Position numbers and translations under genes: made by a program
Notes under the pieces: model-generated
Databases searched by the model: none
Told to the model about the DNA's origin: nothing
The model's input: the letters and a program-made list of their open reading frames with translations, nothing else
NCBI GenBank assembly: GCA_030526175.1
Contig: JAUNDJ010000003.1
Coordinates: 1-59,301, forward strand
Length of the DNA: 59,301 nt
DNA from: Bacillota bacterium
GTDB lineage: Bacteria; Bacillota_I; Bacilli_A; Erysipelotrichales; Erysipelotrichaceae
Direction: 5' to 3'
Part shown: positions 1 through 59,301 of the stretch, piece by piece
Numbering within the stretch: the first letter of the stretch is position 1
How the letters are laid out: each line of letters starts with the position of its first letter

Positions 1-136
1 CTCTCTTTAGATGCTACTCCAAAAAAACCACTCATATTAATGTGTTCCTCCCTAACAAAAAATATTTTAAAGGAAAATATCAAATAAATCTATGGTAAGA
101 TACGGATTGTGTTAAATATTTGAAAGAAGGATTGTA

Positions 137-772
137 ATGAAAAATATTGAATTATCCATGGATCGTGGTGGCTTTGTGAATTTGGGCGAACAGATTCCAG
201 ATATTTTGTTGGATGTTCGCTATTATACAACGTTTAATTTTGTAGGTGAACGAATCGACGGCTATGAAGAACCCATTATCCTTTGTACCAAAGAGCTTTG
301 TGAAGCTATGAAAAAGGTCGTTCCAATTTTCAAGGAACAAGGGTATCTAGTCAAGGTCTTTGATGCTTATCGTCCGCAAAGAGCCGTGGATCATTTTGTG
401 AGATGGTCTTTAGAAGAAGGAAAAGAAGAATATAAGAAATATTTCTATCCAGATTATGAAAAAACGGAGATTTTTGGAGAGTTTGTGATAAAAAAGAGCA
501 GTCATTCCAGAGGAAGTGCCATAGATTTTACTTTGTTTGATATGAAATCCCAACAAGATTTGGATATGGGTGGTACTTTTGATTTTTTTGGTGAAAGATC
601 CTATCCTCTATATAAAAACTTGACAGAGGAACAAAAGAACAATCGATTGTTTTTAAGAAAAGTCATGTTGGAAAATGGATTCATTCCTTTCCCAAGTGAA
701 TGGTGGCATTTTTCTTTGGAAAAGGAACCATATCCAGATACGTATTTTGATTTTCCAATCACAAAAAAATAG
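137..772 (+). CDS. D-alanyl-D-alanine dipeptidase, VanX/DdpX type
   Basis: Zinc dipeptidase of peptidase family M15D, which splits free D-Ala-D-Ala in the cytoplasm. Visible zinc and catalytic residues are the SxHxxGxAxD motif (His123, Asp130) and EWWH near the C-terminus (Glu188 as base, His191). The AYRP motif gives the conserved Arg79. The 211 aa are normal family length, with no signal peptide. The ATG follows an AAGGA ribosome site. No vanH or vanA ligase gene is nearby, so cell-wall dipeptide turnover is more likely than glycopeptide resistance. It converges on the next gene through a shared terminator. Confidence 0.88.
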   Translation: MKNIELSMDRGGFVNLGEQIPDILLDVRYYTTFNFVGERIDGYEEPIILCTKELCEAMKKVVPIFKEQGYLVKVFDAYRPQRAVDHFVRWSLEEGKEEYKKYFYPDYEKTEIFGEFVIKKSSHSRGSAIDFTLFDMKSQQDLDMGGTFDFFGERSYPLYKNLTEEQKNNRLFLRKVMLENGFIPFPSEWWHFSLEKEPYPDTYFDFPITKK

Positions 773-797
773 GTTCGGTACAAAAACCGGACCTATT
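766..797. terminator. Bidirectional intrinsic terminator
   Basis: A 13-bp stem (766-778 with 785-797, one G-T pair) lies between two convergent genes. An A-run on the left supplies the T-run for the minus strand, and a shorter T-run follows on the right. Confidence 0.75.
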
Positions 798-2025
798 TAA
801 TATATCTTGTCTCCATATAGTATCTTTTTTCATTGGCTTCTCCCATAGAAAAAGTTTTTCTAGGAAGGGTGTGTCCTTCGCGGATGGAAGGAAATAGATC
901 TTCTTTTTGAATCGCGGTTAATAGAATTCCGCAATTTCCTTTTTCTCGTCCTAAGCTATTGATGACATCGTCTCCATGAATATAATCAATAGTACTTTCT
1001 GGGTGTTCTAGAAGATATTGGTCTAAGAACGTTTGTAAGATTTCGACAGGAATTCGACTTTGTTTGTTTGAAATTGAAAAAGATATTTGAATTTCATTGC
1101 TGGCGAAACAGATTTCTTTTCCTTCTTGGATATCCATATGTTCTTTTCGTAAATACATTAAGAATGAGAAGAATAGATTTTGTGCATCAACATGGAATAG
1201 TAAACGATGAATTGGTTCGAATTGTAAAGCTAAACTATGAAGATTAACGAGTTCTACTAGCGCATATCGTGCTGGATGCTTTTCTTGTTCTTCTTTGGAA
1301 AGATTCTTTTTGATATTTTCCCAACAAGTTTTTGCGGTAGCTAAGGAATGGTTCCCATCACCAACCACTAAGAAGAGTCCATGACTGTTTTGTTCAAAAT
1401 CATAAAGTTTTTGATTGATTTCTTCTACGATTTCTCCAGTAATTTTGTATCCTGTTAAGTGACCACCTTCTTGGATTAAATCTAAATCGTATGCGATTGA
1501 AAATTGTTCTTTTTGGATATATAGATTTTCAATGATTTTTCCTTGTTCGTCATCGATTAGAAGCATCACATGTGGACATTCTAAAGGCGCATTTTCACGA
1601 ATCTTTACTCGTGGTGGGATTCTGGATACAACCGTTTGTTCGGTTGCTCGTACAAACGCTTTTGAATTCGACATATATTCATAGCTTTCTAAATCAACCT
1701 TTCCGATTAGTCCCAATCGATTCCCGGAAATCGTTTTTCTTTCAATTAGAATAAATCCATCTTGGATCGTTTCTTCTAAAATTCCTTTTTCTAAATATTC
1801 TCGCATTGTATTATTAATCTTTGGAATGCGAGCGTCACCTTGGTCTAAATAAGCTTCTGGATAGATCATATGTAGAGTGGATGGACACTCTTGAATCTTT
1901 GATTCGACTTCTTTCCAGTATTCGGGTTGGCTTGTATATTGGTCACATGCGACAACGGGCCAATTGGACGTACAATACTCTTTTTTGGGAAGAAGAATCG
2001 AACTGCTTTGAAAACAAGCTTTCAT
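793..2025 (-). CDS. DUF1015 family protein
   Basis: This 410 aa protein matches the DUF1015 family (PF06245), a conserved bacterial family without an established biochemical function. The hallmark VVGDGNHSLA stretch in the middle and the flanking HPARYALVELVNLH block identify it. There is no signal peptide or membrane segment, so it is cytoplasmic. The ATG is preceded by AGAGGTG at good spacing. It is transcribed divergently from groES, with a back-to-back promoter pair in the 104-bp gap. In other Bacillota DUF1015 genes often sit near serine or 3-phosphoglycerate metabolism genes, but no such partner is present here, so function stays open. Confidence 0.8.
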   Translation of the reverse strand: MKACFQSSSILLPKKEYCTSNWPVVACDQYTSQPEYWKEVESKIQECPSTLHMIYPEAYLDQGDARIPKINNTMREYLEKGILEETIQDGFILIERKTISGNRLGLIGKVDLESYEYMSNSKAFVRATEQTVVSRIPPRVKIRENAPLECPHVMLLIDDEQGKIIENLYIQKEQFSIAYDLDLIQEGGHLTGYKITGEIVEEINQKLYDFEQNSHGLFLVVGDGNHSLATAKTCWENIKKNLSKEEQEKHPARYALVELVNLHSLALQFEPIHRLLFHVDAQNLFFSFLMYLRKEHMDIQEGKEICFASNEIQISFSISNKQSRIPVEILQTFLDQYLLEHPESTIDYIHGDDVINSLGREKGNCGILLTAIQKEDLFPSIREGHTLPRKTFSMGEANEKRYYMETRYIK

Positions 2026-2044
2026 AATAAATCACCTCTATGTC

Positions 2045-2072
2045 ATTGTACTAAACATTTGAAAAAAGACAA
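2045..2072 (-). promoter_or_regulatory. Promoter of the DUF1015 gene
   Basis: On the minus strand TTGTCT (2067-2072) is followed after 16 bp by TACAAT (2045-2050), which lies 19 bp before the start codon. It resembles a vegetative sigma-A promoter. Confidence 0.55.
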
Positions 2073-2077
2073 TGCGT

Positions 2078-2105
2078 TTGAAAAAGTAAAAGAATAGAAT
2101 ATAAT
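2078..2105 (+). promoter_or_regulatory. Promoter of groES-groEL
   Basis: TTGAAA (2078-2083), 16 bp, TATAAT (2100-2105), 24 bp before the groES ATG. No CIRCE element (TTAGCACTC-N9-GAGTGCTAA) is present in the 104-bp gap, so HrcA control is not supported by sequence. Confidence 0.75.
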
Positions 2106-2129
2106 GTGTTAAGTGATTGAGGTGTTATT

Positions 2130-2390
2130 ATGTTAGAACCATTACATGATTATGTATTATTAAAAAAAGAAAAAGAAGAGAAAATGACAACGAGTGGAAT
2201 TGTCTTAACTTCTATTAAAGAACCTTCGAAATTAGCGACGGTTATTAAAATTGGAAAAGAAGTCATTTCTCCAGAATATACAATTGGAGATAAAGTCTTA
2301 TTTAAAGAAAGAGACGGAATTCGTATGAAATCGGGGGATGAGGAATATATCGTCGTTCCAGATAAGGATATCATTGCGGTAGATAAGTAG
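2130..2390 (+). CDS. groES: Co-chaperonin GroES (Hsp10)
   Basis: The heptameric lid of the GroEL folding chamber, 86 aa. It shows the usual order: N-terminal PLHDYVLLK strand, mobile loop EEKMTTSGIVL around residues 16-27 that docks on GroEL, and the VGDKVLFK-like turn (IGDKVLFKERDG). Its stop lies 9 bp before groEL, so the two are one operon. The ribosome site is a GAGGTG a few bases before the ATG. Confidence 0.95.
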   Translation: MLEPLHDYVLLKKEKEEKMTTSGIVLTSIKEPSKLATVIKIGKEVISPEYTIGDKVLFKERDGIRMKSGDEEYIVVPDKDIIAVDK

Positions 2391-4006
<1,616 letters not shown>

Positions 4007-4007
<1 letters not shown>

Positions 4008-4033
4008 GAGATTGCTAGTCAATCTCTTTTTTG
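4007..4033 (+). terminator. Terminator of groES-groEL
   Basis: AGAGATTG (4007-4014), loop CTAGT, CAATCTCT (4020-4027), then six or more T. The stem starts on the last base of the groEL stop codon. Confidence 0.88.
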
Positions 4034-4098
4034 ATGCCATTTTGAATGGCATGACACAAATTGTTTTTTCCTTTACATTGTAGGTGTTCAACTTGTCG

Positions 4099-4118
4099 CA
4101 GAGTAATCCACTCTATGA
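4099..4118 (+). repeat. Left arm of 20-bp perfect inverted repeat (IR-L)
   Basis: CAGAGTAATCCACTCTATGA is the exact reverse complement of 5415-5434. The arm contains its own dyad, AGAGT-N5-ACTCT, the shape of a tyrosine-recombinase core site with two inverted binding arms around a 5-bp centre. The pair encloses only the recombinase gene. The 4034-4257 gap also has a small GCCATTTTGAATGGC hairpin and AT-rich sequence with no clear promoter. Confidence 0.85.
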
Positions 4119-4257
4119 GTAGGTTCTAGAAACAATAATGAAAGAAAATAGTACTAATCTAGGAAGATAATACTACATTTTTCGTTTTTTTAAAGAAAAA
4201 ACCGTTATTTTAAGTCTTCACAATCGTCAAAATAATGGTCAAAAAAAGGTGAATCGT

Positions 4258-5376
4258 ATGGCTAGAGGAGAAAACATTTATAAAAGAGCAGATGGTCGAT
4301 GGGAAGCTCGTTATAAAAAAGGAAGAGACGAAAATGGAAAAATCAAATATGGATATTGTTATGCGGATACATATAGAGGTGTAAAAGAAAAAAGAAATCA
4401 GGCAATGATTGCCTGGGAGAAAGAAAAAAATAGTAAGCCTGTAAAAGAGATTCGTTTTTATTTTGAAAGCTGGTTGGAACAAAACAAACATGGTCTGAAA
4501 GCTTCTTCGTACGCAAAATATCATTCGATGATTTATAAGCACATCCTTCCGTATTTTGAACAATATCCTTTTCATCTTATTAATTCCAAAATCACATCGG
4601 ATTTCATTGTCTACTTGATGAACGAGAAACATTTGTCTTCGAAGTCCATACAAGATATCTTGTCCTTATTTCGGACCGTATGGTTAAGCATTCAGGTGCA
4701 AGATAATATTCAACTCCCTATCATTAAAGTGCGTCTTCCTAGAAAAGTGGAAAAAGAAATACGAATTCTTACGAAAGAAGAAGAACAAACTTTTGTAGAA
4801 GATTTATTGAAAGATCTCAATTTAGAAAAAGTATCCATTCTATTATCCTTATCGTGTGGTTTGCGAATTGGAGAAATCTGCGCACTTCGATGGAAAAATA
4901 TTTTATTGGATGAAAAGTGCATTTATATTGATTCGTCTTTACAAAGAGTTCGAACGTTTCATAGTGAGAAAAAAACGGAAGTTCGTTTGGATACCCCTAA
5001 ATCCAAACATTCCATTCGTCGTATTCCCATTTCGGATCGTATGATCGAAGTTTTGTCTCTATTTATGAATTCCAATGCGGATGCTTTTTTATTAACCGGA
5101 ACGACTTCTTATATGGAACCTAGAATCCTACAATCCAAATTGACTAAGTTGATTAAGAAATATAACTGGAAAGATGTTCATTTTCATACGTTGCGTCATA
5201 CGTTTGCGACTCGTTGTATTGAAGCGGGCTTTGATATAAAAACATTAAGTGAAATATTAGGACATAGTTCCATTCAAGTGACTATGAATCGCTATGTACA
5301 TCCGGATATGGATCTGAAAAGAAAAAATATGGAAATGTTGTGGGAAATCTCAGCCGTCAAAAAAAAGAGTCAATAA
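4258..5376 (+). CDS. Tyrosine recombinase (phage-integrase family) inside an inverted repeat
   Basis: Site-specific DNA recombinase of 372 aa. Residues 1-55 form an AP2-like arm-binding domain ([16 protein letters not shown]), about 60-160 the SAM-like core-binding domain, and about 165-350 the catalytic domain. All catalytic residues are present: Arg203 (CGLRIGE), Lys near 250, His310-x-x-Arg313 (HTLRH), His336 (LGHSS) and nucleophile Tyr346. ATG at 4258 is chosen over a GTG at 4249 because AAAGGTGA sits 5 bases before it. The gene stands alone without excisionase, relaxase or phage genes, and is flanked by perfect 20-bp inverted repeats at 4099 and 5415. That favours a DNA invertase flipping the segment carrying its own gene over an element integrase. 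Confidence 0.9.
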
Positions 5377-5414
5377 TTAAAATATTCGATGATTAAGCTC
5401 TTTACGATATTTTT

Positions 5415-5434
5415 TCATAGAGTGGATTACTCTG
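5415..5434 (-). repeat. Right arm of 20-bp perfect inverted repeat (IR-R)
   Basis: Exact reverse complement of 4099-4118, 39 bp after the recombinase stop codon and 11 bp before the -35 of the next gene. Identity ends abruptly at both edges, as expected for recombination sites rather than a wider duplication. No T-run follows either arm in a direction that would make it a terminator. Confidence 0.85.
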
Positions 5435-5444
5435 TGAGAAATAT

Positions 5445-5473
5445 TTGAACATATGATAGAAAAGAAATACAAT
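5445..5473 (+). promoter_or_regulatory. Promoter of the receiver-like regulator
   Basis: TTGAAC (5445-5450), 17 bp, TACAAT (5468-5473), 39 bp before the ATG at 5512. It starts 11 bp outside the right inverted-repeat arm, so inversion would keep the promoter but change what lies directly upstream. Confidence 0.65.
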
Positions 5474-5511
5474 GAAATCAATAAAAAAATTAACAGAAAG
5501 AAGAAGATGTT

Positions 5512-6222
5512 ATGATAACTGCAGTTTTTAAAGAGAAATGGCTATGTTCGATGTTGAAGAGCCTTAAAATTCCTTATGTTTATTTTGAAGAAAAAGAAAA
5601 ATTAATCGCTTGTGTGAAAAAGAATGATGTTGTTTTTGTGTTTGAGGATAAGAGTCTGGTTGAACAATTGAACAAAAAAGGGGAAATTAATTGTATATAT
5701 ATTTCTTCTGGTCAAGAAGATTGTCTTTGGGCTTTACAAGAGCATGTCAGTGGATATTTGGTACATCCTTTTGAAGAAAAAATGCTACTTAAGGAGATGC
5801 ACTATCTGCGGTATGGGAAATTTAAAAAGCCTTTGATTCGTTGTTTTGGTCGATTTGATTTATTTGTGGATGGACAGTCGGTTCCATTTCCGCGAAAAAA
5901 ATCGAAAGAGCTTTTGGCTTTCTTGGTTCTGAAAAGAGGAGAACCGGTTACTGTGGATGAAGTGTGCCAATTTCTTTTTGGCGTAGTGGATGATACAAAA
6001 CGAAATTATGTTTATGTTTCCAAATTTGAATTGATGAAGGTTTTAAAAAAGGTAGAGATGGAGGACTTGTTTGTCTTATCGGAAAAATGCTTCCGTATTA
6101 ATACAGAACTGTTTGATTGTGATTTGTATCAGTATTTGGATGGCGATTTGTCTCTTTATTCAACCGATTTTATGCGTCCATATCCATGGGCGAAATCTGT
6201 ACTTGAAGAACTGGTTAAATAA
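5512..6222 (+). CDS. Atypical response-regulator-like transcription factor
   Basis: A 236 aa putative DNA-binding regulator. Residues 1 to about 103 look like a degenerate receiver: strands and the VFVFED loop are recognisable, but the paired acidic residues at the N-terminus are missing and the Lys-Pro switch is His-Pro (LVHPF). Phosphorylation is therefore doubtful. Residues 108 to about 200 (CFGRFDLFVDGQ, then RKKSKELLAFLVL and VTVDEVCQFLF) are the winged helix typical of SARP-type regulators; no C-terminal BTAD domain follows. No kinase gene is adjacent. It is co-oriented with the recombinase, with no terminator between, so read-through could add to its expression. Confidence 0.65.
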   Translation: MITAVFKEKWLCSMLKSLKIPYVYFEEKEKLIACVKKNDVVFVFEDKSLVEQLNKKGEINCIYISSGQEDCLWALQEHVSGYLVHPFEEKMLLKEMHYLRYGKFKKPLIRCFGRFDLFVDGQSVPFPRKKSKELLAFLVLKRGEPVTVDEVCQFLFGVVDDTKRNYVYVSKFELMKVLKKVEMEDLFVLSEKCFRINTELFDCDLYQYLDGDLSLYSTDFMRPYPWAKSVLEELVK

Positions 6223-6263
6223 ATAGTAAAATATTTCGTATCGAAAGAATGGAGAATTGAATA

Positions 6264-7287
6264 ATGAAAATTTTGTATAAATCTTTTCATATCATAGATG
6301 TCGAAGATGCGATTAGTATAGAAAAAGAGATTCCAGAGGATTTTGATGTTTTTATTCAAGATTATTATGACTTTGCGAATAATAATGAAAAAAATAAAGA
6401 CTATCAGATTGTTTCGGAAACCACAGATGTAGTTCATTGTATTTCCCAAATGGGTTTATCTCAAGAGCGAAGAAAAAGATTGTGCGAATCAGATTGCGGA
6501 TCATTTATTGGAATGTGAGAAACTGGCGCAATCCAAGATCTTTCAAACGGGAACAATGGTTAAAAAGGGAAGTTTGATCCAAGCTTTGATTGAAAAAGAA
6601 GATGGGACCTTACAATACTTATTGGCTAAAGTGGAGCATACCAAATGGTACGATGGAAACAGTCTATCGGTGAATTATGGTTTTGCATCAGACAAGAACA
6701 ATATTTGGAAATCCGCTGTTTTCAATTTTTATGAAGTGAATGGTCATATTTTGTTTGATAAAATTAAAGTGTTTAATGATACGAAATCGAAGTACTGGTA
6801 CCTTTCTTTCTTACAAGTTGAAGAAGTTCGTGACGATTTTAGTAACACATTAAAAGCGTACCAAGCTATTGATACGGAATTAAAGAGCACAGTAAAAAGT
6901 GTTTCTCCAAGAGATTATGTCGTATTGAGTACGGAAATTCAGAATACGATGAACCAACCGCAACCTATCGAGTATGAATCGTATATTGAAGATTTAATGG
7001 ATAACTATCAACCAACCAACGAGGACATTCAAAAAGACGTGATTAAGGAATGCTTGTTGAATCTTCCGCAAAGAAAAAAATTTGATACCGAATTTACTAC
7101 GGTGCCTCAAAGTATTCAAAATAAGCGTACGAAAAAATTTAAGATTGCCGAGGGTGTGGAGCTAACCATTCGTTCGGATGCCAAAGAATTTAGTTCTCGA
7201 ATCATCTCTACAATGGCGGATGGAAAACGAATCTTACAGATATATTGTGACGATAATGAAACGTACGAAGCCTTTATCGAAGAATAG
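6264..7287 (+). pseudogene. NdpA/YejK-like nucleoid-associated protein, frameshifted
   Basis: Two overlapping frames (6264-6518 and 6508-7287) read as one protein if a single extra base near 6462 is removed: the first frame runs through HCISQMGLS and continues in the second as SEEKDCANQIADHLLEC. The joined product is 340 aa, close to the usual 335-350 aa of the 37-kDa nucleoid-associated family (PF04245). The C-terminal KKFKIAEGVELTI block and preceding layout fit that family, but the match is from memory and moderate. The apparent second start is only TTG with no ribosome site. The indel does not sit in a long homopolymer. The alternative is two small genes, which I think less likely. Confidence 0.5.
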
Positions 7288-7306
7288 GAGCTAGTGCTCC
7301 TTTTTT
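7287..7306 (+). terminator. Intrinsic terminator
   Basis: GGAGC-TAGT-GCTCC (7287-7300) followed by TTTTTT (7301-7306), directly after the NdpA-like gene. Confidence 0.85.
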
Positions 7307-7307
7307 A

Positions 7308-7336
7308 TTGAGAAAACGCTCACAAAAGTCTATAAT
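7308..7336 (+). promoter_or_regulatory. Promoter of the first GH1 gene
   Basis: TTGAGA (7308-7313), 17 bp, TATAAT (7331-7336), 30 bp before the ATG; AGGAGG lies in the leader. No catabolite (cre) box was recognised with certainty. Confidence 0.7.
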
Positions 7337-7345
7337 TAGTACTAG

Positions 7346-8815
<1,470 letters not shown>

Positions 8816-8827
8816 TCTATCGCAATT

Positions 8828-8855
8828 AGACGAGCAAATATGCTCGTCTTTGTTG
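8828..8855 (+). terminator. Intrinsic terminator of the GH1 gene
   Basis: AGACGAGCA (8828-8836), loop AATA, TGCTCGTCT (8841-8849), followed by a short T-rich run. A TATAAT at 8856-8861 directly after it may be the -10 of the next gene. Confidence 0.8.
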
Positions 8856-8887
8856 TATAATAAGGGTCGTAGAAATGAGGGATTTGT

Positions 8888-10033
8888 ATGAAATGGGTAA
8901 CAAACTGGGCGAACGCAATTAGTATTGCGACAAATAAACCAGAACAATACACAAAGAATATTACGTTAAGATATCCAATCTTAAGCGTTTTTGATGGAAC
9001 GAAAGTTCGTATTACCTTGGATAATTTTACGGGAAAAGAAGAGGTTCATTTTGAAAAAATCACGATTGCCAAAACAGGAGAGAAGAAAGAACATATTGTT
9101 CCTTCTACTTTAAAAACAATCACTTTTGATGGTAAAGAACAAGTATCTTTAAAAGCAGGGGAAACACGTCAAAGCGATGCGATTGATTTTGAAACAGAAA
9201 AGAATGCCTTCTTTACAATCAATATCTATTTGAAAGAATTTACTTCTTTAAGAGCGGCAACGACAACGTTAGGTCCTTTATCTAAATTTTATTATTCATT
9301 GGAAGATCAAAGTGAAAGCGAATGCTTACCAATGGATCTTTATAAGGGGACAGAGTGGGTATATTTCTTAAGTGATATTGAGATTTTTACAGAAGATACG
9401 AATAAATCCATTGTTTGTTTCGGGGATTCAATTACTGCCCAAGATTGGCCAGAATGGTTACAATTGGATGCATTAAAAGAAAACATCTCCGTATCTTTTC
9501 CTCGAAAAGCGGCTTCGGGAGCTCGAATCTTAAGAGAATATCACAACGTATTATACGAATCGTATGGATTAAAATCAGATACTCGTTTTGTCCATGATAT
9601 GGATGTACAAGGATGTGATACAGTCATCGTATTGGAAGGAATCAACGATATTATCCACCCAGTTGGAGCGGATAAAAATCCATATCGTCCATGGTCGGAT
9701 TTACCAACAGCTCAAGAAGTCATTGATGGATATCGTGTATTGATTAAAATGGCACGAGAAAGAGGATTAAAAATCTATTTTGGAACAATCATCCCATTTA
9801 AGGGATGGAGAACGTACGCTCCTTTTAGAGAAGATTTGAAACAAGAAATCAACGCTTGGATTCGTACTACCGATGAAATTGATGGATATATCGATTTTGA
9901 CAAAGATTTAGACGATGCCAATGCGTTTAAACCAGAATTTGATAGTGGTGACCACTTACATCCAAGTAAAGCAGGTTACCAACAAATGGCAAAAACGGCT
10001 TTAGAAGCATTGAAGAAATATCACGAGATTTAA
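8888..10033 (+). CDS. SGNH/GDSL-type hydrolase, probable carbohydrate esterase
   Basis: A 381 aa serine hydrolase. Residues 1 to about 165 are a beta-rich N-terminal domain (carbohydrate-binding or jelly-roll-like). From about 175 the SGNH domain runs through GDS with Ser181, the GIND block with the oxyanion Asn, and the C-terminal DHLHP with Asp355 and His358 of the triad. No signal peptide is seen, so it acts in the cytoplasm, perhaps removing acetyl or other acyl groups from imported oligosaccharides. It lies 72 bp after the GH1 gene, with GAGGG before the ATG. The substrate is not known. Confidence 0.82.
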   Translation: MKWVTNWANAISIATNKPEQYTKNITLRYPILSVFDGTKVRITLDNFTGKEEVHFEKITIAKTGEKKEHIVPSTLKTITFDGKEQVSLKAGETRQSDAIDFETEKNAFFTINIYLKEFTSLRAATTTLGPLSKFYYSLEDQSESECLPMDLYKGTEWVYFLSDIEIFTEDTNKSIVCFGDSITAQDWPEWLQLDALKENISVSFPRKAASGARILREYHNVLYESYGLKSDTRFVHDMDVQGCDTVIVLEGINDIIHPVGADKNPYRPWSDLPTAQEVIDGYRVLIKMARERGLKIYFGTIIPFKGWRTYAPFREDLKQEINAWIRTTDEIDGYIDFDKDLDDANAFKPEFDSGDHLHPSKAGYQQMAKTALEALKKYHEI

Positions 10034-10035
10034 AA

Positions 10036-10059
10036 AAATAAGCACGAATGCTTATTTTT
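10036..10059. terminator. Bidirectional terminator
   Basis: AAATAAGCA (10036-10044), loop CGAA, TGCTTATTT (10049-10057) between the convergent esterase and GntR genes, with an A-run on the left and T-run on the right. Confidence 0.8.
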
Positions 10060-10777
10060 CTTGAAAATGAATGGAATATTTATATCTTGTACCAACATAA
10101 TATGTTTCTGTATATTCTACATATTGTCCAGTATTCATATCAACTGATGGGTGACAAGATTTTAACACAGCTCCTGAATCTATTTGAAGGAGCTTTTTTT
10201 GTTTAGACGTTGGGAGCATAGCTTCAAATGTATAACTTATTGCGGATGGACTAAGATTATAGTTATCCTTGAGATATTTATATAGTGAGGTCTCTAAACA
10301 ATTAATGTCTAAAACGGGTACTATGGAACAAGGAATATACGTAGTACTTAGGGCTATAGGTGTTCCATTACCTGTTCTTAAACGTTGAATATAATAGATA
10401 AGGTCGTCTTCGTCTAAATGAAGATGTTTCATAGCTGTTTCCGCTTGACAAGCGCGGATAACTTTATATTCCAATAATTTGGATCCAGCGACTTGATTAA
10501 TTTGTTCCATATCTGATGTAAAACTAGAACCGGCAACAAATCCTGCTTCTTTAAACACTTTTAAATCTTTTACAAATGTTCCTTTTCCTGCAACTCTATA
10601 CAGCAAACCTTTGTTTACAAGTGAAACAATGGCTTTATTTATTGTCATACGACTTACTTGGTAGATTTCGCATAATTCCAATTCTGTTGGCAGTTGCGAA
10701 TCTTTTTTATATTCTCCTTCTTGTATCTTATTTTCTATATCATCAGCAATTGCGATATATTGAGGTTTTTTTTTCAT
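10052..10777 (-). CDS. GntR-family (HutC/UTRA) transcriptional regulator
   Basis: A 241 aa sugar-type repressor or activator. Residues 5-75 are the GntR winged helix (KIQEGEYKKDSQLPTELELCEIYQVSRMTINKA, given in part). From about 85 the UTRA effector domain follows, which in this subfamily usually binds a phosphorylated sugar or amino-sugar. It is divergent from the PTS operon that starts at 10985. The 207-bp gap carries several copies of an ATGTATATACAT palindrome, one inside the PTS promoter and one just before its own gene, so it very probably controls the operon and itself. Confidence 0.9.
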   Translation of the reverse strand: MKKKPQYIAIADDIENKIQEGEYKKDSQLPTELELCEIYQVSRMTINKAIVSLVNKGLLYRVAGKGTFVKDLKVFKEAGFVAGSSFTSDMEQINQVAGSKLLEYKVIRACQAETAMKHLHLDEDDLIYYIQRLRTGNGTPIALSTTYIPCSIVPVLDINCLETSLYKYLKDNYNLSPSAISYTFEAMLPTSKQKKLLQIDSGAVLKSCHPSVDMNTGQYVEYTETYYVGTRYKYSIHFQEK

Positions 10778-10795
10778 AAATTACATCCTGTTCTA

Positions 10796-10809
10796 AATGT
10801 ATATACATT
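10796..10809. promoter_or_regulatory. Palindromic operator 1 (GntR regulator)
   Basis: AATGTATATACATT, a perfect 14-bp palindrome, 19 bp before the GntR gene start. The same 14 bp recur at 10954-10967. A degenerate copy (TGTATATTGTATAC) lies just after it near 10814. Confidence 0.7.
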
Positions 10810-10913
10810 AAATTGTATATTGTATACTAATTATCTCTAAACATAATTCCATTGTCAATATGAGTAACGATATTCATATTTCTTATAGCCTTATTTTTAA
10901 ATGTATAATCATA

Positions 10914-10943
10914 TTGACATATGTATATACAATATAATAATAT
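10914..10943 (+). promoter_or_regulatory. PTS promoter with embedded operator 2
   Basis: TTGACA (10914-10919) is followed by the operator-like ATGTATATACAAT (10921-10933) and then a -10 region in TATAATAATAT (10933-10943). A bound regulator would block polymerase. Another half-copy, ATGTATAATCAT, lies at 10901. Confidence 0.65.
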
Positions 10944-10953
10944 AGAATCATCA

Positions 10954-10967
10954 AATGTATATACATT
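10954..10967. promoter_or_regulatory. Palindromic operator 3 (GntR regulator)
   Basis: AATGTATATACATT again, identical to operator 1, between the -10 region and the ribosome site of the first PTS gene. Confidence 0.7.
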
Positions 10968-10984
10968 GTAAAGGAGAAGTAAGT

Positions 10985-11431
10985 ATGAAAAATATTTTAA
11001 TATTTACACACGGTGACTTTTCAAAAGGTATTGCTCATTCGTTGTCATTTATTTTGGGAGACGTCTCAAATGTAAAGACGATGAGTATTACTTTGGATCA
11101 AAGTATTGAGGATATTCGAGAAACTTTAGAGCAAACAGTTTGTTCTTTTGAAAACCAATATCCAACGATAATTTTAACGGATATTCCAGGAGGCAGCACA
11201 ACTCAATGTGCAATGAATTATCTATCAATGCATGAAAATGTATATGTGGTTTCTGGATTGAATCTTGGATTATTAATGGAATTATCGTTTTTGCGATTGG
11301 ATGAAAATGTAGAATCGAATAAAGCTAAAATTCGTGAAATTGTAATGCATGCAAGAGAAACAATTTCTTTATTAAATGATTCTATGACGGATGCAGATGA
11401 AGAATTATTAATAGACGATGGGGAATTGTAG
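10985..11431 (+). CDS. PTS mannose-family EIIA component
   Basis: Cytoplasmic phosphocarrier of 148 aa that takes phosphate from HPr on His9 (FTHGDFSKG) and passes it to EIIB. The IILTDIPGGSTTQ block is the typical second-half signature of EIIA-Man. The start at 10985 is chosen because AAGGAGAAG lies 6 bases upstream; an ATG at 10955 falls inside operator 3. First gene of an operon running EIIA, EIIB, EIIC, EIID, SIS enzyme. The acidic C-terminal tail is short. Confidence 0.9.
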   Translation: MKNILIFTHGDFSKGIAHSLSFILGDVSNVKTMSITLDQSIEDIRETLEQTVCSFENQYPTIILTDIPGGSTTQCAMNYLSMHENVYVVSGLNLGLLMELSFLRLDENVESNKAKIREIVMHARETISLLNDSMTDADEELLIDDGEL

Positions 11432-11441
11432 GAGAAAACAA

Positions 11442-11930
11442 ATGATTGAGGTATTAAGGGTAGATGACAGATTATTGCACGGGCAAGTTGCAGTATCTTG
11501 GGTTAATCACTACAAAGTAGATGTAATCTTAATTGCGAATAATGCTTTATTAAACGATAAGACAATGCAAACGGCGTTTAAGCTGGCTTGTCCTCCAGGG
11601 GTGACACTATCAATGAAATCATTAGAGGGGGCTGTAATGGTTATCAACAATCCGAAACATGCAAATCGAAAGATTATGGTAATTACAAGAACTATAGATG
11701 ATGCAGAGTATGTGATCGGTAAGACTGGAAACGCTGTTAAAGACGTATTGTTAGGTGGATTACGAAATGGTGCTGGCAAAAAACAGATAGATAGTAACTC
11801 TTATATGAATGAAAATGATATTGATATCATGAATCGTTTAGAAGAAAAAGGATTAAATGTATTTATGCAAGCCGTACCAAATCTTAAAAAGTTATCAACA
11901 AAAGATATTCGAAATAATTTTAATAAATAA
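11442..11930 (+). CDS. PTS mannose/sorbose-family EIIB component
   Basis: Cytoplasmic phosphotransferase subunit of 162 aa. The phospho-acceptor is His13 in VDDRLLHGQVAVSW, the EIIB-Man hallmark. The ATG at 11442 follows AGGAG; an in-frame ATG at 11418 overlaps the EIIA gene and has no ribosome site. It lies 10 bp after EIIA and 11 bp before EIIC. Such EIIB proteins serve mannose, sorbose, N-acetylgalactosamine and glycated amino acids, so specificity must come from context. Confidence 0.92.
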   Translation: MIEVLRVDDRLLHGQVAVSWVNHYKVDVILIANNALLNDKTMQTAFKLACPPGVTLSMKSLEGAVMVINNPKHANRKIMVITRTIDDAEYVIGKTGNAVKDVLLGGLRNGAGKKQIDSNSYMNENDIDIMNRLEEKGLNVFMQAVPNLKKLSTKDIRNNFNK

Positions 11931-11941
11931 GGAGAAGAACT

Positions 11942-12733
11942 ATGAGTGTATTTCAAGCAATCCTTTTAGGTATTGTAGGAGGATTAGGAATTTGGGATAG
12001 CCGTGTAGGCGGAATGTTAATGTTTGATAGACCATTGGTATTAGGGCCAATTGTTGGTTTGATTTTAGGAGATTTCCAAACAGGAGTAATTGTTGGGGGT
12101 TCTCTTGAGTTAGTAATGATGGGAATTGTTGGTATTGGATCGGCAACACCTCCAGATACAGTTTCAGGAGCAATCCTAGCAACAGCTTTTGCGATTGTAT
12201 CTAAACTAGATATTTCTGCAGCCGTAGCCTTAGCTTTACCAATTGCTACATTAGGACAAATGGTTGGTATTCTTGACAGAACAGTGAATGGTGTATTTGT
12301 GCATATGGCAGATAAAGCAGCGGAAGAAGGAGACTACGATGGTGTTGATCGTGCATTATGGTTGGGTGCTGGTTTATTCTTTATTAGTTACTTTTTATTA
12401 GTTTTCTTTGGTGCATTGTTAGGTTCAGCTGTAATTGGAAATTTTGTTGCAATGATTCCAGCCTCTGTAACAAATGGATTAAAAGTTGCTTCAGGTATGT
12501 TACCGGCATTAGGAATTGCGATTTTAATGCAAATCTTATTCGATAAGAAAAATGTGGCGTTCTTCTTTGCTGGATGGGCTATTACCGCATTAATGGGAGT
12601 AAATACAGTAGGAGCTGCTGTTATTGGTACTGTAATCGCATATACTATTTTCCAATATACAAAAGATAGAAAAAACTATGTAACTGTAATGGTTGATGAA
12701 GAAATGTCAGATGATCTTGGAGGTGAACTATAA
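11942..12733 (+). CDS. PTS mannose/sorbose-family EIIC permease
   Basis: Membrane subunit of 263 aa forming part of the sugar channel. The N-terminal GIWDSRVGGMLMFDRPLVLGP stretch (abridged) and the SLELVMMGIVGIGSATPPD segment are EIIC-Man signatures; several hydrophobic helices follow. GGAG precedes the ATG. Its TAA stop overlaps the ATG of EIID by one base (TAATG), so translation of the two is coupled. Confidence 0.92.
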   Translation: MSVFQAILLGIVGGLGIWDSRVGGMLMFDRPLVLGPIVGLILGDFQTGVIVGGSLELVMMGIVGIGSATPPDTVSGAILATAFAIVSKLDISAAVALALPIATLGQMVGILDRTVNGVFVHMADKAAEEGDYDGVDRALWLGAGLFFISYFLLVFFGALLGSAVIGNFVAMIPASVTNGLKVASGMLPALGIAILMQILFDKKNVAFFFAGWAITALMGVNTVGAAVIGTVIAYTIFQYTKDRKNYVTVMVDEEMSDDLGGEL

Positions 12734-13570
12734 TGGAAAACAAAAAAGTTGAAACAGAATCTGTGATGACTCCTGAAATCTACAAAAAAAACATTTTGGA
12801 GATCATTTCCACTACAAGCTTGTTTCTGTTACGAACGTATGCAAAATGTTGGATTCGCCTATATGATGGTTCCAGCTTTGAAAAAATTATATCCAAATAA
12901 AGAAGATGCTTCAGCAGCTTTAAAAAGACATTTATCGATTTTTAATACAACACCAGCTGTAGTAAGTTTTATTGGTGGTTGTGCTATTGCGATGGAAGAA
13001 AAATTCAAGAAACAAAAGGAAGCTGGAGAAGATTGCGATGAAGAATCAATTAATGCAGTAAAAGCAGCTTTAATGGGTCCTTTAGCAGGAATTGGAGATT
13101 CTTTCTTCTGGGGAACTTTCCGTATTATTGGGGCAGGTATTGGATGTAGCTTAGCTGCTCAAGGAAGTATTTTAGGAGCTATTTTATTCTTATTAGTCTA
13201 TAACGTTCCAGCTCAATTGGTACGATATTACGGATTACGAATTGGTTATAAGAGCGGTGTTGGTTTCCTTGCTAGTATGAATGAAGGAGGAGTCATTGCA
13301 GTTCTTACAGAATGTGCAAAAATACTAGGATTAGTTGTTGTTGGATCCATGGCAGCTTCCATGGTCAGTTTATCTACACCTTTGGTTTTAAATATTGGAG
13401 GAGCCGAAGTAGTTGTACAAGATATTTTTAATGGAATTATCACTGGATTTTTACCTTTAGGATTAACTTTTATCGTTTATTGGTTACTAAATAAAGGTGT
13501 TAAATCAACAACACTATTATGGTTAATTATTATCCTAGGTATTGTAGGATCTATGATTGGAGTGTTCTAA
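12733..13570 (+). pseudogene. PTS mannose-family EIID, frameshifted in an A8 tract
   Basis: EIID starts at 12733 (MENKKVETESVMTPEIYKK) but leaves frame at the A8 tract 12784-12791. With seven A it would continue KTFWRSFPLQACFCYERMQNVGFAYMM (abridged), the canonical EIID N-terminus, and give a 278 aa protein ending at 13570. In the frame as given it soon ends, leaving only an internal-start remnant from 12839. The rest is intact, including NTTPAVVSFIGG and MGPLAGIGDSFFWG. The cause could be sequencing error, true inactivation, or a slippery tract where polymerase slippage restores some product. Without EIID the transporter cannot work. Confidence 0.85.
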
Positions 13571-13571
13571 A

Positions 13572-14684
13572 ATGGCTGAATCAAAAATGTACGAATATAT
13601 TTGTGAAACTCCTGTGGTTTTGCGAAATATCATTAATAACAGAAAACAAATTACTAAAGAATTTGTAGATATGTTTGCAGATAAAGAAATTGAACAAATC
13701 TATGTTTTAGGCTCTGGTACAAGTTACCATGCAGGATTGGCTGCAAAAAACTATTTAGAAGAGTTATTAAACCTAAAAGTTATTTGCATGTATCCAACGC
13801 AATTTGAAAGAAGTGAGCGTGTATTTAATAATAAAACCTTAGTAATCGGAATGAGCCAGGGAGGACAAAGTCTTTCTACGGTTGCAGGTTTAGACGCAGC
13901 AACAAAACAAGGTTTCTATACAGCTGCAGTATCAGAAAACCCAACGGCATTAATCTTTGAACATGCACAAACAAAAACGCAAATTGAAGTTGGTAATGAA
14001 AAATGTGGTGCAAAAACAAAAGGGTACGCAGGAACAACTGTAACATTAATGATGATGCTTACAGAATGGGCATTGTTAAAAGGAATTACAACACAAGAAG
14101 TGGTTGATTCTTATTTTGATAGAATGAATAAAGTCATCAACAACTTACCAAATATTATTAAGGCTTCTACAGAATGGTACGGAAGAATAAAAGAAGAGTT
14201 TTTACCCGCAAAAAGAATCATTGTAGTAGGATACGATGGAATGTATGCCGATGTATTGGAAGGTGCATTGAAAGTATTAGAAACAGTAAGACAAGGTGTT
14301 ACTGGATATGATATTGAAGAATTCTTCCATGGAATCTATAACTCTATTACAGACAGTGCTCACTTATTCTATTTGGCTTCTGAAGGAGACTATAAACCAA
14401 GAACAATTAAATTGGTAGAAATCTTAAGCGAATGGACACCTCATAACTATATTATTGGTTCACCAAATGGAATTGATAATCCAACAAATAAAGACTGTAT
14501 TGTTCAGTTTACAGAAGATCCATTGTTCTCTTCATGGGAATATATCGTTCCTATGCAAGTATTGGCTTGTTTAGCACCACAAGATTTGGGGATTAATCCA
14601 GATATTCCTAAAGACCCAAAATTCCATGCTCGTATTGGAAGTAAAAAATTGGATGGTGTAAGGGATCATTACGAAAGTAAATAA
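13572..14684 (+). CDS. SIS-domain enzyme, Amadori-product 6-phosphate deglycase-like
   Basis: A 370 aa protein with two sugar-isomerase (SIS) domains, related to FrlB/GfrF deglycases and GlmS isomerase domains. The first SIS domain opens with YVLGSGTSYHAG and MSQGGQS; the second has VVGYDGMYADVLEGALKVLE and the catalytic-type EEFFHG. The C-terminal DPKFHARIGSKK stretch resembles the deglycases partnered with mannose-family PTS. I infer cleavage of a phosphorylated glycated amine into hexose 6-phosphate and amine. The start at 13572 follows GGAG, one base after the EIID stop. An AgaS-type ketose isomerase role is the main alternative. Confidence 0.72.
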   Translation: MAESKMYEYICETPVVLRNIINNRKQITKEFVDMFADKEIEQIYVLGSGTSYHAGLAAKNYLEELLNLKVICMYPTQFERSERVFNNKTLVIGMSQGGQSLSTVAGLDAATKQGFYTAAVSENPTALIFEHAQTKTQIEVGNEKCGAKTKGYAGTTVTLMMMLTEWALLKGITTQEVVDSYFDRMNKVINNLPNIIKASTEWYGRIKEEFLPAKRIIVVGYDGMYADVLEGALKVLETVRQGVTGYDIEEFFHGIYNSITDSAHLFYLASEGDYKPRTIKLVEILSEWTPHNYIIGSPNGIDNPTNKDCIVQFTEDPLFSSWEYIVPMQVLACLAPQDLGINPDIPKDPKFHARIGSKKLDGVRDHYESK

Positions 14685-14690
14685 TATCAT

Positions 14691-14722
14691 AAGAAGCAAG
14701 ATTATTCTTGCTTCTTGTATTT
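14691..14722 (+). terminator. Hairpin between SIS and HAD genes
   Basis: AAGAAGCAAG (14691-14700), loop ATTATT, CTTGCTTCTT (14707-14716), then GTATTTT. The T-run is weak, so it may only attenuate read-through. Confidence 0.6.
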
Positions 14723-14732
14723 TGGAGTCGAT

Positions 14733-15503
14733 ATGAAAAAGATAGTATTTAGTGATTTAGATGGAACCTTAGTCAGAGATTCAGAAATAATCTCTTCTAA
14801 GGATCAAAGTATGATTCATGATTTCAGAAAAAAAGGGAATTTGTTTATTTTTTGTACGGGTAGGAATATTCAACAAGTGCAGCGATTTTCAAAAATGTTT
14901 GAGTGGGATTATATGATTCTGAATAATGGTGGTTTAATTCTAGATTCAAAAGGGAATATATTATTTCATGAACAAATGGACAATAAGGACATAAAGATGA
15001 TTATCCAAAAATATCTTATAAGATATCCATATATGCATTGTAGTTTTTTTGACGGAAAAAAGAGCTATGCATATCAAAAAGGTAGATGCATGGTTTTTGA
15101 GGAAAAAGACTATATTCCGTATGATATGGATTTTATGGAAGTTTTGAAAAGATATAAACTTGGATTTGATACAATCTGTTTCTACAATCCATCAGGTAGT
15201 TTAGATGAAGTAAAAGAAATACAAGAGTTTTTGGAAGACAAGGTTAAAGGTATACATGGAATTCTAAATTGTCACTATTTAGATGTAGTGCCCAAAAACG
15301 TTTCCAAAGGAAATGGAATACAAAAGTTGCTTTCTGTATTAAATGATCCTTATGAAACATACGGTATAGGAGATTCTTACAATGATATATTAATGTTTCA
15401 TAATGTCGATCATCCATATACTTTTATTCATGCAGAAGAATCCGTAAAGAAGTTTACTGCAGGTCAAGTTCGCTATGTATATGAATTACTACAAAACTTA
15501 TAG
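14733..15503 (+). CDS. HAD-superfamily Cof-type sugar phosphatase
   Basis: Cytoplasmic phosphatase of 256 aa of the Cof/YbiV type. Motif I is FSDLDGTLV with the nucleophile Asp; motif II lies in FIFCTGR; motif III/IV is the C-terminal YGIGDSYNDILMF. The inserted cap fits family size. GGAG precedes the chosen ATG at 14733. The gene follows the PTS/deglycase operon across a weak hairpin, so it may dephosphorylate a sugar phosphate made there, but HAD substrate ranges are broad. Confidence 0.85.
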   Translation: MKKIVFSDLDGTLVRDSEIISSKDQSMIHDFRKKGNLFIFCTGRNIQQVQRFSKMFEWDYMILNNGGLILDSKGNILFHEQMDNKDIKMIIQKYLIRYPYMHCSFFDGKKSYAYQKGRCMVFEEKDYIPYDMDFMEVLKRYKLGFDTICFYNPSGSLDEVKEIQEFLEDKVKGIHGILNCHYLDVVPKNVSKGNGIQKLLSVLNDPYETYGIGDSYNDILMFHNVDHPYTFIHAEESVKKFTAGQVRYVYELLQNL

Positions 15504-15564
15504 AAGGTTTTGTTCACAATATGCATTCAATTCATGCTAAAATGTTTATAAAAAGGAGCTTACT

Positions 15565-16542
15565 ATGAAAACTATCGCAATCATTGCGACTGGAGGTACG
15601 ATTGCTGGAACAGGACAAAACGGGAAAACAGTGGGGTATCATGCGGGTGAAATCAGCGTGGACGATATCTTACAATCTATTCCAGGCATCCATGAAGTAT
15701 CTCGTATACGTACTTTTCAGTTGTGCAATTTAGATTCCAATGAAATGAATAAAGAAATATGGATGCAGCTTTCCAATACGATTAATTCTTTAGTATTGGA
15801 CGAAGACATTGATGGTATCGTTGTAACACACGGAACCGACTTAATCGAAGAAACATCTTACTATTTAACTTTAACCTTGAACACGAATAAACCTGTTGTG
15901 ATTACTGGAGCTATGCGACCAGATACGGCAACGAGTGCAGATGGACCATTCAACTTATACCAGGCTGTGAATCTAGCTTGTAGTGATAAAGCCCGAGGAA
16001 AAGGTGTCATGGTCTTGTTTTCGAATACTATATTCTCTGGACGAGATGTACAAAAGGTGAATAATTTTAAGATTGATGCGTTTGGACAAAAGGCTTCTGG
16101 CTGTCTTGGATATATGCAAGATGAAGAAGTATATTTTTTTAGTGAATCGTTTAAAAAACACACGAGCAATTCTGTTTTTGCAGGAAATTATACTACACTT
16201 CCGGATGTGGGTATTGCCTATTTCTATGGAGGTGTCGATTCTTCGATTTTGTATCATTTAGCCGAAAAGAACGAAGGTATCGTTCTCGTAGGTTCAGGAA
16301 GTGGGAATTATTCCCAAGCCTGGCTAAATGCGATTAATGATCTTTCCGAAAAAGGAATTGTCTTTGTTCGTTCTTCCAGAGTATCAGAAGGAATTGTATT
16401 TAGCGATAAAGTCTTTGATCCCAACGAATATTGTGTGGCTTCCAATACCTTAAGTGGTCAAAAGGCACGAATCTTATTGATGCTGGCTTTGAAAAAGACG
16501 AAAAATAGAGAAGACATTAAAAGGATATTTAACGAATATTAA
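15565..16542 (+). CDS. L-asparaginase (type I/II fold)
   Basis: A 325 aa asparaginase converting asparagine to aspartate and ammonia. The nucleophile Thr lies in IATGGTIAGT near residue 10, and the second Thr with Asp lies in VVTHGTDLIEET. No signal peptide is present, so it is cytoplasmic. AAGGAG precedes the ATG and a possible -10 (TAAAAT, 15538) suggests its own promoter. In the Salmonella fructose-asparagine locus an asparaginase (FraE) works with a deglycase (FraB); its place beside a deglycase-like gene may have the same meaning here. A plain nitrogen-supply role is the alternative. Confidence 0.9.
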   Translation: MKTIAIIATGGTIAGTGQNGKTVGYHAGEISVDDILQSIPGIHEVSRIRTFQLCNLDSNEMNKEIWMQLSNTINSLVLDEDIDGIVVTHGTDLIEETSYYLTLTLNTNKPVVITGAMRPDTATSADGPFNLYQAVNLACSDKARGKGVMVLFSNTIFSGRDVQKVNNFKIDAFGQKASGCLGYMQDEEVYFFSESFKKHTSNSVFAGNYTTLPDVGIAYFYGGVDSSILYHLAEKNEGIVLVGSGSGNYSQAWLNAINDLSEKGIVFVRSSRVSEGIVFSDKVFDPNEYCVASNTLSGQKARILLMLALKKTKNREDIKRIFNEY

Positions 16543-16548
16543 TAGATT

Positions 16549-17136
16549 ATGAAATTTGGAATTTGTATCTTAACAGGAGGGAAAAGTTCGCGAATGAAAT
16601 CTTTTCCCAAAGCCGATCTTACCTTGCATAATAAAACTTTTTTAGAAATTCTTGCGGAAGAATTGTCGGTGTTCGAAAACAAATATATTTCGCAAAATGC
16701 TTCCCAATCGTATCACTATACTGGTTATCAAAATGTGATAGATGAATATAATGAAATTGGTCCATTAGCTGGAATTGTTTCTACGTTTCATCAAAGTGAT
16801 GTTGACATTCTTTTTGTGTGCAGCTGTGATATGCCTTTGATTAAAAAGGAGCTTGTTTATTTTTTCTTATCCAAGCTAGAAGATTATGAAGGTATCTTTT
16901 TTGAAGACGAGAAACATACCTATACTACCGCAGGCATTTATACGAGAAATCTACTACTGACTATGGAAGAACAAATAAAAAATCAAGACTATCGTTTGTA
17001 TCCGATATTAAAGAGACATCAAATAAAATATCTTTTGGTTTCTGATTATGCGATGGATGACGATATGTTTATGAATATTAACACACCCGAAGAATATCAA
17101 AACATTTTGAAGAAAACATTTACAAAGAAAAAATAA
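16549..17136 (+). CDS. MobA-like nucleotidyltransferase
   Basis: A 195 aa protein of the MobA-like NTP transferase fold. The N-terminal nucleotide loop CILTGGKSSRMKSFPKA and the CSCDMPLIKK motif with the metal-binding Asp are present. MobA attaches GMP to molybdopterin, but no other molybdenum-cofactor gene is in the window, so the substrate is uncertain. It starts 7 bp after the asparaginase stop and is probably co-transcribed; no good ribosome site is visible, which suggests coupled translation. Confidence 0.75.
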   Translation: MKFGICILTGGKSSRMKSFPKADLTLHNKTFLEILAEELSVFENKYISQNASQSYHYTGYQNVIDEYNEIGPLAGIVSTFHQSDVDILFVCSCDMPLIKKELVYFFLSKLEDYEGIFFEDEKHTYTTAGIYTRNLLLTMEEQIKNQDYRLYPILKRHQIKYLLVSDYAMDDDMFMNINTPEEYQNILKKTFTKKK

Positions 17137-17184
17137 AAAGTGTAGAATATGACTAATCAATGTCATATAGGAGGAATAATAATT

Positions 17185-18336
17185 ATGGCAAATCGTTTTA
17201 TCTTAAATGAAACTTCGTATCATGGAGCAGGGGCTATTAAAGAAATCCCTAATGAAATTAAAGCTCGTGGTTTCAAAAAAGCTTTTGTGGCTTCGGACCC
17301 AGATTTGATTAAATTTGGAGTTACCGCAAAAGTAACTGATTTATTAACAGAAGCGGGAATTGATTATGTGATTTATTCAAACATTCAACCAAACCCAACT
17401 ATTGAAAATGTAACTTCTGGAGTGGAAGCTTTTGCTCAAGCTGGTGCGGATGTGATCGTTGCCATTGGTGGAGGATCTTCAATGGATACTTCAAAAGCCA
17501 TCGGTATTATTAACACAAACCCTGAATTTGCGGATGTACGCTCTCTTGAAGGTGTAGCGGCTACAAAAAATCCTTGTACACCAATTTTTGCGGTTCCTAC
17601 AACAGCAGGTACAGCAGCGGAAGTTACAATCAACTACGTAATTACAGATCCAGAAAACAAACGTAAATTCGTATGCGTAGACCCTCACGATATTCCAGTC
17701 ATTGCCTTTGTTGATCCAGAAATGATGGCTAGTATGCCAGCTGGATTAACAGCCGCAACAGGAATGGATGCTCTAACACACGCGATTGAAGGATATATCA
17801 CATTAGGAGCTTGGGAATTAAGCGATATGTTCCACATCAAAGCCATCCAAATGATCGCTAAAAACTTACGTGGTGCTGTTAAAAACGAACCAGAAGGAAG
17901 AGAAGCAATGGCTCTTGCACAATACATTGCTGGTATGGGATTCTCAAATGTAGGATTGGGTGTTGACCACTCTATGGCACACACATTATCGGCATATTAT
18001 GGAATGCCTCATGGTAAAGCTTGTGCAACATTATTACCAACAGTTATGGCTTATAATGCACCAGTTACAGGAGAAAAATATCGTGATATCGCCGCTGCCT
18101 TTGATGTAGAAGGTGCGTATACAATGGATTTGGAAGATGCTCGTAAAGCAGCTGTTGAAGCCGTTAAGAAATTAGGAGAAGATGTTGGTATTGAAATGTC
18201 CTTAAAATCTGTCATTCCTATGGAAGATGTAGATGCATTATCAGCGGACGCTCTTAAAGATGCTTGTACACCAGGAAATCCTCGTCCAGTCACTGTTGAA
18301 GATATTAAAGAAATGTTCTTAAGCTTAATGAAATAA
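17185..18336 (+). CDS. fucO: Iron-dependent alcohol dehydrogenase, lactaldehyde reductase type
   Basis: A 383 aa group III metal-dependent dehydrogenase very close to Escherichia coli FucO, which reduces L-lactaldehyde to 1,2-propanediol with NADH. Long shared blocks include ADVRSLEG, TTAGTAAEVTINYVI and RKFVCVDPHDIP. Metal ligands are the Asp and His of TGMDALTHAIEG and the two His 14 residues apart in DHSMAHTLSAYYGMPHG. The start at 17185 follows AGGAGG. No fucose or rhamnose genes adjoin it, so it may serve general redox balance. A good terminator follows. Confidence 0.92.
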   Translation: MANRFILNETSYHGAGAIKEIPNEIKARGFKKAFVASDPDLIKFGVTAKVTDLLTEAGIDYVIYSNIQPNPTIENVTSGVEAFAQAGADVIVAIGGGSSMDTSKAIGIINTNPEFADVRSLEGVAATKNPCTPIFAVPTTAGTAAEVTINYVITDPENKRKFVCVDPHDIPVIAFVDPEMMASMPAGLTAATGMDALTHAIEGYITLGAWELSDMFHIKAIQMIAKNLRGAVKNEPEGREAMALAQYIAGMGFSNVGLGVDHSMAHTLSAYYGMPHGKACATLLPTVMAYNAPVTGEKYRDIAAAFDVEGAYTMDLEDARKAAVEAVKKLGEDVGIEMSLKSVIPMEDVDALSADALKDACTPGNPRPVTVEDIKEMFLSLMK

Positions 18337-18344
18337 GTAAGCTT

Positions 18345-18370
18345 TGCCCCAGCTTTTGGGGCATTTTTTT
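18345..18370 (+). terminator. Terminator of the dehydrogenase gene
   Basis: TGCCCC (18345-18350), loop AGCTTTT, GGGGCA (18358-18363), then seven T. Confidence 0.9.
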
Positions 18371-18462
18371 GTATCTTGTCCAAATATTTCTACAACTGAA
18401 CTGTATACTAGTGAAATAGTTCCTTAGTAATCCTATACTTCATACAAAAAAGGAGCCGAATT

Positions 18463-19254
18463 ATGAAAAAAGAAAACATTGATCATGGAGAAAACTTTGA
18501 ATGGTCTAGAACTTCTGAAGATTATGCAAAGTTTAGAGATATTTATCCGAACGAATTTTATAACTATATTCTGCATTTAGGCTTGTGTCAAAAAGGACAA
18601 AATGTATTGGATATTGGAACGGGAACGGGAGTTCTTCCCAGAAATATGGCTAAATATGGTGCCCATTGGGTAGGTACTGATATTTCGGCAACTCAAATTG
18701 AACAAGCAAGAATCCTATCCAAAGATAAGAATATTGAATACTCTGTATGCTCCGCGGAAGAATTGGATTTTCCAAAAGAATCCTTTGATGTCATTACAGC
18801 ATGTCAATGCATCTGGTATTTGGATGCGAAAGTGACCTCACCTTTATTTTCTAAAATGTTAAAACCAAAAGGTAAGTTTTTGATTCTCTATATGGGATGG
18901 CTTCCTTTGGAAGATAAAATCGCAAGAAAGAGCGAAGAAATTATATTAAAATATAATCCTTCTTGGACTGGTTGTAACGATTATGTGCATCCAGTTATGG
19001 TTCCAAAAGAATACTTAGAAGAATTTCACTTGGTTAAACAAGAACAATTCTGTGTCGATATCCCATTTTCTAGACAAGGCTGGCATGGAAGAATGCGAAC
19101 TTGTCGAGGTGTAGGAGCTTCTATGAGCGAAGAAGAACTTGCATTGTGGGAAAAAGAACATTTGGATATGTTAGAAAGAGTTCCTGAAACTTTTTTGATT
19201 CATCACTATATTTCGATTGCGGTATTAGAAAAACAAGAGAATAAAGAAACCTAA
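18463..19254 (+). CDS. Class I SAM-dependent methyltransferase
   Basis: A 263 aa cytosolic methyltransferase. The SAM-binding motif I is VLDIGTGTGVLPRNMAKYG around residues 48-66, motif II follows at VGTDIS, and the CSAEELDFPKESFDVITACQ region (abridged) gives motifs III-IV. No substrate-specific domain is recognised. AGGAG precedes the ATG. It stands alone between a terminator and a convergent gene, so context does not reveal the substrate. Confidence 0.85.
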   Translation: MKKENIDHGENFEWSRTSEDYAKFRDIYPNEFYNYILHLGLCQKGQNVLDIGTGTGVLPRNMAKYGAHWVGTDISATQIEQARILSKDKNIEYSVCSAEELDFPKESFDVITACQCIWYLDAKVTSPLFSKMLKPKGKFLILYMGWLPLEDKIARKSEEIILKYNPSWTGCNDYVHPVMVPKEYLEEFHLVKQEQFCVDIPFSRQGWHGRMRTCRGVGASMSEEELALWEKEHLDMLERVPETFLIHHYISIAVLEKQENKET

Positions 19255-19267
19255 CATATTTGTTAGG
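19250..19267. terminator. Hairpin between convergent genes
   Basis: CCTAACA-TATT-TGTTAGG overlaps the methyltransferase stop codon. On the minus strand it is followed by TTTCTTT, so it may end the nitroreductase transcript. Confidence 0.55.
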
Positions 19268-19279
19268 CTTCAGTCTCTC

Positions 19280-20155
19280 TTATTTTTGCGATTGGGTATA
19301 TCTATGGATTTTTCCAGGACGTGATTTTTGTACACCACGGGCATATGGTATTTCTGGATATCCAAAACCGACAATAAGTCCCATATAATGATTCTTAGGG
19401 ATACCCAGCATAGTTTTGACTTCTGGTACGAGTTGTTCAATCACTTCTGCAGGGTAGCTCATGATAATTGTTCCTAAACCATAACTATTGGCCAATAATT
19501 CAAAGTAGGCAGTGGCTATATTACAATTTACTTTCATATCATCGCCCCATTTACCTGTCTGTTTAGCATGAGCAATAAAAATATGTGGTGCTCCACAGAA
19601 TAGTAAATCGCCTTTTCGAATACTCTTTTCCGATTCTTTCATTTTTGAATAATAGAAGTCATCGAAACTAGACGTATAAATATGTTTTTTTGCACAATCA
19701 TCCATGATCTTATACGCTTTATGACGAATCTTGTCCATAAAATCTACATCATCGATAATTGTATATTCAACAGAATTACAGTTTCCACCAGTAGGTACAG
19801 CCACCATCGCATTCATCATTTTCGTGATCAATTGGGCATCGACATTGGATCGGATAAATCTTCGACAAGAACGACGAGTCACGATCAATTGTTCCATATA
19901 GTCACCCATTTCTTTCGGTGGTAAGGGTAGAGAATCTTTTGGATCTTTGTTGAAAATAGAAATCGCACCTGTAGGACATACGGCAAGACAATGTTGACAA
20001 CGCCAACATCCACGCCATCCATATCTTGAAAAATCTTTCATTTCTGGTGTACCATTCTTACTTTGTGTTAATACCATTCCTGCACATACGTTTACGCAAC
20101 GTCCGCACTGAATACATTTATTTGTATCCACTTTAAAATGCGTTTTACTCTTCAT
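19280..20155 (-). CDS. Ferredoxin-nitroreductase fusion protein
   Basis: A 291 aa flavoprotein with an N-terminal two-cluster ferredoxin domain (residues about 5-70) fused to a nitroreductase domain. The first cluster motif is CIQCGRCVNVC and the second CWRCQHCLAVCP, both complete 4Fe-4S sets. The nitroreductase part begins at VTRRSCRRF and has the GGNCNSVEY flavin-binding loop. Such proteins use reduced ferredoxin to reduce nitro compounds or other electrophiles. AGGAG precedes the ATG. A 7-bp-arm palindrome upstream may be a redox-regulator site. Confidence 0.9.
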   Translation of the reverse strand: MKSKTHFKVDTNKCIQCGRCVNVCAGMVLTQSKNGTPEMKDFSRYGWRGCWRCQHCLAVCPTGAISIFNKDPKDSLPLPPKEMGDYMEQLIVTRRSCRRFIRSNVDAQLITKMMNAMVAVPTGGNCNSVEYTIIDDVDFMDKIRHKAYKIMDDCAKKHIYTSSFDDFYYSKMKESEKSIRKGDLLFCGAPHIFIAHAKQTGKWGDDMKVNCNIATAYFELLANSYGLGTIIMSYPAEVIEQLVPEVKTMLGIPKNHYMGLIVGFGYPEIPYARGVQKSRPGKIHRYTQSQK

Positions 20156-20229
20156 ATTCTTCTCCTTTTTTTCATATGCATTGTAATGTTTTTAGAAAAG
20201 GCAGAAAAGTACGCACAAAAATATCACTA

Positions 20230-20247
20230 AGTTACTTTTTAGTAACT
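20230..20247. promoter_or_regulatory. Palindrome upstream of the nitroreductase gene
   Basis: AGTTACT-TTTT-AGTAACT, 75 bp before the nitroreductase start. Sites built on TACT...AGTA half-sites are known for redox-sensing HxlR/DUF24 regulators that control nitroreductases, but no such regulator is in the window. It could also form a small RNA hairpin. Confidence 0.4.
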
Positions 20248-20251
20248 AGGA

Positions 20252-20286
20252 AAAAAAGGATAGCTCTAGGTTGATTCCTAGAGCTA
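20252..20286 (-). terminator. Terminator of the HI0933-like flavoprotein gene
   Basis: On the minus strand a 10-bp stem (20286-20277 with 20270-20261, loop AATCAA) is followed by TCCTTTTTTT. It overlaps the stop codon. Confidence 0.85.
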
Positions 20287-21471
20287 TATTTGGTTTTTAC
20301 CCGCTACATAACCAGTTGACCAGGCAATTTGTAAGTTGTATCCTCCCGTTTGGGCATCGACATCAATGACTTCACCCGCAAATTTTAGATTTTTGATTTT
20401 CTTGGATTCCATCGCATTTGGGTTGATTTCTTTTACGGAAATCCCACCTTTTGTCACCATGGCATCTTTGAAACCACGCGTTTCCAAAATGGTAATTGTA
20501 AGATGTTTAAGAATATGAAGAATTTTCCTTCTTTGATCCTTTTTCATCTGATGAACGAGAGTATTCGCTTCGATTTTCAAATGGACAAGTAGTTCTTCGA
20601 CAAATCGAGAAGGAAGTAGGGTATTGAGTACCGTTTGGATTTGTTTGTTCGAATTTTTTGAAAAAAGATCAAGAATCTTTTGGTTCAATTCTTCCTCGCT
20701 CATTTTAGGAAATAGATCCACTTCAATCGGTGTGTTCTTGAAATCAAATAAGGAAGACATATTTAATACCACAGGTCCACTGATGCCAAAGTGCGTTAAT
20801 AAAACATCGCCAGTAAATCTCTTCTTTTTAATTCGAATTTCGACATTTTTTAAGACCGTACCCATACACTTTTTTAACCACTCTTCTTGGATGACCAAGG
20901 AAGATAGAGCGGGTTTTGGCTCTTTGATGGTATGATAGTCTTTGACTAAGTTATATCCACTTCCATTTGATCCTGTTAACGGATAGCTTTTTCCGCCAGT
21001 ACATACAATAATGCAATCGGCATAATACGTTTTCTTGTTCGTACGCACCCCTTTACAAACATCCTCTTCGATAATCAAAGAAAGGACTTCTTCGTTGGTA
21101 CGAACGATTACCCCTTTTAATAACGATTCGAATAATTCCAAGATCGTATAAGCAGAATCGCTTGTAGGGAACATACGATGATTGTCTTCTTCTTTCGTAT
21201 CAATTTTATTCTTTTCTAAAAAATCCAGCATATCTTGACTTGAAAACTGATGAAGAGGACTGTACATAAATTTGGCATTAGTGTTGATATGGGACATAAA
21301 AGCTTGAATATCGCAATTATTAGTTACGTTACAACGACCATGCCCGGTCATTAATAATTTTTTTCCTAGTCTTGCGTTTTTTTCAAGCAGCAAGACATGA
21401 CTGTTGTTTTGTTTACTTACATAAGCGGCCATCATTCCGGCTGGCCCACCACCAATTACTATTGTTCTCAT
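20284..21471 (-). CDS. HI0933/BaiN-family FAD-dependent oxidoreductase
   Basis: A 395 aa flavoprotein. The N-terminal dinucleotide fold reads VIGGGPAGMMAA, followed by LLLEKNARLGKKLLMTGHGRCNVTN (abridged), the family signature; the C-terminal GGYNLQIAWSTGYVAG closes the FAD site. Family members include the bile-acid enzyme BaiN and uncharacterised housekeeping proteins; the substrate is unknown. No ribosome site precedes the ATG, and a TACAAT -10 sits only about 7 bases upstream, so a leaderless transcript is possible. Confidence 0.88.
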   Translation of the reverse strand: MRTIVIGGGPAGMMAAYVSKQNNSHVLLLEKNARLGKKLLMTGHGRCNVTNNCDIQAFMSHINTNAKFMYSPLHQFSSQDMLDFLEKNKIDTKEEDNHRMFPTSDSAYTILELFESLLKGVIVRTNEEVLSLIIEEDVCKGVRTNKKTYYADCIIVCTGGKSYPLTGSNGSGYNLVKDYHTIKEPKPALSSLVIQEEWLKKCMGTVLKNVEIRIKKKRFTGDVLLTHFGISGPVVLNMSSLFDFKNTPIEVDLFPKMSEEELNQKILDLFSKNSNKQIQTVLNTLLPSRFVEELLVHLKIEANTLVHQMKKDQRRKILHILKHLTITILETRGFKDAMVTKGGISVKEINPNAMESKKIKNLKFAGEVIDVDAQTGGYNLQIAWSTGYVAGKNQI

Positions 21472-21532
21472 GCAGATATTGTATCATTTTTCTTACAGAC
21501 AATGTATATTAATTGTTGGGAAGAGGGAGAAT

Positions 21533-22186
21533 ATGAGTTATAAAGGTGTAATTTTTGATTTTAATGGAACTTTATTTTTTGATAACGATAAACATATTTT
21601 GGCGTGGGGAAAGATTTCTCAGTTAATTCGAGGCAAAGGAATTTCGGATTACGAGCTACATAGTCGAATCAATGGCTCTCCAAATAAAGAAACAATTTCT
21701 TATTTTTTTGAAGGAAAGTGTTCGCAAGAAGAGAACGATCGATATTCGTTATTAAAAGAAGAATACTATCGAGATTTTTGTGCCCAGGATCGGGAAAACT
21801 TCCATTTGGTAGCAGGGGCTAATGAATTTTTTGATCAACTAAAGGATAAAAGCATTCCTTTTACGATTGCGAGTGCTTCGATTAAACCAAACATCGACTT
21901 TTTTGTCGAATCTTTCCAATTGGATAAATGGATCGAACCCGATACAATCGTTTATGACAATGGCAGTTATCAAAATAAAATTGCGATGTTCAAAAAAGCA
22001 GGTGAGATATTGGGCGTATCTTTACAAGATTGTCTGATCATCGAAGATTCAAAAAGTGGAATTGAAAGTGCGTATGCCAGTGGTTGTGAACAGATTCTTG
22101 TGATTAATTCGGCAGATAAAAAAGACGAATATGAAAAGCTTCCAGGGGTAATTGGCGTGATTGAAGATTTCACAGAACTCGAATGA
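21533..22186 (+). CDS. HAD-superfamily hydrolase, beta-phosphoglucomutase-like
   Basis: A 217 aa HAD protein with a helical cap after motif I, as in phosphatase and phosphoglucomutase relatives. Motif I is VIFDFNGTLF, where the usual second Asp is Asn (DxN), which weakens plain phosphatase chemistry. Motif II is FTIASAS, motif IV IIEDSKSGIESA. GAGGGAG precedes the ATG at 21533. It overlaps the next gene by 4 bp (ATGA), so the two are translated together. Confidence 0.82.
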   Translation: MSYKGVIFDFNGTLFFDNDKHILAWGKISQLIRGKGISDYELHSRINGSPNKETISYFFEGKCSQEENDRYSLLKEEYYRDFCAQDRENFHLVAGANEFFDQLKDKSIPFTIASASIKPNIDFFVESFQLDKWIEPDTIVYDNGSYQNKIAMFKKAGEILGVSLQDCLIIEDSKSGIESAYASGCEQILVINSADKKDEYEKLPGVIGVIEDFTELE

Positions 22187-22737
22187 GAACATTTTTAAGT
22201 AAACGAAACGTAGTCATATTGGAACAAGGCATTGTTGTCAAAACAATGAACGATCCTTCTTTGTTGGAAAAAGAAGTGTGGATGTATCAACAACTTGAAA
22301 AATACAATGTGGTTCCTAAGCTATTAAAGAAAGAGAATAATTCTATTTTTTTAGAATACAAAGATTGTCTTACTTACTTGGATGTATTACTGGAACAGGA
22401 ACAAACAAAGTTTGACAAAACGCCTTGGGAAGCTTTGGTTCAATATTTAAAATTGTCTCAACAAGTAACTGGATTCCTTCCTATGGATTGTAACTTACGA
22501 AATTTTCTATGGGATGGAAAACAGATTTTTGCGATTGATTTTGAAGAATATGGAAATGTTTCTTTGACGACTTGTTTAGAAAAAATATCGGCTTACATAT
22601 TATTGTACGATCCAATCTATTCGAGTGTGAAACAAGAAATTGTAAATTATTATGTCCACCAATATGGAATGGATTGGAAACGTATTGATTTGGAACAAGA
22701 AAAACTACAAAAGAGAAGAGCGCAAAAGAGAAGATAG
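22183..22737 (+). CDS. Small kinase-fold protein (aminoglycoside/choline kinase-like)
   Basis: A 184 aa protein with a shortened kinase-like fold. DCNLRNFLWDGKQIFAIDFE (residues about 106-125) carries the catalytic Asp, metal-binding Asn and the DFE equivalent of DFG, and the N-terminal lobe has a possible VKTM lysine. It is shorter than aminoglycoside or choline kinases (about 260-300 aa), so it may be a minimal or specialised small-molecule kinase. Its start overlaps the HAD gene by 4 bp, hinting at a kinase/phosphatase pair. The basic C-terminal tail is rich in Lys and Arg. Confidence 0.55.
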   Translation: MRTFLSKRNVVILEQGIVVKTMNDPSLLEKEVWMYQQLEKYNVVPKLLKKENNSIFLEYKDCLTYLDVLLEQEQTKFDKTPWEALVQYLKLSQQVTGFLPMDCNLRNFLWDGKQIFAIDFEEYGNVSLTTCLEKISAYILLYDPIYSSVKQEIVNYYVHQYGMDWKRIDLEQEKLQKRRAQKRR

Positions 22738-22773
22738 AAGAATCCTTTTGTGCTATACTCGTAATAATAGAAT

Positions 22774-22952
22774 GTCTTCGAGTCTTATTTCCTAAGGAAT
22801 CTCTATGGAAATAAGACCGGAATCTTTGGATTCAAGGGCTAATGGAGAAATCGATTAACCTTCCGTGTTTGAAAAGAGGACTATATGTTTTAATGCACAA
22901 CCTTTTTTAGTTGTGGTTTTAATCGTATATAGTGCCTTGGTGGCACTTTTTT
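22774..22952 (+). promoter_or_regulatory. Structured leader RNA with terminator/antiterminator, putative riboswitch
   Basis: P1 pairs GUCUUC (22774-22779) with GAGGAC (22876-22881). Inside it are P2, a perfect 11-bp stem (22782-22792 with 22807-22817), P3 GAATC/GATTC (22820-22824, 22829-22833), and P4 (22834-22843 with 22854-22862, with internal mismatches). ACTATAT (22880-22886), which overlaps the P1 3' strand, is complementary to ATATAGT (22927-22933), which overlaps the 5' arm of the terminator at 22931-22952. So stable P1 would permit termination and open P1 would permit read-through. A further hairpin CACAAC/GTTGTG lies at 22896-22915. I do not recognise the consensus of a known riboswitch class. 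Confidence 0.65.
22931..22952 (+). terminator. Leader terminator before the ECF S-component gene
   Basis: AGTGCC (22931-22936), loop TTGGT, GGCACT (22942-22947), T-run to 22952, ending 18 bases before the ATG. Its location upstream of the gene means it controls entry into the operon. Confidence 0.8.
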
Positions 22953-22969
22953 GTTTGAAGGAGAAAAAA

Positions 22970-23500
22970 ATGAGAAAACTGCGTGTAAAAGAACTAATTT
23001 TTATCGCCATTTGTGCAGATCTAGGCTTGTTTTCCAAACGAATGATTTCTCCTTTCACAAATATCATAACCGATGCCTTACACATACCCGGAGGGATTGG
23101 AACAAGCTTTTCCCTGATGTTTCTTGTGCTCAGTGTAATGTTGCTCAAGAAAAAAGGGGTTGCAACGCTGATGAGCTTTATCCAATGTGTTATTGCCCTT
23201 TCCATCGGTATGGTAGGTAGTATGGGAGCTCTTTCAATTATTGGATATATGGTTCCAGGAATGGTGATTGATCTTCTTTTTGTGCTGACAAAAAAGATAC
23301 AGCTGACAAATATGGAAAAGTGTGCACTTCTTAATGCGATAGGCGCTTTATCCGCCGCTTTAACTGCCAATTGTATTGTCTTTCACTTAAAAGGAATCGT
23401 ATTGGCACTCTATGGTTCGGTTGCTCTATTTTCTGGTTTACTATGCGGCATCTTAGGAGACATTTTGTTACGAAGAATTCAAAAAGTGATTCAATTCTAG
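22970..23500 (+). CDS. ECF transporter S component (substrate-binding membrane subunit)
   Basis: A 176 aa integral membrane protein with five or six hydrophobic segments and the size and pattern of energy-coupling-factor S components, which capture vitamins or cofactors and dock to a shared EcfAAT module encoded elsewhere. The N-terminal KELIFIAICADLGLFSK helix and the later IGYMVPGMVIDLLFV helix (the latter with conserved small residues) fit. The ATG at 22970 follows GAAGGAG; an upstream GTG lies inside the structured leader and is not used. The ligand is unknown; the leader RNA may sense it or a derived cofactor. Confidence 0.78.
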   Translation: MRKLRVKELIFIAICADLGLFSKRMISPFTNIITDALHIPGGIGTSFSLMFLVLSVMLLKKKGVATLMSFIQCVIALSIGMVGSMGALSIIGYMVPGMVIDLLFVLTKKIQLTNMEKCALLNAIGALSAALTANCIVFHLKGIVLALYGSVALFSGLLCGILGDILLRRIQKVIQF

Positions 23501-23513
23501 AAGGAGAACAAAC

Positions 23514-23960
23514 ATGAAAAAAAGAAGATTAGCGATTGTGACCATTGCCTTAGCGCTTATTGTTGGTGTATGCAGCTGGATGTATTTAGGAAATCGTACA
23601 GCGATTCCTGAAAACTGTATCGAACTCGTTTATGAAAATAAGACATCGTATGTCGATTTAGATAAATTAGATTTAAAAGAAGTCACTGGCGAAACAATCA
23701 ATGGAAAAGGGGAAGTGAATACGATTCATTCCAATGGAATCGAATTAAAAGATGTATTGGAAAATCATAAAATCACTTCTTATGAAAATGTGACAGTGGA
23801 AGCAGACGATGCTTATAGTGCCGTGGTTGGTAAAGAAGAAATTGATGAAAAAGAAAAAGTATATGTATTAGTTGAGGAAGAAAAGGCTTCCCTAGTAGTA
23901 TTTGGAGATCCAAATAGTAAACGTAATGTAAGAAATGTGATTCGTATCACGGCAGAATAA
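23514..23960 (+). CDS. Membrane-anchored small protein with molybdopterin-domain-like C-terminus
   Basis: A 148 aa exported protein. Residues 1-27 form a signal or anchor (KKRRLAIVTIALALIVGV) with no lipobox Cys. The exported part, SNGIELKDVLENHKI then VEADDAYSAVV and VVFGDPNSKRNVRNVIRI, loosely follows the layout of sulfite-oxidase-type domains (G-x-x-L-x-D-L-L, DxYSA, closing V-R-x-I), but it is far too short to hold the cofactor pocket. It lies 13 bp after the S component with AAGGAG before the ATG, so it may capture the same ligand outside the cell. The family is uncertain. Confidence 0.55.
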   Translation: MKKRRLAIVTIALALIVGVCSWMYLGNRTAIPENCIELVYENKTSYVDLDKLDLKEVTGETINGKGEVNTIHSNGIELKDVLENHKITSYENVTVEADDAYSAVVGKEEIDEKEKVYVLVEEEKASLVVFGDPNSKRNVRNVIRITAE

Positions 23961-23983
23961 AAGCGAGGAGGCCTCGCTTTTTT
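23960..23983. terminator. Bidirectional terminator
   Basis: AAGCGAGG (23961-23968), loop AGG, CCTCGCTT (23972-23979) with T-run to the right and A residues to the left, between convergent genes. Confidence 0.88.
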
Positions 23984-25034
23984 AGTAATCTCCATAGGAA
24001 ACATGCAAATATTCTTCAAGAGTTAATCCGGATTGATAGACTTTTGTGGCCAATTCAACACCTAAATAGCGTAGATGCCAAGGTTCGGCTTGATAGCCCG
24101 TGATATGTTCTTTTCCTTTTTGAAAACGAACGATAAATCCGTACTTGTGTGCGTTTTGAGAAATCCAATTGACTTCTCTAGTGGATTCAACGAGTTGGTA
24201 ATTTTTGTTGCATAAGTCAAAAGCCAACCCTGTTTGGTGTTCCGAAAATCCTGGACGAGCCGAATATGTATCGGCTGCTTCTTTGCCATCTTGATTAACG
24301 TAATTATTATAGAGTTGTGCTTGTGTTTGGTACGAACGATAACCACTATAGTAGGTGCTTATATCGTAACCAGCCGATCGCATGGTTGAAATAAGATTGC
24401 GGATGGCAGCTCCTGCCACTGGATCTTCACCAGGTGCATAAGAAGAATTTAATCCGTGCTTCTTGTTTACGATTAATACATCATCCACGTAGTAACAATA
24501 TCCATACGTATAGGTTAATGAGCGATTGCTTTCTATACTTTCTTCTTTTGTCGCTTTACGAAGGGCATAGCTGACTATCCCATTTTGTTTCCAACCTTCC
24601 GATTTTAGATATTGGTATTCTGAAAAATTGGTTGTAAAAGAATACGCGCCACTTCTTTGATTCGTTTTCTCATTTTCAAAGATAGGAACCGCTTCATTGG
24701 CGCTTGAATACCACGCAATGCCCTCGTCAATATATCCCGAAGCGAGTAGTTCTTCTTTTTCTTTTTTGTCCATGGTATATACTCGTCGGTCTAAATATGT
24801 ACTATATAGTTGATATACTGGATAGTCTGAATAAGAAGGGGCAAACCAGCTAATGCCCTCGTACGCCCATCCATCCTTTACGATTTTGTTTCGAAATTCT
24901 ATATCAGTTGTATAGTAGTGTTCCTTATTGCCAACATAGTATAGTTGATAAACGGGCACTTCTTCGTTCGCGTAAACGGTTCTCGGGAAGCAACAAAAAA
25001 GAAGCAAGCTTAGAATTATAAGTTGTTTGCGCAT
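23982..25034 (-). CDS. Secreted D-Ala-D-Ala carboxypeptidase, VanY type, with N-terminal repeats
   Basis: A 350 aa exported peptidase of family M15B. A signal peptide (about 1-22, ending TVYA) is followed by tandem repeats around 27-165 of the DUF5648 type (VYQLYYVGNKEHYYTTD, then VYQLYSTYLDRRVYTMD), probably wall- or glycan-binding. The C-terminal peptidase has SEHQTGLAFD (zinc His and Asp) and EPWHLRYLG (base Glu, zinc His). It trims stem-peptide D-Ala outside the membrane. Its start overlaps the end of the preceding reductase gene by 19 bp, an unexpected partner. Confidence 0.88.
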   Translation of the reverse strand: MRKQLIILSLLLFCCFPRTVYANEEVPVYQLYYVGNKEHYYTTDIEFRNKIVKDGWAYEGISWFAPSYSDYPVYQLYSTYLDRRVYTMDKKEKEELLASGYIDEGIAWYSSANEAVPIFENEKTNQRSGAYSFTTNFSEYQYLKSEGWKQNGIVSYALRKATKEESIESNRSLTYTYGYCYYVDDVLIVNKKHGLNSSYAPGEDPVAGAAIRNLISTMRSAGYDISTYYSGYRSYQTQAQLYNNYVNQDGKEAADTYSARPGFSEHQTGLAFDLCNKNYQLVESTREVNWISQNAHKYGFIVRFQKGKEHITGYQAEPWHLRYLGVELATKVYQSGLTLEEYLHVSYGDY

Positions 25035-27022
25035 TGGTAAGCACTTCGAATGGCACTGGAAATATCTGCCGTTTTATCTTGCGAACAATCGCCAATATAA
25101 TGAATTGGTTTATCCAATCCTGTTAGATCGATTTCTTTTTTCTTAGAACCAACCGCAACAATTACCATATCGCAAGGAATTTCGATTTCTTGTTCGTCTT
25201 TAGTTGCCAAAATGGCAGTTCCATTAAATCCAGTTACTTTTGTGTTTGTATATTCTTGTACGTTATGTTCTTTAAAATCTTTTTGAATGACTGGTAAGAT
25301 GGTTGATGATTCGCCACGAGCAATTGTATCTAACATTTCTACAATCGCGACTTCACAACCTTTTTCAAGGGCAAATTCTGCCGTTTCTGTACCAACTAAT
25401 CCACCACCAATGATAGCTACTTTTCCTTGGATCTCAACTTTTCCATCCAATACATCCCAACTTGAAACCACTTTTTCTCCTTGTAAGAAAGGAAGCGAAA
25501 TGTCTTGCGCACCAATGGCTACGATAATTTCATCGTATCCAGAGACACAATGGATACATGGTGTACGATTGTATTTAATTTCTACACCAAGAGCAGGTAA
25601 TACTTTTTCATAATATTGAATAGAACGTAAGATTTCTTCTTTGCGAGGCGGTTTGCTGGCCAAATGGATTTGTCCACCTATTTTGTCTTCTTTTTCAAAA
25701 ATAGTCACTTGATGACCGCGGATAGCAGCCACTCTAGCCGCTTCTAAACCAGCGATTCCAGCACCGATGATGGCTACTTTTTTTGAAGAGTTGCTTGGAA
25801 GAATCTTCATTGTTTCTTCGTTTCCATTTTCAGCATTTAGTACACAAGAAATGTATTTACGATTTTGGATCGCATCCACACATCCTTTGTTGCAGTTTAA
25901 ACATTCACGAATTGGTTCGTCTTTCATGACCTTGTTGGCAATATCTGGATCGGTCAATAATGAACGTCCATAACCGATAATATCCGCTTTTTCTTCGGCT
26001 AAAATCGTTTCTCCATTTTCTACCGAAATAACTCTTCCTACGGTTGCCACAGGGATGGATACGAGCGATTTCACTTTTTCACAAATATCCAATGTCCAGT
26101 TTTCTGGAAGTGTTCCCATTGGAGGAATTGTATCTCCCATATTTCCTGTGTGGTTGGCTTGGGCAACCTGGATCATATTGACACCCGCTTTTTCTAATTC
26201 TTGGGCTAGAATATACGCTTCTTCCGGAATTAGTCCGCCTTTTCCGCGTAAACTTCCATCGGGATTGGTTGTGATGATTGGAAGCTTGTATTCGATTGTG
26301 ATTTCTGGAGCGGCTTCTTTAATGGCATGAACTATTTCAAGGGCGTAACGGATTCGATTTTTTAGTTCTCCACCATATTCATCCGTACGATGATTTAATA
26401 AGGATGAGCATAAAGAACCAATCAATCTATCACCATGGATCTCAATCGCATCCACACCAGCCATTTGAGCACGTTTGGCACAAGCGGCAATGGAATTCTT
26501 AATGTCCATTAATGTGTCTTGACTACATTCACTGACGAAAAATTTCATATCGTGGTGTAGTTTCGCATACGCTTCGCCACGAATCTTTTCACTTTCTGCC
26601 ATTTTTGTTTGGAACGTTTCCATATCGCCTTTGGCTTTGGCTTCTTGGGCGGCTTTCATAGCCATCATAGATCCCATGATCATTTTTCCCACACCAACAA
26701 CATCGTATTCTGGATGGAAAATTTGTAGTCCTAGTTTACAATCGTATTCGTGAAGGGCATCGGCCAATTTTTTGAAAGTTGGGATTTGTGCATCGCTATA
26801 TAGCTTTGGGGTTGGACTGGCTGTATTTACAGGAGCTACATCTCCAATCACCACATATCCGACACCACCTTGGGCTAGGCGTTTGTAGAAATAGAAACTA
26901 CGATTACCAATCGAACCGTCTCGTTCTTCGTAACCTGTTGTTAGTGGGGGAAACATAATGCGGTTTTTTAGAGTCATATTTCCCACTTGAATGCTTTGTA
27001 GAAGCTTAGAATTTGTACTCAT
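25016..27022 (-). CDS. NADH:flavin oxidoreductase of the 2,4-dienoyl-CoA reductase/BaiCD family
   Basis: A 668 aa three-cofactor reductase. Residues 1 to about 370 are an old-yellow-enzyme barrel (FMN; LKNRIMFPP, NHRTDEYGG, TVGRV). The 4Fe-4S cluster lies at CLNCNKGC plus a later Cys near 380-400. From about 415 two dinucleotide folds follow: AIIGAGIAGLEAAR for FAD and AIIGGGLVGTETAE for NAD(P)H. The barrel has a charged insert around residues 115-175 compared with FadH. Such enzymes reduce enoates, dienoyl-CoA or steroid double bonds in anaerobes; this one's substrate is not known. Confidence 0.9.
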   Translation of the reverse strand: MSTNSKLLQSIQVGNMTLKNRIMFPPLTTGYEERDGSIGNRSFYFYKRLAQGGVGYVVIGDVAPVNTASPTPKLYSDAQIPTFKKLADALHEYDCKLGLQIFHPEYDVVGVGKMIMGSMMAMKAAQEAKAKGDMETFQTKMAESEKIRGEAYAKLHHDMKFFVSECSQDTLMDIKNSIAACAKRAQMAGVDAIEIHGDRLIGSLCSSLLNHRTDEYGGELKNRIRYALEIVHAIKEAAPEITIEYKLPIITTNPDGSLRGKGGLIPEEAYILAQELEKAGVNMIQVAQANHTGNMGDTIPPMGTLPENWTLDICEKVKSLVSIPVATVGRVISVENGETILAEEKADIIGYGRSLLTDPDIANKVMKDEPIRECLNCNKGCVDAIQNRKYISCVLNAENGNEETMKILPSNSSKKVAIIGAGIAGLEAARVAAIRGHQVTIFEKEDKIGGQIHLASKPPRKEEILRSIQYYEKVLPALGVEIKYNRTPCIHCVSGYDEIIVAIGAQDISLPFLQGEKVVSSWDVLDGKVEIQGKVAIIGGGLVGTETAEFALEKGCEVAIVEMLDTIARGESSTILPVIQKDFKEHNVQEYTNTKVTGFNGTAILATKDEQEIEIPCDMVIVAVGSKKKEIDLTGLDKPIHYIGDCSQDKTADISSAIRSAYQCANNL

Positions 27023-27092
27023 AATTTTTCCTCTTTGTATGTCTTTCTTTCTTCTATTCTAACAAGAAGCATGTAATCTTGGGAATATTGTT

Positions 27093-27120
27093 TTGCGAAA
27101 AAGAAGAGAAAGAATATAAT
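27093..27120 (+). promoter_or_regulatory. Promoter of the second GH1 gene
   Basis: TTGCGA (27093-27098), 16 bp, TATAAT (27115-27120), 43 bp before the ATG. The 141-bp gap is shared with the divergent reductase gene. Confidence 0.65.
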
Positions 27121-27160
27121 TAAAAGTAGAGTACAACACGATTTAGAAAAGAGAAAATAA

Positions 27161-28781
<1,621 letters not shown>

Positions 28782-28783
<2 letters not shown>

Positions 28784-28804
28784 AGGATGATTGTCCTCTT
28801 TTTT
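28782..28804 (+). terminator. Terminator of the second GH1 gene
   Basis: AGAGGA (28782-28787), loop TGATTG, TCCTCT (28794-28799), T-run to 28804. Confidence 0.85.
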
Positions 28805-28805
28805 G

Positions 28806-28821
28806 TTACATTTGTCATATT
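28806..28821 (+). promoter_or_regulatory. Shared 16-bp element, copy 1
   Basis: TTACATTTGTCATATT lies 44 bp before the sugar-binding-protein gene and is repeated exactly at 33089-33104, before the PTS operon. In both places it follows directly on a terminator T-run. TTGTCA within it may serve as a -35. Confidence 0.6.
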
Positions 28822-28864
28822 GTAAAATTTTTGAAAATAAAAGAGAATATACTTGGGTGATTCT

Positions 28865-29821
28865 ATGTCAAAACTTTCAAAATATATCTTGCCAGTGGGA
28901 TTGGTTTTTTGTCTGGCCATTTCCTTATTCTTTTTCAATACGTGTTCTTTGGAAAGTGTTCAAAGCGATAAACTGAAAGTAGGGGCTACGTATATGACAT
29001 TAAATAAGCCATATTTTCAAGTGATTAATAATGAAGTGGAAAAGGAAATTCGTGAAAACGGCGATATCCTTTATACGAAAGATCCGGCTTTGGATGCAGA
29101 TAAACAAGCCGAGCAAATTCAAAATTTTATTGATATGGGGGTAGATGTCATTATTGTCAATCCAATTGACTCTTTTGCGATTGAAGAAAATCTTCTTCGT
29201 GCCAAAGAGGAAGGTATAAAAATCATTGTGATTGATACGCCTTTGGAAAATGAGAATATAGCCGATTGTACAGTGACTTCCAATAATTATCAGGCTGGTG
29301 TTTTGTGTGCTTTGGATATGATGGAGAAAATTGAGAAAGCGAGAATTGTCTTGTTGGAACATAATTCGGTGATTTCTGGACGAGATCGTATTCAGGGCTT
29401 TTGTGATACGATTGCGAATAATCCAAATTATGTCATTGTCAAAGAATTGGAGTGTTTGGGACAAACGGTTCCAGCTTTAAACGCGATGCGTGACTATTTA
29501 AGTCGAAGTGATGATTTTCAAGTTGTGATGTGTCTAAATGATACCGCCGCCTTAGGTGTATTAGCTGCTTTGGAAGAACAGAATAAAGAAGATGTTCTTG
29601 TCTATGGGGTGGACGGGGCACCGGAAATTAAAGCCTTGATTGCCCAATCCAATGTCATGGAAGGAAGTGCGAGCCAATCGCCCATCCAAATGGGGAAAAA
29701 GGCAATTTATGCAGCCTATCGTTTGACAAAAGATGTGGAAATAGGAAAGGAAATATTTATTGGAACGGAATTGATTACCAAAGATAATATTTCGAAATTT
29801 TCGATTTCGGGGTGGCAATAA
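28865..29821 (+). CDS. Periplasmic-binding-protein-like sugar sensor (RbsB type)
   Basis: A 318 aa extracytoplasmic protein with an N-terminal anchor (about 8-27) and a type I periplasmic-binding fold of the ribose/galactose family. VGATYMTLNKPYFQVINNEV opens the fold; VDVIIVNPID and IVIDTPLE line the cleft; DTAALGVLAAL sits in the second lobe. A Cys at residue 27 (FNTCSLES) could be a lipid anchor. No ABC permease or ATPase is adjacent. Its stop overlaps the kinase start (TAATG), so it more likely presents sugar to the kinase than feeds a transporter. Confidence 0.82.
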   Translation: MSKLSKYILPVGLVFCLAISLFFFNTCSLESVQSDKLKVGATYMTLNKPYFQVINNEVEKEIRENGDILYTKDPALDADKQAEQIQNFIDMGVDVIIVNPIDSFAIEENLLRAKEEGIKIIVIDTPLENENIADCTVTSNNYQAGVLCALDMMEKIEKARIVLLEHNSVISGRDRIQGFCDTIANNPNYVIVKELECLGQTVPALNAMRDYLSRSDDFQVVMCLNDTAALGVLAALEEQNKEDVLVYGVDGAPEIKALIAQSNVMEGSASQSPIQMGKKAIYAAYRLTKDVEIGKEIFIGTELITKDNISKFSISGWQ

Positions 29822-31116
29822 TGAAATATTTAAATCTAACAACAGCCTTTTGGGTCAAACAGATCCAACTTCTGCTTAATTTTTTAGTGATTATTTTAGC
29901 ATCAGCTACTTTTTTGTATGCGACAACGTATGTTTGTTCAATGGGAGTTGAGCGCACCTTTATTGAACAGCTCACAACACTTCCTACCAATCCTATGACA
30001 CAGTTTTTAAAAATCGTGGCTGGATATATCGTTTTGGTAGGCATGGTTCATTATTCGGGTTTTCATTCTTTGAAACACGAAGGTTCTTCTTTTTTCTGGC
30101 TAGAAGCTTTTGTGTGTGTTTGGCTAGCATACTTAACACATTTTAGTTTTAATGGCATGGTCTTTATTGCCCTAGCCGATCATTTGTACTATACAAAGGA
30201 TATGAAAAACTGGACACTTATAATTTTTGTGTATTTAGTGTTATTTATTCTCACGAGTCAAAATGTGATTGGTCTGATTTATCCCGTATTATCGTTTGAT
30301 ACCTATGTTTCTTTTCTTCCTTTTTCTTTACAAAAAATAATTCTTGTGGGGAAACAAATTTTTGAGACAGGGAATCTAGTGTTGTTTGGTATCTATGGTC
30401 TATGTCTTCTTTTGGCCAAAGAAAGAGAACGAGAAGAAATCGAAAGAGAATTGAAGCGTCTGGAACAAGTGAATGTACAAATGGGACATGCGATTACTTT
30501 GACACGAAAAACAGCGGAGGATAATGAAAGAAAGCGTATTTCTCGAGAGATTCACGATACCTTGGGACATGCCCTTACTGGAATTCTCGCGGGTGTGGAT
30601 GCTTGTCAGGTTTTAATTGATTTGGATGTGGAAAAGACCAAACAACAGTTAGGAATTATTAGTAATGTAGTTCGTCAAGGAATCAAAGATGTTCGTGGTT
30701 CTTTACAAAAGCTTCGCCCTGGGGTATTGGAAAGCGATCCTTTAAAAGATGCATTAGAAAAGATGATCTTGGAGTTTAAGAATGTATCGAATATTGATAT
30801 TTTATTCTATTATGAATGGGAAAAAGCGGATTTTGACAAAGCGAGCGAAGATATCATTTATCGTATAGTCCAAGAATCCATTACCAATGCGCTTCGTCAT
30901 GGGCATGCCACGAAGGTGGAAGTCAATTTATTTGACGATGAATATAATTATTTGATTACGATTCAGGATAATGGAATGGGTTGTAGCGATATCAAATATG
31001 GATATGGTTTAAAACAGATGCAAGAAAGAGTTGCGATCTTGAATGGAAAAATTAACTTCTATGGTGAAAATGGTTTTTTAACGGTTGTGGAAATTAGAAA
31101 GGTTGGGAATATATGA
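29821..31116 (+). CDS. Membrane sensor histidine kinase, NarL/DesK (HisKA_3) type
   Basis: A 431 aa kinase. About six hydrophobic helices occupy residues 10-195; a short coiled coil follows (KEREREEIERELKRLEQ). The phospho-acceptor is His245 in ISREIHDTLGHALTG, the HisKA_3 motif, and the ATPase domain has QESITNALRHG and DNGMGC. The unusual multi-helix sensor has little extracytoplasmic sequence, so sensing probably relies on the binding proteins encoded on either side. It overlaps the response regulator gene by 4 bp. Confidence 0.9.
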   Translation: MKYLNLTTAFWVKQIQLLLNFLVIILASATFLYATTYVCSMGVERTFIEQLTTLPTNPMTQFLKIVAGYIVLVGMVHYSGFHSLKHEGSSFFWLEAFVCVWLAYLTHFSFNGMVFIALADHLYYTKDMKNWTLIIFVYLVLFILTSQNVIGLIYPVLSFDTYVSFLPFSLQKIILVGKQIFETGNLVLFGIYGLCLLLAKEREREEIERELKRLEQVNVQMGHAITLTRKTAEDNERKRISREIHDTLGHALTGILAGVDACQVLIDLDVEKTKQQLGIISNVVRQGIKDVRGSLQKLRPGVLESDPLKDALEKMILEFKNVSNIDILFYYEWEKADFDKASEDIIYRIVQESITNALRHGHATKVEVNLFDDEYNYLITIQDNGMGCSDIKYGYGLKQMQERVAILNGKINFYGENGFLTVVEIRKVGNI

Positions 31117-31787
31117 TAAAAGTATTGATAGCGGATGATCAGGAATTGATTCGTCAATCTTTGGAAATTGTCTTATCAGCACACAAGGATTTACAAATAG
31201 TGGGTACGGCAAAAGATGGCTTGGAAGTATTGGATATGGTACGTGTTCATCATCCAGATGTTATTTTAATGGATATTCGTATGCCTAAGATGGATGGGGT
31301 ATATTGTACCAAAGAGATTATGAAAAAGTATCCGTCGACTAAAATTATCATACTGACTACATTTGACGATGACGAATTTGTCTTTAGCGCCTTGAAATAT
31401 GGAGCCAGTGGTTACTTATTAAAAGGGGTGAGCATGGACGAATTGTATAAGGCCATTTTGACGGTTGTGGATGGAAAAGCGATGATCAATCCGGATATTG
31501 CAGCCAAGGTTATTAAAATCTTTTCGCAAATGGCCATTAGTAATTATGCCATTCAGGTGGATGCGGATTCTATAAAAGACATTTCGAATGCAGAATTTAA
31601 AGTCATTCAACAAGTTGGTTTTGGTTTTTCGAATAAGGAAATTGCCAAGAACTTATTTTTAAGCGAAGGCACTGTGCGCAATTACATTAGTAGTATATTG
31701 TCCAAGCTACAATTAAGAGATCGTACTCAACTGGCTATATGGGCGGTTCAAACAGGACAAACAATGAGGAAATTTGCGGATGACTAA
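31113..31787 (+). CDS. NarL/FixJ-family response regulator
   Basis: A 224 aa transcription factor. The receiver (1-120) has Asp8-Asp9, phospho-acceptor Asp54 (LMDIRMP), the Thr of ILTTFDDD and the switch Lys in YLLKGVS. The LuxR-type helix-turn-helix near the C-terminus reads FSNKEIAKNLFLSEGTVRNY. It overlaps the kinase gene by 4 bp and the next gene by 8 bp, so the four-gene unit is tightly coupled. The repeated element at 28806 and 33089 is a likely binding site. Confidence 0.93.
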   Translation: MIKVLIADDQELIRQSLEIVLSAHKDLQIVGTAKDGLEVLDMVRVHHPDVILMDIRMPKMDGVYCTKEIMKKYPSTKIIILTTFDDDEFVFSALKYGASGYLLKGVSMDELYKAILTVVDGKAMINPDIAAKVIKIFSQMAISNYAIQVDADSIKDISNAEFKVIQQVGFGFSNKEIAKNLFLSEGTVRNYISSILSKLQLRDRTQLAIWAVQTGQTMRKFADD

Positions 31788-33060
31788 GTTACAAAAAGGA
31801 CTCACCATCCTGAGCTGTGCTTGTATCTCTCTCCTTCTTCTCTTTTATCGAAATCCAAAAAAACCGATTACGTTGCATCTAGGACTGTATGTAGGAAGTA
31901 GCTTTGATGTATACGATGACAATAGTTATGCGTATGTGGATAAGGCGATAGAATTGTTTGAAGAAAAACATCCGAATGTGACAATCAAATACGAGAGTGG
32001 GATTCGTAAATCGGATTATTCTTCTTGGCTTTCTAAACAATTATTAGAAGGTAACAATTTAGATGCTTATATGGTTTTGGATAGCGATTTTAATGTTTTA
32101 TCGAGTATTGGAGCTATGGAGAATCTAAATGACTATATTAGCGATTCTTTGATAGAAAAAATGTATCCTTTGGTTCTGAAACAAGGAACGTATGAAAATA
32201 AATTGTTTGCCTTACCTTATGAAGTCAGTCCGATGATGATGATGTGTGTGAATCAGGATTTGTTGGAAAAAGAAGAGATTGAGATTCCTGATGATGGCTG
32301 GACGATGGATGAATTTTATAAGATTTGTGAACAGATTACCAAGGACATTGATGGGGATGGAGATGTGGATCAATATGGGTGTTACAACTTTACTTGGGAT
32401 AAGATTTTGTATTGTCATGGTTTGTCTTTATTTTCGGAAGATGGCTTGTCTGTGAATATTACTGACGAGGTAAAAAGAGCGTTGAAGCTTGCCGAAAAAT
32501 TAGATGATTTAAATCGCAATTACCATGTGACAAGCGAAGACTTTGACTCGGGAAAAGTAGCCTTTTGTCCGATGTCGATTGCGGAATATCGCACGTATCA
32601 GCCATATCCATATCGCGTCAGCAACTATTCGAATTTTTCTTGGAAATGTTTAACGATGCCAGCAACGAGTGCAAATACAAACAATACAACCAGTGTTTGT
32701 TCCATGATGGCTATTCATCCTGGTAGTCAAAATAAGAAGTTAGCTTATGAATTTATTGCGTCTTTAGCGGGTAATGAAGAGTTACAAAGTGAAGTCATTA
32801 AAATGGGAAAGGGTGTTTCGGTATTACGTGATGTCATTAACGCAAAAGATACCCAAAGCGTTTTACAAGAAGAAGGTTTGGCTATTTCGTCCAAACAGCT
32901 CGATTATGTATTGGATCATTTGATGGAATATCCGAAAATAAAAAAATATAATGAAGCAAAAGATCAAGCGGATTATTTAATTCGAAAATCTTTTGAGAGT
33001 GGATCGTTAGATACGGATTTGGAAAGAATTCAAAAACAATTGAATACCTTATTAAAGTAA
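31780..33060 (+). CDS. Family 1 extracellular solute-binding protein, orphan
   Basis: A 426 aa exported protein with an N-terminal membrane segment (about 6-22, LTILSCACISLLLLF) and a type II solute-binding fold: FEEKHPNVTIKYESG, then YMVLDSDFNVL, ALPYEVSPMMM and a possible calcium-like loop DIDGDGDVDQYG. It resembles ABC oligosaccharide-binding proteins, but no permease genes follow. The ATG at 31780 lies inside the response regulator gene behind GAGGA. A role as a second ligand sensor for the kinase is inferred. Confidence 0.8.
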   Translation: MTKLQKGLTILSCACISLLLLFYRNPKKPITLHLGLYVGSSFDVYDDNSYAYVDKAIELFEEKHPNVTIKYESGIRKSDYSSWLSKQLLEGNNLDAYMVLDSDFNVLSSIGAMENLNDYISDSLIEKMYPLVLKQGTYENKLFALPYEVSPMMMMCVNQDLLEKEEIEIPDDGWTMDEFYKICEQITKDIDGDGDVDQYGCYNFTWDKILYCHGLSLFSEDGLSVNITDEVKRALKLAEKLDDLNRNYHVTSEDFDSGKVAFCPMSIAEYRTYQPYPYRVSNYSNFSWKCLTMPATSANTNNTTSVCSMMAIHPGSQNKKLAYEFIASLAGNEELQSEVIKMGKGVSVLRDVINAKDTQSVLQEEGLAISSKQLDYVLDHLMEYPKIKKYNEAKDQADYLIRKSFESGSLDTDLERIQKQLNTLLK

Positions 33061-33087
33061 TGGTTTATAGGGGCCATTACTTTTTTT
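33057..33087 (+). terminator. Terminator of the sensor operon
   Basis: GTAATGG (33057-33063), 10-base loop, CCATTAC (33074-33080), then seven T. Confidence 0.85.
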
Positions 33088-33088
33088 A

Positions 33089-33104
33089 TTACATTTGTCA
33101 TATT
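33089..33104 (+). promoter_or_regulatory. Shared 16-bp element, copy 2
   Basis: TTACATTTGTCATATT, exact copy of 28806-28821, 106 bp before the first gene of the second PTS operon. The remaining leader (33105-33209) holds a TTGACA at about 33149 with no convincing -10 at 17 bp. Confidence 0.6.
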
Positions 33105-33209
33105 TGGATTGTTTAAAGTGATAAATGTCATGTGTTGTTCGTGTTTCTTGACACAGTGAAAGAGCTTTCAAGAAGAGTAGACTATAGCCATAAAGAGGAG
33201 GCAAGAAAG

Positions 33210-33635
33210 ATGAAATATGTAGTACTAGTATCACACGGTGGCATGGCTCAAGGAATGAAAACTTCTTTGAATATGTTGGCTGGTGAAAAAGAGGAAGTGT
33301 TAGCGATTGGTTTACCAGATGGAAAAACAGCCGATGAATTTGCACAAATGTTTGAAGAAACGATTTCTAACATCACAGAAGATGATGAAATCATTTTATT
33401 AGCGGATATTATTGGTGGTTCTCCATTAACAACTTCGATGAACGTTTTGGCTGGAAAAGGACTTTTATCAAACACAACCGTGTTGGGTGGAATGAGCTTA
33501 CCTTTAGCCTTAACAACAATTCTTATGAAAGACAACATGGATCGTTCTATGTTGGTAGATGTAGTCTTAGCAGAAGCTATTGGTTCTATGAAAGAATTCA
33601 AAATGGTTTCGGAAGATGAAGAAGATGACATTTAA
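33210..33635 (+). CDS. PTS mannose-family EIIA component (second operon)
   Basis: A 141 aa cytoplasmic phosphocarrier with His9 in LVSHGGMAQG and the LLADIIGGSPLTTS signature. GAGGAGG precedes ATG 33210; upstream in-frame starts lack ribosome sites and fall in the promoter region. It opens an operon EIIA, EIIB, EIIC, EIID, small membrane protein. Compared with the first operon's EIIA it is closer to the classical mannose/sorbose type, and the paralogues are clearly diverged, implying different substrates. Confidence 0.92.
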   Translation: MKYVVLVSHGGMAQGMKTSLNMLAGEKEEVLAIGLPDGKTADEFAQMFEETISNITEDDEIILLADIIGGSPLTTSMNVLAGKGLLSNTTVLGGMSLPLALTTILMKDNMDRSMLVDVVLAEAIGSMKEFKMVSEDEEDDI

Positions 33636-33650
33636 GAAGGAGGAGAAAAC

Positions 33651-34142
33651 ATGTCAGTATCATTTATTCGTATCGACGATCGTATGATTCACGGTCAAAC
33701 TTGTACAAGATGGTCTAGAGAATATCCTTGTGATGGATTGGTAGCTGTAAATGATAAAGCAGCAACAAACGATGTTTTAAAAGCAGCTTACAAATCGGCT
33801 TCTGGAAAGAAAACTTTTATTTGGACAATGGACGCATGGAAGGCAAAATGTCAAAAAGTATTAGCTTCAAATGACCGTTATTTCTTAATCACAAAAAATC
33901 CTTTGGATATGAAAGAAATCTTAGTGGATCAAGGATTTAAATGTGGTGTGGATACAGTAATCGTTGGACCTTGTAACGACCGTCCAGGGGCTGTAAAACT
34001 TGGTAACAACCAATCTATTACACAAGAAGAAGCAGAAGCTTTCGAAGCTATGTATCAAGCTGGTTACAAAATCAAATTTGCGCTTCTTCCAGACGTATCT
34101 ATTGGATACTGGGAAGATTTCCGTTCTAAATTTGGTTTCTAG
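33651..34142 (+). CDS. PTS mannose/sorbose-family EIIB component (second operon)
   Basis: A 163 aa phosphotransferase subunit. The phospho-acceptor is His14 in RIDDRMIHGQTCTRW. GGAGGAG precedes the ATG. It lies 15 bp after EIIA. The C-terminal half (VIVGPCNDRPGAVKLGNNQS) differs from the common NVGGM-type loop, which suggests an uncommon substrate branch. Confidence 0.92.
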   Translation: MSVSFIRIDDRMIHGQTCTRWSREYPCDGLVAVNDKAATNDVLKAAYKSASGKKTFIWTMDAWKAKCQKVLASNDRYFLITKNPLDMKEILVDQGFKCGVDTVIVGPCNDRPGAVKLGNNQSITQEEAEAFEAMYQAGYKIKFALLPDVSIGYWEDFRSKFGF

Positions 34143-34178
34143 TAATAAAAAAAGAATAGAAAAAGGAGAAAAGAAATT

Positions 34179-35021
34179 ATGACAATTAGTTGGTTACAAG
34201 CCGCTATTCTTGGTTTATTTGCGTGTTTAGCATCTATGCCAGGATTAGGAGGAACTTCAATTGGTAACTACACATTAGGACGTCCATTAATTGGTGGATT
34301 TGTTTGTGGGCTTATTTTAGGAGATGTTTCTACAGGTATCTTAGTAGGATGTGCGATGCAAGTTGTTTATATCGCCTTAGTTACACCTGGTGGAACGGTT
34401 TCTGCCGATGTTCGTGCCGTATCTTACATTGGTATCCCTCTTGCGATGGTAGCATTAAAATCTTATGGATTGGATGCTTCTAGCGTAGAAGGTGCAGCAT
34501 TAGCTACATCATTTGGAACAATGGTTGGTACAGTAGGTACTGTATTATTCTATGGAACTGCCACAATGAACTTAGTTTGGCAACACATTGGATGGACTGC
34601 CGTAGAAAAAGGTGACTATCACAAATTATATATCGTAGATATGGTTTTACCTTGGATTTCTCACATTATCTTCTCTTTCATTCCAACATTAATTATGTGC
34701 CGTATGGGAGCTGACGTTGTTGAATTAATCAAAACAAGCTTACCAATGGACGGATTGGCAATGAAAACTTTATTTACAGTAGGTTCTTTATTACCTTGTG
34801 TAGGGATTGCGATTCTTTTAAAACAAATTGCACAAAAAGCAACAGATTTTATTCCTTATTTATTCGGATTTACATTAGCTGCTTCTTTACACGTAAACTT
34901 AGTTTCTGCAACAGTAATTGCTGCATTATTCGCAATGATTCACTACAACTTAAAAATGTTACAACTTAAAAAAGTAGCGGCTCCTGCAGCTGGATACGAT
35001 GATGATGAGGAGGATATCTAA
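34179..35021 (+). CDS. PTS mannose/sorbose-family EIIC permease (second operon)
   Basis: A 280 aa membrane subunit with multiple hydrophobic helices; SMPGLGGTSIGNYTLGRPL (abridged) near residue 20 and TPGGTVSADVRAVSYIGIP mark the family. AAGGAG precedes the ATG. The C-terminus is a short acidic tail (DDDEEDI). It ends 2 bp before EIID, so the two are translationally coupled. Confidence 0.92.
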   Translation: MTISWLQAAILGLFACLASMPGLGGTSIGNYTLGRPLIGGFVCGLILGDVSTGILVGCAMQVVYIALVTPGGTVSADVRAVSYIGIPLAMVALKSYGLDASSVEGAALATSFGTMVGTVGTVLFYGTATMNLVWQHIGWTAVEKGDYHKLYIVDMVLPWISHIIFSFIPTLIMCRMGADVVELIKTSLPMDGLAMKTLFTVGSLLPCVGIAILLKQIAQKATDFIPYLFGFTLAASLHVNLVSATVIAALFAMIHYNLKMLQLKKVAAPAAGYDDDEEDI

Positions 35022-35023
35022 TC

Positions 35024-35854
35024 ATGAGTAAGAAATTATCGGCAAAAACTTTGTCTAAAGCCTTCCACACTTGGTACTATGGACACTTAACTTGTTTCTC
35101 ACAAGAACACATGCAAACATTTGGATACTTATGTTCTATGCTTCCAATTGTTGAAGAATTATATGATAAAAAAGAAGATCAAGCTCGTTCAATGCACACG
35201 TATACAGCCTTCTTCAATACAGAACCTCAAGTTGGTTCGGTTGTAGTCGGTATTACAGCTGGGTTAGAAGAAGCGCGTGCAAATGGGGAAGAAGTAGATG
35301 ATGAAGCAATCAACGGTTTACGTGCTGGTTTAATGGGTCCATTAGCTGGTATTGGTGACTCATTAGTTGTTGGTACAGTCATTCCTATTTTATTAGGTAT
35401 TGCGATGGGTCTTTCAACAGGTGGTTCACCAGTTGGATGTTTATTCTACATCATCGTATGGAACTTATTCTCATACTTTGGAATGAAATTCTTATTCTAC
35501 AAAGGATATGAATTAGGAGGAAAAGCCGTAGATTTCTTAGTTGGAGATCAAGGTATTGCCTTACGTGAAGCCGTAACAATGCTAGGTGGAATGGTAATTG
35601 GTGCCGTTTCTGCAACATGGGTAAGTGTTACAACTTCTTTCAAATTATTTAACGAAGCTGGTGAAGCTTACTTAGTTTTACAAGACAAATTTAACGAAGT
35701 ATATCCAGGATTATTAACTGCCATTTTCATAATCGCTTGCTGGTACTTAATGGCTAAGAAAAACATGTCTCCTATCAAAGTAATGTTACTATTAGTAGTT
35801 GTAGCTTTTGTCGGAGTATTAGTTGGATTCTTCAACCCAGGATTATCTTATTAA
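35024..35854 (+). CDS. PTS mannose-family EIID component (second operon)
   Basis: A 276 aa membrane-associated subunit completing the transporter. The N-terminal TWYYGHLTCFSQEHMQTFG segment, FFNTEPQVGSVVVG and MGPLAGIGDSLVVG are family signatures; hydrophobic helices fill the C-terminal half. The frame is intact, unlike the EIID of the first operon. AGGAGG precedes the ATG inside the end of EIIC. Confidence 0.93.
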   Translation: MSKKLSAKTLSKAFHTWYYGHLTCFSQEHMQTFGYLCSMLPIVEELYDKKEDQARSMHTYTAFFNTEPQVGSVVVGITAGLEEARANGEEVDDEAINGLRAGLMGPLAGIGDSLVVGTVIPILLGIAMGLSTGGSPVGCLFYIIVWNLFSYFGMKFLFYKGYELGGKAVDFLVGDQGIALREAVTMLGGMVIGAVSATWVSVTTSFKLFNEAGEAYLVLQDKFNEVYPGLLTAIFIIACWYLMAKKNMSPIKVMLLLVVVAFVGVLVGFFNPGLSY

Positions 35855-35869
35855 TAAAAGGAGTTCAGT

Positions 35870-36148
35870 ATGGATCGTTTAAAACAAGGGTATGTACAAG
35901 AAATTGAATATCAAAAAAGAATGATAAATAATATCAAAAAGTACTTAAAAATTTCCATAATTCTTTCTGCATGTGCTTTTACGAGTATCATGTTGGCAAA
36001 AAGCTTACCTCTAAAAATCTTAAGTATCGTTCTTCTAGTTATCTCAATGTTACTTATATTTATCCTTGGGTTAGCGATTCATAATGGATATAAAAATGTG
36101 AACAAAGTGATTGATGACTATGAATCACAAATGAAACAACAAGCTTAG
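35870..36148 (+). CDS. Small two-helix membrane protein of the PTS operon
   Basis: A 92 aa protein with a charged N-terminus, two hydrophobic segments (about 29-45 and 49-70) joined by a short loop with a Lys and Leu-Pro, and a polar tail. AAGGAG precedes the ATG, 15 bp after EIID; the operon terminator overlaps its stop codon, so it is the last gene of the unit. I do not recognise a family; it may modulate or stabilise the permease. Confidence 0.7.
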   Translation: MDRLKQGYVQEIEYQKRMINNIKKYLKISIILSACAFTSIMLAKSLPLKILSIVLLVISMLLIFILGLAIHNGYKNVNKVIDDYESQMKQQA

Positions 36149-36161
36149 CTTGTTGTTTTTT
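36136..36161 (+). terminator. Terminator of the second PTS operon
   Basis: ACAACAAGC (36136-36144), loop TTA, GCTTGTTGT (36148-36156), then T-run. Confidence 0.9.
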
Positions 36162-36178
36162 AATGTATGTATATCCTA

Positions 36179-36207
36179 TTGACAAAGTAGGAAATAAAAC
36201 GTATTAT
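36179..36207 (+). promoter_or_regulatory. Promoter of tcdA
   Basis: TTGACA (36179-36184), 17 bp, TATTAT (36202-36207), 23 bp before the ATG; AAGGAGG lies between. Confidence 0.8.
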
Positions 36208-36230
36208 CTGAAAAGATTCAAGGAGGTTGT

Positions 36231-36986
36231 ATGTTAAATCAGTTTTCAAGAACACAATTGTTGTTAGGACAAGAATCCATGGGTAAATTAAAAAACTCTC
36301 GAGTTGCAGTATTTGGAATAGGGGGTGTTGGTGGATATGTTTGTGAAGCACTGGTTCGAAGTGGTATTCAAAATTTTGATTTGATCGATGACGATCTTGT
36401 GTGTTTGACCAATTTGAACCGACAAATTCATGCAACCTTACAAACGGTAGGAAAGCATAAAGTCGATGTGATGGCAGAGCGAATGAAAACAATCAATCCA
36501 AAAGTGAATATTCAAGTTCATAAATGTTTCTTTCTTCCAGAAAATGCACATACTTTTGATTTTTCTCAATACGATTATGTTGTCGATGCCATAGATACAG
36601 TGAGTGCGAAAATAGAAATCGTTTTAAAAGCACAAGAAAATAAAGTGACTGTCATATCAAGTATGGGAGCAGGAAATAAGCTAGACCCAAGCCGTTTTAA
36701 GGTAGCCGATATTTATAAAACAGAGATGGATCCTTTGGCTCGTGTGATGCGAAGAGAATTAAAAAAGCGAAGAGTGAAACGTCTTAAAGTTGTATATTCG
36801 AATGAAAAACCGATTCGTCCGTTAGAAGATATGAGCATTAGTTGTCGTGCCCATTGTATTTGTCCGGCAGGAGCTGAAATCAAATGTACCGATCGAAGAG
36901 ATATTCCTGGTTCTACCGCTTTTGTTCCAGCAGCGGCCGGATTGTTGATTGCTTCAGAAGTGGTCAAAGACTTATGTGAAAAATAA
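36231..36986 (+). CDS. tcdA: tRNA threonylcarbamoyladenosine dehydratase (CsdL/TcdA)
   Basis: A 251 aa E1-like enzyme of the ThiF/MoeB fold that uses ATP to cyclise t6A37 to ct6A in tRNA. The ATP loop is VAVFGIGGVGGYVCEALVRSG, followed by the DDDLVCLTNLNRQ block and the catalytic-type CRAHCICPAG segment near 205. In other bacteria it works with the cysteine-desulfurase system CsdA-CsdE, which fits the sulfur-metabolism genes that follow, although none of those partners is in the window. Confidence 0.9.
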   Translation: MLNQFSRTQLLLGQESMGKLKNSRVAVFGIGGVGGYVCEALVRSGIQNFDLIDDDLVCLTNLNRQIHATLQTVGKHKVDVMAERMKTINPKVNIQVHKCFFLPENAHTFDFSQYDYVVDAIDTVSAKIEIVLKAQENKVTVISSMGAGNKLDPSRFKVADIYKTEMDPLARVMRRELKKRRVKRLKVVYSNEKPIRPLEDMSISCRAHCICPAGAEIKCTDRRDIPGSTAFVPAAAGLLIASEVVKDLCEK

Positions 36987-37043
36987 AATTTATTTTTTTA
37001 CAATAAATGCATAGTGAAATACTAGGAAATGTTAGGAGGAAGT

Positions 37044-38210
37044 ATGACATATAATTTTGATACAATCGTTAATCGTAAAAATACATCGTCGTTAAAATAC
37101 GATTTTGGTTTGGAAAGAAAAGGAAGAGACGATCTACTTCCATTATGGGTTGCGGATATGGATTTTTCTTTACCCGAAGAAATTCTTCAAACAATCAAAG
37201 AACGTGTGGATCATGGTATCTTTGGCTATACCGATCCCAAAGAAGATTATAAGAATTCGGTGATTCATTGGTATGAGAAGAAACACAATTGGAAAATCGA
37301 GCCAGAATGGATTACGGTTACACCAGGCGTAGTCTATGCCATTTCCACTGCGATTCGTGCTTTTACCAATCCAAAGGATACGATTTTAATTCAACAACCA
37401 GTCTACTATCCTTTTTCCGAATGTGTATTGGATAACGATAGAATCTTGGTCAATTCCCAATTGAAATATGAAAATGGGAAATATTCGATAGATTATGATG
37501 ATTTTGAAAAGAAAATTATCGAAAACGATGTAAAACTCTTTATTCTTTGTTCACCACACAATCCAGTGGGAAGAGTATGGACAAAAGAAGAATTGGAACG
37601 AATTGGAAATATTTGTTTGAAACACAATGTTTTGGTTTTTAGTGATGAAATTCATTGTGATATTACTTATAAATCGGTAAAACATATTCCTTTCGCAAGC
37701 ATTTCGGAATCGTTTAAAAACAACGTGATTGTTGGAACTTCTGCTTCAAAAACGTTTAATATCGCGGGTTTACAAGTTTCCAATATTATTATTCCAAACG
37801 ATAAGCTAAGAAAGGTATTTAAACAAGAAAACGCAGCTGCTGGCTATTCCCAAGCCAATGTTCTTGGACTGGTTGGAACAAAAGCTGTATACGATTTAGG
37901 TGAAGCATGGTATACCCAATTGTTGGCATATTTGGAAGAAAATTTAAAATTCGTACGCGATTATTTAGAAAAGGAAATTCCACAAATAAAACTGATCGAA
38001 CCAGAAGGTACATATCTAATTTGGTTGGATTGTTCAGCTTTAGGCTTATCTTCCGAAGAACTAGAAGACGTAATTCTGAATAAAGCGAAGCTTTGGCTGG
38101 ATCGAGGAGCTATTTTTGGTAAAGAAACATCTTTATTTGAACGAATCAATATCGCTTGTCCTCGTTCGATATTAAAAGAGGCTTTGGAACGATTAAAAAA
38201 TGCGTTATAG
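37044..38210 (+). CDS. PatB/MalY-type PLP-dependent C-S lyase
   Basis: A 388 aa fold-type I PLP enzyme of the MalY/PatB branch, which cleaves cystathionine, cysteine or cysteine conjugates to thiol, pyruvate and ammonia. LPLWVADMDF near the N-terminus, the SPHNPVGRVW block, SDEIHCDI and the PLP-lysine motif GTSASKTFNIAGLQ are present. AGGAGG precedes the ATG at 37044. It is followed after 92 bp by a second sulfur PLP enzyme, pointing to methionine/cysteine interconversion or thiol-conjugate breakdown. Confidence 0.9.
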   Translation: MTYNFDTIVNRKNTSSLKYDFGLERKGRDDLLPLWVADMDFSLPEEILQTIKERVDHGIFGYTDPKEDYKNSVIHWYEKKHNWKIEPEWITVTPGVVYAISTAIRAFTNPKDTILIQQPVYYPFSECVLDNDRILVNSQLKYENGKYSIDYDDFEKKIIENDVKLFILCSPHNPVGRVWTKEELERIGNICLKHNVLVFSDEIHCDITYKSVKHIPFASISESFKNNVIVGTSASKTFNIAGLQVSNIIIPNDKLRKVFKQENAAAGYSQANVLGLVGTKAVYDLGEAWYTQLLAYLEENLKFVRDYLEKEIPQIKLIEPEGTYLIWLDCSALGLSSEELEDVILNKAKLWLDRGAIFGKETSLFERINIACPRSILKEALERLKNAL

Positions 38211-38240
38211 AAAATACTTATTGCCAATACTATATTTTTC

Positions 38241-38274
38241 GTATTACTTGTAATAAAAATGTGAATGTTAAAAT
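38241..38274 (+). promoter_or_regulatory. Promoter with shared GTATTACTTGTA motif, copy 1
   Basis: GTATTACTTGTA (38241-38252) starts exactly 28 bp before a TAAAAT -10 (38269-38274). The same 12 bases start 28 bp before a TAGAAT -10 at 41584. The core TTACTTGTAA is an inverted repeat here and overlaps the -35 position. Confidence 0.6.
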
Positions 38275-38302
38275 TATGTATATTTACAAGGAGAATGATA
38301 GT

Positions 38303-39454
38303 ATGAGCACAAAAATAGAAACACGATGTATTCATTTGGAAAATGACCAAGACCACCCATATGGAGCGATTAGTTATCCGATTTTTCAAACGGCGACTTA
38401 TGCCCACCCTGGAGTCGGTCAAAGTACGGGTTTTGATTATTCAAGACACAAAAATCCAACACGCGATCATTTAGAAAAAATTGTTGCTTCTTTAGAAAAT
38501 GGAACGGAAGCTTTTGCGTATAGTAGTGGTATGTCCGCTATTGCAACCGTGATGGAATTGTTTGTTCCAGGCGATCACCTAATTGTAGAAGAAGATTTAT
38601 ATGGAGGAAGCATTCGCTTATTTGATCACGTAAATAAGAAAAATGGGATTTCTTTTTCCAATGTAGATGTTGCCAATGAAGATGTGGAATTGTATTTTCA
38701 AGAAAACACAAAAGCGATATTTATTGAAACACCTACAAACCCAATGATGCATATTGTTGATATTGAAAAAATGGCAGAGATTGCTCATGCACACTCGGCA
38801 TTATTAATTGTTGATAATACCTTTTTATCACCTTACCTTCAAAATCCTTTGGATTTCGGTGCAGATATTGTTATCCATAGTGGAACAAAGTATCTAAGTG
38901 GTCATAACGATACACTATCTGGATTTGTGATTGTCAAAGATGAAGAATTGGCGGAAAAGATTGGTTTCATCAGCAAGACAACAGGCCCTATGATTTCTCC
39001 TTTTGATGCGTGGTTAGTTACACGTGGGATTCAAACTTTATCCGTTCGTATGCGTGTTGCTCAAGAAAACGCTTGGACAATCGCAAACTGGTTATTGGAA
39101 CAAGATGTGATTGAAAATGTCTTTTATCCAGGCTTAGAAACACATCCTGGACACGACCTTATGAAAAAACAAGCACGTGGATTTGGCGCTATGTTGTCTT
39201 TTCATGTAAAGACGCAAAAAATAGCGCATGGTATCTTGGAAAATATCCAACTTATTCAATATGCGGAAAGCTTAGGGGGAACCGAATCCTTGTTGACATA
39301 TCCGCTAACACAAACCCATGCGGATGTTTCAAAAGAATTAAGAGATAAAAATGGGGTAACAGAAACACTATTAAGGATGTCTGTTGGTTTAGAAAATGTG
39401 GAAGATATCATTCTAGATCTGAAACAGGCAATTGAAAAAGCTAAGGAGAATTAG
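38303..39454 (+). CDS. Cystathionine gamma-synthase/beta-lyase family PLP enzyme
   Basis: A 383 aa Cys/Met-metabolism PLP enzyme. The substrate-entry Tyr lies in GFDYSRHKNPTR, the PLP-stacking block in YSSGMSAIATVM, the Asp in VDNTFLSPYLQNP, and the PLP lysine in HSGTKYLSGHND. It performs trans-sulfuration: cystathionine formation, cleavage, or direct O-acetylhomoserine sulfhydrylation; sequence alone does not separate these. AGGAG precedes ATG 38303. The LysR gene starts 1 bp after its stop, so they share a transcript. Confidence 0.9.
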   Translation: MSTKIETRCIHLENDQDHPYGAISYPIFQTATYAHPGVGQSTGFDYSRHKNPTRDHLEKIVASLENGTEAFAYSSGMSAIATVMELFVPGDHLIVEEDLYGGSIRLFDHVNKKNGISFSNVDVANEDVELYFQENTKAIFIETPTNPMMHIVDIEKMAEIAHAHSALLIVDNTFLSPYLQNPLDFGADIVIHSGTKYLSGHNDTLSGFVIVKDEELAEKIGFISKTTGPMISPFDAWLVTRGIQTLSVRMRVAQENAWTIANWLLEQDVIENVFYPGLETHPGHDLMKKQARGFGAMLSFHVKTQKIAHGILENIQLIQYAESLGGTESLLTYPLTQTHADVSKELRDKNGVTETLLRMSVGLENVEDIILDLKQAIEKAKEN

Positions 39455-39455
39455 A

Positions 39456-40367
39456 ATGACACTGACTCAATTAAAATACGCTGTTGTGATATCACAAAGT
39501 GCTTCCATGAATGAAGCAGCAAGAAAACTATTTATTTCCCAACCCAGTCTTTCTTTGTCCATTAAAGAATTGGAAGAGGAAGTTGGAATGGAAATATTTA
39601 TCCGTTCCAATCGAGGAATCTCACTAACTCAAGAAGGGGAAGAATTTATTGGATATGCCAAACAGATGGTCGAACAGTATGATTTAATGGAGTCACGTTT
39701 TATTTTGAAAAAAGAAGCAAAGAAAAAATTCTGTGTTTCTATGCAACATTATTCTTTTGCGGTATCTGCTTTTGTGGAAACGGTAAAAAAATTTGGAATG
39801 GATGAATTTGAATTTGCGATTCGTGAAACGAGAACAGCGGAAGTGATTGAGGATGTGAAAAATTTCCGTAGTGAAATTGGTATCTTGTATCTAAATGCGT
39901 TTAATCAAGAAAGTTTGAAAAAACTATTGTATAAAGATGGTTTAGAATTCCAGGAATTGTTGCAATGTTATGTGTATGTATATATGGCCAAAAGTCATCC
40001 TTTGGCTCATAAAGAAACTCTTACATTACAAGATCTTGAACAATATCCTTGTTTGTCTTTTGAACAAGGAAAAGACAATTCGTTCTATTTTGCCGAAGAA
40101 GTGTTGAGTACGTATGAATATAAACGATTGATTAAAGGAAATGACCGAGCTACGATGTTAAATCTAATGGTGGGATTAAATGGATATACGTTGTGCTCAG
40201 GTATTATTTCGGAAGAATTAAATGGTCCTGAATATTGTGCAATTCGTTTAAAACCGGATGAAAAAATGAGAATTGGATATATTGTACGAAAAGGAATGAA
40301 TATTTCAGAAATAGGGAAACAATATATCGATGAATTGTTGAAATATAAGAAATATGCGATTGAATAG
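39456..40367 (+). CDS. LysR-family transcriptional regulator
   Basis: A 303 aa regulator with an N-terminal winged helix (MTLTQLKYAVVISQ, then AARKLFISQPSLSLSIKELEEEVG, abridged) and a two-lobed effector domain from about 90. AAGGAG precedes ATG 39456. It is encoded between the trans-sulfuration enzyme and the GHR genes, and a shared inverted-repeat motif lies at the promoters of both units. It is therefore the natural candidate to control sulfur and thiol genes in response to a precursor such as O-acetylserine. Confidence 0.9.
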   Translation: MTLTQLKYAVVISQSASMNEAARKLFISQPSLSLSIKELEEEVGMEIFIRSNRGISLTQEGEEFIGYAKQMVEQYDLMESRFILKKEAKKKFCVSMQHYSFAVSAFVETVKKFGMDEFEFAIRETRTAEVIEDVKNFRSEIGILYLNAFNQESLKKLLYKDGLEFQELLQCYVYVYMAKSHPLAHKETLTLQDLEQYPCLSFEQGKDNSFYFAEEVLSTYEYKRLIKGNDRATMLNLMVGLNGYTLCSGIISEELNGPEYCAIRLKPDEKMRIGYIVRKGMNISEIGKQYIDELLKYKKYAIE

Positions 40368-40379
40368 AAGAGGAAAGAT

Positions 40380-41522
40380 ATGAGTTTAGTCAATAATAAG
40401 CGTTTAACACAAACCTTTTTAGATTTAGTATCGATCGATTGTGAATCGTATCAGGAAAAGGAAATGGCAACTTTTCTTAAAGAAAAACTGGATGCACTAC
40501 AAATCCCTTATTTTGAAGATAATGCTTCCGAGTTTCTAAAAGGAGAAAACAGCGCCAATAATTTGTATTGTGTTCTAAAAGGGAATTTATCGGAAAAAGA
40601 AAATATGGAAAAAGCCATCTTATTTTCTTCGCATATGGATACGGTAAAACCTGGAATTGGAAAAAAGGCCATCGTGCATGCGGATGGGAAAATCACGAGT
40701 GATGGCACTACGGTATTAGGTGCGGATGATGGTGCAGGACTAGCAGAAATCTTAGAAATGTTGACCATCTTAATTGAAAATAATTTACCCCATCCAGACA
40801 TTGAAATCTTATTTGCGAGTGCCGAAGAACCATATTGTCAAGGAAGTCGGTATGTCGATTATTCGAAGTTTCATGCCAAAAAAGCGTATGTACTGGATTT
40901 GAGTGGAGAAATTGGAAGAGCAGCCAATGCCGCTCCTTCCATCTATTCTTTGTATATTAAAGTAAAAGGAAAAAGTAGCCATGCCGGTTTTGCGCCAGAA
41001 CAAGGTGTGCATGCTCTTTATATTGCTTCCAAAGCCATTGCTTCTTTACCATATGGAAGCGTGGAAGAAGGAACAACGATAAATATTGGAACTGTCCAAG
41101 GGGGCAGGGGAAAGAATATCGTTCCCGATGAGGTATCTCTTTCTGGAGAAGTTCGAAGTATGTTCAAGGAAAAAGCCGAGTATTGGATCGAACAAATGAA
41201 ACAAACGTTTGAAAAACAAGCAAAATTACTGAATGGAACTGTTGAATTTGTCGTAGAAAAGGAATTTGATGCCTATTTTGTGGATGAACAAGAAGAAGTG
41301 AGTCAATTGTTTAAATTGGCTTGTGAAAATCTAGGATTAAAATCGACATTACTACAAACCTTTGGTGGTTCCGACAACAACAATATCAATCCTCATGGCA
41401 TTAAAGGTCTTGTTCTTGCCAATGCGATGAATGAAGTGCATTCTGTTCGCGAATGGACGAGTATACAAGATATGTCTCTTTGTGTAGACATTTTACTACA
41501 AATCATAAAATTATCGTGTTAA
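40380..41522 (+). CDS. M20-family metallopeptidase, PepT-like
   Basis: A 380 aa zinc-dependent aminoacylase or tripeptidase-type enzyme. The first metal motif is FSSHMDTVKPG, the bridging Asp lies in LGADDGAGLAEI, the catalytic Glu pair in FASAEEPYCQGS, and the final His in NEVHSVREW. The lid domain with GKSSHAGFAPEQG sits in the middle. No signal peptide. It starts 12 bp after the LysR gene. Peptide substrates could include Cys-containing di- or tripeptides, given the context, but that is inference. Confidence 0.87.
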   Translation: MSLVNNKRLTQTFLDLVSIDCESYQEKEMATFLKEKLDALQIPYFEDNASEFLKGENSANNLYCVLKGNLSEKENMEKAILFSSHMDTVKPGIGKKAIVHADGKITSDGTTVLGADDGAGLAEILEMLTILIENNLPHPDIEILFASAEEPYCQGSRYVDYSKFHAKKAYVLDLSGEIGRAANAAPSIYSLYIKVKGKSSHAGFAPEQGVHALYIASKAIASLPYGSVEEGTTINIGTVQGGRGKNIVPDEVSLSGEVRSMFKEKAEYWIEQMKQTFEKQAKLLNGTVEFVVEKEFDAYFVDEQEEVSQLFKLACENLGLKSTLLQTFGGSDNNNINPHGIKGLVLANAMNEVHSVREWTSIQDMSLCVDILLQIIKLSC

Positions 41523-41555
41523 TAAGCATTCGCTATAGCGGGTGCTTATTTTTAT
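41521..41555 (+). terminator. Terminator of the lyase-LysR-peptidase operon
   Basis: AATAAGCA (from 41521) pairs with TGCTTATT (ending near 41550), with an inner CGC-TATA-GCG stem, followed by a short T-run. Confidence 0.75.
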
Positions 41556-41589
41556 GTATTACTTGTATATAAAGCCTTTTTGTTAGAAT
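41556..41589 (+). promoter_or_regulatory. Promoter with shared GTATTACTTGTA motif, copy 2
   Basis: GTATTACTTGTA (41556-41567) starts 28 bp before TAGAAT (41584-41589), the same geometry as at 38241. It drives the first GHR gene. A partial match (GTATT, 27 bp before a TAGAAT) lies before the GHR gene at 49165. Confidence 0.6.
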
Positions 41590-41615
41590 AAGTGCATTCA
41601 TATAGGAGGTTTATT

Positions 41616-42578
41616 ATGATTTCGTATTCAGAAGATAGAAATGAAATAAAAGCGAACGGTTCTTTTGTTCGCCAAAATAATTATTTTACAACACCATTTG
41701 GAAAAGGGGAAAACGATTTACCTGTAGAAGCAAATCGATATCGTTTGATTTGGACACCACTTTGTCCTTGGGCAACTCGTCAAGTGATTGCTTTTAAGCT
41801 ATTAGGTTTGGAAGATGTCATCAGCATTGGAAAAGTGAATCCTGTTCGTACAGATAAGGGATGGGAATTCTCATTGGATGAAGGAGGCGTGGATCCTGTT
41901 TTAAAAATACGTTACTTACCAGAAATCTATGCCAGTACAGCTCCTGAATATACAGGAAGAGCCACTGTACCAACGATTGTGGATGTAAAAACGAGAAAAG
42001 TAGTAAATAACGATTATCACAAGCTTACCAATTATTGGGAAGTGGAATGGAAAGAATTTCATAAAGAAGGCGCACCGGATTTATATCCAGAAGCACTTCG
42101 TGACCAGATTGATGAGTTAAATGATATTTTATTCCATGAAATCAACAATGGAGTTTATAAAACAGGTTTTGCGAAAACGCAAGAGCAATATGAATTAAAT
42201 TACAACTTGGTGTTTGATCGTCTAGATTGGTTAGAAAAACGTTTGGAAAACAATCGTTTTCTTTTCGGAGATTATATTACCGATTCGGATATTCGTTTGT
42301 ATGTAACACTTGCTCGTTTTGATACAGCGTATTACTTCGGATTCAATACGAATAAGAAAAGAATTCGTGACTACGATAATTTATGGAACTATGCCAAAGA
42401 GTTATATAGTATTCCGGCTTTTCAGGAAGCAACGGATTTTGAAGCCATCAAAAGAGGGTATCTATCCGCCAATAACCCATATAATATCTTCCCATTAGGA
42501 CCAGACAATAGTGTTTGGTTAGAACCGAACAATCGAGAAGAGAAGTTTGGTCCGATTCAATTTGATTATGGAAAGTAG
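41616..42578 (+). CDS. Glutathionyl-hydroquinone reductase-like protein 1 (Xi-class GST)
   Basis: A 320 aa protein of the GHR family (YqjG/ECM4-like), which in other organisms reductively removes glutathione from glutathionyl-hydroquinones. The N-terminal thioredoxin-like domain carries the catalytic Cys50 in PLCPWATR; RATVPTIVD is the cis-Pro turn; the helical domain has NNGVYKTGFAKTQEQY and FLFGDYITDSDIRLYVTLARFD. TAGGAGG precedes ATG 41616. It is the first of a three-gene run and one of five paralogues in the window. The real thiol partner in this Gram-positive host is unknown. Confidence 0.9.
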   Translation: MISYSEDRNEIKANGSFVRQNNYFTTPFGKGENDLPVEANRYRLIWTPLCPWATRQVIAFKLLGLEDVISIGKVNPVRTDKGWEFSLDEGGVDPVLKIRYLPEIYASTAPEYTGRATVPTIVDVKTRKVVNNDYHKLTNYWEVEWKEFHKEGAPDLYPEALRDQIDELNDILFHEINNGVYKTGFAKTQEQYELNYNLVFDRLDWLEKRLENNRFLFGDYITDSDIRLYVTLARFDTAYYFGFNTNKKRIRDYDNLWNYAKELYSIPAFQEATDFEAIKRGYLSANNPYNIFPLGPDNSVWLEPNNREEKFGPIQFDYGK

Positions 42579-42589
42579 AGGATGAAACA

Positions 42590-43555
42590 ATGTCAAGTAA
42601 TATTATGGAAAATAAAGAAAAAGAATTTAATAAAGACGGAAAGTTTATTCGTCAAAAGAATCGTTTTACGACACCTTTTGGGAAAGGAGAAAACGATTTA
42701 CCCGTGGAAGCGAATCGTTATCGTTTAATTTGGGCACCTGTTTGTCCTTGGGCACATCGTTCGATTATTGTTCGTTCTCTATTAGGATTGGAAGATGTCA
42801 TTAGTTTGGGTACTTTGGATCCGATTCGTCCGAATACGGAAAAAACAGATTGGGCATTTACTTTGGATCCTGAGAATGTGGATCCTGTTTTGCTGATTCA
42901 TTATTTAAGTGAAGCATATTTGCGTACGGATCCTGACTATCAAGGAAGACCGACGGTTCCTGCTGTCGTAGATTTAAAAACGGGAAAAGTTGTAAATAAT
43001 GATTATTTTAATTTGACTCGGTACTGGGAAGTGGAATGGAAAGAATTTCATAAAGAAGGCGCACCGGATTTGTATCCAGAAGAGTTGCGTGACCAAATTG
43101 ATGAACTAAATGATATTTTATTCCACGAAATCAACAATGGCGTTTATAAAGCAGGTTTTGCCAAAAGTCAAGAAGCGTATAACGATGCAGTAATCACATT
43201 CTTTAAGCGTATGGATTGGTTAGAAGAAAGATTGGAACATTCTCGATATTTGTTTGGTGATCAAATTACGGAATCGGATGTTCGTTTATATGTCACATTA
43301 GCGCGTTTTGACATTGCGTATTTTAATGGATTCCGTGTGAATCTGAAAATGTTGAAAGATTATCCAAATCTTTGGGCTTATGCACGAGACTTATATTCCA
43401 TTCCAGCTTTTGGACAAACAACAAACTTTGATGCGATTAAGAAACATTATCACTTATGTTGTTTAGCCACAAATCCTAAGAAAATCCTTCCTTTAGGACC
43501 AGAGGAAAACTTATGGTTACTTCCTCATAATCGAGATAAACGAGAGTATAAATAA
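42590..43555 (+). CDS. Glutathionyl-hydroquinone reductase-like protein 2
   Basis: A 321 aa paralogue closely similar to the preceding gene, 11 bp downstream. Cys52 lies in the canonical CPWAHR motif; RPTVPAVVD gives the cis-Pro loop; the helical domain has NNGVYKAGFAKSQEAY. Of the five copies it keeps the most classical GHR active site. Tandem duplication with the neighbour is the simplest origin. Confidence 0.9.
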   Translation: MSSNIMENKEKEFNKDGKFIRQKNRFTTPFGKGENDLPVEANRYRLIWAPVCPWAHRSIIVRSLLGLEDVISLGTLDPIRPNTEKTDWAFTLDPENVDPVLLIHYLSEAYLRTDPDYQGRPTVPAVVDLKTGKVVNNDYFNLTRYWEVEWKEFHKEGAPDLYPEELRDQIDELNDILFHEINNGVYKAGFAKSQEAYNDAVITFFKRMDWLEERLEHSRYLFGDQITESDVRLYVTLARFDIAYFNGFRVNLKMLKDYPNLWAYARDLYSIPAFGQTTNFDAIKKHYHLCCLATNPKKILPLGPEENLWLLPHNRDKREYK

Positions 43556-43566
43556 GGAGTCTAACT

Positions 43567-45007
43567 ATGTCATATGTAAAACCGTTTCAAAGCATTGCTC
43601 TTTTTGAGAATACTTTCAAACATCAAATTAAGAAAAAAACAGGAAAAGTGGAAGAGCGAAGCTTTGTGTTTAATAAAAAGTTTGGCAAGGATCTGCTTGT
43701 AGAAGCGAATCGATATCGTTTAATTTGGATGCCAGGTTGTCCGCATTCGAATAAAGCGGTTATTGTGTTGCGTTTATTGGGATTGGATCGTGTCATTAGT
43801 GTAGGTGAAGCTGGAATACTTAGAGATCCAAGAGGATGGGTCTTTTCAGAAGATTTAGGAGAAGTGGATCCTGTATTAAAAATACATTATTTAGACGATG
43901 CATATTTAAAAGGGGATCCCAATTTTGTGGGAAGATCTACGGTGCCAGCCATTATAGATATTGAAAGTGGTAAAACGGTGCAAAATGAAGCATGGGATAT
44001 TCCTAAGTATTTAATTACCGATTGGAAAGCTTACCAAAAGGAAAAGGCTCCGGATCTCTATCCAGAAGCTTTAAGAGAAGAAATTGATCAAGAAGTTGAA
44101 AATATTAAGCGTGTCAATGCGTACGCTTGTGGGTTTGCGCGTTCTCAAGAACAATACGATCAGGGGTTTGAAGAATATTTTAATGTATTGGATGAATATG
44201 AAGAAAAACTTGCGAATCGTCGTTTTCTTCATGGTGATTTTATTACTTTGTCGGATATTCATCTTTATGTGGCTTTGATTCGTTTTCATATCAATTACCA
44301 TTTGGTGTTTGGTGTGAATAAGAAGCGTTTGGAAGAGTATCCTAACCTTTGGGGATATACTCGTGATTTGTATCAAACAGAGGCGTTCTATGAATATACA
44401 AAACTGGAACAAATTAAGAAGCATTATCAATTATCGCCGCATATGCGTGCCAAATTAGGAAATGTATATGGTCTTGTCGGTACGGGACCGGATAATCGTG
44501 ATTTATTAAAGCCTACTGGAAGAGAAACGCTTTCTTTACATCCAGAAGAAAAGTTTGTTTATAGTATTGAAACTAGGGAGGAATTTAAACACGATACGAT
44601 CGAACACGAAATTGAATATCTTCAAAAATATGTCATCGAACCGATTGAAAAGGCTGGACAAGCTACGTTCCAAACGGATTTGGAGCGTTGGTCTTTCCAA
44701 ATCCAGGATGCGTTTAAAAATATAAATAAGAGATTGGAAAATAGTGAATATTTACTTGGTAATCAATGGAATGAAGCGGATGCATTGTTGTATAAGACAC
44801 TTCTTCGTTTTGATCATATTTATTATTATGTATATAAATTGAATTTTGCGAAAAGCAGCGATTTTGATCATTTAAAAAATTATATCCTTCGTTTTAAAAG
44901 ACAAAATTCCTTTTGATGTAGAAAAGGAAAAGGAAGAATTTTATAAAAATTTGGATGATGATTTCAATCCGTATCATATCGTATTTACAGGACCGACACC
45001 ATTGTAA
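43567..45007 (+). pseudogene. Glutathionyl-hydroquinone reductase-like protein 3, divergent, C-terminal frameshift
   Basis: Reads 449 aa to a stop at 44916. An extra A in the tract 44896-44899 shifts the end; with three A it would continue KDKIPFDVEKEKEEFYKN and finish at 45007 with HIVFTGPTPL, giving 479 aa and a GHR-like tail. The active site is changed to CPHSNK (Cys58). An additional helical segment of about 130 residues beyond normal GHR length (from about 325), which repeats GHR-like helical features (QDAFKNINKRLENSEYLLGNQWNEADALLYKTLLRFDH, abridged), suggests a partial duplication of the C-terminal domain. Function may be retained or lost. Confidence 0.75.
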
Positions 45008-45052
45008 TGTCGTTTCATGATTGAAGATTGAACTGGAGAGGGGAACTATCCT

Positions 45053-46240
45053 ATGAATGTAATTTTTATATCACCAAACTATCCGAGACATTTTTATCAG
45101 TTTTGTGAAAGATTAAAAGTAAGAGGTGTAAATGTATTAGGAATTGGAGATCAGCCTTGGGAAGAACTTTCAGATCCATGTAAGCATGCAATATCGGATT
45201 ATCGGTATGTTTCTAGCCTTTCTGATTATGATGCAGTGTATCGTACAGTTGCATCTTTTATTGCGAAATATGGTCGAATAGATTATATTGAGAGTCAGAA
45301 TGAATATTGGTTAGAGACCGATGCGAGAATTCGTACCGATTTCAATATTTGTTCCGGGCCAAAGCTAGATGCTTTGCGCTTAATGAACCGTAAGTCTGAA
45401 ATGAAAAAAGTATATGAGCGTGCAGGGATTCCTGTTGCTAGATGGTTGCTTCCTGACAATTTGGAAGAAGCCGTTGCATTCGCAAAGGATGTTGGTTATC
45501 CAATTATTATGAAACCGGACCACGGAATGGGTGCGAGTGATACCCATAAAATTCATAATGAAAAAGAGCTAGTTTCATTCTGGTCGAGCAAAGTAGTAGA
45601 CGTGATCTATATTGAGGAAGAATGTGTTCCTGGTCACGTAGAAACCTTTGATGGTATTACCGATAGTCATCGTGAGGTATTGTTTGCTGCTAGTCAGGTT
45701 CTGCCAAAGAGTTTAATGGATGCTGCACATGGAGATGATATCGTATCTTATTGCCAACAGGTACCTAAGGATCTATATCAGATGGGTGCACGCTTATTGA
45801 AAGAGTATGATACAAGAAACCGATTTTTCCATTTTGAGTTCTTCTGTTTGGATGAAGATAAGGAAGGTTTAGGAAAAGTAGGGGATATTGTTGGCTTGGA
45901 AGTTAATATGAGAGCACCAGGCGGACGTATTCCGGATAAGATGAATTATGCCTTTAACACAGATGTCTATACGATATGGGCAGATAGTTTGATTCATGAT
46001 AAGTGTTTTATAAATCATCAGTTCAAATATTATATTACCCACATTGGTAGAAGACATGCGATTTCTTATTTACATTCCGATGAAGAGATTCTAAAGGAAA
46101 TGGATGGACAGATTATTGAAGATTTTGAAGTGGATAAAGTTCTAGCTTTGAATATGGGTGATCATGCATTCTTATTGCGTGCAGATTCCAAAAAAGCTTG
46201 GGAACATCAGATGAATTATGTATTGGAGAGAAATAAATGA
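45053..46240 (+). CDS. ATP-grasp carboxylate-amine/thiol ligase
   Basis: A 395 aa ATP-grasp enzyme of the carbamoyl-phosphate-synthase-like type. A Rossmann-like pre-domain (VIFISPNYPRHFYQF) precedes the ATP-binding lobe with YPIIMKPDHGMGASDTH and the metal site in GLEVNMRAPGG. It would join a carboxylate to an amine via an acyl phosphate. It is first in a four-gene cassette and overlaps the esterase by 4 bp (ATGA). Gln codons are 9 CAG to 1 CAA by my count, the reverse of the flanking GHR genes. The substrate is unknown; it is not a recognisable GshB. Confidence 0.83.
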   Translation: MNVIFISPNYPRHFYQFCERLKVRGVNVLGIGDQPWEELSDPCKHAISDYRYVSSLSDYDAVYRTVASFIAKYGRIDYIESQNEYWLETDARIRTDFNICSGPKLDALRLMNRKSEMKKVYERAGIPVARWLLPDNLEEAVAFAKDVGYPIIMKPDHGMGASDTHKIHNEKELVSFWSSKVVDVIYIEEECVPGHVETFDGITDSHREVLFAASQVLPKSLMDAAHGDDIVSYCQQVPKDLYQMGARLLKEYDTRNRFFHFEFFCLDEDKEGLGKVGDIVGLEVNMRAPGGRIPDKMNYAFNTDVYTIWADSLIHDKCFINHQFKYYITHIGRRHAISYLHSDEEILKEMDGQIIEDFEVDKVLALNMGDHAFLLRADSKKAWEHQMNYVLERNK

Positions 46241-46977
46241 GAAGAGAATTCATAACACAATTTAGTCAATATCTAAAACGCGATATGCATATGTTGGTTT
46301 ATGGAGAAAGAGGTGTTCCAGTTATCGCCTTTCCTTGTCAGGATGGTATGTGTGATAACTGGGAAAGCTTTCAGATGCCAGAGGAACTATCAGGATACAT
46401 TAACGCTGGACAGATGCAGTTATTTTGTGTAGATACGATTGATAAAGAGAGCTGGTCAGATAAGGGTGGAAACAAGGAGCATCGTGCCTGGATGCAAGAA
46501 ATGTACTATCGTTATGTGGTCGAAGAATTAGTTGCGTTGGTAAAAGATATCAATAGAACTGGCAATCTTCCATTGGTGATGGGGTATAGTCTAGGTGCCG
46601 TGCATGCGGCAATCGCATTTTTTAGAAGACCTGATTTGTTCCGCGGAGTTCTTGCTTGTAGTGGATGTTATCACGCACCTTATTTTTTCGATGGTTGGTG
46701 TAATTCTGTCTTATATGATAATTCGACTTTAGATTTTCTTAAAAATATGCCTTTAAACCATCCATACATTAACCTATATAACCAGAAAAAAATAGTTCTA
46801 TGCGTTGGTCAAGGACGTTGGGAAGGTAGATGTTTACCAACGACCAAAGAGATGAAAGAAATTTTTGCGCAAAAAGGAATTCATGGCTGGGTCGATCTTT
46901 GGGGCTATGATGTAGACCATGACTGGCCTTGGTGGAAAAAACAAACGCATTATCACATTCGTGATTTATTGGCATAG
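46237..46977 (+). CDS. Alpha/beta-hydrolase esterase (esterase D/Fes-like)
   Basis: A 246 aa cytoplasmic serine hydrolase. The nucleophile elbow is GYSLGAVHA, with the acid and His late in the protein (YDVDHDWPWW). The sequence fits the putative esterase family (PF00756), whose members include S-formylglutathione hydrolase; thioester or ester hydrolysis of a thiol conjugate would fit the cassette. It overlaps the ATP-grasp gene by 4 bp and precedes the ligase by a short gap. Confidence 0.83.
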   Translation: MRREFITQFSQYLKRDMHMLVYGERGVPVIAFPCQDGMCDNWESFQMPEELSGYINAGQMQLFCVDTIDKESWSDKGGNKEHRAWMQEMYYRYVVEELVALVKDINRTGNLPLVMGYSLGAVHAAIAFFRRPDLFRGVLACSGCYHAPYFFDGWCNSVLYDNSTLDFLKNMPLNHPYINLYNQKKIVLCVGQGRWEGRCLPTTKEMKEIFAQKGIHGWVDLWGYDVDHDWPWWKKQTHYHIRDLLA

Positions 46978-46994
46978 TAAGAGGAGGGATGTTT

Positions 46995-48272
46995 GTGTTT
47001 CATGTTGAGGATGACAAGATTAAGGCACTAATTTTAAAGGGGAATTTTGGTTTGGAGAAGGAGAGCCTTCGGATTACACAGGACGGATACATGGCACATA
47101 CGGGACATCCTTTTGTAGGGGATAAACATATTGTTCGTGATTTTTCGGAGAATCAGATTGAAATTAATACATCTGTGGAATCTACTGCGGAGGATGCCGT
47201 CGCAAGTTTATATCGGTATACGGTGAAGATTCAGAAAAAACTTGCGGAAAATGGCGAATTGTTATGGCCTTTTTCCTCACCACCTTATATTCGAAATGAG
47301 AATGATATTCCTATCGCATTTTTTGAGGAACCTTATTCTTCCCAAGTAAAATACCGAGAGTATTTATCGGATCGATATGGAAGATACAAGATGAGCTTTT
47401 CTGGAATTCATGTAAATTATTCGTTTTCGGATGAATTGCTGGAGGCGGATTTTGCGTTGAGTTCATATTCTGATTTTCAGAAATATAAAAATGATTTGTA
47501 TCTGGTTCTTGCGGAACGTGCAGCTTCTTATAGCTGGATTCTGACTGCGGTTACGGCTGCCAGTCCGTATTTGGATAGCTCTTTTGTAGAAAAAGGAGTA
47601 TATGGGAAGAATTCCTTTAATGGAATGGCATCGACTCGTTGTAGCGAATTGGGATATTGGAATTACTTTACACCAATTTTTGATTATTCGAGTCTAGAAG
47701 CTTATTGTGATAAGATTGAATGGTTTGTGAAGCAGGAGCTGATTGTTTCGCCTAGTGAATTGTATTATCCAGTTCGAATTAAACCGAAAGGGGTAAATAG
47801 CCTGGAACGTTTGAAACACGATGGGGTGGATCATATTGAATTGCGTATGTTTGACCTAAATCCTTTATGTAAGGAGGGAATCGATATTCGTGATTTGAAA
47901 TTTGCTCAGTTGCTTCTAGTGTATCTAGCTAGTTCTCCTAGACAAACATACGAGCAAAAGGATCAGGTCAATTCATCACAGAACTTTAAAAATGCAGCTC
48001 ATTACGATTTGCAGACAGTGAAGATTTCGATTCCTGATAATACTGCATTGTCTGTAGTGGATGCAGGTCGGGAAGTAATTGGATTTCTAAGAGAATTCTA
48101 CCAGGGATTCCCTCAGGAGATTCAGGATATTCTGGATTACGAAGAGGCTAAATTTATTAATCCAGAGTTGCGTTATGCATGGCAGGTTCGAAAGCTGTAT
48201 TCGGATGGATTTGTTTCCGGCGGTCTTGAACTTGCGAAGAAATATCAGGAGATGGCAATAAAAGATGTGTGA
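46995..48272 (+). CDS. gshA: Glutamate-cysteine ligase
   Basis: About 425 aa, matching the ligase domain that forms gamma-glutamylcysteine. FGLEKESLRI near residue 20 is the family signature; MSFSGIHVNYSF, STRCSELGYWNYF and HIELRMFDLNP (metal and substrate sites) follow. It lacks the ATP-grasp half of bifunctional GshAB. GTG 46995 is preferred because GGAGG lies 7 bases upstream, whereas ATG 46989 is only 1 base away. It overlaps the amidotransferase by 8 bp. Gln codons are 14 CAG to 3 CAA by my count, unlike the neighbours outside the cassette. Confidence 0.9.
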   Translation: MFHVEDDKIKALILKGNFGLEKESLRITQDGYMAHTGHPFVGDKHIVRDFSENQIEINTSVESTAEDAVASLYRYTVKIQKKLAENGELLWPFSSPPYIRNENDIPIAFFEEPYSSQVKYREYLSDRYGRYKMSFSGIHVNYSFSDELLEADFALSSYSDFQKYKNDLYLVLAERAASYSWILTAVTAASPYLDSSFVEKGVYGKNSFNGMASTRCSELGYWNYFTPIFDYSSLEAYCDKIEWFVKQELIVSPSELYYPVRIKPKGVNSLERLKHDGVDHIELRMFDLNPLCKEGIDIRDLKFAQLLLVYLASSPRQTYEQKDQVNSSQNFKNAAHYDLQTVKISIPDNTALSVVDAGREVIGFLREFYQGFPQEIQDILDYEEAKFINPELRYAWQVRKLYSDGFVSGGLELAKKYQEMAIKDV

Positions 48273-49029
48273 ATTATTTGGTGTGAACTCTAAAAATAAA
48301 GTTACAATTAATGATTATTTGAAGACTTTTATGTCTCATAGCACGAAGCATCCCAATGGGTGGGGTATTGCTCAGTTTTGGGGAACTATTGTGAATTTGG
48401 AAAAGGAACCCAAGGCAGCGATTAATAGTGACTATTTGAGCAGTAGACTGGAAGAAACAATTGAAACAGAGAATCTGATTGCGCATATTCGTTTGGCGAC
48501 ACGTGGAAAGATGACATATAATAATTGTCATCCTTTTGTGAAGCGTGATCGTAGTGGCAGGGCGTGGACTTTGGCGCACAACGGTACGATTTTTAAATCC
48601 GAGATTTTGGATACTTATAAAGAAATCGAAAAAGGTGGAACGGACAGTGAACGAATTCTGTGTCATGTCATTCATGAGATGGATAAGAAAATCGAGGAGC
48701 TGGGAAGAGATTTATCAAGTGAGGAGCGCCTGATAATTATGGATGCCTTGATCCAAGAGATTACGGAATCGAATAAAGTGAATCTTTTGATTTATGATGG
48801 TGAGCTTTTGTATGTACATACGAATATGAAGGGGACGCTTTATTATAAGCGTGAGAAGGATACGGTTTATTTTGCGACTGTTCCGTTGGATCAAGACCTG
48901 TGGGAGCCAGTTCCTATGATGCAGCTGTTGGCATTTCGAGAGGGAAAACAGATCTTTATAGGTAAAGAGCATGCTTATGAGTATTTCCAAGAAGATTTTA
49001 CACCAATATACGATTGGGCAAATTTATAG
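48265..49029 (+). CDS. Class II glutamine amidotransferase, YafJ/EgtC type
   Basis: A 254 aa N-terminal-nucleophile hydrolase with Cys2 (MCELFG) as catalytic residue, HIRLATRG and TLAHNGTI forming the glutamine site. It has no synthase domain, like YafJ and EgtC. EgtC removes a gamma-glutamyl group in ergothioneine synthesis after EgtA (a glutamate-cysteine ligase homologue) has supplied the thiol donor. Here it overlaps a glutamate-cysteine ligase gene, so removal of gamma-glutamate from a ligated thiol product is a reasonable inference. EgtB and EgtD are absent. A terminator follows. Confidence 0.88.
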   Translation: MCELFGVNSKNKVTINDYLKTFMSHSTKHPNGWGIAQFWGTIVNLEKEPKAAINSDYLSSRLEETIETENLIAHIRLATRGKMTYNNCHPFVKRDRSGRAWTLAHNGTIFKSEILDTYKEIEKGGTDSERILCHVIHEMDKKIEELGRDLSSEERLIIMDALIQEITESNKVNLLIYDGELLYVHTNMKGTLYYKREKDTVYFATVPLDQDLWEPVPMMQLLAFREGKQIFIGKEHAYEYFQEDFTPIYDWANL

Positions 49030-49034
49030 TAATT

Positions 49035-49069
49035 AAGGTAAGACTGTTAAATAGAGTCTTGCCTTTTTT
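49035..49069 (+). terminator. Terminator of the thiol cassette
   Basis: AAGGTAAGACT (49035-49045), 9-base loop, AGTCTTGCCTT (49055-49065, one G-T pair), then a T-run. Confidence 0.88.
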
Positions 49070-49164
49070 CATACTTTTTTTCTATATCGAGTTCTAGGAT
49101 ATACGTATTTTTCAAAAGAAAGGAAAAAGAATAGAATTTGGGACAAGAACAAGGAGATGAGTAT

Positions 49165-50148
49165 ATGACAACAATTAACTATAAAGGATCCGTAAAGAAT
49201 GAAATTTCTAAAAGCGGAGAATTTAAAAGACAGAAAAATTTATTTACTACACCTTTTGGAGATCAAGAAGGAGATCTTCCAGTTGTAAAGGGAAGATATA
49301 AGCTATATTGGGCCAAAGGATGCCACTGGTCGAATCGGGCTTCGATTGTTCGTGAACTATTAGGGTTAGAAGATGTATTGGATGTACAGATTGTCGGAAG
49401 TGAAAAGCTAAATGGAACAAACGCATGGACGGTGAATGATAAAGAAAGTGGTTATACGTATTTGTATGAGTATTATGAAGCGGCAAAACCTGGTTTTGAA
49501 GGAAGAGCGACCGTACCTGTAGTAGTGGATCAAATTGAGAAAAAGGCGGTAAACAATGACTATCACCATTTGACAAATTATTTTGAAACCGAGTTTAAGC
49601 CGTATTTTAAAGAAGATGCTCCGGATTTGTATCCAGAAGAGCTTCGTGAAGAAATTGATGCGTTGAATGCCTGGTTATTTCCAAATATCAACAATGGAAC
49701 GTATCGTATGATGTTTGCGAAATCGTTGGAAGCGTATGAAAAAGCGTATAAGGACTTTTTTGAAGGATTGGATTATTTAGAAGAACGTTTGGAACATCAG
49801 AGATTTTTATTTGGGGATTATGTTACGGATAGTGATATTCGTTTGTTTGTGACCTTGGTTCGTTTTGAAGTGGCGTATTATCGTTTCTTAGGTCCTTTAG
49901 AAAAAGGTTTAAGAGGATATAAGAACTTGTGGGAATATACTCGAGATTTATATGTCATTCCAGCTTTTCGTAATAACACATATCTAGCGGATATTGCGCA
50001 TGAATATGGGGCACTGGATGAATCGAATACGAATTTCCAATCGTATAACTATCGTTTCTGGAATGAAGTGGATTATGACAAAGTTTTTTCGGCACCACAA
50101 AATCGTAGAGTGTTATCGAAAAATCCGGATTCAAAATTTAAGTTATAG
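49165..50148 (+). CDS. Glutathionyl-hydroquinone reductase-like protein 4
   Basis: A 327 aa GHR paralogue. The active site reads GCHWSNRAS with Cys53, so the classical Cys-Pro-Trp-Ala is replaced by Cys-His-Trp-Ser. RATVPVVVD and FLFGDYVTDSDIRLFVTLVRF (abridged) are conserved. GGAGATG precedes ATG 49165. It follows the thiol cassette terminator and has a possible own promoter (TAGAAT near 49132). It forms a subgroup with protein 5. Confidence 0.9.
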   Translation: MTTINYKGSVKNEISKSGEFKRQKNLFTTPFGDQEGDLPVVKGRYKLYWAKGCHWSNRASIVRELLGLEDVLDVQIVGSEKLNGTNAWTVNDKESGYTYLYEYYEAAKPGFEGRATVPVVVDQIEKKAVNNDYHHLTNYFETEFKPYFKEDAPDLYPEELREEIDALNAWLFPNINNGTYRMMFAKSLEAYEKAYKDFFEGLDYLEERLEHQRFLFGDYVTDSDIRLFVTLVRFEVAYYRFLGPLEKGLRGYKNLWEYTRDLYVIPAFRNNTYLADIAHEYGALDESNTNFQSYNYRFWNEVDYDKVFSAPQNRRVLSKNPDSKFKL

Positions 50149-50276
50149 GAAGAACTTATAACATGTATTAGGTTTTATATATTATACAAACGAGTTGCAA
50201 GTGCTTATACTAGTGTCATGGTTAATCACCTAAAAACCTAGTAGAAAAGTAGGATATGATATATAGGAGGTAAAAT

Positions 50277-51359
50277 ATGGCAGATTTAAAAAAATCCATT
50301 TGGACGGATGAACAAGTGGAAATTGATGCAAAAGAAAGAGGGGTTAAGCCTAGACCGAAAGAAACGAAATCGGAAATTGATGAAAGAGGTGCCTTTATTC
50401 GTCAACCCAATCGTTTCGCCACTCCATTTGGAGATCAAGAAGGGCAATTAAAAGCGGAAAAAGGAAGATATCGTTTGTTCTGGGCCAAAGGCTGTCACTG
50501 GTCCAATCGTGCTTCCATTGTTCGTGAATTATTAGGATTGGAAGATGTCATTAGCGCACAAATCGTAACACATACGGGAGAAACAAATGTATATGGTTGG
50601 GGATTTGCGAACCAAGAAAATCATGAAGATCCTGTTACGAAAGCAAAATTCTTAAGCGAATTCTATTTCAATGCCGATCCGGATTACGATGGAAGAGCAA
50701 CGGTTCCTTCTCTAGTAGATATTACCACAAATAAAATTGTAAACAACGATTATCATCGTCTAACAAACTACTTAGAAGTAAATTTTGCTCCTTGGCAACC
50801 TGAGGATGCACCGGATTTATATCCTGAAAAATTAAGAAAAGAAATTGACTTGTTTAATGACTGGTTATTTCCAAACATCAACAACGCGCATTATCGAATG
50901 GCATTTTGTCAATCTTTAGTGGCTTATAACGAAGCGTATGATGATTTCTTTAATGCGATGGATAAGTTGGAAGAACGATTGGAAAATCAACGTTTCTTAT
51001 TTGGGGATTATGTAACCGATAGCGATGTTCGTTTCTTTGTGACATTGGCTCGTTGGGATTCTTATTACTACAAAAATTTAGGTCCTCAAAAGAAACGTAT
51101 GATGGAATACAAAAACATTTGGGCATATGCAAGAGATTTATATGAAATCCCAGCTTTTAAAAACAATACATATTTCAAAGATTTCTCGAAAGTTCCAAAA
51201 AACCAAACAATTTTTAATTCATTTAATGCAAGATTTGCCGATCAAATCGATTATGAAGCATTGTGGTCTCAACCACAAACAAGACGATTCTTAAGTCGTA
51301 CACCAGATGAAAAATTTTTAAGAAGAAACAATAAGGAGAAAAGATCATGGAAAAAATAA
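50277..51359 (+). CDS. Glutathionyl-hydroquinone reductase-like protein 5
   Basis: A 360 aa GHR paralogue with an N-terminal extension of about 20 residues (SIWTDEQVEIDAKERG) and the CHWS active site at Cys73. RATVPSLVD and FLFGDYVTDSDVRFFVTLARWD (abridged) are conserved. TAGGAGG precedes the ATG; TATACT at 50206 may be the -10. The basic C-terminal tail runs into the next gene's start, and its stop lies in the same A-tract that is damaged there, so the exact end is uncertain. Confidence 0.88.
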   Translation: MADLKKSIWTDEQVEIDAKERGVKPRPKETKSEIDERGAFIRQPNRFATPFGDQEGQLKAEKGRYRLFWAKGCHWSNRASIVRELLGLEDVISAQIVTHTGETNVYGWGFANQENHEDPVTKAKFLSEFYFNADPDYDGRATVPSLVDITTNKIVNNDYHRLTNYLEVNFAPWQPEDAPDLYPEKLRKEIDLFNDWLFPNINNAHYRMAFCQSLVAYNEAYDDFFNAMDKLEERLENQRFLFGDYVTDSDVRFFVTLARWDSYYYKNLGPQKKRMMEYKNIWAYARDLYEIPAFKNNTYFKDFSKVPKNQTIFNSFNARFADQIDYEALWSQPQTRRFLSRTPDEKFLRRNNKEKRSWKK

Positions 51360-52206
51360 ATTATTAAAATCATTATTAGCCTTTGGCGTAGCTGCTTCTA
51401 CTTTAGTTGGATGTGGAGCAAAAAGTGAACAACCAAAGGAAGCGGAACCTCAAAAAACAGTTATTAAAGCAGCAACTAGTGGTTCTACTAACCCTTATAC
51501 AACAATTGGAGATGATGGTCAAAATACAGGATACGATATTGAAGTTTTAAAAGCGGTATTTGAAGAATTACCACAATACGAATTGGAATTTGTCACAACG
51601 GATTTTGGTTCTATTTTTGAAGGAACATTAAGTGGATCTTATGACATTGCGGTGAATAACTTCTCGTATAATGCAAAACGTGCTGAAAGTTATTTATTTA
51701 GCTATCCATACGATGAAATTTCTTATGTCTTTGTAACGAAAAAAGGTGGAAAAGAAATTAAATCGTTTAAAGAAGCGGCTGGAAAAACATATCGTGGAGG
51801 AGCTGGAGTTTCTATCACAACAGCTATTGAAAAATGGAACGAGGATCATCCAGAAGAAGCAATTAATTTAGAATATACAGAACAAGATACAGCTGTTGAT
51901 CTTCAACAAGTAGCCGATGGGGCTGTCGATTTCGCCATCATCGACTTAGCAATGTTTGTAGCTTATCAAAATGAGTACAATTTTGATATTCAAATGACAC
52001 CATTGAGCGAAGAAGATACAAGAGCGATTGCAGAAAACAATTATGCATATTACTTATTCGCTTACGATCACGATGGATTACGTCAAGAAGTAAACACTGT
52101 ATTAAAGAAATTCCAAGAGGATGGTACATTAACAAAAATTAGTAAAGAATGGTTTGGACAAGATACAGCACCAGATGCTTCTCAATTTGAAAAAACATTA
52201 AATTAA
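51347..52206 (+). pseudogene. Amino-acid (cystine-type) ABC substrate-binding lipoprotein, frameshifted at its start
   Basis: The ATG at 51347 behind AAGGAG opens a frame that stops after six codons. Adding one A to the A6 tract 51351-51356 gives MEKNKLLKSLLAFGVAASTL (abridged), a lipoprotein signal with lipobox LVGC, continuing in the long frame to 52206 (286 aa). The mature part is an amino-acid-binding fold of the family-3 type: TGYDIEVLKAVFEEL, DIAVNNFSYNAKRAESYLFSYPY (abridged) and DFAIIDLAMF. It precedes the permease and ATPase genes. A sequencing error in the A-tract is the simplest explanation; otherwise the transporter has lost its receptor. Confidence 0.85.
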
Positions 52207-52214
52207 CATTTATA

Positions 52215-52260
52215 GGGTACGTTCGTACCCTCTCATTTTAAGTAACCAGTTTACTGGTTA
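52215..52260 (+). terminator. Two tandem hairpins between binding protein and permease genes
   Basis: GGGTACG-TT-CGTACCC (52215-52230) is followed by TCTCATTTT, then TAACCAGT-TT-ACTGGTTA (52243-52260) directly before the ribosome site of the permease. They may attenuate or stabilise mRNA so that the binding protein is made in excess. Confidence 0.6.
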
Positions 52261-52274
52261 GGAAAGGAATCATT

Positions 52275-53012
52275 ATGAGTAAGATATTTGACTTAGGTTT
52301 AGTATTTTCACAAATTCCACAAATTCTGGAGTACTTACCAGTAACACTGGAATTAGCGATTATATCGTATGCGGTAAGTTTAGTATTTGGATTAATTATC
52401 GCTTTAATAAAAATAAATAAAACCCCTGTATTTACACAGATTGCCAATGTGTTTATTTCTGTAATTCGTGGAACACCAATCATTGTCCAACTTTATGTGG
52501 TATATTTTGGAATTCCTCTGATCCTAAAAGCAATCAATTTAAAACTAGGAACGAATTTAAATGTGAATGGAATCCCTTCTATTATTTATGCTTTTGTCGC
52601 TTTGGCTATTAACGAATCTGCTTTTAATGCCGAAATCATTCGTGGGGCTCTCTCTTCTGTTAAAGAAGGACAAATCGAAGCTGGACATGCCTTAGGTATG
52701 TCTACTTGGCAAGTGTTATATCGAATTGTCATTCCAGAAGCTTTAGTGGTTGCCTTTCCTTCATTAATCAATTCTTTTATTGGTTTGATTAAAGGAACTT
52801 CTTTAGCCTTTACTTGTTCTGTAGTGGAAATGACAGCGCAAGCAAAAATTCTTGGTGGAAGAAACTTCCGTTATTTTGAAGCGTATTGCTCATTGGCTAT
52901 TATCTATTGGTTGATTACGGTAATTTTGGAACAAATTGCCAAACGTGTGGAACAAAAAATGGCCATTCCGGACGATGCACCGGAAATTAAGAAAATCGAA
53001 GAGAGGGCTTAA
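52275..53012 (+). CDS. Polar amino-acid/cystine ABC permease
   Basis: A 245 aa inner-membrane permease of the His/Glu/Gln/Arg family. The YLPVTLELAIISYAVSLVFGL helix (abridged), the VIRGTPIIVQL motif near residue 75 and the EAA loop (EAGHALGMSTWQVLYRIVIPEA, abridged) that contacts the ATPase are clear. GGAAAGG precedes the ATG. It is coupled to the ATPase gene by a 2-bp gap. The position before cysteine synthase and among thiol genes favours cystine, as in TcyB-type systems. Confidence 0.9.
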   Translation: MSKIFDLGLVFSQIPQILEYLPVTLELAIISYAVSLVFGLIIALIKINKTPVFTQIANVFISVIRGTPIIVQLYVVYFGIPLILKAINLKLGTNLNVNGIPSIIYAFVALAINESAFNAEIIRGALSSVKEGQIEAGHALGMSTWQVLYRIVIPEALVVAFPSLINSFIGLIKGTSLAFTCSVVEMTAQAKILGGRNFRYFEAYCSLAIIYWLITVILEQIAKRVEQKMAIPDDAPEIKKIEERA

Positions 53013-53014
53013 TT

Positions 53015-53779
53015 ATGACGATTCAATTAAAAAATATCTCTAAAAAGTTTAAAAACAACGTTGTTTTGGATGGCATTGATCTTTCGATTGAAAAAGGGGA
53101 TGTGATTGGTATTATTGGTCCTTCGGGAACAGGAAAATCGACTCTACTTCGTTCAATCAATCGTTTGGTTCACCCAGAAGGTGGTTCAATTGTTTTGAGT
53201 AATGGAAAAGAAATAGATTTGGTCAATGCCAAAGGAGATGACCTTTTGGAGTTAAGACAATCTACGGGAATGGTTTTTCAAAGCTTTAACTTATTTGAAC
53301 GAAAGAGTGCTTTGGAAAATGTCATGGAAGGTTTATTGGTTGTAAAGAAAATGAATAAAGAAGAGGCGAAAAAAATTGCCTTAAAACGTCTACAAGATGT
53401 AGGACTACTGGATTGGCAAAATCATTATCCAAAACATATGTCGGGTGGACAACAACAACGTGTAGCCATTGCCAGAGCGTTGGCAATGGAACCAGAACTT
53501 CTTTTATTGGACGAACCGACTTCGGCTTTGGATCCTGAATTTGTTGGAGAAGTATTGGATATTATTAAGAAAGCAGCCAACGAAGGAGTCACAATGATTC
53601 TTGTTTCGCATGAAATGAATTTTATTAAGAATGTGGCAAACAAAGTGATTTTCTTAGATGGTGGAAAGATTTTGGAAGAAGGAGATCCAAAAGAAGTCTT
53701 TAATAATCCAAAACATGAGCGTGTACGAGAATTCTTTGTGAAGATGAATCGTTTGGAAAGTCCAGAATATTATTTATAG
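53015..53779 (+). CDS. Polar amino-acid/cystine ABC ATPase
   Basis: A 254 aa cytoplasmic ATPase driving the adjacent permease. Walker A is GPSGTGKST near residue 37, the Q-loop is VFQSFNLFE, the signature is MSGGQQQRVA and Walker B is LLLLDEPTSALD, with the switch His in LVSHEMNF. Fully intact. Cysteine synthase starts 12 bp after its stop, so transport and assimilation share a transcript. Confidence 0.94.
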   Translation: MTIQLKNISKKFKNNVVLDGIDLSIEKGDVIGIIGPSGTGKSTLLRSINRLVHPEGGSIVLSNGKEIDLVNAKGDDLLELRQSTGMVFQSFNLFERKSALENVMEGLLVVKKMNKEEAKKIALKRLQDVGLLDWQNHYPKHMSGGQQQRVAIARALAMEPELLLLDEPTSALDPEFVGEVLDIIKKAANEGVTMILVSHEMNFIKNVANKVIFLDGGKILEEGDPKEVFNNPKHERVREFFVKMNRLESPEYYL

Positions 53780-53791
53780 GAGAACACGAGT

Positions 53792-54724
53792 ATGGCAAAA
53801 GTATATGATAGTATTCTTGAATTAATTGGGCATACCCCACTAGTTCGTCTTCATCGGATTGAAGAACAAGAAAATATAGAAGCACATTTGATTGCCAAAT
53901 TGGAAAGCTTTAATCCGGGTTCGAGTATAAAAGATCGAATTGCCTTGAATATGATTGAGGCAGCCGAAAGAGAAGGAAAACTTCTTCCTGGGGGAACGAT
54001 CATTGAAGGAACTTCGGGTAATACGGGTATTGGAATTGCGATGGTGGGAGCTGCCAAAGGGTATAAAACCATCATTTGTATGCCTGAAAACATGTCGCAT
54101 GAGCGTGTACAAATCTTACAAGGTTATGGAGCTGAAGTGTATTTAACACCGGCTGCCTTGAATATGGCTGGGGCTGGTAAACAATCCGCGGAGCTTCAAG
54201 CCCAAATTTCGAATTCGATTGTTTTGGGACAAGGAATGAATCCAAACAATCCCAATGCCCACTTTAATAGCACGGGTCCAGAGATTTGGGAGGATTTGGA
54301 TGGACAAGTAGATATTGTGGTTGCGGCTGTAGGAACGGGTGGAACACTGACGGGTGTTGGTGAATTCTTGCGTTCCAAAAATCCAAATGTTGAATTGATT
54401 GGGGTAGAACCAGCGGGTTGTCCTGTCCTTTCTGGAGGAGAACCGGGTCCTCATAAGATTCAGGGAATTGGAGGGGGCATGATTGCTCCTGTGACAAAAT
54501 TGGAATTGTTTAATGAAATCATTACAATAACGGATGATGATGCTTATGAAACGTCTCGTTATAGTGCCTTACAAGAAGGAATTTCCATTGGGATTTCGAG
54601 TGGTGCAGCACTTAGTGCAGCTATTCAAGTCGCAAAGCGTGAAGAGAATAAGGGCAAAAATATCGTTGTTATTTTTGCCGATAGTGGAGAGCGTTATTTA
54701 TCGAGTGGGTTGTATGGAGAATAG
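53792..54724 (+). CDS. cysK: Cysteine synthase (O-acetylserine sulfhydrylase)
   Basis: A 310 aa fold-type II PLP enzyme converting O-acetylserine and sulfide to cysteine. The PLP lysine is Lys47 in NPGSSIKDR, the substrate loop is EGTSGNTGIG and the phosphate cup is GTGGTLTGVG; the C-terminal SGAAL segment closes the site. Normal length. AGGAG precedes the ATG. Operon position behind a cystine-type ABC system supports cysteine supply to the thiol pathway. Confidence 0.94.
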   Translation: MAKVYDSILELIGHTPLVRLHRIEEQENIEAHLIAKLESFNPGSSIKDRIALNMIEAAEREGKLLPGGTIIEGTSGNTGIGIAMVGAAKGYKTIICMPENMSHERVQILQGYGAEVYLTPAALNMAGAGKQSAELQAQISNSIVLGQGMNPNNPNAHFNSTGPEIWEDLDGQVDIVVAAVGTGGTLTGVGEFLRSKNPNVELIGVEPAGCPVLSGGEPGPHKIQGIGGGMIAPVTKLELFNEIITITDDDAYETSRYSALQEGISIGISSGAALSAAIQVAKREENKGKNIVVIFADSGERYLSSGLYGE

Positions 54725-54727
54725 AAT

Positions 54728-55603
54728 ATGACTGTGGAATATAGAGTAGAATCGAAGGATAGTCAAATATCAATTATCGCTTATGAAAATGGAATAGAGA
54801 TTGGTAGTGTTCAAGCATTAAGCGATGGTCATGCCTGGGCTATTTTACACGATGTGAATGCGAGTAGTGAAGATGTTGAAAAGGGGCTTATTGAGAAAGC
54901 GACAAATCTTTTAAAAGGACAAGAAATCTTCACGACTGTTTCGAGTGATCAACTGGATACGTATGAAAATCAGGGCTTCTTTCGTTAAAAAAATGCCTTT
55001 ACTTTTGTCGGGGAGAACTTAAGCGATTTGGAAGAAAAAGAATTGTCAGATTCTGGTTTATATCTTCCTATAGGTTATAAGTATGAAACTGAATTTGGTC
55101 CTGTGGTTGGAAACTTTCCTGTTGGGGCTAAGTCAAAAAAGAAAAATGTACAGGTTACGTATAAAACCGATCATGAGGGCATTGATTTTGTTCGTGTGAA
55201 TGAGATTTTAGAAAAAGCTTTTGGTGGGAAAAGAGATGTGGATGTTACGAGAGAAACATTTTTAAAGAGTCAATTTGTCCAATACGCCTTTGATGGAGAT
55301 TATTTGATTGGGTGTGCGCGTGCCATTGCGGATGAGAATGTGGCTTTGATTCTTAATGTAGCAGTAGATCCATCGTATCAAGGATTACACTTGGGATGGA
55401 ACGTGGTTGTCAAGTTGGCTGAACAAATGCCGAAGAAAACAGTATTTTTAAATACGCATCCTGGTGGTGTTGGTTTTTATAATCGCAAAGGTTTTCGAAG
55501 AAATAAGACAGCCTTGATGTATCCGGCTCATGATATGCCAGAGCATATTGCCAAAGGGTTCCAACTTCCTAAGGGATATCGTTTCTTTGATGAATACAAA
55601 TAA
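54728..55603 (+). pseudogene. GNAT acetyltransferase-like protein with in-frame stop
   Basis: One frame runs from 54728 to 55603 (292 codons) but is interrupted by TAA at 54986-54988: ...YENQGFFR, stop, KNAFTFVGENLSDLEEKEL. Both halves read as one protein; the stop falls in a GNAT-like GF-x-R-x-KNAFTF turn, where Ser, Thr or Lys would be usual. The N-terminal part looks like a small acetyltransferase half; the second half has a complete GNAT core (LILNVAVDPSYQGLHLGWNV, then GGVGFYNRKGFRR). A TTG at 55028 could restart translation. It lies 3 bp after cysK. Confidence 0.75.
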
Positions 55604-55605
55604 AA

Positions 55606-55629
55606 CGACAAGTCTAGCTTGTCGCTTTT
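55606..55629. terminator. Bidirectional terminator
   Basis: CGACAAG (55606-55612), loop TCTAG, CTTGTCG (55618-55624), flanked by AAAA and CTTTT, between convergent genes. Confidence 0.82.
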
Positions 55630-56888
55630 AGTGTATAGAGCATACAGATGGTTTCACAACATACAAAGCTTGCCCAGATTCCATTTAATCCAAAGAAGTA
55701 AGCTCCTAAGATTCCGAAGACACAAATGAGTACGAGTCCTCGTAACATGGATAGAATAAAGGCTTCTTTTGCCTTAGAAATACTGCTTAGAATAGATCCG
55801 CCAACTAGGTTAATGCCAGTTCCGATAAAGCCTAGAAAATAAATGCGGATGCCTATATAAGCCATATTGTATAATTCCATGTTCTTTTCACTATTGAATA
55901 GGGCAATGATGGAATTGGTAAACACATAGCCGATTAAAATAATAATCAAAGAGAATAATATGGATGTGATATATCCATATTTTTTTAATTTTTGAATGTC
56001 TTCTTTTTGTCCTTTTCCAAAACATTCACTTACCAATGGTTGTACGCCTAAAGAAATCCCATTTAACGATGCCACACAAATAAGGGCAATGTTGGCAATG
56101 ACTCCATAGGCTGCCACACCGATATTACCGGCCAATCCTAAGATTAAGAAGTTGAATAAGGTTGTGATTACCCCGGAAGAGACTTCGGCTATTAAACAAG
56201 AGATTCCTACTTGGCAAGAATGGACTAGTTTTTTGATCGAAGGAACCATTTTTTGAATATGTAGATTGCTTCTTTTTGAAAACACATGTTTTGAACAAAT
56301 CAATAGCCCTAATATTGGACTCACACCTGTAGCAAGTGCTGCTCCAGCCATTCCCATATGGAGAGGATACATAAAGATGTAGTCGAATACGATGTTGAAA
56401 AGAGACGAATAAATGGTCGCTTTCATAGCCAAATTTGGATTGTCATCGTTTCGTACAAAGCTATTAAATATCTGGTTCCATATAAAGAAGGGAGAAAGAA
56501 CCATAAAGATTTGGGTATACGCTTTTCCTACCATAACTATGGTTGAATCGGCACCAAACAATTGGAGTATTTGTACCGGAAAGAAAAGTCCTACCATTGT
56601 AAAGAACAAGCCAGCTATTAAACCAAAGATTACCGCATTAGTAAAGTAATTGAATTTCTTTTTATTCTCCTTTTCTTGAGAAAAGCGGATGGAAGAACCA
56701 ACCCCTATCATATCTCCTATTCCATAGAGTAATGAATAGATGGGTAGAACTAGATTTAGAGCAGTTAATCCATTGGCACCAACGGCTTGACTAATAAAAA
56801 AGGTATCGGCTAGTACATATAGGGAAACGGCGATTTTTCCAGCTACGTTTCGTGTTGTATATTGAATAAATCGATTGAAAATAGTCAT
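55614..56888 (-). CDS. MATE-family multidrug/metabolite exporter
   Basis: A 424 aa membrane protein with about twelve hydrophobic helices in two related halves, typical of MATE antiporters. The N-terminal LYVLADTFFISQAVGANGLTALNL segment (abridged) and the GIGDMIGVGSSIRFSQ region are family features, mirrored near residue 260 by NGISLGVQPLVSECFGKGQ (abridged). It expels organic cations or metabolites in exchange for sodium or protons. Monocistronic and convergent with the acetyltransferase. Confidence 0.9.
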   Translation of the reverse strand: MTIFNRFIQYTTRNVAGKIAVSLYVLADTFFISQAVGANGLTALNLVLPIYSLLYGIGDMIGVGSSIRFSQEKENKKKFNYFTNAVIFGLIAGLFFTMVGLFFPVQILQLFGADSTIVMVGKAYTQIFMVLSPFFIWNQIFNSFVRNDDNPNLAMKATIYSSLFNIVFDYIFMYPLHMGMAGAALATGVSPILGLLICSKHVFSKRSNLHIQKMVPSIKKLVHSCQVGISCLIAEVSSGVITTLFNFLILGLAGNIGVAAYGVIANIALICVASLNGISLGVQPLVSECFGKGQKEDIQKLKKYGYITSILFSLIIILIGYVFTNSIIALFNSEKNMELYNMAYIGIRIYFLGFIGTGINLVGGSILSSISKAKEAFILSMLRGLVLICVFGILGAYFFGLNGIWASFVCCETICMLYTLKATS

Positions 56889-56974
56889 GTCTAGAAGTAT
56901 ATCACAAAAGTGTTTATAATGGGTATATGAAGGAATACGAAAAATTTGACTTTTATTAGGAAGAAGAGGATTAC

Positions 56975-57178
56975 TTGTCGAATGAGAGTTCCCAGGGCTT
57001 TCAAGTGAAATTGATTGATAATGGGTATTATTATTTTGAGAAAATGGGTTATCTTTTTTTGGGGATGAGTATCCTTTTTGTAGCGTGGCTATTACTTTAT
57101 ATGGGGATGGTCTTATTTTGTATCTTGAGTTTGATTTTTTTGAAAAAGTCGGATTTGTATAGGAGAGAAAGAGAGTAA
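56975..57178 (+). CDS. Small single-pass or two-helix membrane protein
   Basis: A 67 aa protein from a TTG start behind AAGAGGA, with hydrophobic segments at about 24-55 and a basic C-terminal tail (KKSDLYRRERE). The same frame is open upstream to an ATG at 56927 apart from one in-frame TAG at 56957-56959; a TATAAT at 56915-56920 is too close to that ATG to leave room for a ribosome site, so the TTG start is preferred. Not recognised. It is 4 bp before the Nudix gene. Confidence 0.5.
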   Translation: MSNESSQGFQVKLIDNGYYYFEKMGYLFLGMSILFVAWLLLYMGMVLFCILSLIFLKKSDLYRRERE

Positions 57179-57182
57179 GTAT

Positions 57183-57740
57183 ATGGTGAATTATGATGCA
57201 CTAAAATGGAAGATTGTTTCGAAAGAGAAGATCTTGCATACACCTGTATTTGATGTGTATGCCCAAGAATCGGTAACGGATTCGGGTTTAAAAGGAACGT
57301 ATGTGGGGATTGATTGTCCGGATTGGGTTGTGGTGATCGCAATCCATGAGGGAAATTTTATTCTTGTTCGTCAATGGCGTCATGGAGAGGATAATTTAAC
57401 GCTTGAATTCCCGGGTGGGGTTGCTGATCCTGGTGAAAACTTGGAAGTAACGGCCATTCGTGAATTGGAAGAGGAAACGGGTTATAAGGCTGGTAAAGTT
57501 ACATTCTTGGGTCGAGTGAGTTCGAATACAGCCTTATTTAAGAATCACTTTTCTGTATATTTGGCCGAAGACCTTGTCCAAACGGGTGAGCAACATTTGG
57601 ATGAAGATGAATTGTTGAAATATGAGGAAATGCCGATGGAAGAAGTATTGAGAAGATATGGGGATGCGGAATTTTCGCATGCATATATGGGAACGGCTTT
57701 GGCATTTTATTTTAGACATATTGGAGCGAAGTTGAAATAA
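57183..57740 (+). CDS. Nudix hydrolase, ADP-ribose pyrophosphatase type
   Basis: A 185 aa cytosolic Nudix enzyme. The Nudix box GGVADPGE(N)LEVTAIRELEEETGY, around residues 79-101, is complete except for one extra residue common in this branch. Length and the N-terminal KEKILHTPVFDVY strand fit ADP-ribose pyrophosphatases, which clear free ADP-ribose. GAGAGAAAGAGAG lies before the ATG. The next gene starts 1 bp after its stop. Confidence 0.88.
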   Translation: MVNYDALKWKIVSKEKILHTPVFDVYAQESVTDSGLKGTYVGIDCPDWVVVIAIHEGNFILVRQWRHGEDNLTLEFPGGVADPGENLEVTAIRELEEETGYKAGKVTFLGRVSSNTALFKNHFSVYLAEDLVQTGEQHLDEDELLKYEEMPMEEVLRRYGDAEFSHAYMGTALAFYFRHIGAKLK

Positions 57741-57741
57741 T

Positions 57742-58083
57742 ATGGAATGGTTTGTGTTGATTATTAACTTGTTTATTCCTTTGTTGCAGTTGTTTGCGGG
57801 TTGGATGATGCTCTATCATCCGCCGAAAAATATCAATTCGTTCTATGGATATCGAACAACGCGTTCGATGCGTAATTTGGATACTTGGAACTTTGCGCAT
57901 AGAATTTGTGGTAAGCTTTGGATGCAGATGGGAGCTATTTTATTTGTGGTAAGTACGATTGTTTCTTTCGTATTCTGGGGAGCTTTTTGGACAAATATTC
58001 CATTGATGATTGGTCAAGTGTTTTGTTTATTCTATAGTATTGTACCGGTGGAAAAGGCGTTGAAGGATAAATTTGGTGTGTAA
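57742..58083 (+). CDS. SdpI-family membrane protein
   Basis: A 113 aa protein with three hydrophobic helices. The INSFYGYRTTRSMRNLDTW motif between helices 1 and 2 (with NFAHRICGK following) is the hallmark of the SdpI/YhfL family, known from the Bacillus SdpC toxin-immunity protein, although most members are not linked to toxins. No sdpC-like gene is seen. It overlaps the next reading frame closely (stop at 58083, next ATG 58085). Confidence 0.82.
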   Translation: MEWFVLIINLFIPLLQLFAGWMMLYHPPKNINSFYGYRTTRSMRNLDTWNFAHRICGKLWMQMGAILFVVSTIVSFVFWGAFWTNIPLMIGQVFCLFYSIVPVEKALKDKFGV

Positions 58084-58084
58084 G

Positions 58085-58579
58085 ATGATTCAGAAGTTTT
58101 GTATGGAATGTGGGGAAGCGTTGATTGAAAAAGAGTGTGGGATGGAAGGATTGGTTCCTTTTTGTCCAAGCTGTAAAGAATTTCGTTTTCCTATGTATAA
58201 TGTTGCGGTGAGTTTAATTGTCGTGAATGAAGAAAATGAAAAGATTCTTTTGATCCAACAATATAGTAAGAGACGTTATGTCTTGGTGGCTGGCTATGTC
58301 AATCGTGGTGAACAAGTGGAAGAAGCGGTTTGTCGTGAATTGAAAGAAGAAATGGGTTTGACTGTCAAATCTATGCGTTTTAATCGGACTTCTTTTTACG
58401 AGCCTTCGAATACCTTGATGTGTAATTTTACGGTCTTTGTTGGAAATGATAAGGATTTGTGTACGAACGAGGAAATTGATTTGTATCGTTGGTTTTCGAA
58501 AGAAGAAGCGAGAGAAAATATCGCACCGAATTCTTTGGCATCAAAGTTCTTGTGTGCGTATTTGGATGAAGTAGAATAG
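58085..58579 (+). CDS. Nudix hydrolase with zinc ribbon, NADH-pyrophosphatase-like
   Basis: A 164 aa protein. Residues 5-36 form a zinc ribbon (CMECGEAL, then CPSC), as in NudC. A Nudix domain follows; its box reads GYVNRGEQVEEAVCRELKEEMGL, with Glu residues for metal binding in place. The second half of the catalytic fold is shorter than NudC. ATG 58085 is chosen because it starts the zinc ribbon directly; an in-frame start at 58073 lies inside the SdpI gene. Confidence 0.85.
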   Translation: MIQKFCMECGEALIEKECGMEGLVPFCPSCKEFRFPMYNVAVSLIVVNEENEKILLIQQYSKRRYVLVAGYVNRGEQVEEAVCRELKEEMGLTVKSMRFNRTSFYEPSNTLMCNFTVFVGNDKDLCTNEEIDLYRWFSKEEARENIAPNSLASKFLCAYLDEVE

Positions 58580-58589
58580 GAAGTGGATT

Positions 58590-59213
58590 ATGGCTTTGGT
58601 GAAGAAGATTGCGAAAGTAATCGTAAAAGAGAGTGGCGTGGAGAAGAAAGCGAAGAGCATGGCTTTCTCGGTAGCGCTTAAGGGTGCGCAAAAGGTGGCT
58701 TTGAAAAAGAGTGGTTCGTCTAAAGTGGATCAATTTTTTGCGAATGCACAATTTGAAAATCCAATTATGATTAAATGGTTTGATGACAATTCGACTTGGA
58801 TTGTAAAGGATACGTTTAACTTTTCAATCGAAAACTTGGAACAAGAATTATTTACCATTTCTTGTAAGTGTAGAAATCGTAGTGTGTATTCCATGTTTGT
58901 TTCAAAAGGGGATGAAACGTATTGTGTGAAAGAACAATCGTATCTTCGTATAAAAAGATATATCCTTTTGGATGAGAATAAGAAAAAGCTGGCTTCGATT
59001 ATTCAGAAGAAGAATGGCTATGTTTTGCGTAGTAAAGCTATGGAAAGCGTAGAACTGAATAAGGATGGTAAATTCATTATTCAATTAAAGGAATGTGGTT
59101 CTTTATTAAAGGAGAAGTTGTCTTCTTCGGATCATGTATTATTTTTGGATACGAGTTTGGAAGAAAAAGAATACCTTTGTGTCTTGAGTATTATTGCACA
59201 ATTGAATAAGTGA
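58590..59213 (+). CDS. Conserved hypothetical protein, possible tubby/LURP-like fold
   Basis: A 207 aa protein of unknown family. Residues 1-50 are strongly basic and helical (VKKIAKVIVKESGVEKKAKS); the remainder is beta-rich with alternating hydrophobic strands (WIVKDTFNFSIEN, YLRIKRYILLDE, KFIIQLKECG), reminiscent of tubby-C or LURP-type scaffold proteins, but I cannot confirm this. GGAAGTGG precedes the ATG. It is the last gene of the run that starts at 57183. Confidence 0.6.
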   Translation: MALVKKIAKVIVKESGVEKKAKSMAFSVALKGAQKVALKKSGSSKVDQFFANAQFENPIMIKWFDDNSTWIVKDTFNFSIENLEQELFTISCKCRNRSVYSMFVSKGDETYCVKEQSYLRIKRYILLDENKKKLASIIQKKNGYVLRSKAMESVELNKDGKFIIQLKECGSLLKEKLSSSDHVLFLDTSLEEKEYLCVLSIIAQLNK

Positions 59214-59254
59214 ACTACTCCCTCTTACACTTCGTTAAGAACAGGTAGCTTCTG

Positions 59255-59282
59255 GAAGACATTACTGTCTTCGTTTGCGAAG
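59255..59282. other. Two overlapping alternative hairpins at the window end
   Basis: GAAGACA-TTAC-TGTCTTC (59255-59272) overlaps CTTCG-TTTG-CGAAG (59269-59282). They cannot form at once. No clear T-run follows. They may be part of a leader or terminator whose remainder lies beyond the window. Confidence 0.4.
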
Positions 59283-59301
59283 TTTGATATTTAAGTTTCC
59301 T

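Follow-up and report, generated by a model that had tools for sequence, protein, structure and literature searches.

Introduction

To our knowledge, Moco is generally viewed as a cofactor that every cell must make for itself. Several described systems come close to the locus reported here, and we draw on parts of the papers cited for them. The Moco RNA of E. coli represses in response to Moco, and within this riboswitch class (RF01055) the presence of a P3 stem marks the Moco rather than the Tuco (tungsten) type (PMC2408646). The targets named in the portion of that paper used here are synthesis genes, molybdate or tungstate transporters and enzymes that use the cofactor, and in an excerpt of another paper the pathway under Moco RNA control is one "without a transport protein" (PMC9495176). 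In C. difficile, the PreQ1 riboswitch-QrtT operon places an end-product riboswitch before an ECF S-component and salvage enzymes (PMC11477304). The pterin binder PruR (7kom, 7kp2) has a SUOX-type fold and an N-terminal export or anchor segment, occurs with DcpA-type regulators in Proteobacteria, lacks the metal-binding cysteine and has a pocket that is likely unable to hold Moco (PMC13259868). Ready-made Moco is reused by an animal, C. elegans, which obtains it from its bacterial diet (PMC9793310). Among open-licence papers in PubMed Central we found neither a bacterial Moco importer nor an ECF transporter directed at Moco and paired with a PruR-fold protein.

Here we describe a bacterial locus that shares features with each of these systems. 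The window, meaning the whole stretch of 59,301 nucleotides that was analysed, holds a leader RNA with the full-length match, core and P1-P5 helices of the RF01055 class and the terminator platform of some of its members in PMC2408646, but the genes behind it encode an ECF S-component (hereafter S) and a PruR-fold protein (D). S has the six-helix fold and size of the S-components of ECF vitamin transporters (5edl, PF09819), and one genome adds dedicated A1, A2 and T components; here, however, the switch and the neighbouring genes suggest Moco and not thiamin. The plan is that of the PreQ1-QrtT operon, with a different ligand, S family and set of enzymes, while D has the fold, the N-terminal segment and the lack of a metal-binding cysteine known from PruR but is found with an ECF S-component and MobA. 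The reuse of ready-made Moco would be as in C. elegans, with a bacterial importer as the candidate. The RNA class and the S fold are thus known, and the oddity is the controlled gene, not the RNA. Judging from the sequence comparisons below, we propose, with a probability of about 0.7, that the locus encodes an ECF importer under riboswitch control, with Moco or a closely related form as its substrate.

Results

The leader RNA matches the Moco riboswitch class

The structured leader spans positions 22764-22952, just 5' of an S-component-like ORF (Table 1). RF01055, the Moco/Tuco riboswitch family, matched it over its full length; the score was 86.5 bits, the gathering score is 36, and E for a search of the whole window was 1.1e-19. 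This was the sole RF01055 match in the 2.85 Mb genome to which the window belongs, and the remaining Rfam matches around the leader (E up to 10) were all far below their own gathering scores. An earlier note on this DNA had described a riboswitch of unrecognised class, had ruled out the Moco core by eye and had named an Infernal search against Rfam as the check that could refute it. That search overturned the assignment: because RF01055 covers the leader full length, the exclusion of the Moco class was wrong, and a new class, for which nothing speaks beyond the impression in that note, is with near certainty ruled out. Where the note counted helices P1 to P4, the Rfam consensus alignment has P1 to P5. 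Judged by this match, the leader RNA is a Moco riboswitch of the known RF01055 class.

Table 1. Features of the locus, in window coordinates
Feature	Position	Strand	Basis
MobA-like guanylyltransferase	16549..17136	+	PF12804, 79.7 bits
Kinase-like protein, APH type (D-x4-N, DFE motifs)	22183..22737	+	below Pfam cut-off
Possible extended -10 promoter element TGCTATACT	22751..22759	+	seen by eye; absent from promoter-scan list
Moco riboswitch aptamer (RF01055)	22764..22895	+	86.5 bits, model 1-135 of 135; covariation
P1 core	22774-22779 with 22876-22881	+	Rfam alignment; 88.9% of cells paired in 54 RNAs
P3 stem, Moco type by the PMC2408646 rule	22819..22833	+	3 of 4 model pairs formed
Antiterminator	22880-22887 with 22926-22933	+	folding computation
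Intrinsic terminator	22931..22952	+	stem 22931-22947, T run to 22952
ECF S-component, YkoE-like (S), candidate Moco importer subunit	22970..23500	+	PF09819; fold 5edl
Membrane-anchored PruR/SUOX-fold protein (D), candidate pterin-cofactor binder	23514..23960	+	predicted model; 7kom, Z 13.5

Homologous leaders, which the earlier note had named as a check, supported the helices. In an alignment of 55 related RNAs (54 distinct) that was fitted to the model and whose rows are related, 81.8% of the cells in paired columns of the distinct RNAs were paired, compared to 61.4% in shuffled alignments, a level that none of 500 shuffles reached. The covariation value was 0.471 in the leader alignment and 0.180 in the shuffles, and the signal dropped once the partner columns were slid by 1-3 columns. 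In the 54 distinct RNAs of this model-fitted alignment, 34 of 40 pairs change on both sides, and the GAAA-capped stem (Rfam's third helix) was paired in 90.9% of cells. The window's own leader, taken to 22960, had a more stable fold than every one of 200 dinucleotide shuffles (z = -3.84). As a member of RF01055, it would have Moco as its putative ligand.

The downstream half of the leader also agreed largely with the earlier reading, in which an OFF-type riboswitch precedes an ECF S-component; this reading is now backed by sequence, by covariation and by the literature on the class. The pairing of 22880-22886 with 22927-22933 was confirmed, and the terminator was found exactly where it had been placed, though 17 bases from the ATG and not 18. 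A GGAG motif at 22960 precedes this start codon at 22970. The three-way exclusion that had been claimed between P1, antiterminator and terminator held in kind but not in extent: the competing pairings exist, but P1 and the antiterminator overlap at 22880-22881 only, and the antiterminator and the terminator at 22931-22933 only. The exclusion is therefore narrower than stated, and the minimum-energy fold contains P1, the terminator and, in shortened form, the antiterminator helix at once. Constrained folding gave -54.6 kcal/mol for P1 plus terminator and -53.7 kcal/mol for the antiterminator, near-equal values that suit a switch without proving one. This layout, read together with the E. coli experiments in the part of PMC2408646 used here, suggests that the window RNA would turn expression OFF with Moco.

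S and D have the predicted folds of an ECF S-component and a pterin binder

S scored 27.3 bits against PF09819 (cut-off 25.2). Its AlphaFold model (mean pLDDT 91) matched ECF S-components among solved folds, the best being 5edl, which we take to be the thiamin-related YkoE (Z 18.5, rmsd 2.8, 171 residues aligned). A sequence search of S against solved structures returned nothing at E up to 1, and D gave a weak match only (7kp2, E 0.023), so both fold assignments are those of predicted models. By family and by predicted fold, S is an ECF S-component.

D consists of an N-terminal helix resembling a membrane anchor and an ectodomain (model pLDDT 95). The best solved match of the ectodomain was the PruR pterin binder 7kom (Z 13.5, rmsd 2.5, 111 residues aligned), and sulfite oxidase 3hbg scored Z 12.8; the model thus gives D a SUOX-type fold. 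PF00174 was above cut-off for relatives of D at two other loci (L041 and L047), and the profile search returned no PF00174 row for the window's D. We considered whether D is itself a SUOX-family molybdoenzyme and rejected this, since 38 D sequences share no conserved cysteine (at most seven have one in the same column). Given that the PruR pocket is likely unfit for Moco, a PruR-like fold by itself does not show Moco binding, and D is from its predicted fold a candidate binder of a pterin cofactor.

The kinase-like and MobA-like genes both lie upstream of S. The kinase-like protein has the motifs listed in Table 1, scored 14.3 bits against PF01636, below the cut-off of 23.2, and clusters with genes of two other S loci (L046, L047). 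The MobA-like protein exceeded the cut-off of 27 for PF12804 (NTP_transf_3) but scored 104.8 bits against the NCBIfam MobA equivalog, whose cut-off is 164, and for this reason we call it MobA-like only. At some loci (L041, L089) the kinase domain is joined to MobA. Other fusions of MobA-like domains were seen as well, with a PF03266 P-loop NTPase domain (L039:8176-9453 and L090:8868-9995), possibly a second, unrelated way to supply a phosphate step, and with FdhD at a Treponema S locus (L129:6208-7473).

A plasmid or viral origin of the locus was considered and set aside: the stretch 22764-23500 had no match in 72,556 plasmid records, and the scanned viral contigs held no relative of S.

The Moco RNA and S are linked at many loci

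Among 294 genomes of the window's order, RF01055 matched 33 (31 above the cut-off) and S was present in 21, of which 17 carry the RNA at the S locus. A scan of GTDB with an S alignment and one peptide pattern yielded 57 S loci from Lachnospiraceae, Oscillospiraceae, Erysipelotrichaceae, Butyricicoccus, Oribacterium, Treponema and others, mostly gut or rumen MAGs; this number is a lower bound, because relatives like that of genome G086 escape a single pattern. A covariance model, R1, trained on 30 RF01055 hits from the window's order, found a Moco RNA at 40 of the 57 loci; some of the 57 come from the genomes that supplied the training hits. It always lay on the strand of S, upstream of S or overlapping its start: directly before S at 29 loci and before MobA followed by S at 11. 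Rfam, run on 19 distinct sources, found RF01055 in seven, all among the 40 that R1 finds. At 12 of these 40 loci, the model match runs 8-10 bases into the start of S, which would fit translation control there. R1 found no Moco RNA at the other 17 loci; in four of these (L094, L098, L109, L134) the sequence starts at S or just ahead of it.

Neighbouring genes at the 57 loci were counted with profile searches, as blast clustering overlooks genes under longer antisense ORFs. D was present at 55 loci, and the two without it (L115, L142) stop within S or soon after. A MobA-like gene was found at 51 loci, a molybdoenzyme within about 10 kb at 41, and an APH-like kinase at 21. In G086 (L047), downstream of the Moco RNA come, in order, a D-like gene, S, D, genes for two ABC ATPases and for a CbiQ-family T protein, and a kinase-like gene; by sequence this is a complete dedicated ECF set, and despite the full cassette the genome has no PF00384 match.

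P3 is missing from about 13 of the 41 Moco RNAs linked to S (L021, L089, L092, L095, L099, L100, L101, L102, L106, L107, L108, L114, L121), which by the rule in the cited part of PMC2408646 would assign them to the tungsten cofactor. S may serve both metals.

Many genomes with S have molybdoenzymes and lack Moco synthesis genes

The marker set for synthesis and uptake comprised MoaA, MoaC, MoeA_N, a second MoeA-like protein, ModA and TupA. MoaA was called from matches over about 200 bits, which 36 of the 294 genomes of the window's order have. The window's genome has no detectable MoaA, MoaC, MoeA, ModA or TupA, the MoaA search giving only an 85-bit match of radical-SAM type. It nonetheless encodes two PF00384 molybdoenzymes (at L150 and L149), the former a DMSO/selenate-reductase-family protein beside Fe-S and pyridine-nucleotide partners.

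This pattern extends through the order. Seventeen of its 21 S genomes, the window's included, have neither MoaA nor MoaC, and none of these 17 has MoeA_N, which was searched in 75 genomes. Since several MoaA- and MoaC-positive genomes also lack MoeA_N (G102, G175, G195, G106, G029, G040), it is a poor lone marker, and we searched too for the different MoeA-like protein that these genomes carry. At one locus (L154:3404-8846) the latter adjoins modABC. A PF00384 molybdoenzyme occurs in 20 of the 21 S genomes and, among the MoaA-less genomes examined, in 16 of 17 with S compared to none of 22 without S, 20 of the latter having been hand-picked from genomes without RNA, S or MoaA. PF00384 was searched in 75 of the 294 genomes; within these, all 16 MoaA-less molybdoenzyme genomes carry S, a figure with a built-in bias, as all S genomes among the 294 had been put into this set. 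Fisher values on such counts (e.g. 4.5e-10) ignore relatedness, and we do not rely on them. Among the 33 RNA-bearing genomes, S was present in 13 of 15 without MoaA and in 4 of 18 with MoaA.

We searched 39 further S genomes and kept 38, G331 being the same contig as G038. MoaA was found in 15 of them, three by partial or split matches (G330, G304, G305), and was missing in 23; MoaC status followed MoaA status except in G304. Over all 59 S genomes, 40 lack MoaA and 19 have it. Most are MAGs, those of the window's order being 84-96% complete, but four of the 40 are isolates of 3.5-3.7 Mb (Oribacterium sp. P6A1 and C9, Lachnospiraceae NE2001 and LC2019). All four isolate loci are among the 17 in which R1 found no RNA, yet they keep the molybdoenzyme, S, D and MobA-like genes, so that the case for an importer draws on more than the RNA. 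In a tree of 38 S proteins, MoaA status switches at least five times on well-supported branches and nine times by parsimony; the labels were only weakly more clustered than shuffled ones (51 and 69 of 500 as low), and the place of the window's S in this tree is unsupported.

Metal uptake markers followed the same division. None of the 40 S genomes without MoaA has ModA above cut-off (the match in G314 reaches 27 of the 62.5 bits required), TupA (G220 has a partial match of 21.8 bits) or the second MoeA-like protein at full length. Of the 19 S genomes with MoaA, 17 have one or the other transporter gene (14 ModA, three others TupA), and in G294 and G308 both are missing. Barring routes outside the search set, it is simplest to suppose that in these 40 genomes the cofactor would bring the metal with it.

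Discussion

Our data suggest the following scheme. When Moco is plentiful, it would bind the aptamer and hold P1, disfavouring the antiterminator, and transcription would terminate before S. When Moco is scarce, the antiterminator would form and readthrough would allow S and D to be made. D would act as an extracytoplasmic binder of pterin cofactors that captures Moco or a close form, and S, as the substrate-specific subunit of an ECF transporter, would bring it in together with D and the ECF module, probably with the metal already inside. The kinase-like protein, where present and in some cases fused to MobA, might then put back a phosphate that the cofactor had lost before uptake, and MobA would attach GMP, giving the guanine dinucleotide form for enzymes of the DMSO-reductase family. 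Taken as a whole, with intact metal-bearing Moco as the substrate and all of these partners in their assigned roles, the scheme remains tentative, and we put it at slightly below even odds. An exclusive link to MoaA-less genomes is contradicted by the 19 of 59 S genomes that have MoaA, and the kinase step is weakened by the presence of an APH-like kinase at just 21 of 57 loci and by the score of the window's copy below the Pfam cut-off. The 17 loci at which R1 found no Moco RNA, the S-linked RNAs that lack P3 and the missing PF00384 match of G086 likewise count against the scheme.

What S carries can be asked of the same data. It might be a molybdenum-free precursor, molybdopterin or cPMP, into which the cell inserts the metal itself; the pterin fold of D and the linkage to MobA suit any form of molybdopterin, and some S genomes do carry ModA and the MoeA-like protein. 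Against this, ModA above cut-off, TupA and the full-length second MoeA-like protein occur in none of the 40 MoaA-less S genomes and MoeA_N in none of the 17 of the order, and even allowing for undetected metal routes or insertases we consider import of a precursor unlikely. We give little credence to the proposal that S imports molybdate or tungstate and that the pterin is made by unrecognised enzymes. S does take the place of ModA and TupA in the MoaA-less set, and Moco RNAs have been described upstream of molybdate transporters (PMC2408646, in the portion used here), but the predicted S fold is that of vitamin S-components, D has a predicted pterin-binding fold, and a metal importer alone would not yield Moco in the 40 S genomes, because MoaA and MoaC are missing there.

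S might instead import something unrelated, for instance thiamin or its pyrimidine, with the Moco switch as a regulatory coincidence; this would accord with 5edl, the thiamin-related YkoE, as the closest solved fold. We give very little credence to such a coincidence, with Moco RNAs over 40 of the 57 loci and MobA-like genes or molybdoenzymes beside S at 51 and 41 of them. Moreover, a TPP riboswitch precedes a transporter gene set elsewhere in the window's genome (L149:3409-3508, + strand), which gives thiamin-type regulation a separate locus in that genome. We therefore favour import of Moco or a close form.

If this is true, bacteria possess a Moco importer, and Moco serves as a common nutrient in the communities of gut and rumen, where many bacteria would run molybdoenzymes without pterin synthesis or molybdate or tungstate uptake, on Moco released by their neighbours. 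Genomes that seem incapable of running molybdoenzymes could then do so after all. The locus would also add a new type of target gene to a known riboswitch class and provide a candidate protein set for the passage of Moco across membranes, a question relevant to Moco deficiency.

Two further features of the window were observed. Shortly downstream of S and D, on the opposite strand, lies a gene for the long form of bilirubin reductase (25016-27022; NF045599, 1015 bits, cut-off 750). Five related ORFs on the + strand between 41592 and 51359 (starts at 41592, 42590, 43567, 49138 and 50277) share by eye a similar N-terminal stretch, and an ORF beside them (46989-48272) resembles glutamate-cysteine ligase.

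Follow-up and report, generated by a model that had tools for sequence, protein, structure and literature searches.

Gene arrangement at the locus

Four open reading frames of 395, 246, 427 and 254 amino acids lie on the forward strand of the window, by which we mean the whole stretch of 59,301 nucleotides analysed here. In order, they encode an ATP-grasp carboxylate-amine ligase resembling L-amino-acid ligases (ATPG, 45053–46240), an alpha/beta-hydrolase (EST, 46237–46977), a stand-alone glutamate-cysteine ligase (GCL, 46989–48272) and a stand-alone class II glutamine amidotransferase domain (GAT, 48265–49029). The successive junctions are a 4-bp overlap, an 11-bp gap and an 8-bp overlap. An intrinsic terminator (49035–49069, forward strand) with an 11-bp stem (49035–49065), a 9-nt loop and six T residues closes the cluster (shuffle z −5.8); a consensus terminator scan gave no match here because of the 9-nt loop. 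An earlier note on this DNA had described four genes with overlaps, a short gap and a closing terminator, and the reading-frame coordinates and the hairpin bear this out. No Rfam match indicative of riboswitch control was found near the cluster. The suspicion of a contaminant contig is unsupported, as GC and tetranucleotide profile agree with other contigs of the same genome.

The cluster is flanked by five forward-strand genes for proteins similar to Xi-class GST and glutathionyl-hydroquinone reductases (GHR); the window's genome has five such genes. Upstream lie GHR1 (41592–42578, CPWA motif), GHR2 (42590–43555, CPWAHR motif, 65% identical to GHR1) and GHR3 (43567–44916, CPHSNK motif); the last carries a frameshift at its 3' end, reading continuing in another frame to about 45007. 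GHR4 (49138–50148) and GHR5 (50277–51359), both with a CHWSNR motif, follow beyond the terminator. The consensus scan placed a terminator-like hairpin upstream of GHR1 (41521–41550, forward strand), and this hairpin and the terminator after GAT possibly bound a seven-gene unit, GHR1-GHR2-GHR3-ATPG-EST-GCL-GAT.

Genes of cysteine metabolism surround this region. On the forward strand upstream are a PatB-family C-S lyase (37029–38210; TIGR04350, 483 bits against a cut-off of 340), a PLP enzyme of the cystathionine gamma-synthase/lyase type (38297–39454) and a LysR-type regulator (39432–40367), homologues of which (50–63% identical) adjoin GCL at several loci in Lachnospiraceae. An M20-like peptidase at 40380–41522 has a homologue near GCL in 1 of 80 loci. 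Downstream, again on the forward strand, a cystine/polar-amino-acid-type ABC importer (binding protein, permease and ATPase; 51361–53779) precedes the cysteine synthase CysK (53792–54724; TIGR01139, 388 bits, cut-off 351). Of 80 GCL loci, 30 have cystathionine enzymes and 23 have PatB relatives no more than 5 kb from GCL, both being recurrent neighbours; CysK and cystine-type ABC genes recur likewise. The cysteine-metabolism setting suggested earlier is supported in many genomes.

Glutamate-cysteine ligase and amidotransferase

GCL matches PF04262 (Glu_cys_ligase) with 194 bits (cut-off 27). It is of the GshA/GshF N-terminal type, without a GshB part, and its catalytic motifs align with those of E. 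coli GshA and GshF; score and motifs uphold its previous assignment as a stand-alone gamma-glutamylcysteine-ligase-type enzyme. The window's own genome holds no GCS2-type ligase.

GAT matches PF13230 (GATase_4) with 140 bits (cut-off 23). Its invariant residues are the N-terminal Cys2, R76, N106, G107 and D127; it thus has the Cys nucleophile, Arg, Asn-Gly and Asp of a stand-alone class II amidohydrolase, with no synthase domain. The protein had been called EgtC-like, which is justified for fold and active site. Membership of the EgtC family is ruled out by its score against the NCBIfam equivalog TIGR03442 (61.3 bits, cut-off 218.65). By sequence, the nearest solved relative of GAT is 1te5 (E 8e-19), a conserved hypothetical protein of the same GATase_4 family that has, to our knowledge, no link to GCL.

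Does the genome encode the remaining step of glutathione synthesis? In the draft assembly of the window's genome (90% complete), a profile search found the glutamate-cysteine ligase, no GshB (PF02955) above cut-off and no ATP-grasp segment of GshF (PF18419), so that the earlier statement that GshB is missing holds at genome level. Among 22 cluster genomes, likewise judged on draft assemblies, 21 lack PF02955 above cut-off and all 22 lack PF18419.

ATP-grasp ligase and esterase

ATPG belongs to the ATP-grasp superfamily (CPSase_L_D2, 27.5 bits, cut-off 19.8), and we assign it from profile match, clade and predicted structure (pLDDT 91.6). Its best structure matches among those listed from the PDB are RizA (4wd3) and BL00235 (3vot), with Z about 29. 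ATPG shows the features of L-amino-acid ligases, namely the ATP-grasp fold, the catalytic Lys, the Glu/Asn metal ligands and the Arg; residues K154, E189-E190, E262, E283, N285 and R287 are invariant. Glutathione synthetase does not appear among the 50 PDB structure matches listed, and may still be kin to ATPG. A staphylococcal member of the L-amino-acid ligase family is reported to take part in the metabolism of sulfur amino acids (Pederick 2022, cited in PMC13338154).

The GCL-linked ATPGs form a single clade (n = 28, support 100/99). GCL adjoins 27 of the 28, and in the remaining one (G115) it is directly downstream too, truncated at the contig end. The clade has 28 conserved alignment positions of its own, including K296 beside the LEVNxR metal loop, at which its relatives show no such conservation.

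EST is a PF00756 esterase (50 bits) with the fold of feruloyl esterase and esterase D (TM about 0.69), in which the GxSxG serine and the HDWPWW histidine region are conserved. An EST homologue accompanies most of the non-GCL ATP-grasps examined, and therefore neither gene alone marks a thiol pathway. As a pair, ATP-grasp and esterase constitute a general module of older date, widespread and mostly found without GCL or GATase. It follows that the esterase is not thiol-specific, which weakens the former view of it as the recycler of thiol conjugates.

Recurrence of the cluster

Do the four families recur together in other genomes, as the earlier note had proposed to ask? ATPG, EST, GCL and GAT stand side by side and in the same order on nine other public contigs from about eight lineages of gut and rumen bacteria not related to one another (loci L071, L073, L075, L076, L080, L087, L107, L132 and L133), whose record labels span four phyla. 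About a dozen further loci hold ATPG-GCL-GAT without the esterase. The 8-bp overlap between GCL and GAT is found again in L073, L076, L080, L081, L088 and L107; this recurrence of gene order and even of the overlap rules out that the four genes lie together by chance. We found no description of the cluster in the open-licence literature. Large proteins beside GCL in L085, L094 and L119 were considered as NRPS, a reading we rejected, the L119 protein being of the BspA-type leucine-rich-repeat kind.

The core of the cluster is the GCL-GATase pair. Across the Anaerobutyricum hallii family (250 genomes), GCL occurs in 20 genomes, GATase in 28 and both in 16, against 2.24 expected (p = 1.8e-14); in the family to which the window's genome belongs, both are present in 4 genomes (p = 0.003). 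Most GCL-GATase pairs lack the GCL-linked ATP-grasp; within the A. hallii family, 19 of the 20 genomes with GCL contain no ATP-grasp at least 50% identical to that clade. The extension step proposed earlier is therefore not universal, but either dispensable or replaced. In A. hallii, a GCS2-like ligase is fused to GCL.

Could the core serve cysteine storage instead? Gamma-Glu-Cys would then be both thiol and reservoir, GATase would de-glutamylate it or its S-conjugates, a PatB-type C-S lyase would finish the process, much as in an intracellular mercapturate route, and ATP-grasp and EST would form a separate peptide module present in the operon only incidentally. The many GCL-GAT cores without ATP-grasp, the recurrent PatB, cystathionine, CysK and cystine-type ABC genes and the older, independent ATP-grasp-EST module all fit this explanation. 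We nevertheless consider it rather unlikely: all 28 members of the ATP-grasp clade go with GCL, and the clade has conserved residues of its own, both of which point to a common pathway in this variant.

It is highly improbable that GATase feeds ammonia from glutamine to the ATP-grasp enzyme, which would amidate gamma-Glu-Cys to a product like glutathione amide. Class II GATases often feed synthases, and glutathione amide, a thiol amide, occurs in anaerobic sulfur bacteria (PMC6336425). However, most occurrences of the ATP-grasp family have no GATase (42 of 60 genera versus 5 of 60), and GATase in turn usually occurs without this ATP-grasp; since the two are mostly found apart, neither depends on the other.

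A non-orthologous glutathione route, in which ATP-grasp replaces GshB and adds Gly, GATase is a Dug3-like degrader and the GHR-like proteins use ordinary glutathione, is in our view unlikely. It would agree with the GshF-like GCL, with five GHR-like genes in a genome that gave no hit to GshB or to the C-terminal segment of GshF, and with the known action of a yeast class II GATase on glutathione (Kaur 2012, cited in PMC7340319). Yet this ATP-grasp is nearest to dipeptide ligases, not to GshB, and is missing from most GCL-GAT pairs, and two genomes contain GHR-like genes without any PF04262, in one case with the same cysteine genes adjoining. These two genomes also rule out the GHRs as proof of a cluster thiol and make the earlier suggestion that the flanking GHR/GST-like enzymes use it less convincing.

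Proposed pathway

Thiol chemistry is poorly known for many anaerobic gut bacteria. We lean towards a low-molecular-weight thiol system with gamma-glutamylcysteine at its base, composed of GCL, ATP-grasp extension and GATase removal of gamma-Glu. The evidence consists of gene families, gene order, translational overlaps, co-occurrence, a distinct ATP-grasp clade and no detectable GshB or GshF. Judged by family and conserved motifs, GCL would join Glu and Cys to gamma-Glu-Cys. ATP-grasp would activate a carboxylate and add an amine X to it; the likeliest source of this carboxylate is the Cys of gamma-Glu-Cys. GATase would hydrolyse the gamma-glutamyl amide, yielding matured Cys-X or freeing cysteine or cysteine S-conjugates for re-use. 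In the weakest step, EST may hydrolyse an ester or thioester of this product or of the ATP-grasp product. Genes for cysteine uptake, synthesis and C-S lyase surround the cluster. Of the four-enzyme thiol pathway first put forward, the conserved cluster, GCL, the hydrolase-type GATase and the lack of detectable GshB/GshF stand; membership of the EgtC family, thiol specificity of the esterase and universality of the extension step are weakened or find no support.

The predicted thiol probably arises through enzymes other than those that usually make glutathione. More tentatively, and with somewhat less than an even chance of being right, we suggest an undescribed thiol in gut and rumen anaerobes without detectable GshB, either gamma-Glu-Cys-X or Cys-X, where X is not Gly, made with interchangeable second ligases; X = Gly would yield ordinary glutathione. 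These ligases may be the ATP-grasp in some lineages and a GCS2-like ligase, as fused to GCL in A. hallii, in others. From the conserved cluster, synthesis of a thiol based on gamma-Glu-Cys is predicted where GshB is not detectable, and our analysis separates the GCL-GATase core from putatively interchangeable second ligases. Named genes and strains are now available for thiol chemistry, including the variant in the culturable commensal A. hallii DSM 3353.

Comparison with known systems

With the L-amino-acid ligases RizA, BacD/YwfE and BL00235, ATPG shares the fold and the ATP-grasp catalytic residues. Identity to these enzymes is only 12–20%, and the ATPG clade is distinct and tied to GCL-GATase. 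Glutathione synthesis by GshA and GshB, or by GshF, resembles the cluster in GCL family and motifs and in the presence of an ATP-grasp ligase, here within the operon. In contrast, the ATP-grasp of the cluster is L-amino-acid-ligase-like, no GshB/GshF ATP-grasp is detected, and the operon includes a GATase. The EgtA/EgtC enzymes of ergothioneine synthesis likewise pair a gamma-Glu-Cys ligase with a stand-alone class II amidohydrolase able to remove gamma-Glu. Unlike there, the ligase of the cluster is PF04262 and not a GCS2-type EgtA, and GAT is far below the EgtC cut-off; no EgtB or EgtD was noticed on reading the open reading frames of the window. In the yeast DUG pathway (Dug2-Dug3), a class II GATase of the same class as GAT removes gamma-Glu from glutathione in complex with Dug2, a partner of the M20 type. 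Here a Dug2-like partner does not appear to be conserved, the M20-like peptidase having its homologue near GCL in only 1 of 80 loci, and the GATase is tied to the synthesising ligase.

Recurrence of the cluster

Do the four genes belong together outside the window? When species genomes from GTDB were scanned with an alignment of GCL (glutamate-cysteine ligase), 80 loci came up, and nine of these (L071, L073, L075, L076, L080, L087, L107, L132 and the near-identical L133) carry ATP-grasp ligase, esterase, GCL and class II amidotransferase (GATase) in the window's order. The families that the earlier note proposed as a candidate low-molecular-weight thiol pathway thus do recur together. By their record labels, taken as given and in several cases those of MAGs, the nine loci come from Lachnospiraceae (Fusicatenibacter), Myxococcales, Proteobacteria/Alphaproteobacteria and a planctomycete. 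L086 has ATP-grasp, esterase and GCL but no adjoining GATase, about a dozen loci lack only the esterase, and the remainder are mostly GCL-GATase. A search of open-licence papers found none describing the four-gene cluster.

The window does contain the four reading frames, joined and closed by a terminator in the way first described: ATPG (45053-46240), EST (46237-46977), GCL (46989-48272) and GAT (48265-49029), assigned by Pfam to ATP-grasp, PF00756 esterase, PF04262 glutamate-cysteine ligase and PF13230 class II GATase, respectively. The 8-bp GCL/GAT overlap is seen again in several cluster loci. GHR1-3, glutathionyl-hydroquinone-reductase-like genes spaced 11 bp from each other, lie near ATPG and might form with the four a seven-gene unit between terminators at 41521-41550 and 49035-49069.

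A core pair and possible alternative ligases

Which genes form the core? Among 250 genomes of the family of Anaerobutyricum hallii, drafts like the others compared, 20 encode GCL, 28 the GATase and 16 both, mostly side by side, whereas an ATP-grasp of the GCL-linked clade (at least 50% identity) occurs in just one of these genomes, 2.3 kb from GCL. The core of the system is therefore GCL-GATase, and the ATP-grasp marks one variant. In another, a GCS2-like ligase some 460 aa long adjoins GCL and GATase in L055, L082, L083, L093, L130 and, as a split copy, L126. It weakly resembles glutamate-cysteine ligase of the plant type, with 38-42 bits for two of the copies. In A. hallii DSM 3353 (L098:4454-6910) this ligase and GCL form a single fused frame of 819 aa, and the GATase comes next, which places a variant in a named, cultured gut commensal. 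None of these seven loci contains the ATP-grasp, which suggests, from small numbers, that the two are alternative second ligases.

Of 68 ATP-grasp homologues placed in a tree, 31 are GCL-linked, and one clade of 28 (support 100/99) takes in all of these but four (L052, L112, L140 and a second copy in L133, all in the general family). The clade splits into an 11-member esterase-bearing group, which holds the window, and a 17-member group without esterase; 28 positions are conserved among 15 aligned members and differ outside. Of 60 genera in the window's family, 42 have relatives from outside the clade; these usually precede an EST homologue, and often another PF00756 esterase comes after it. 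Since such pairs are widespread, we take ATP-grasp-EST to be an older module, later joined to GCL-GATase. A widespread, uncharacterised module in which one or two PF00756 esterases come after an ATP-grasp (L003-L030, L067) is found in most genera of the family.

Proposed chemistry

All gene functions are read from sequence and structure. GCL, securely by family, would make gamma-Glu-Cys. It is a stand-alone protein related to the N-terminal portion of GshF, scoring 288 bits against the GshF equivalog model (cut-off 425) and covering no more than positions 1-420 of its 756. An alignment with E. coli GshA and GshF matches its catalytic motifs GLEKE, DFSENQ, SGIH-N-S, the ELYYP region and E-x-R-x-x-D-x-NP. 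In the ATPG-bearing variant, the ATP-grasp would then likely extend gamma-Glu-Cys, given its clade-level linkage to GCL. Removal of gamma-Glu by the GATase, leaving either a mature Cys-X thiol or recycled cysteine, fits a domain make-up with no synthase domain; Cys2, Arg76, Asn106-Gly107 and Asp127 are kept in 8 of 8 aligned homologues. The esterase step is the least certain. EST has an esterase-D/feruloyl-esterase fold, which is compatible with various substrates.

Could the product be glutathione? A PF02955 profile search found no GshB above cut-off in 21 of 22 cluster genomes (the exception, G161, has a single match, in a frame of 305 aa), and in none of the 22 was the ATP-grasp segment of GshF found. 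Glutathione would thus need the cluster ATP-grasp to accept Gly, which is possible.

Cysteine neighbourhood

Around GCL, cystathionine enzymes occur in 30 and PatB-type relatives in 23 of the 80 loci, alongside cystine-type ABC genes, CysK and a LysR regulator. The window carries the same cysteine-related families at 37029-40367 and 51361-54724, its PatB and CysK scoring above curated-model cut-offs. The frame of the ABC binding protein stays open 5' of its first listed start, at 51361-51583, where it encodes a lipobox (LVGC) but contains no ATG, GTG or TTG. Two relatives of the genus to which the window belongs have a B3/4-domain protein (L052:2251-2925, by PF03483; L053:8223-8897, a homologue assigned by position) between a cystathionine enzyme and GCL-GATase. 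Elsewhere, the window holds a molybdenum/tungsten cofactor riboswitch (22764-22895; RF01055, 86.5 bits).

Five GHR/GST-like genes of 39-65% mutual identity span 41592-51359. They are the only ones in their genome, and none was found in the other 145 genomes of the family; the array is local and was probably acquired and expanded. The listed frame of GHR3 (43567-45007) stops at 44916, but sequence that looks coding runs on in the next frame as far as about 45007, which suggests that the frame shifts at the 3' end, close to an A-run. Three further genomes of the phylum sample carry GHRs. Those of G484 lie beside CysK, cystathionine enzymes, PatB, cystine-type ABC and GNAT genes, yet neither G484 nor GHR-bearing G572 has a PF04262 gene. 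The GHRs are therefore part of the cysteine context without requiring GCL.

Comparison with known systems

The AlphaFold model of the ATP-grasp (pLDDT 91.6) best matches L-amino-acid ligases, with RizA the top Foldseek match and BL00235 and RizA the best in VIA-align (Z about 29). The GATase, described earlier as EgtC-like, does have the class II domain, but resembles the conserved hypothetical protein 1te5 more closely in sequence than it does EgtC. An M20-type peptidase gene (40380-41522) adjoins the GHR/GCL/GATase region and is reminiscent of the M20 partners of the yeast GATase Dug3, but just one of the 80 loci has a counterpart close to GCL.
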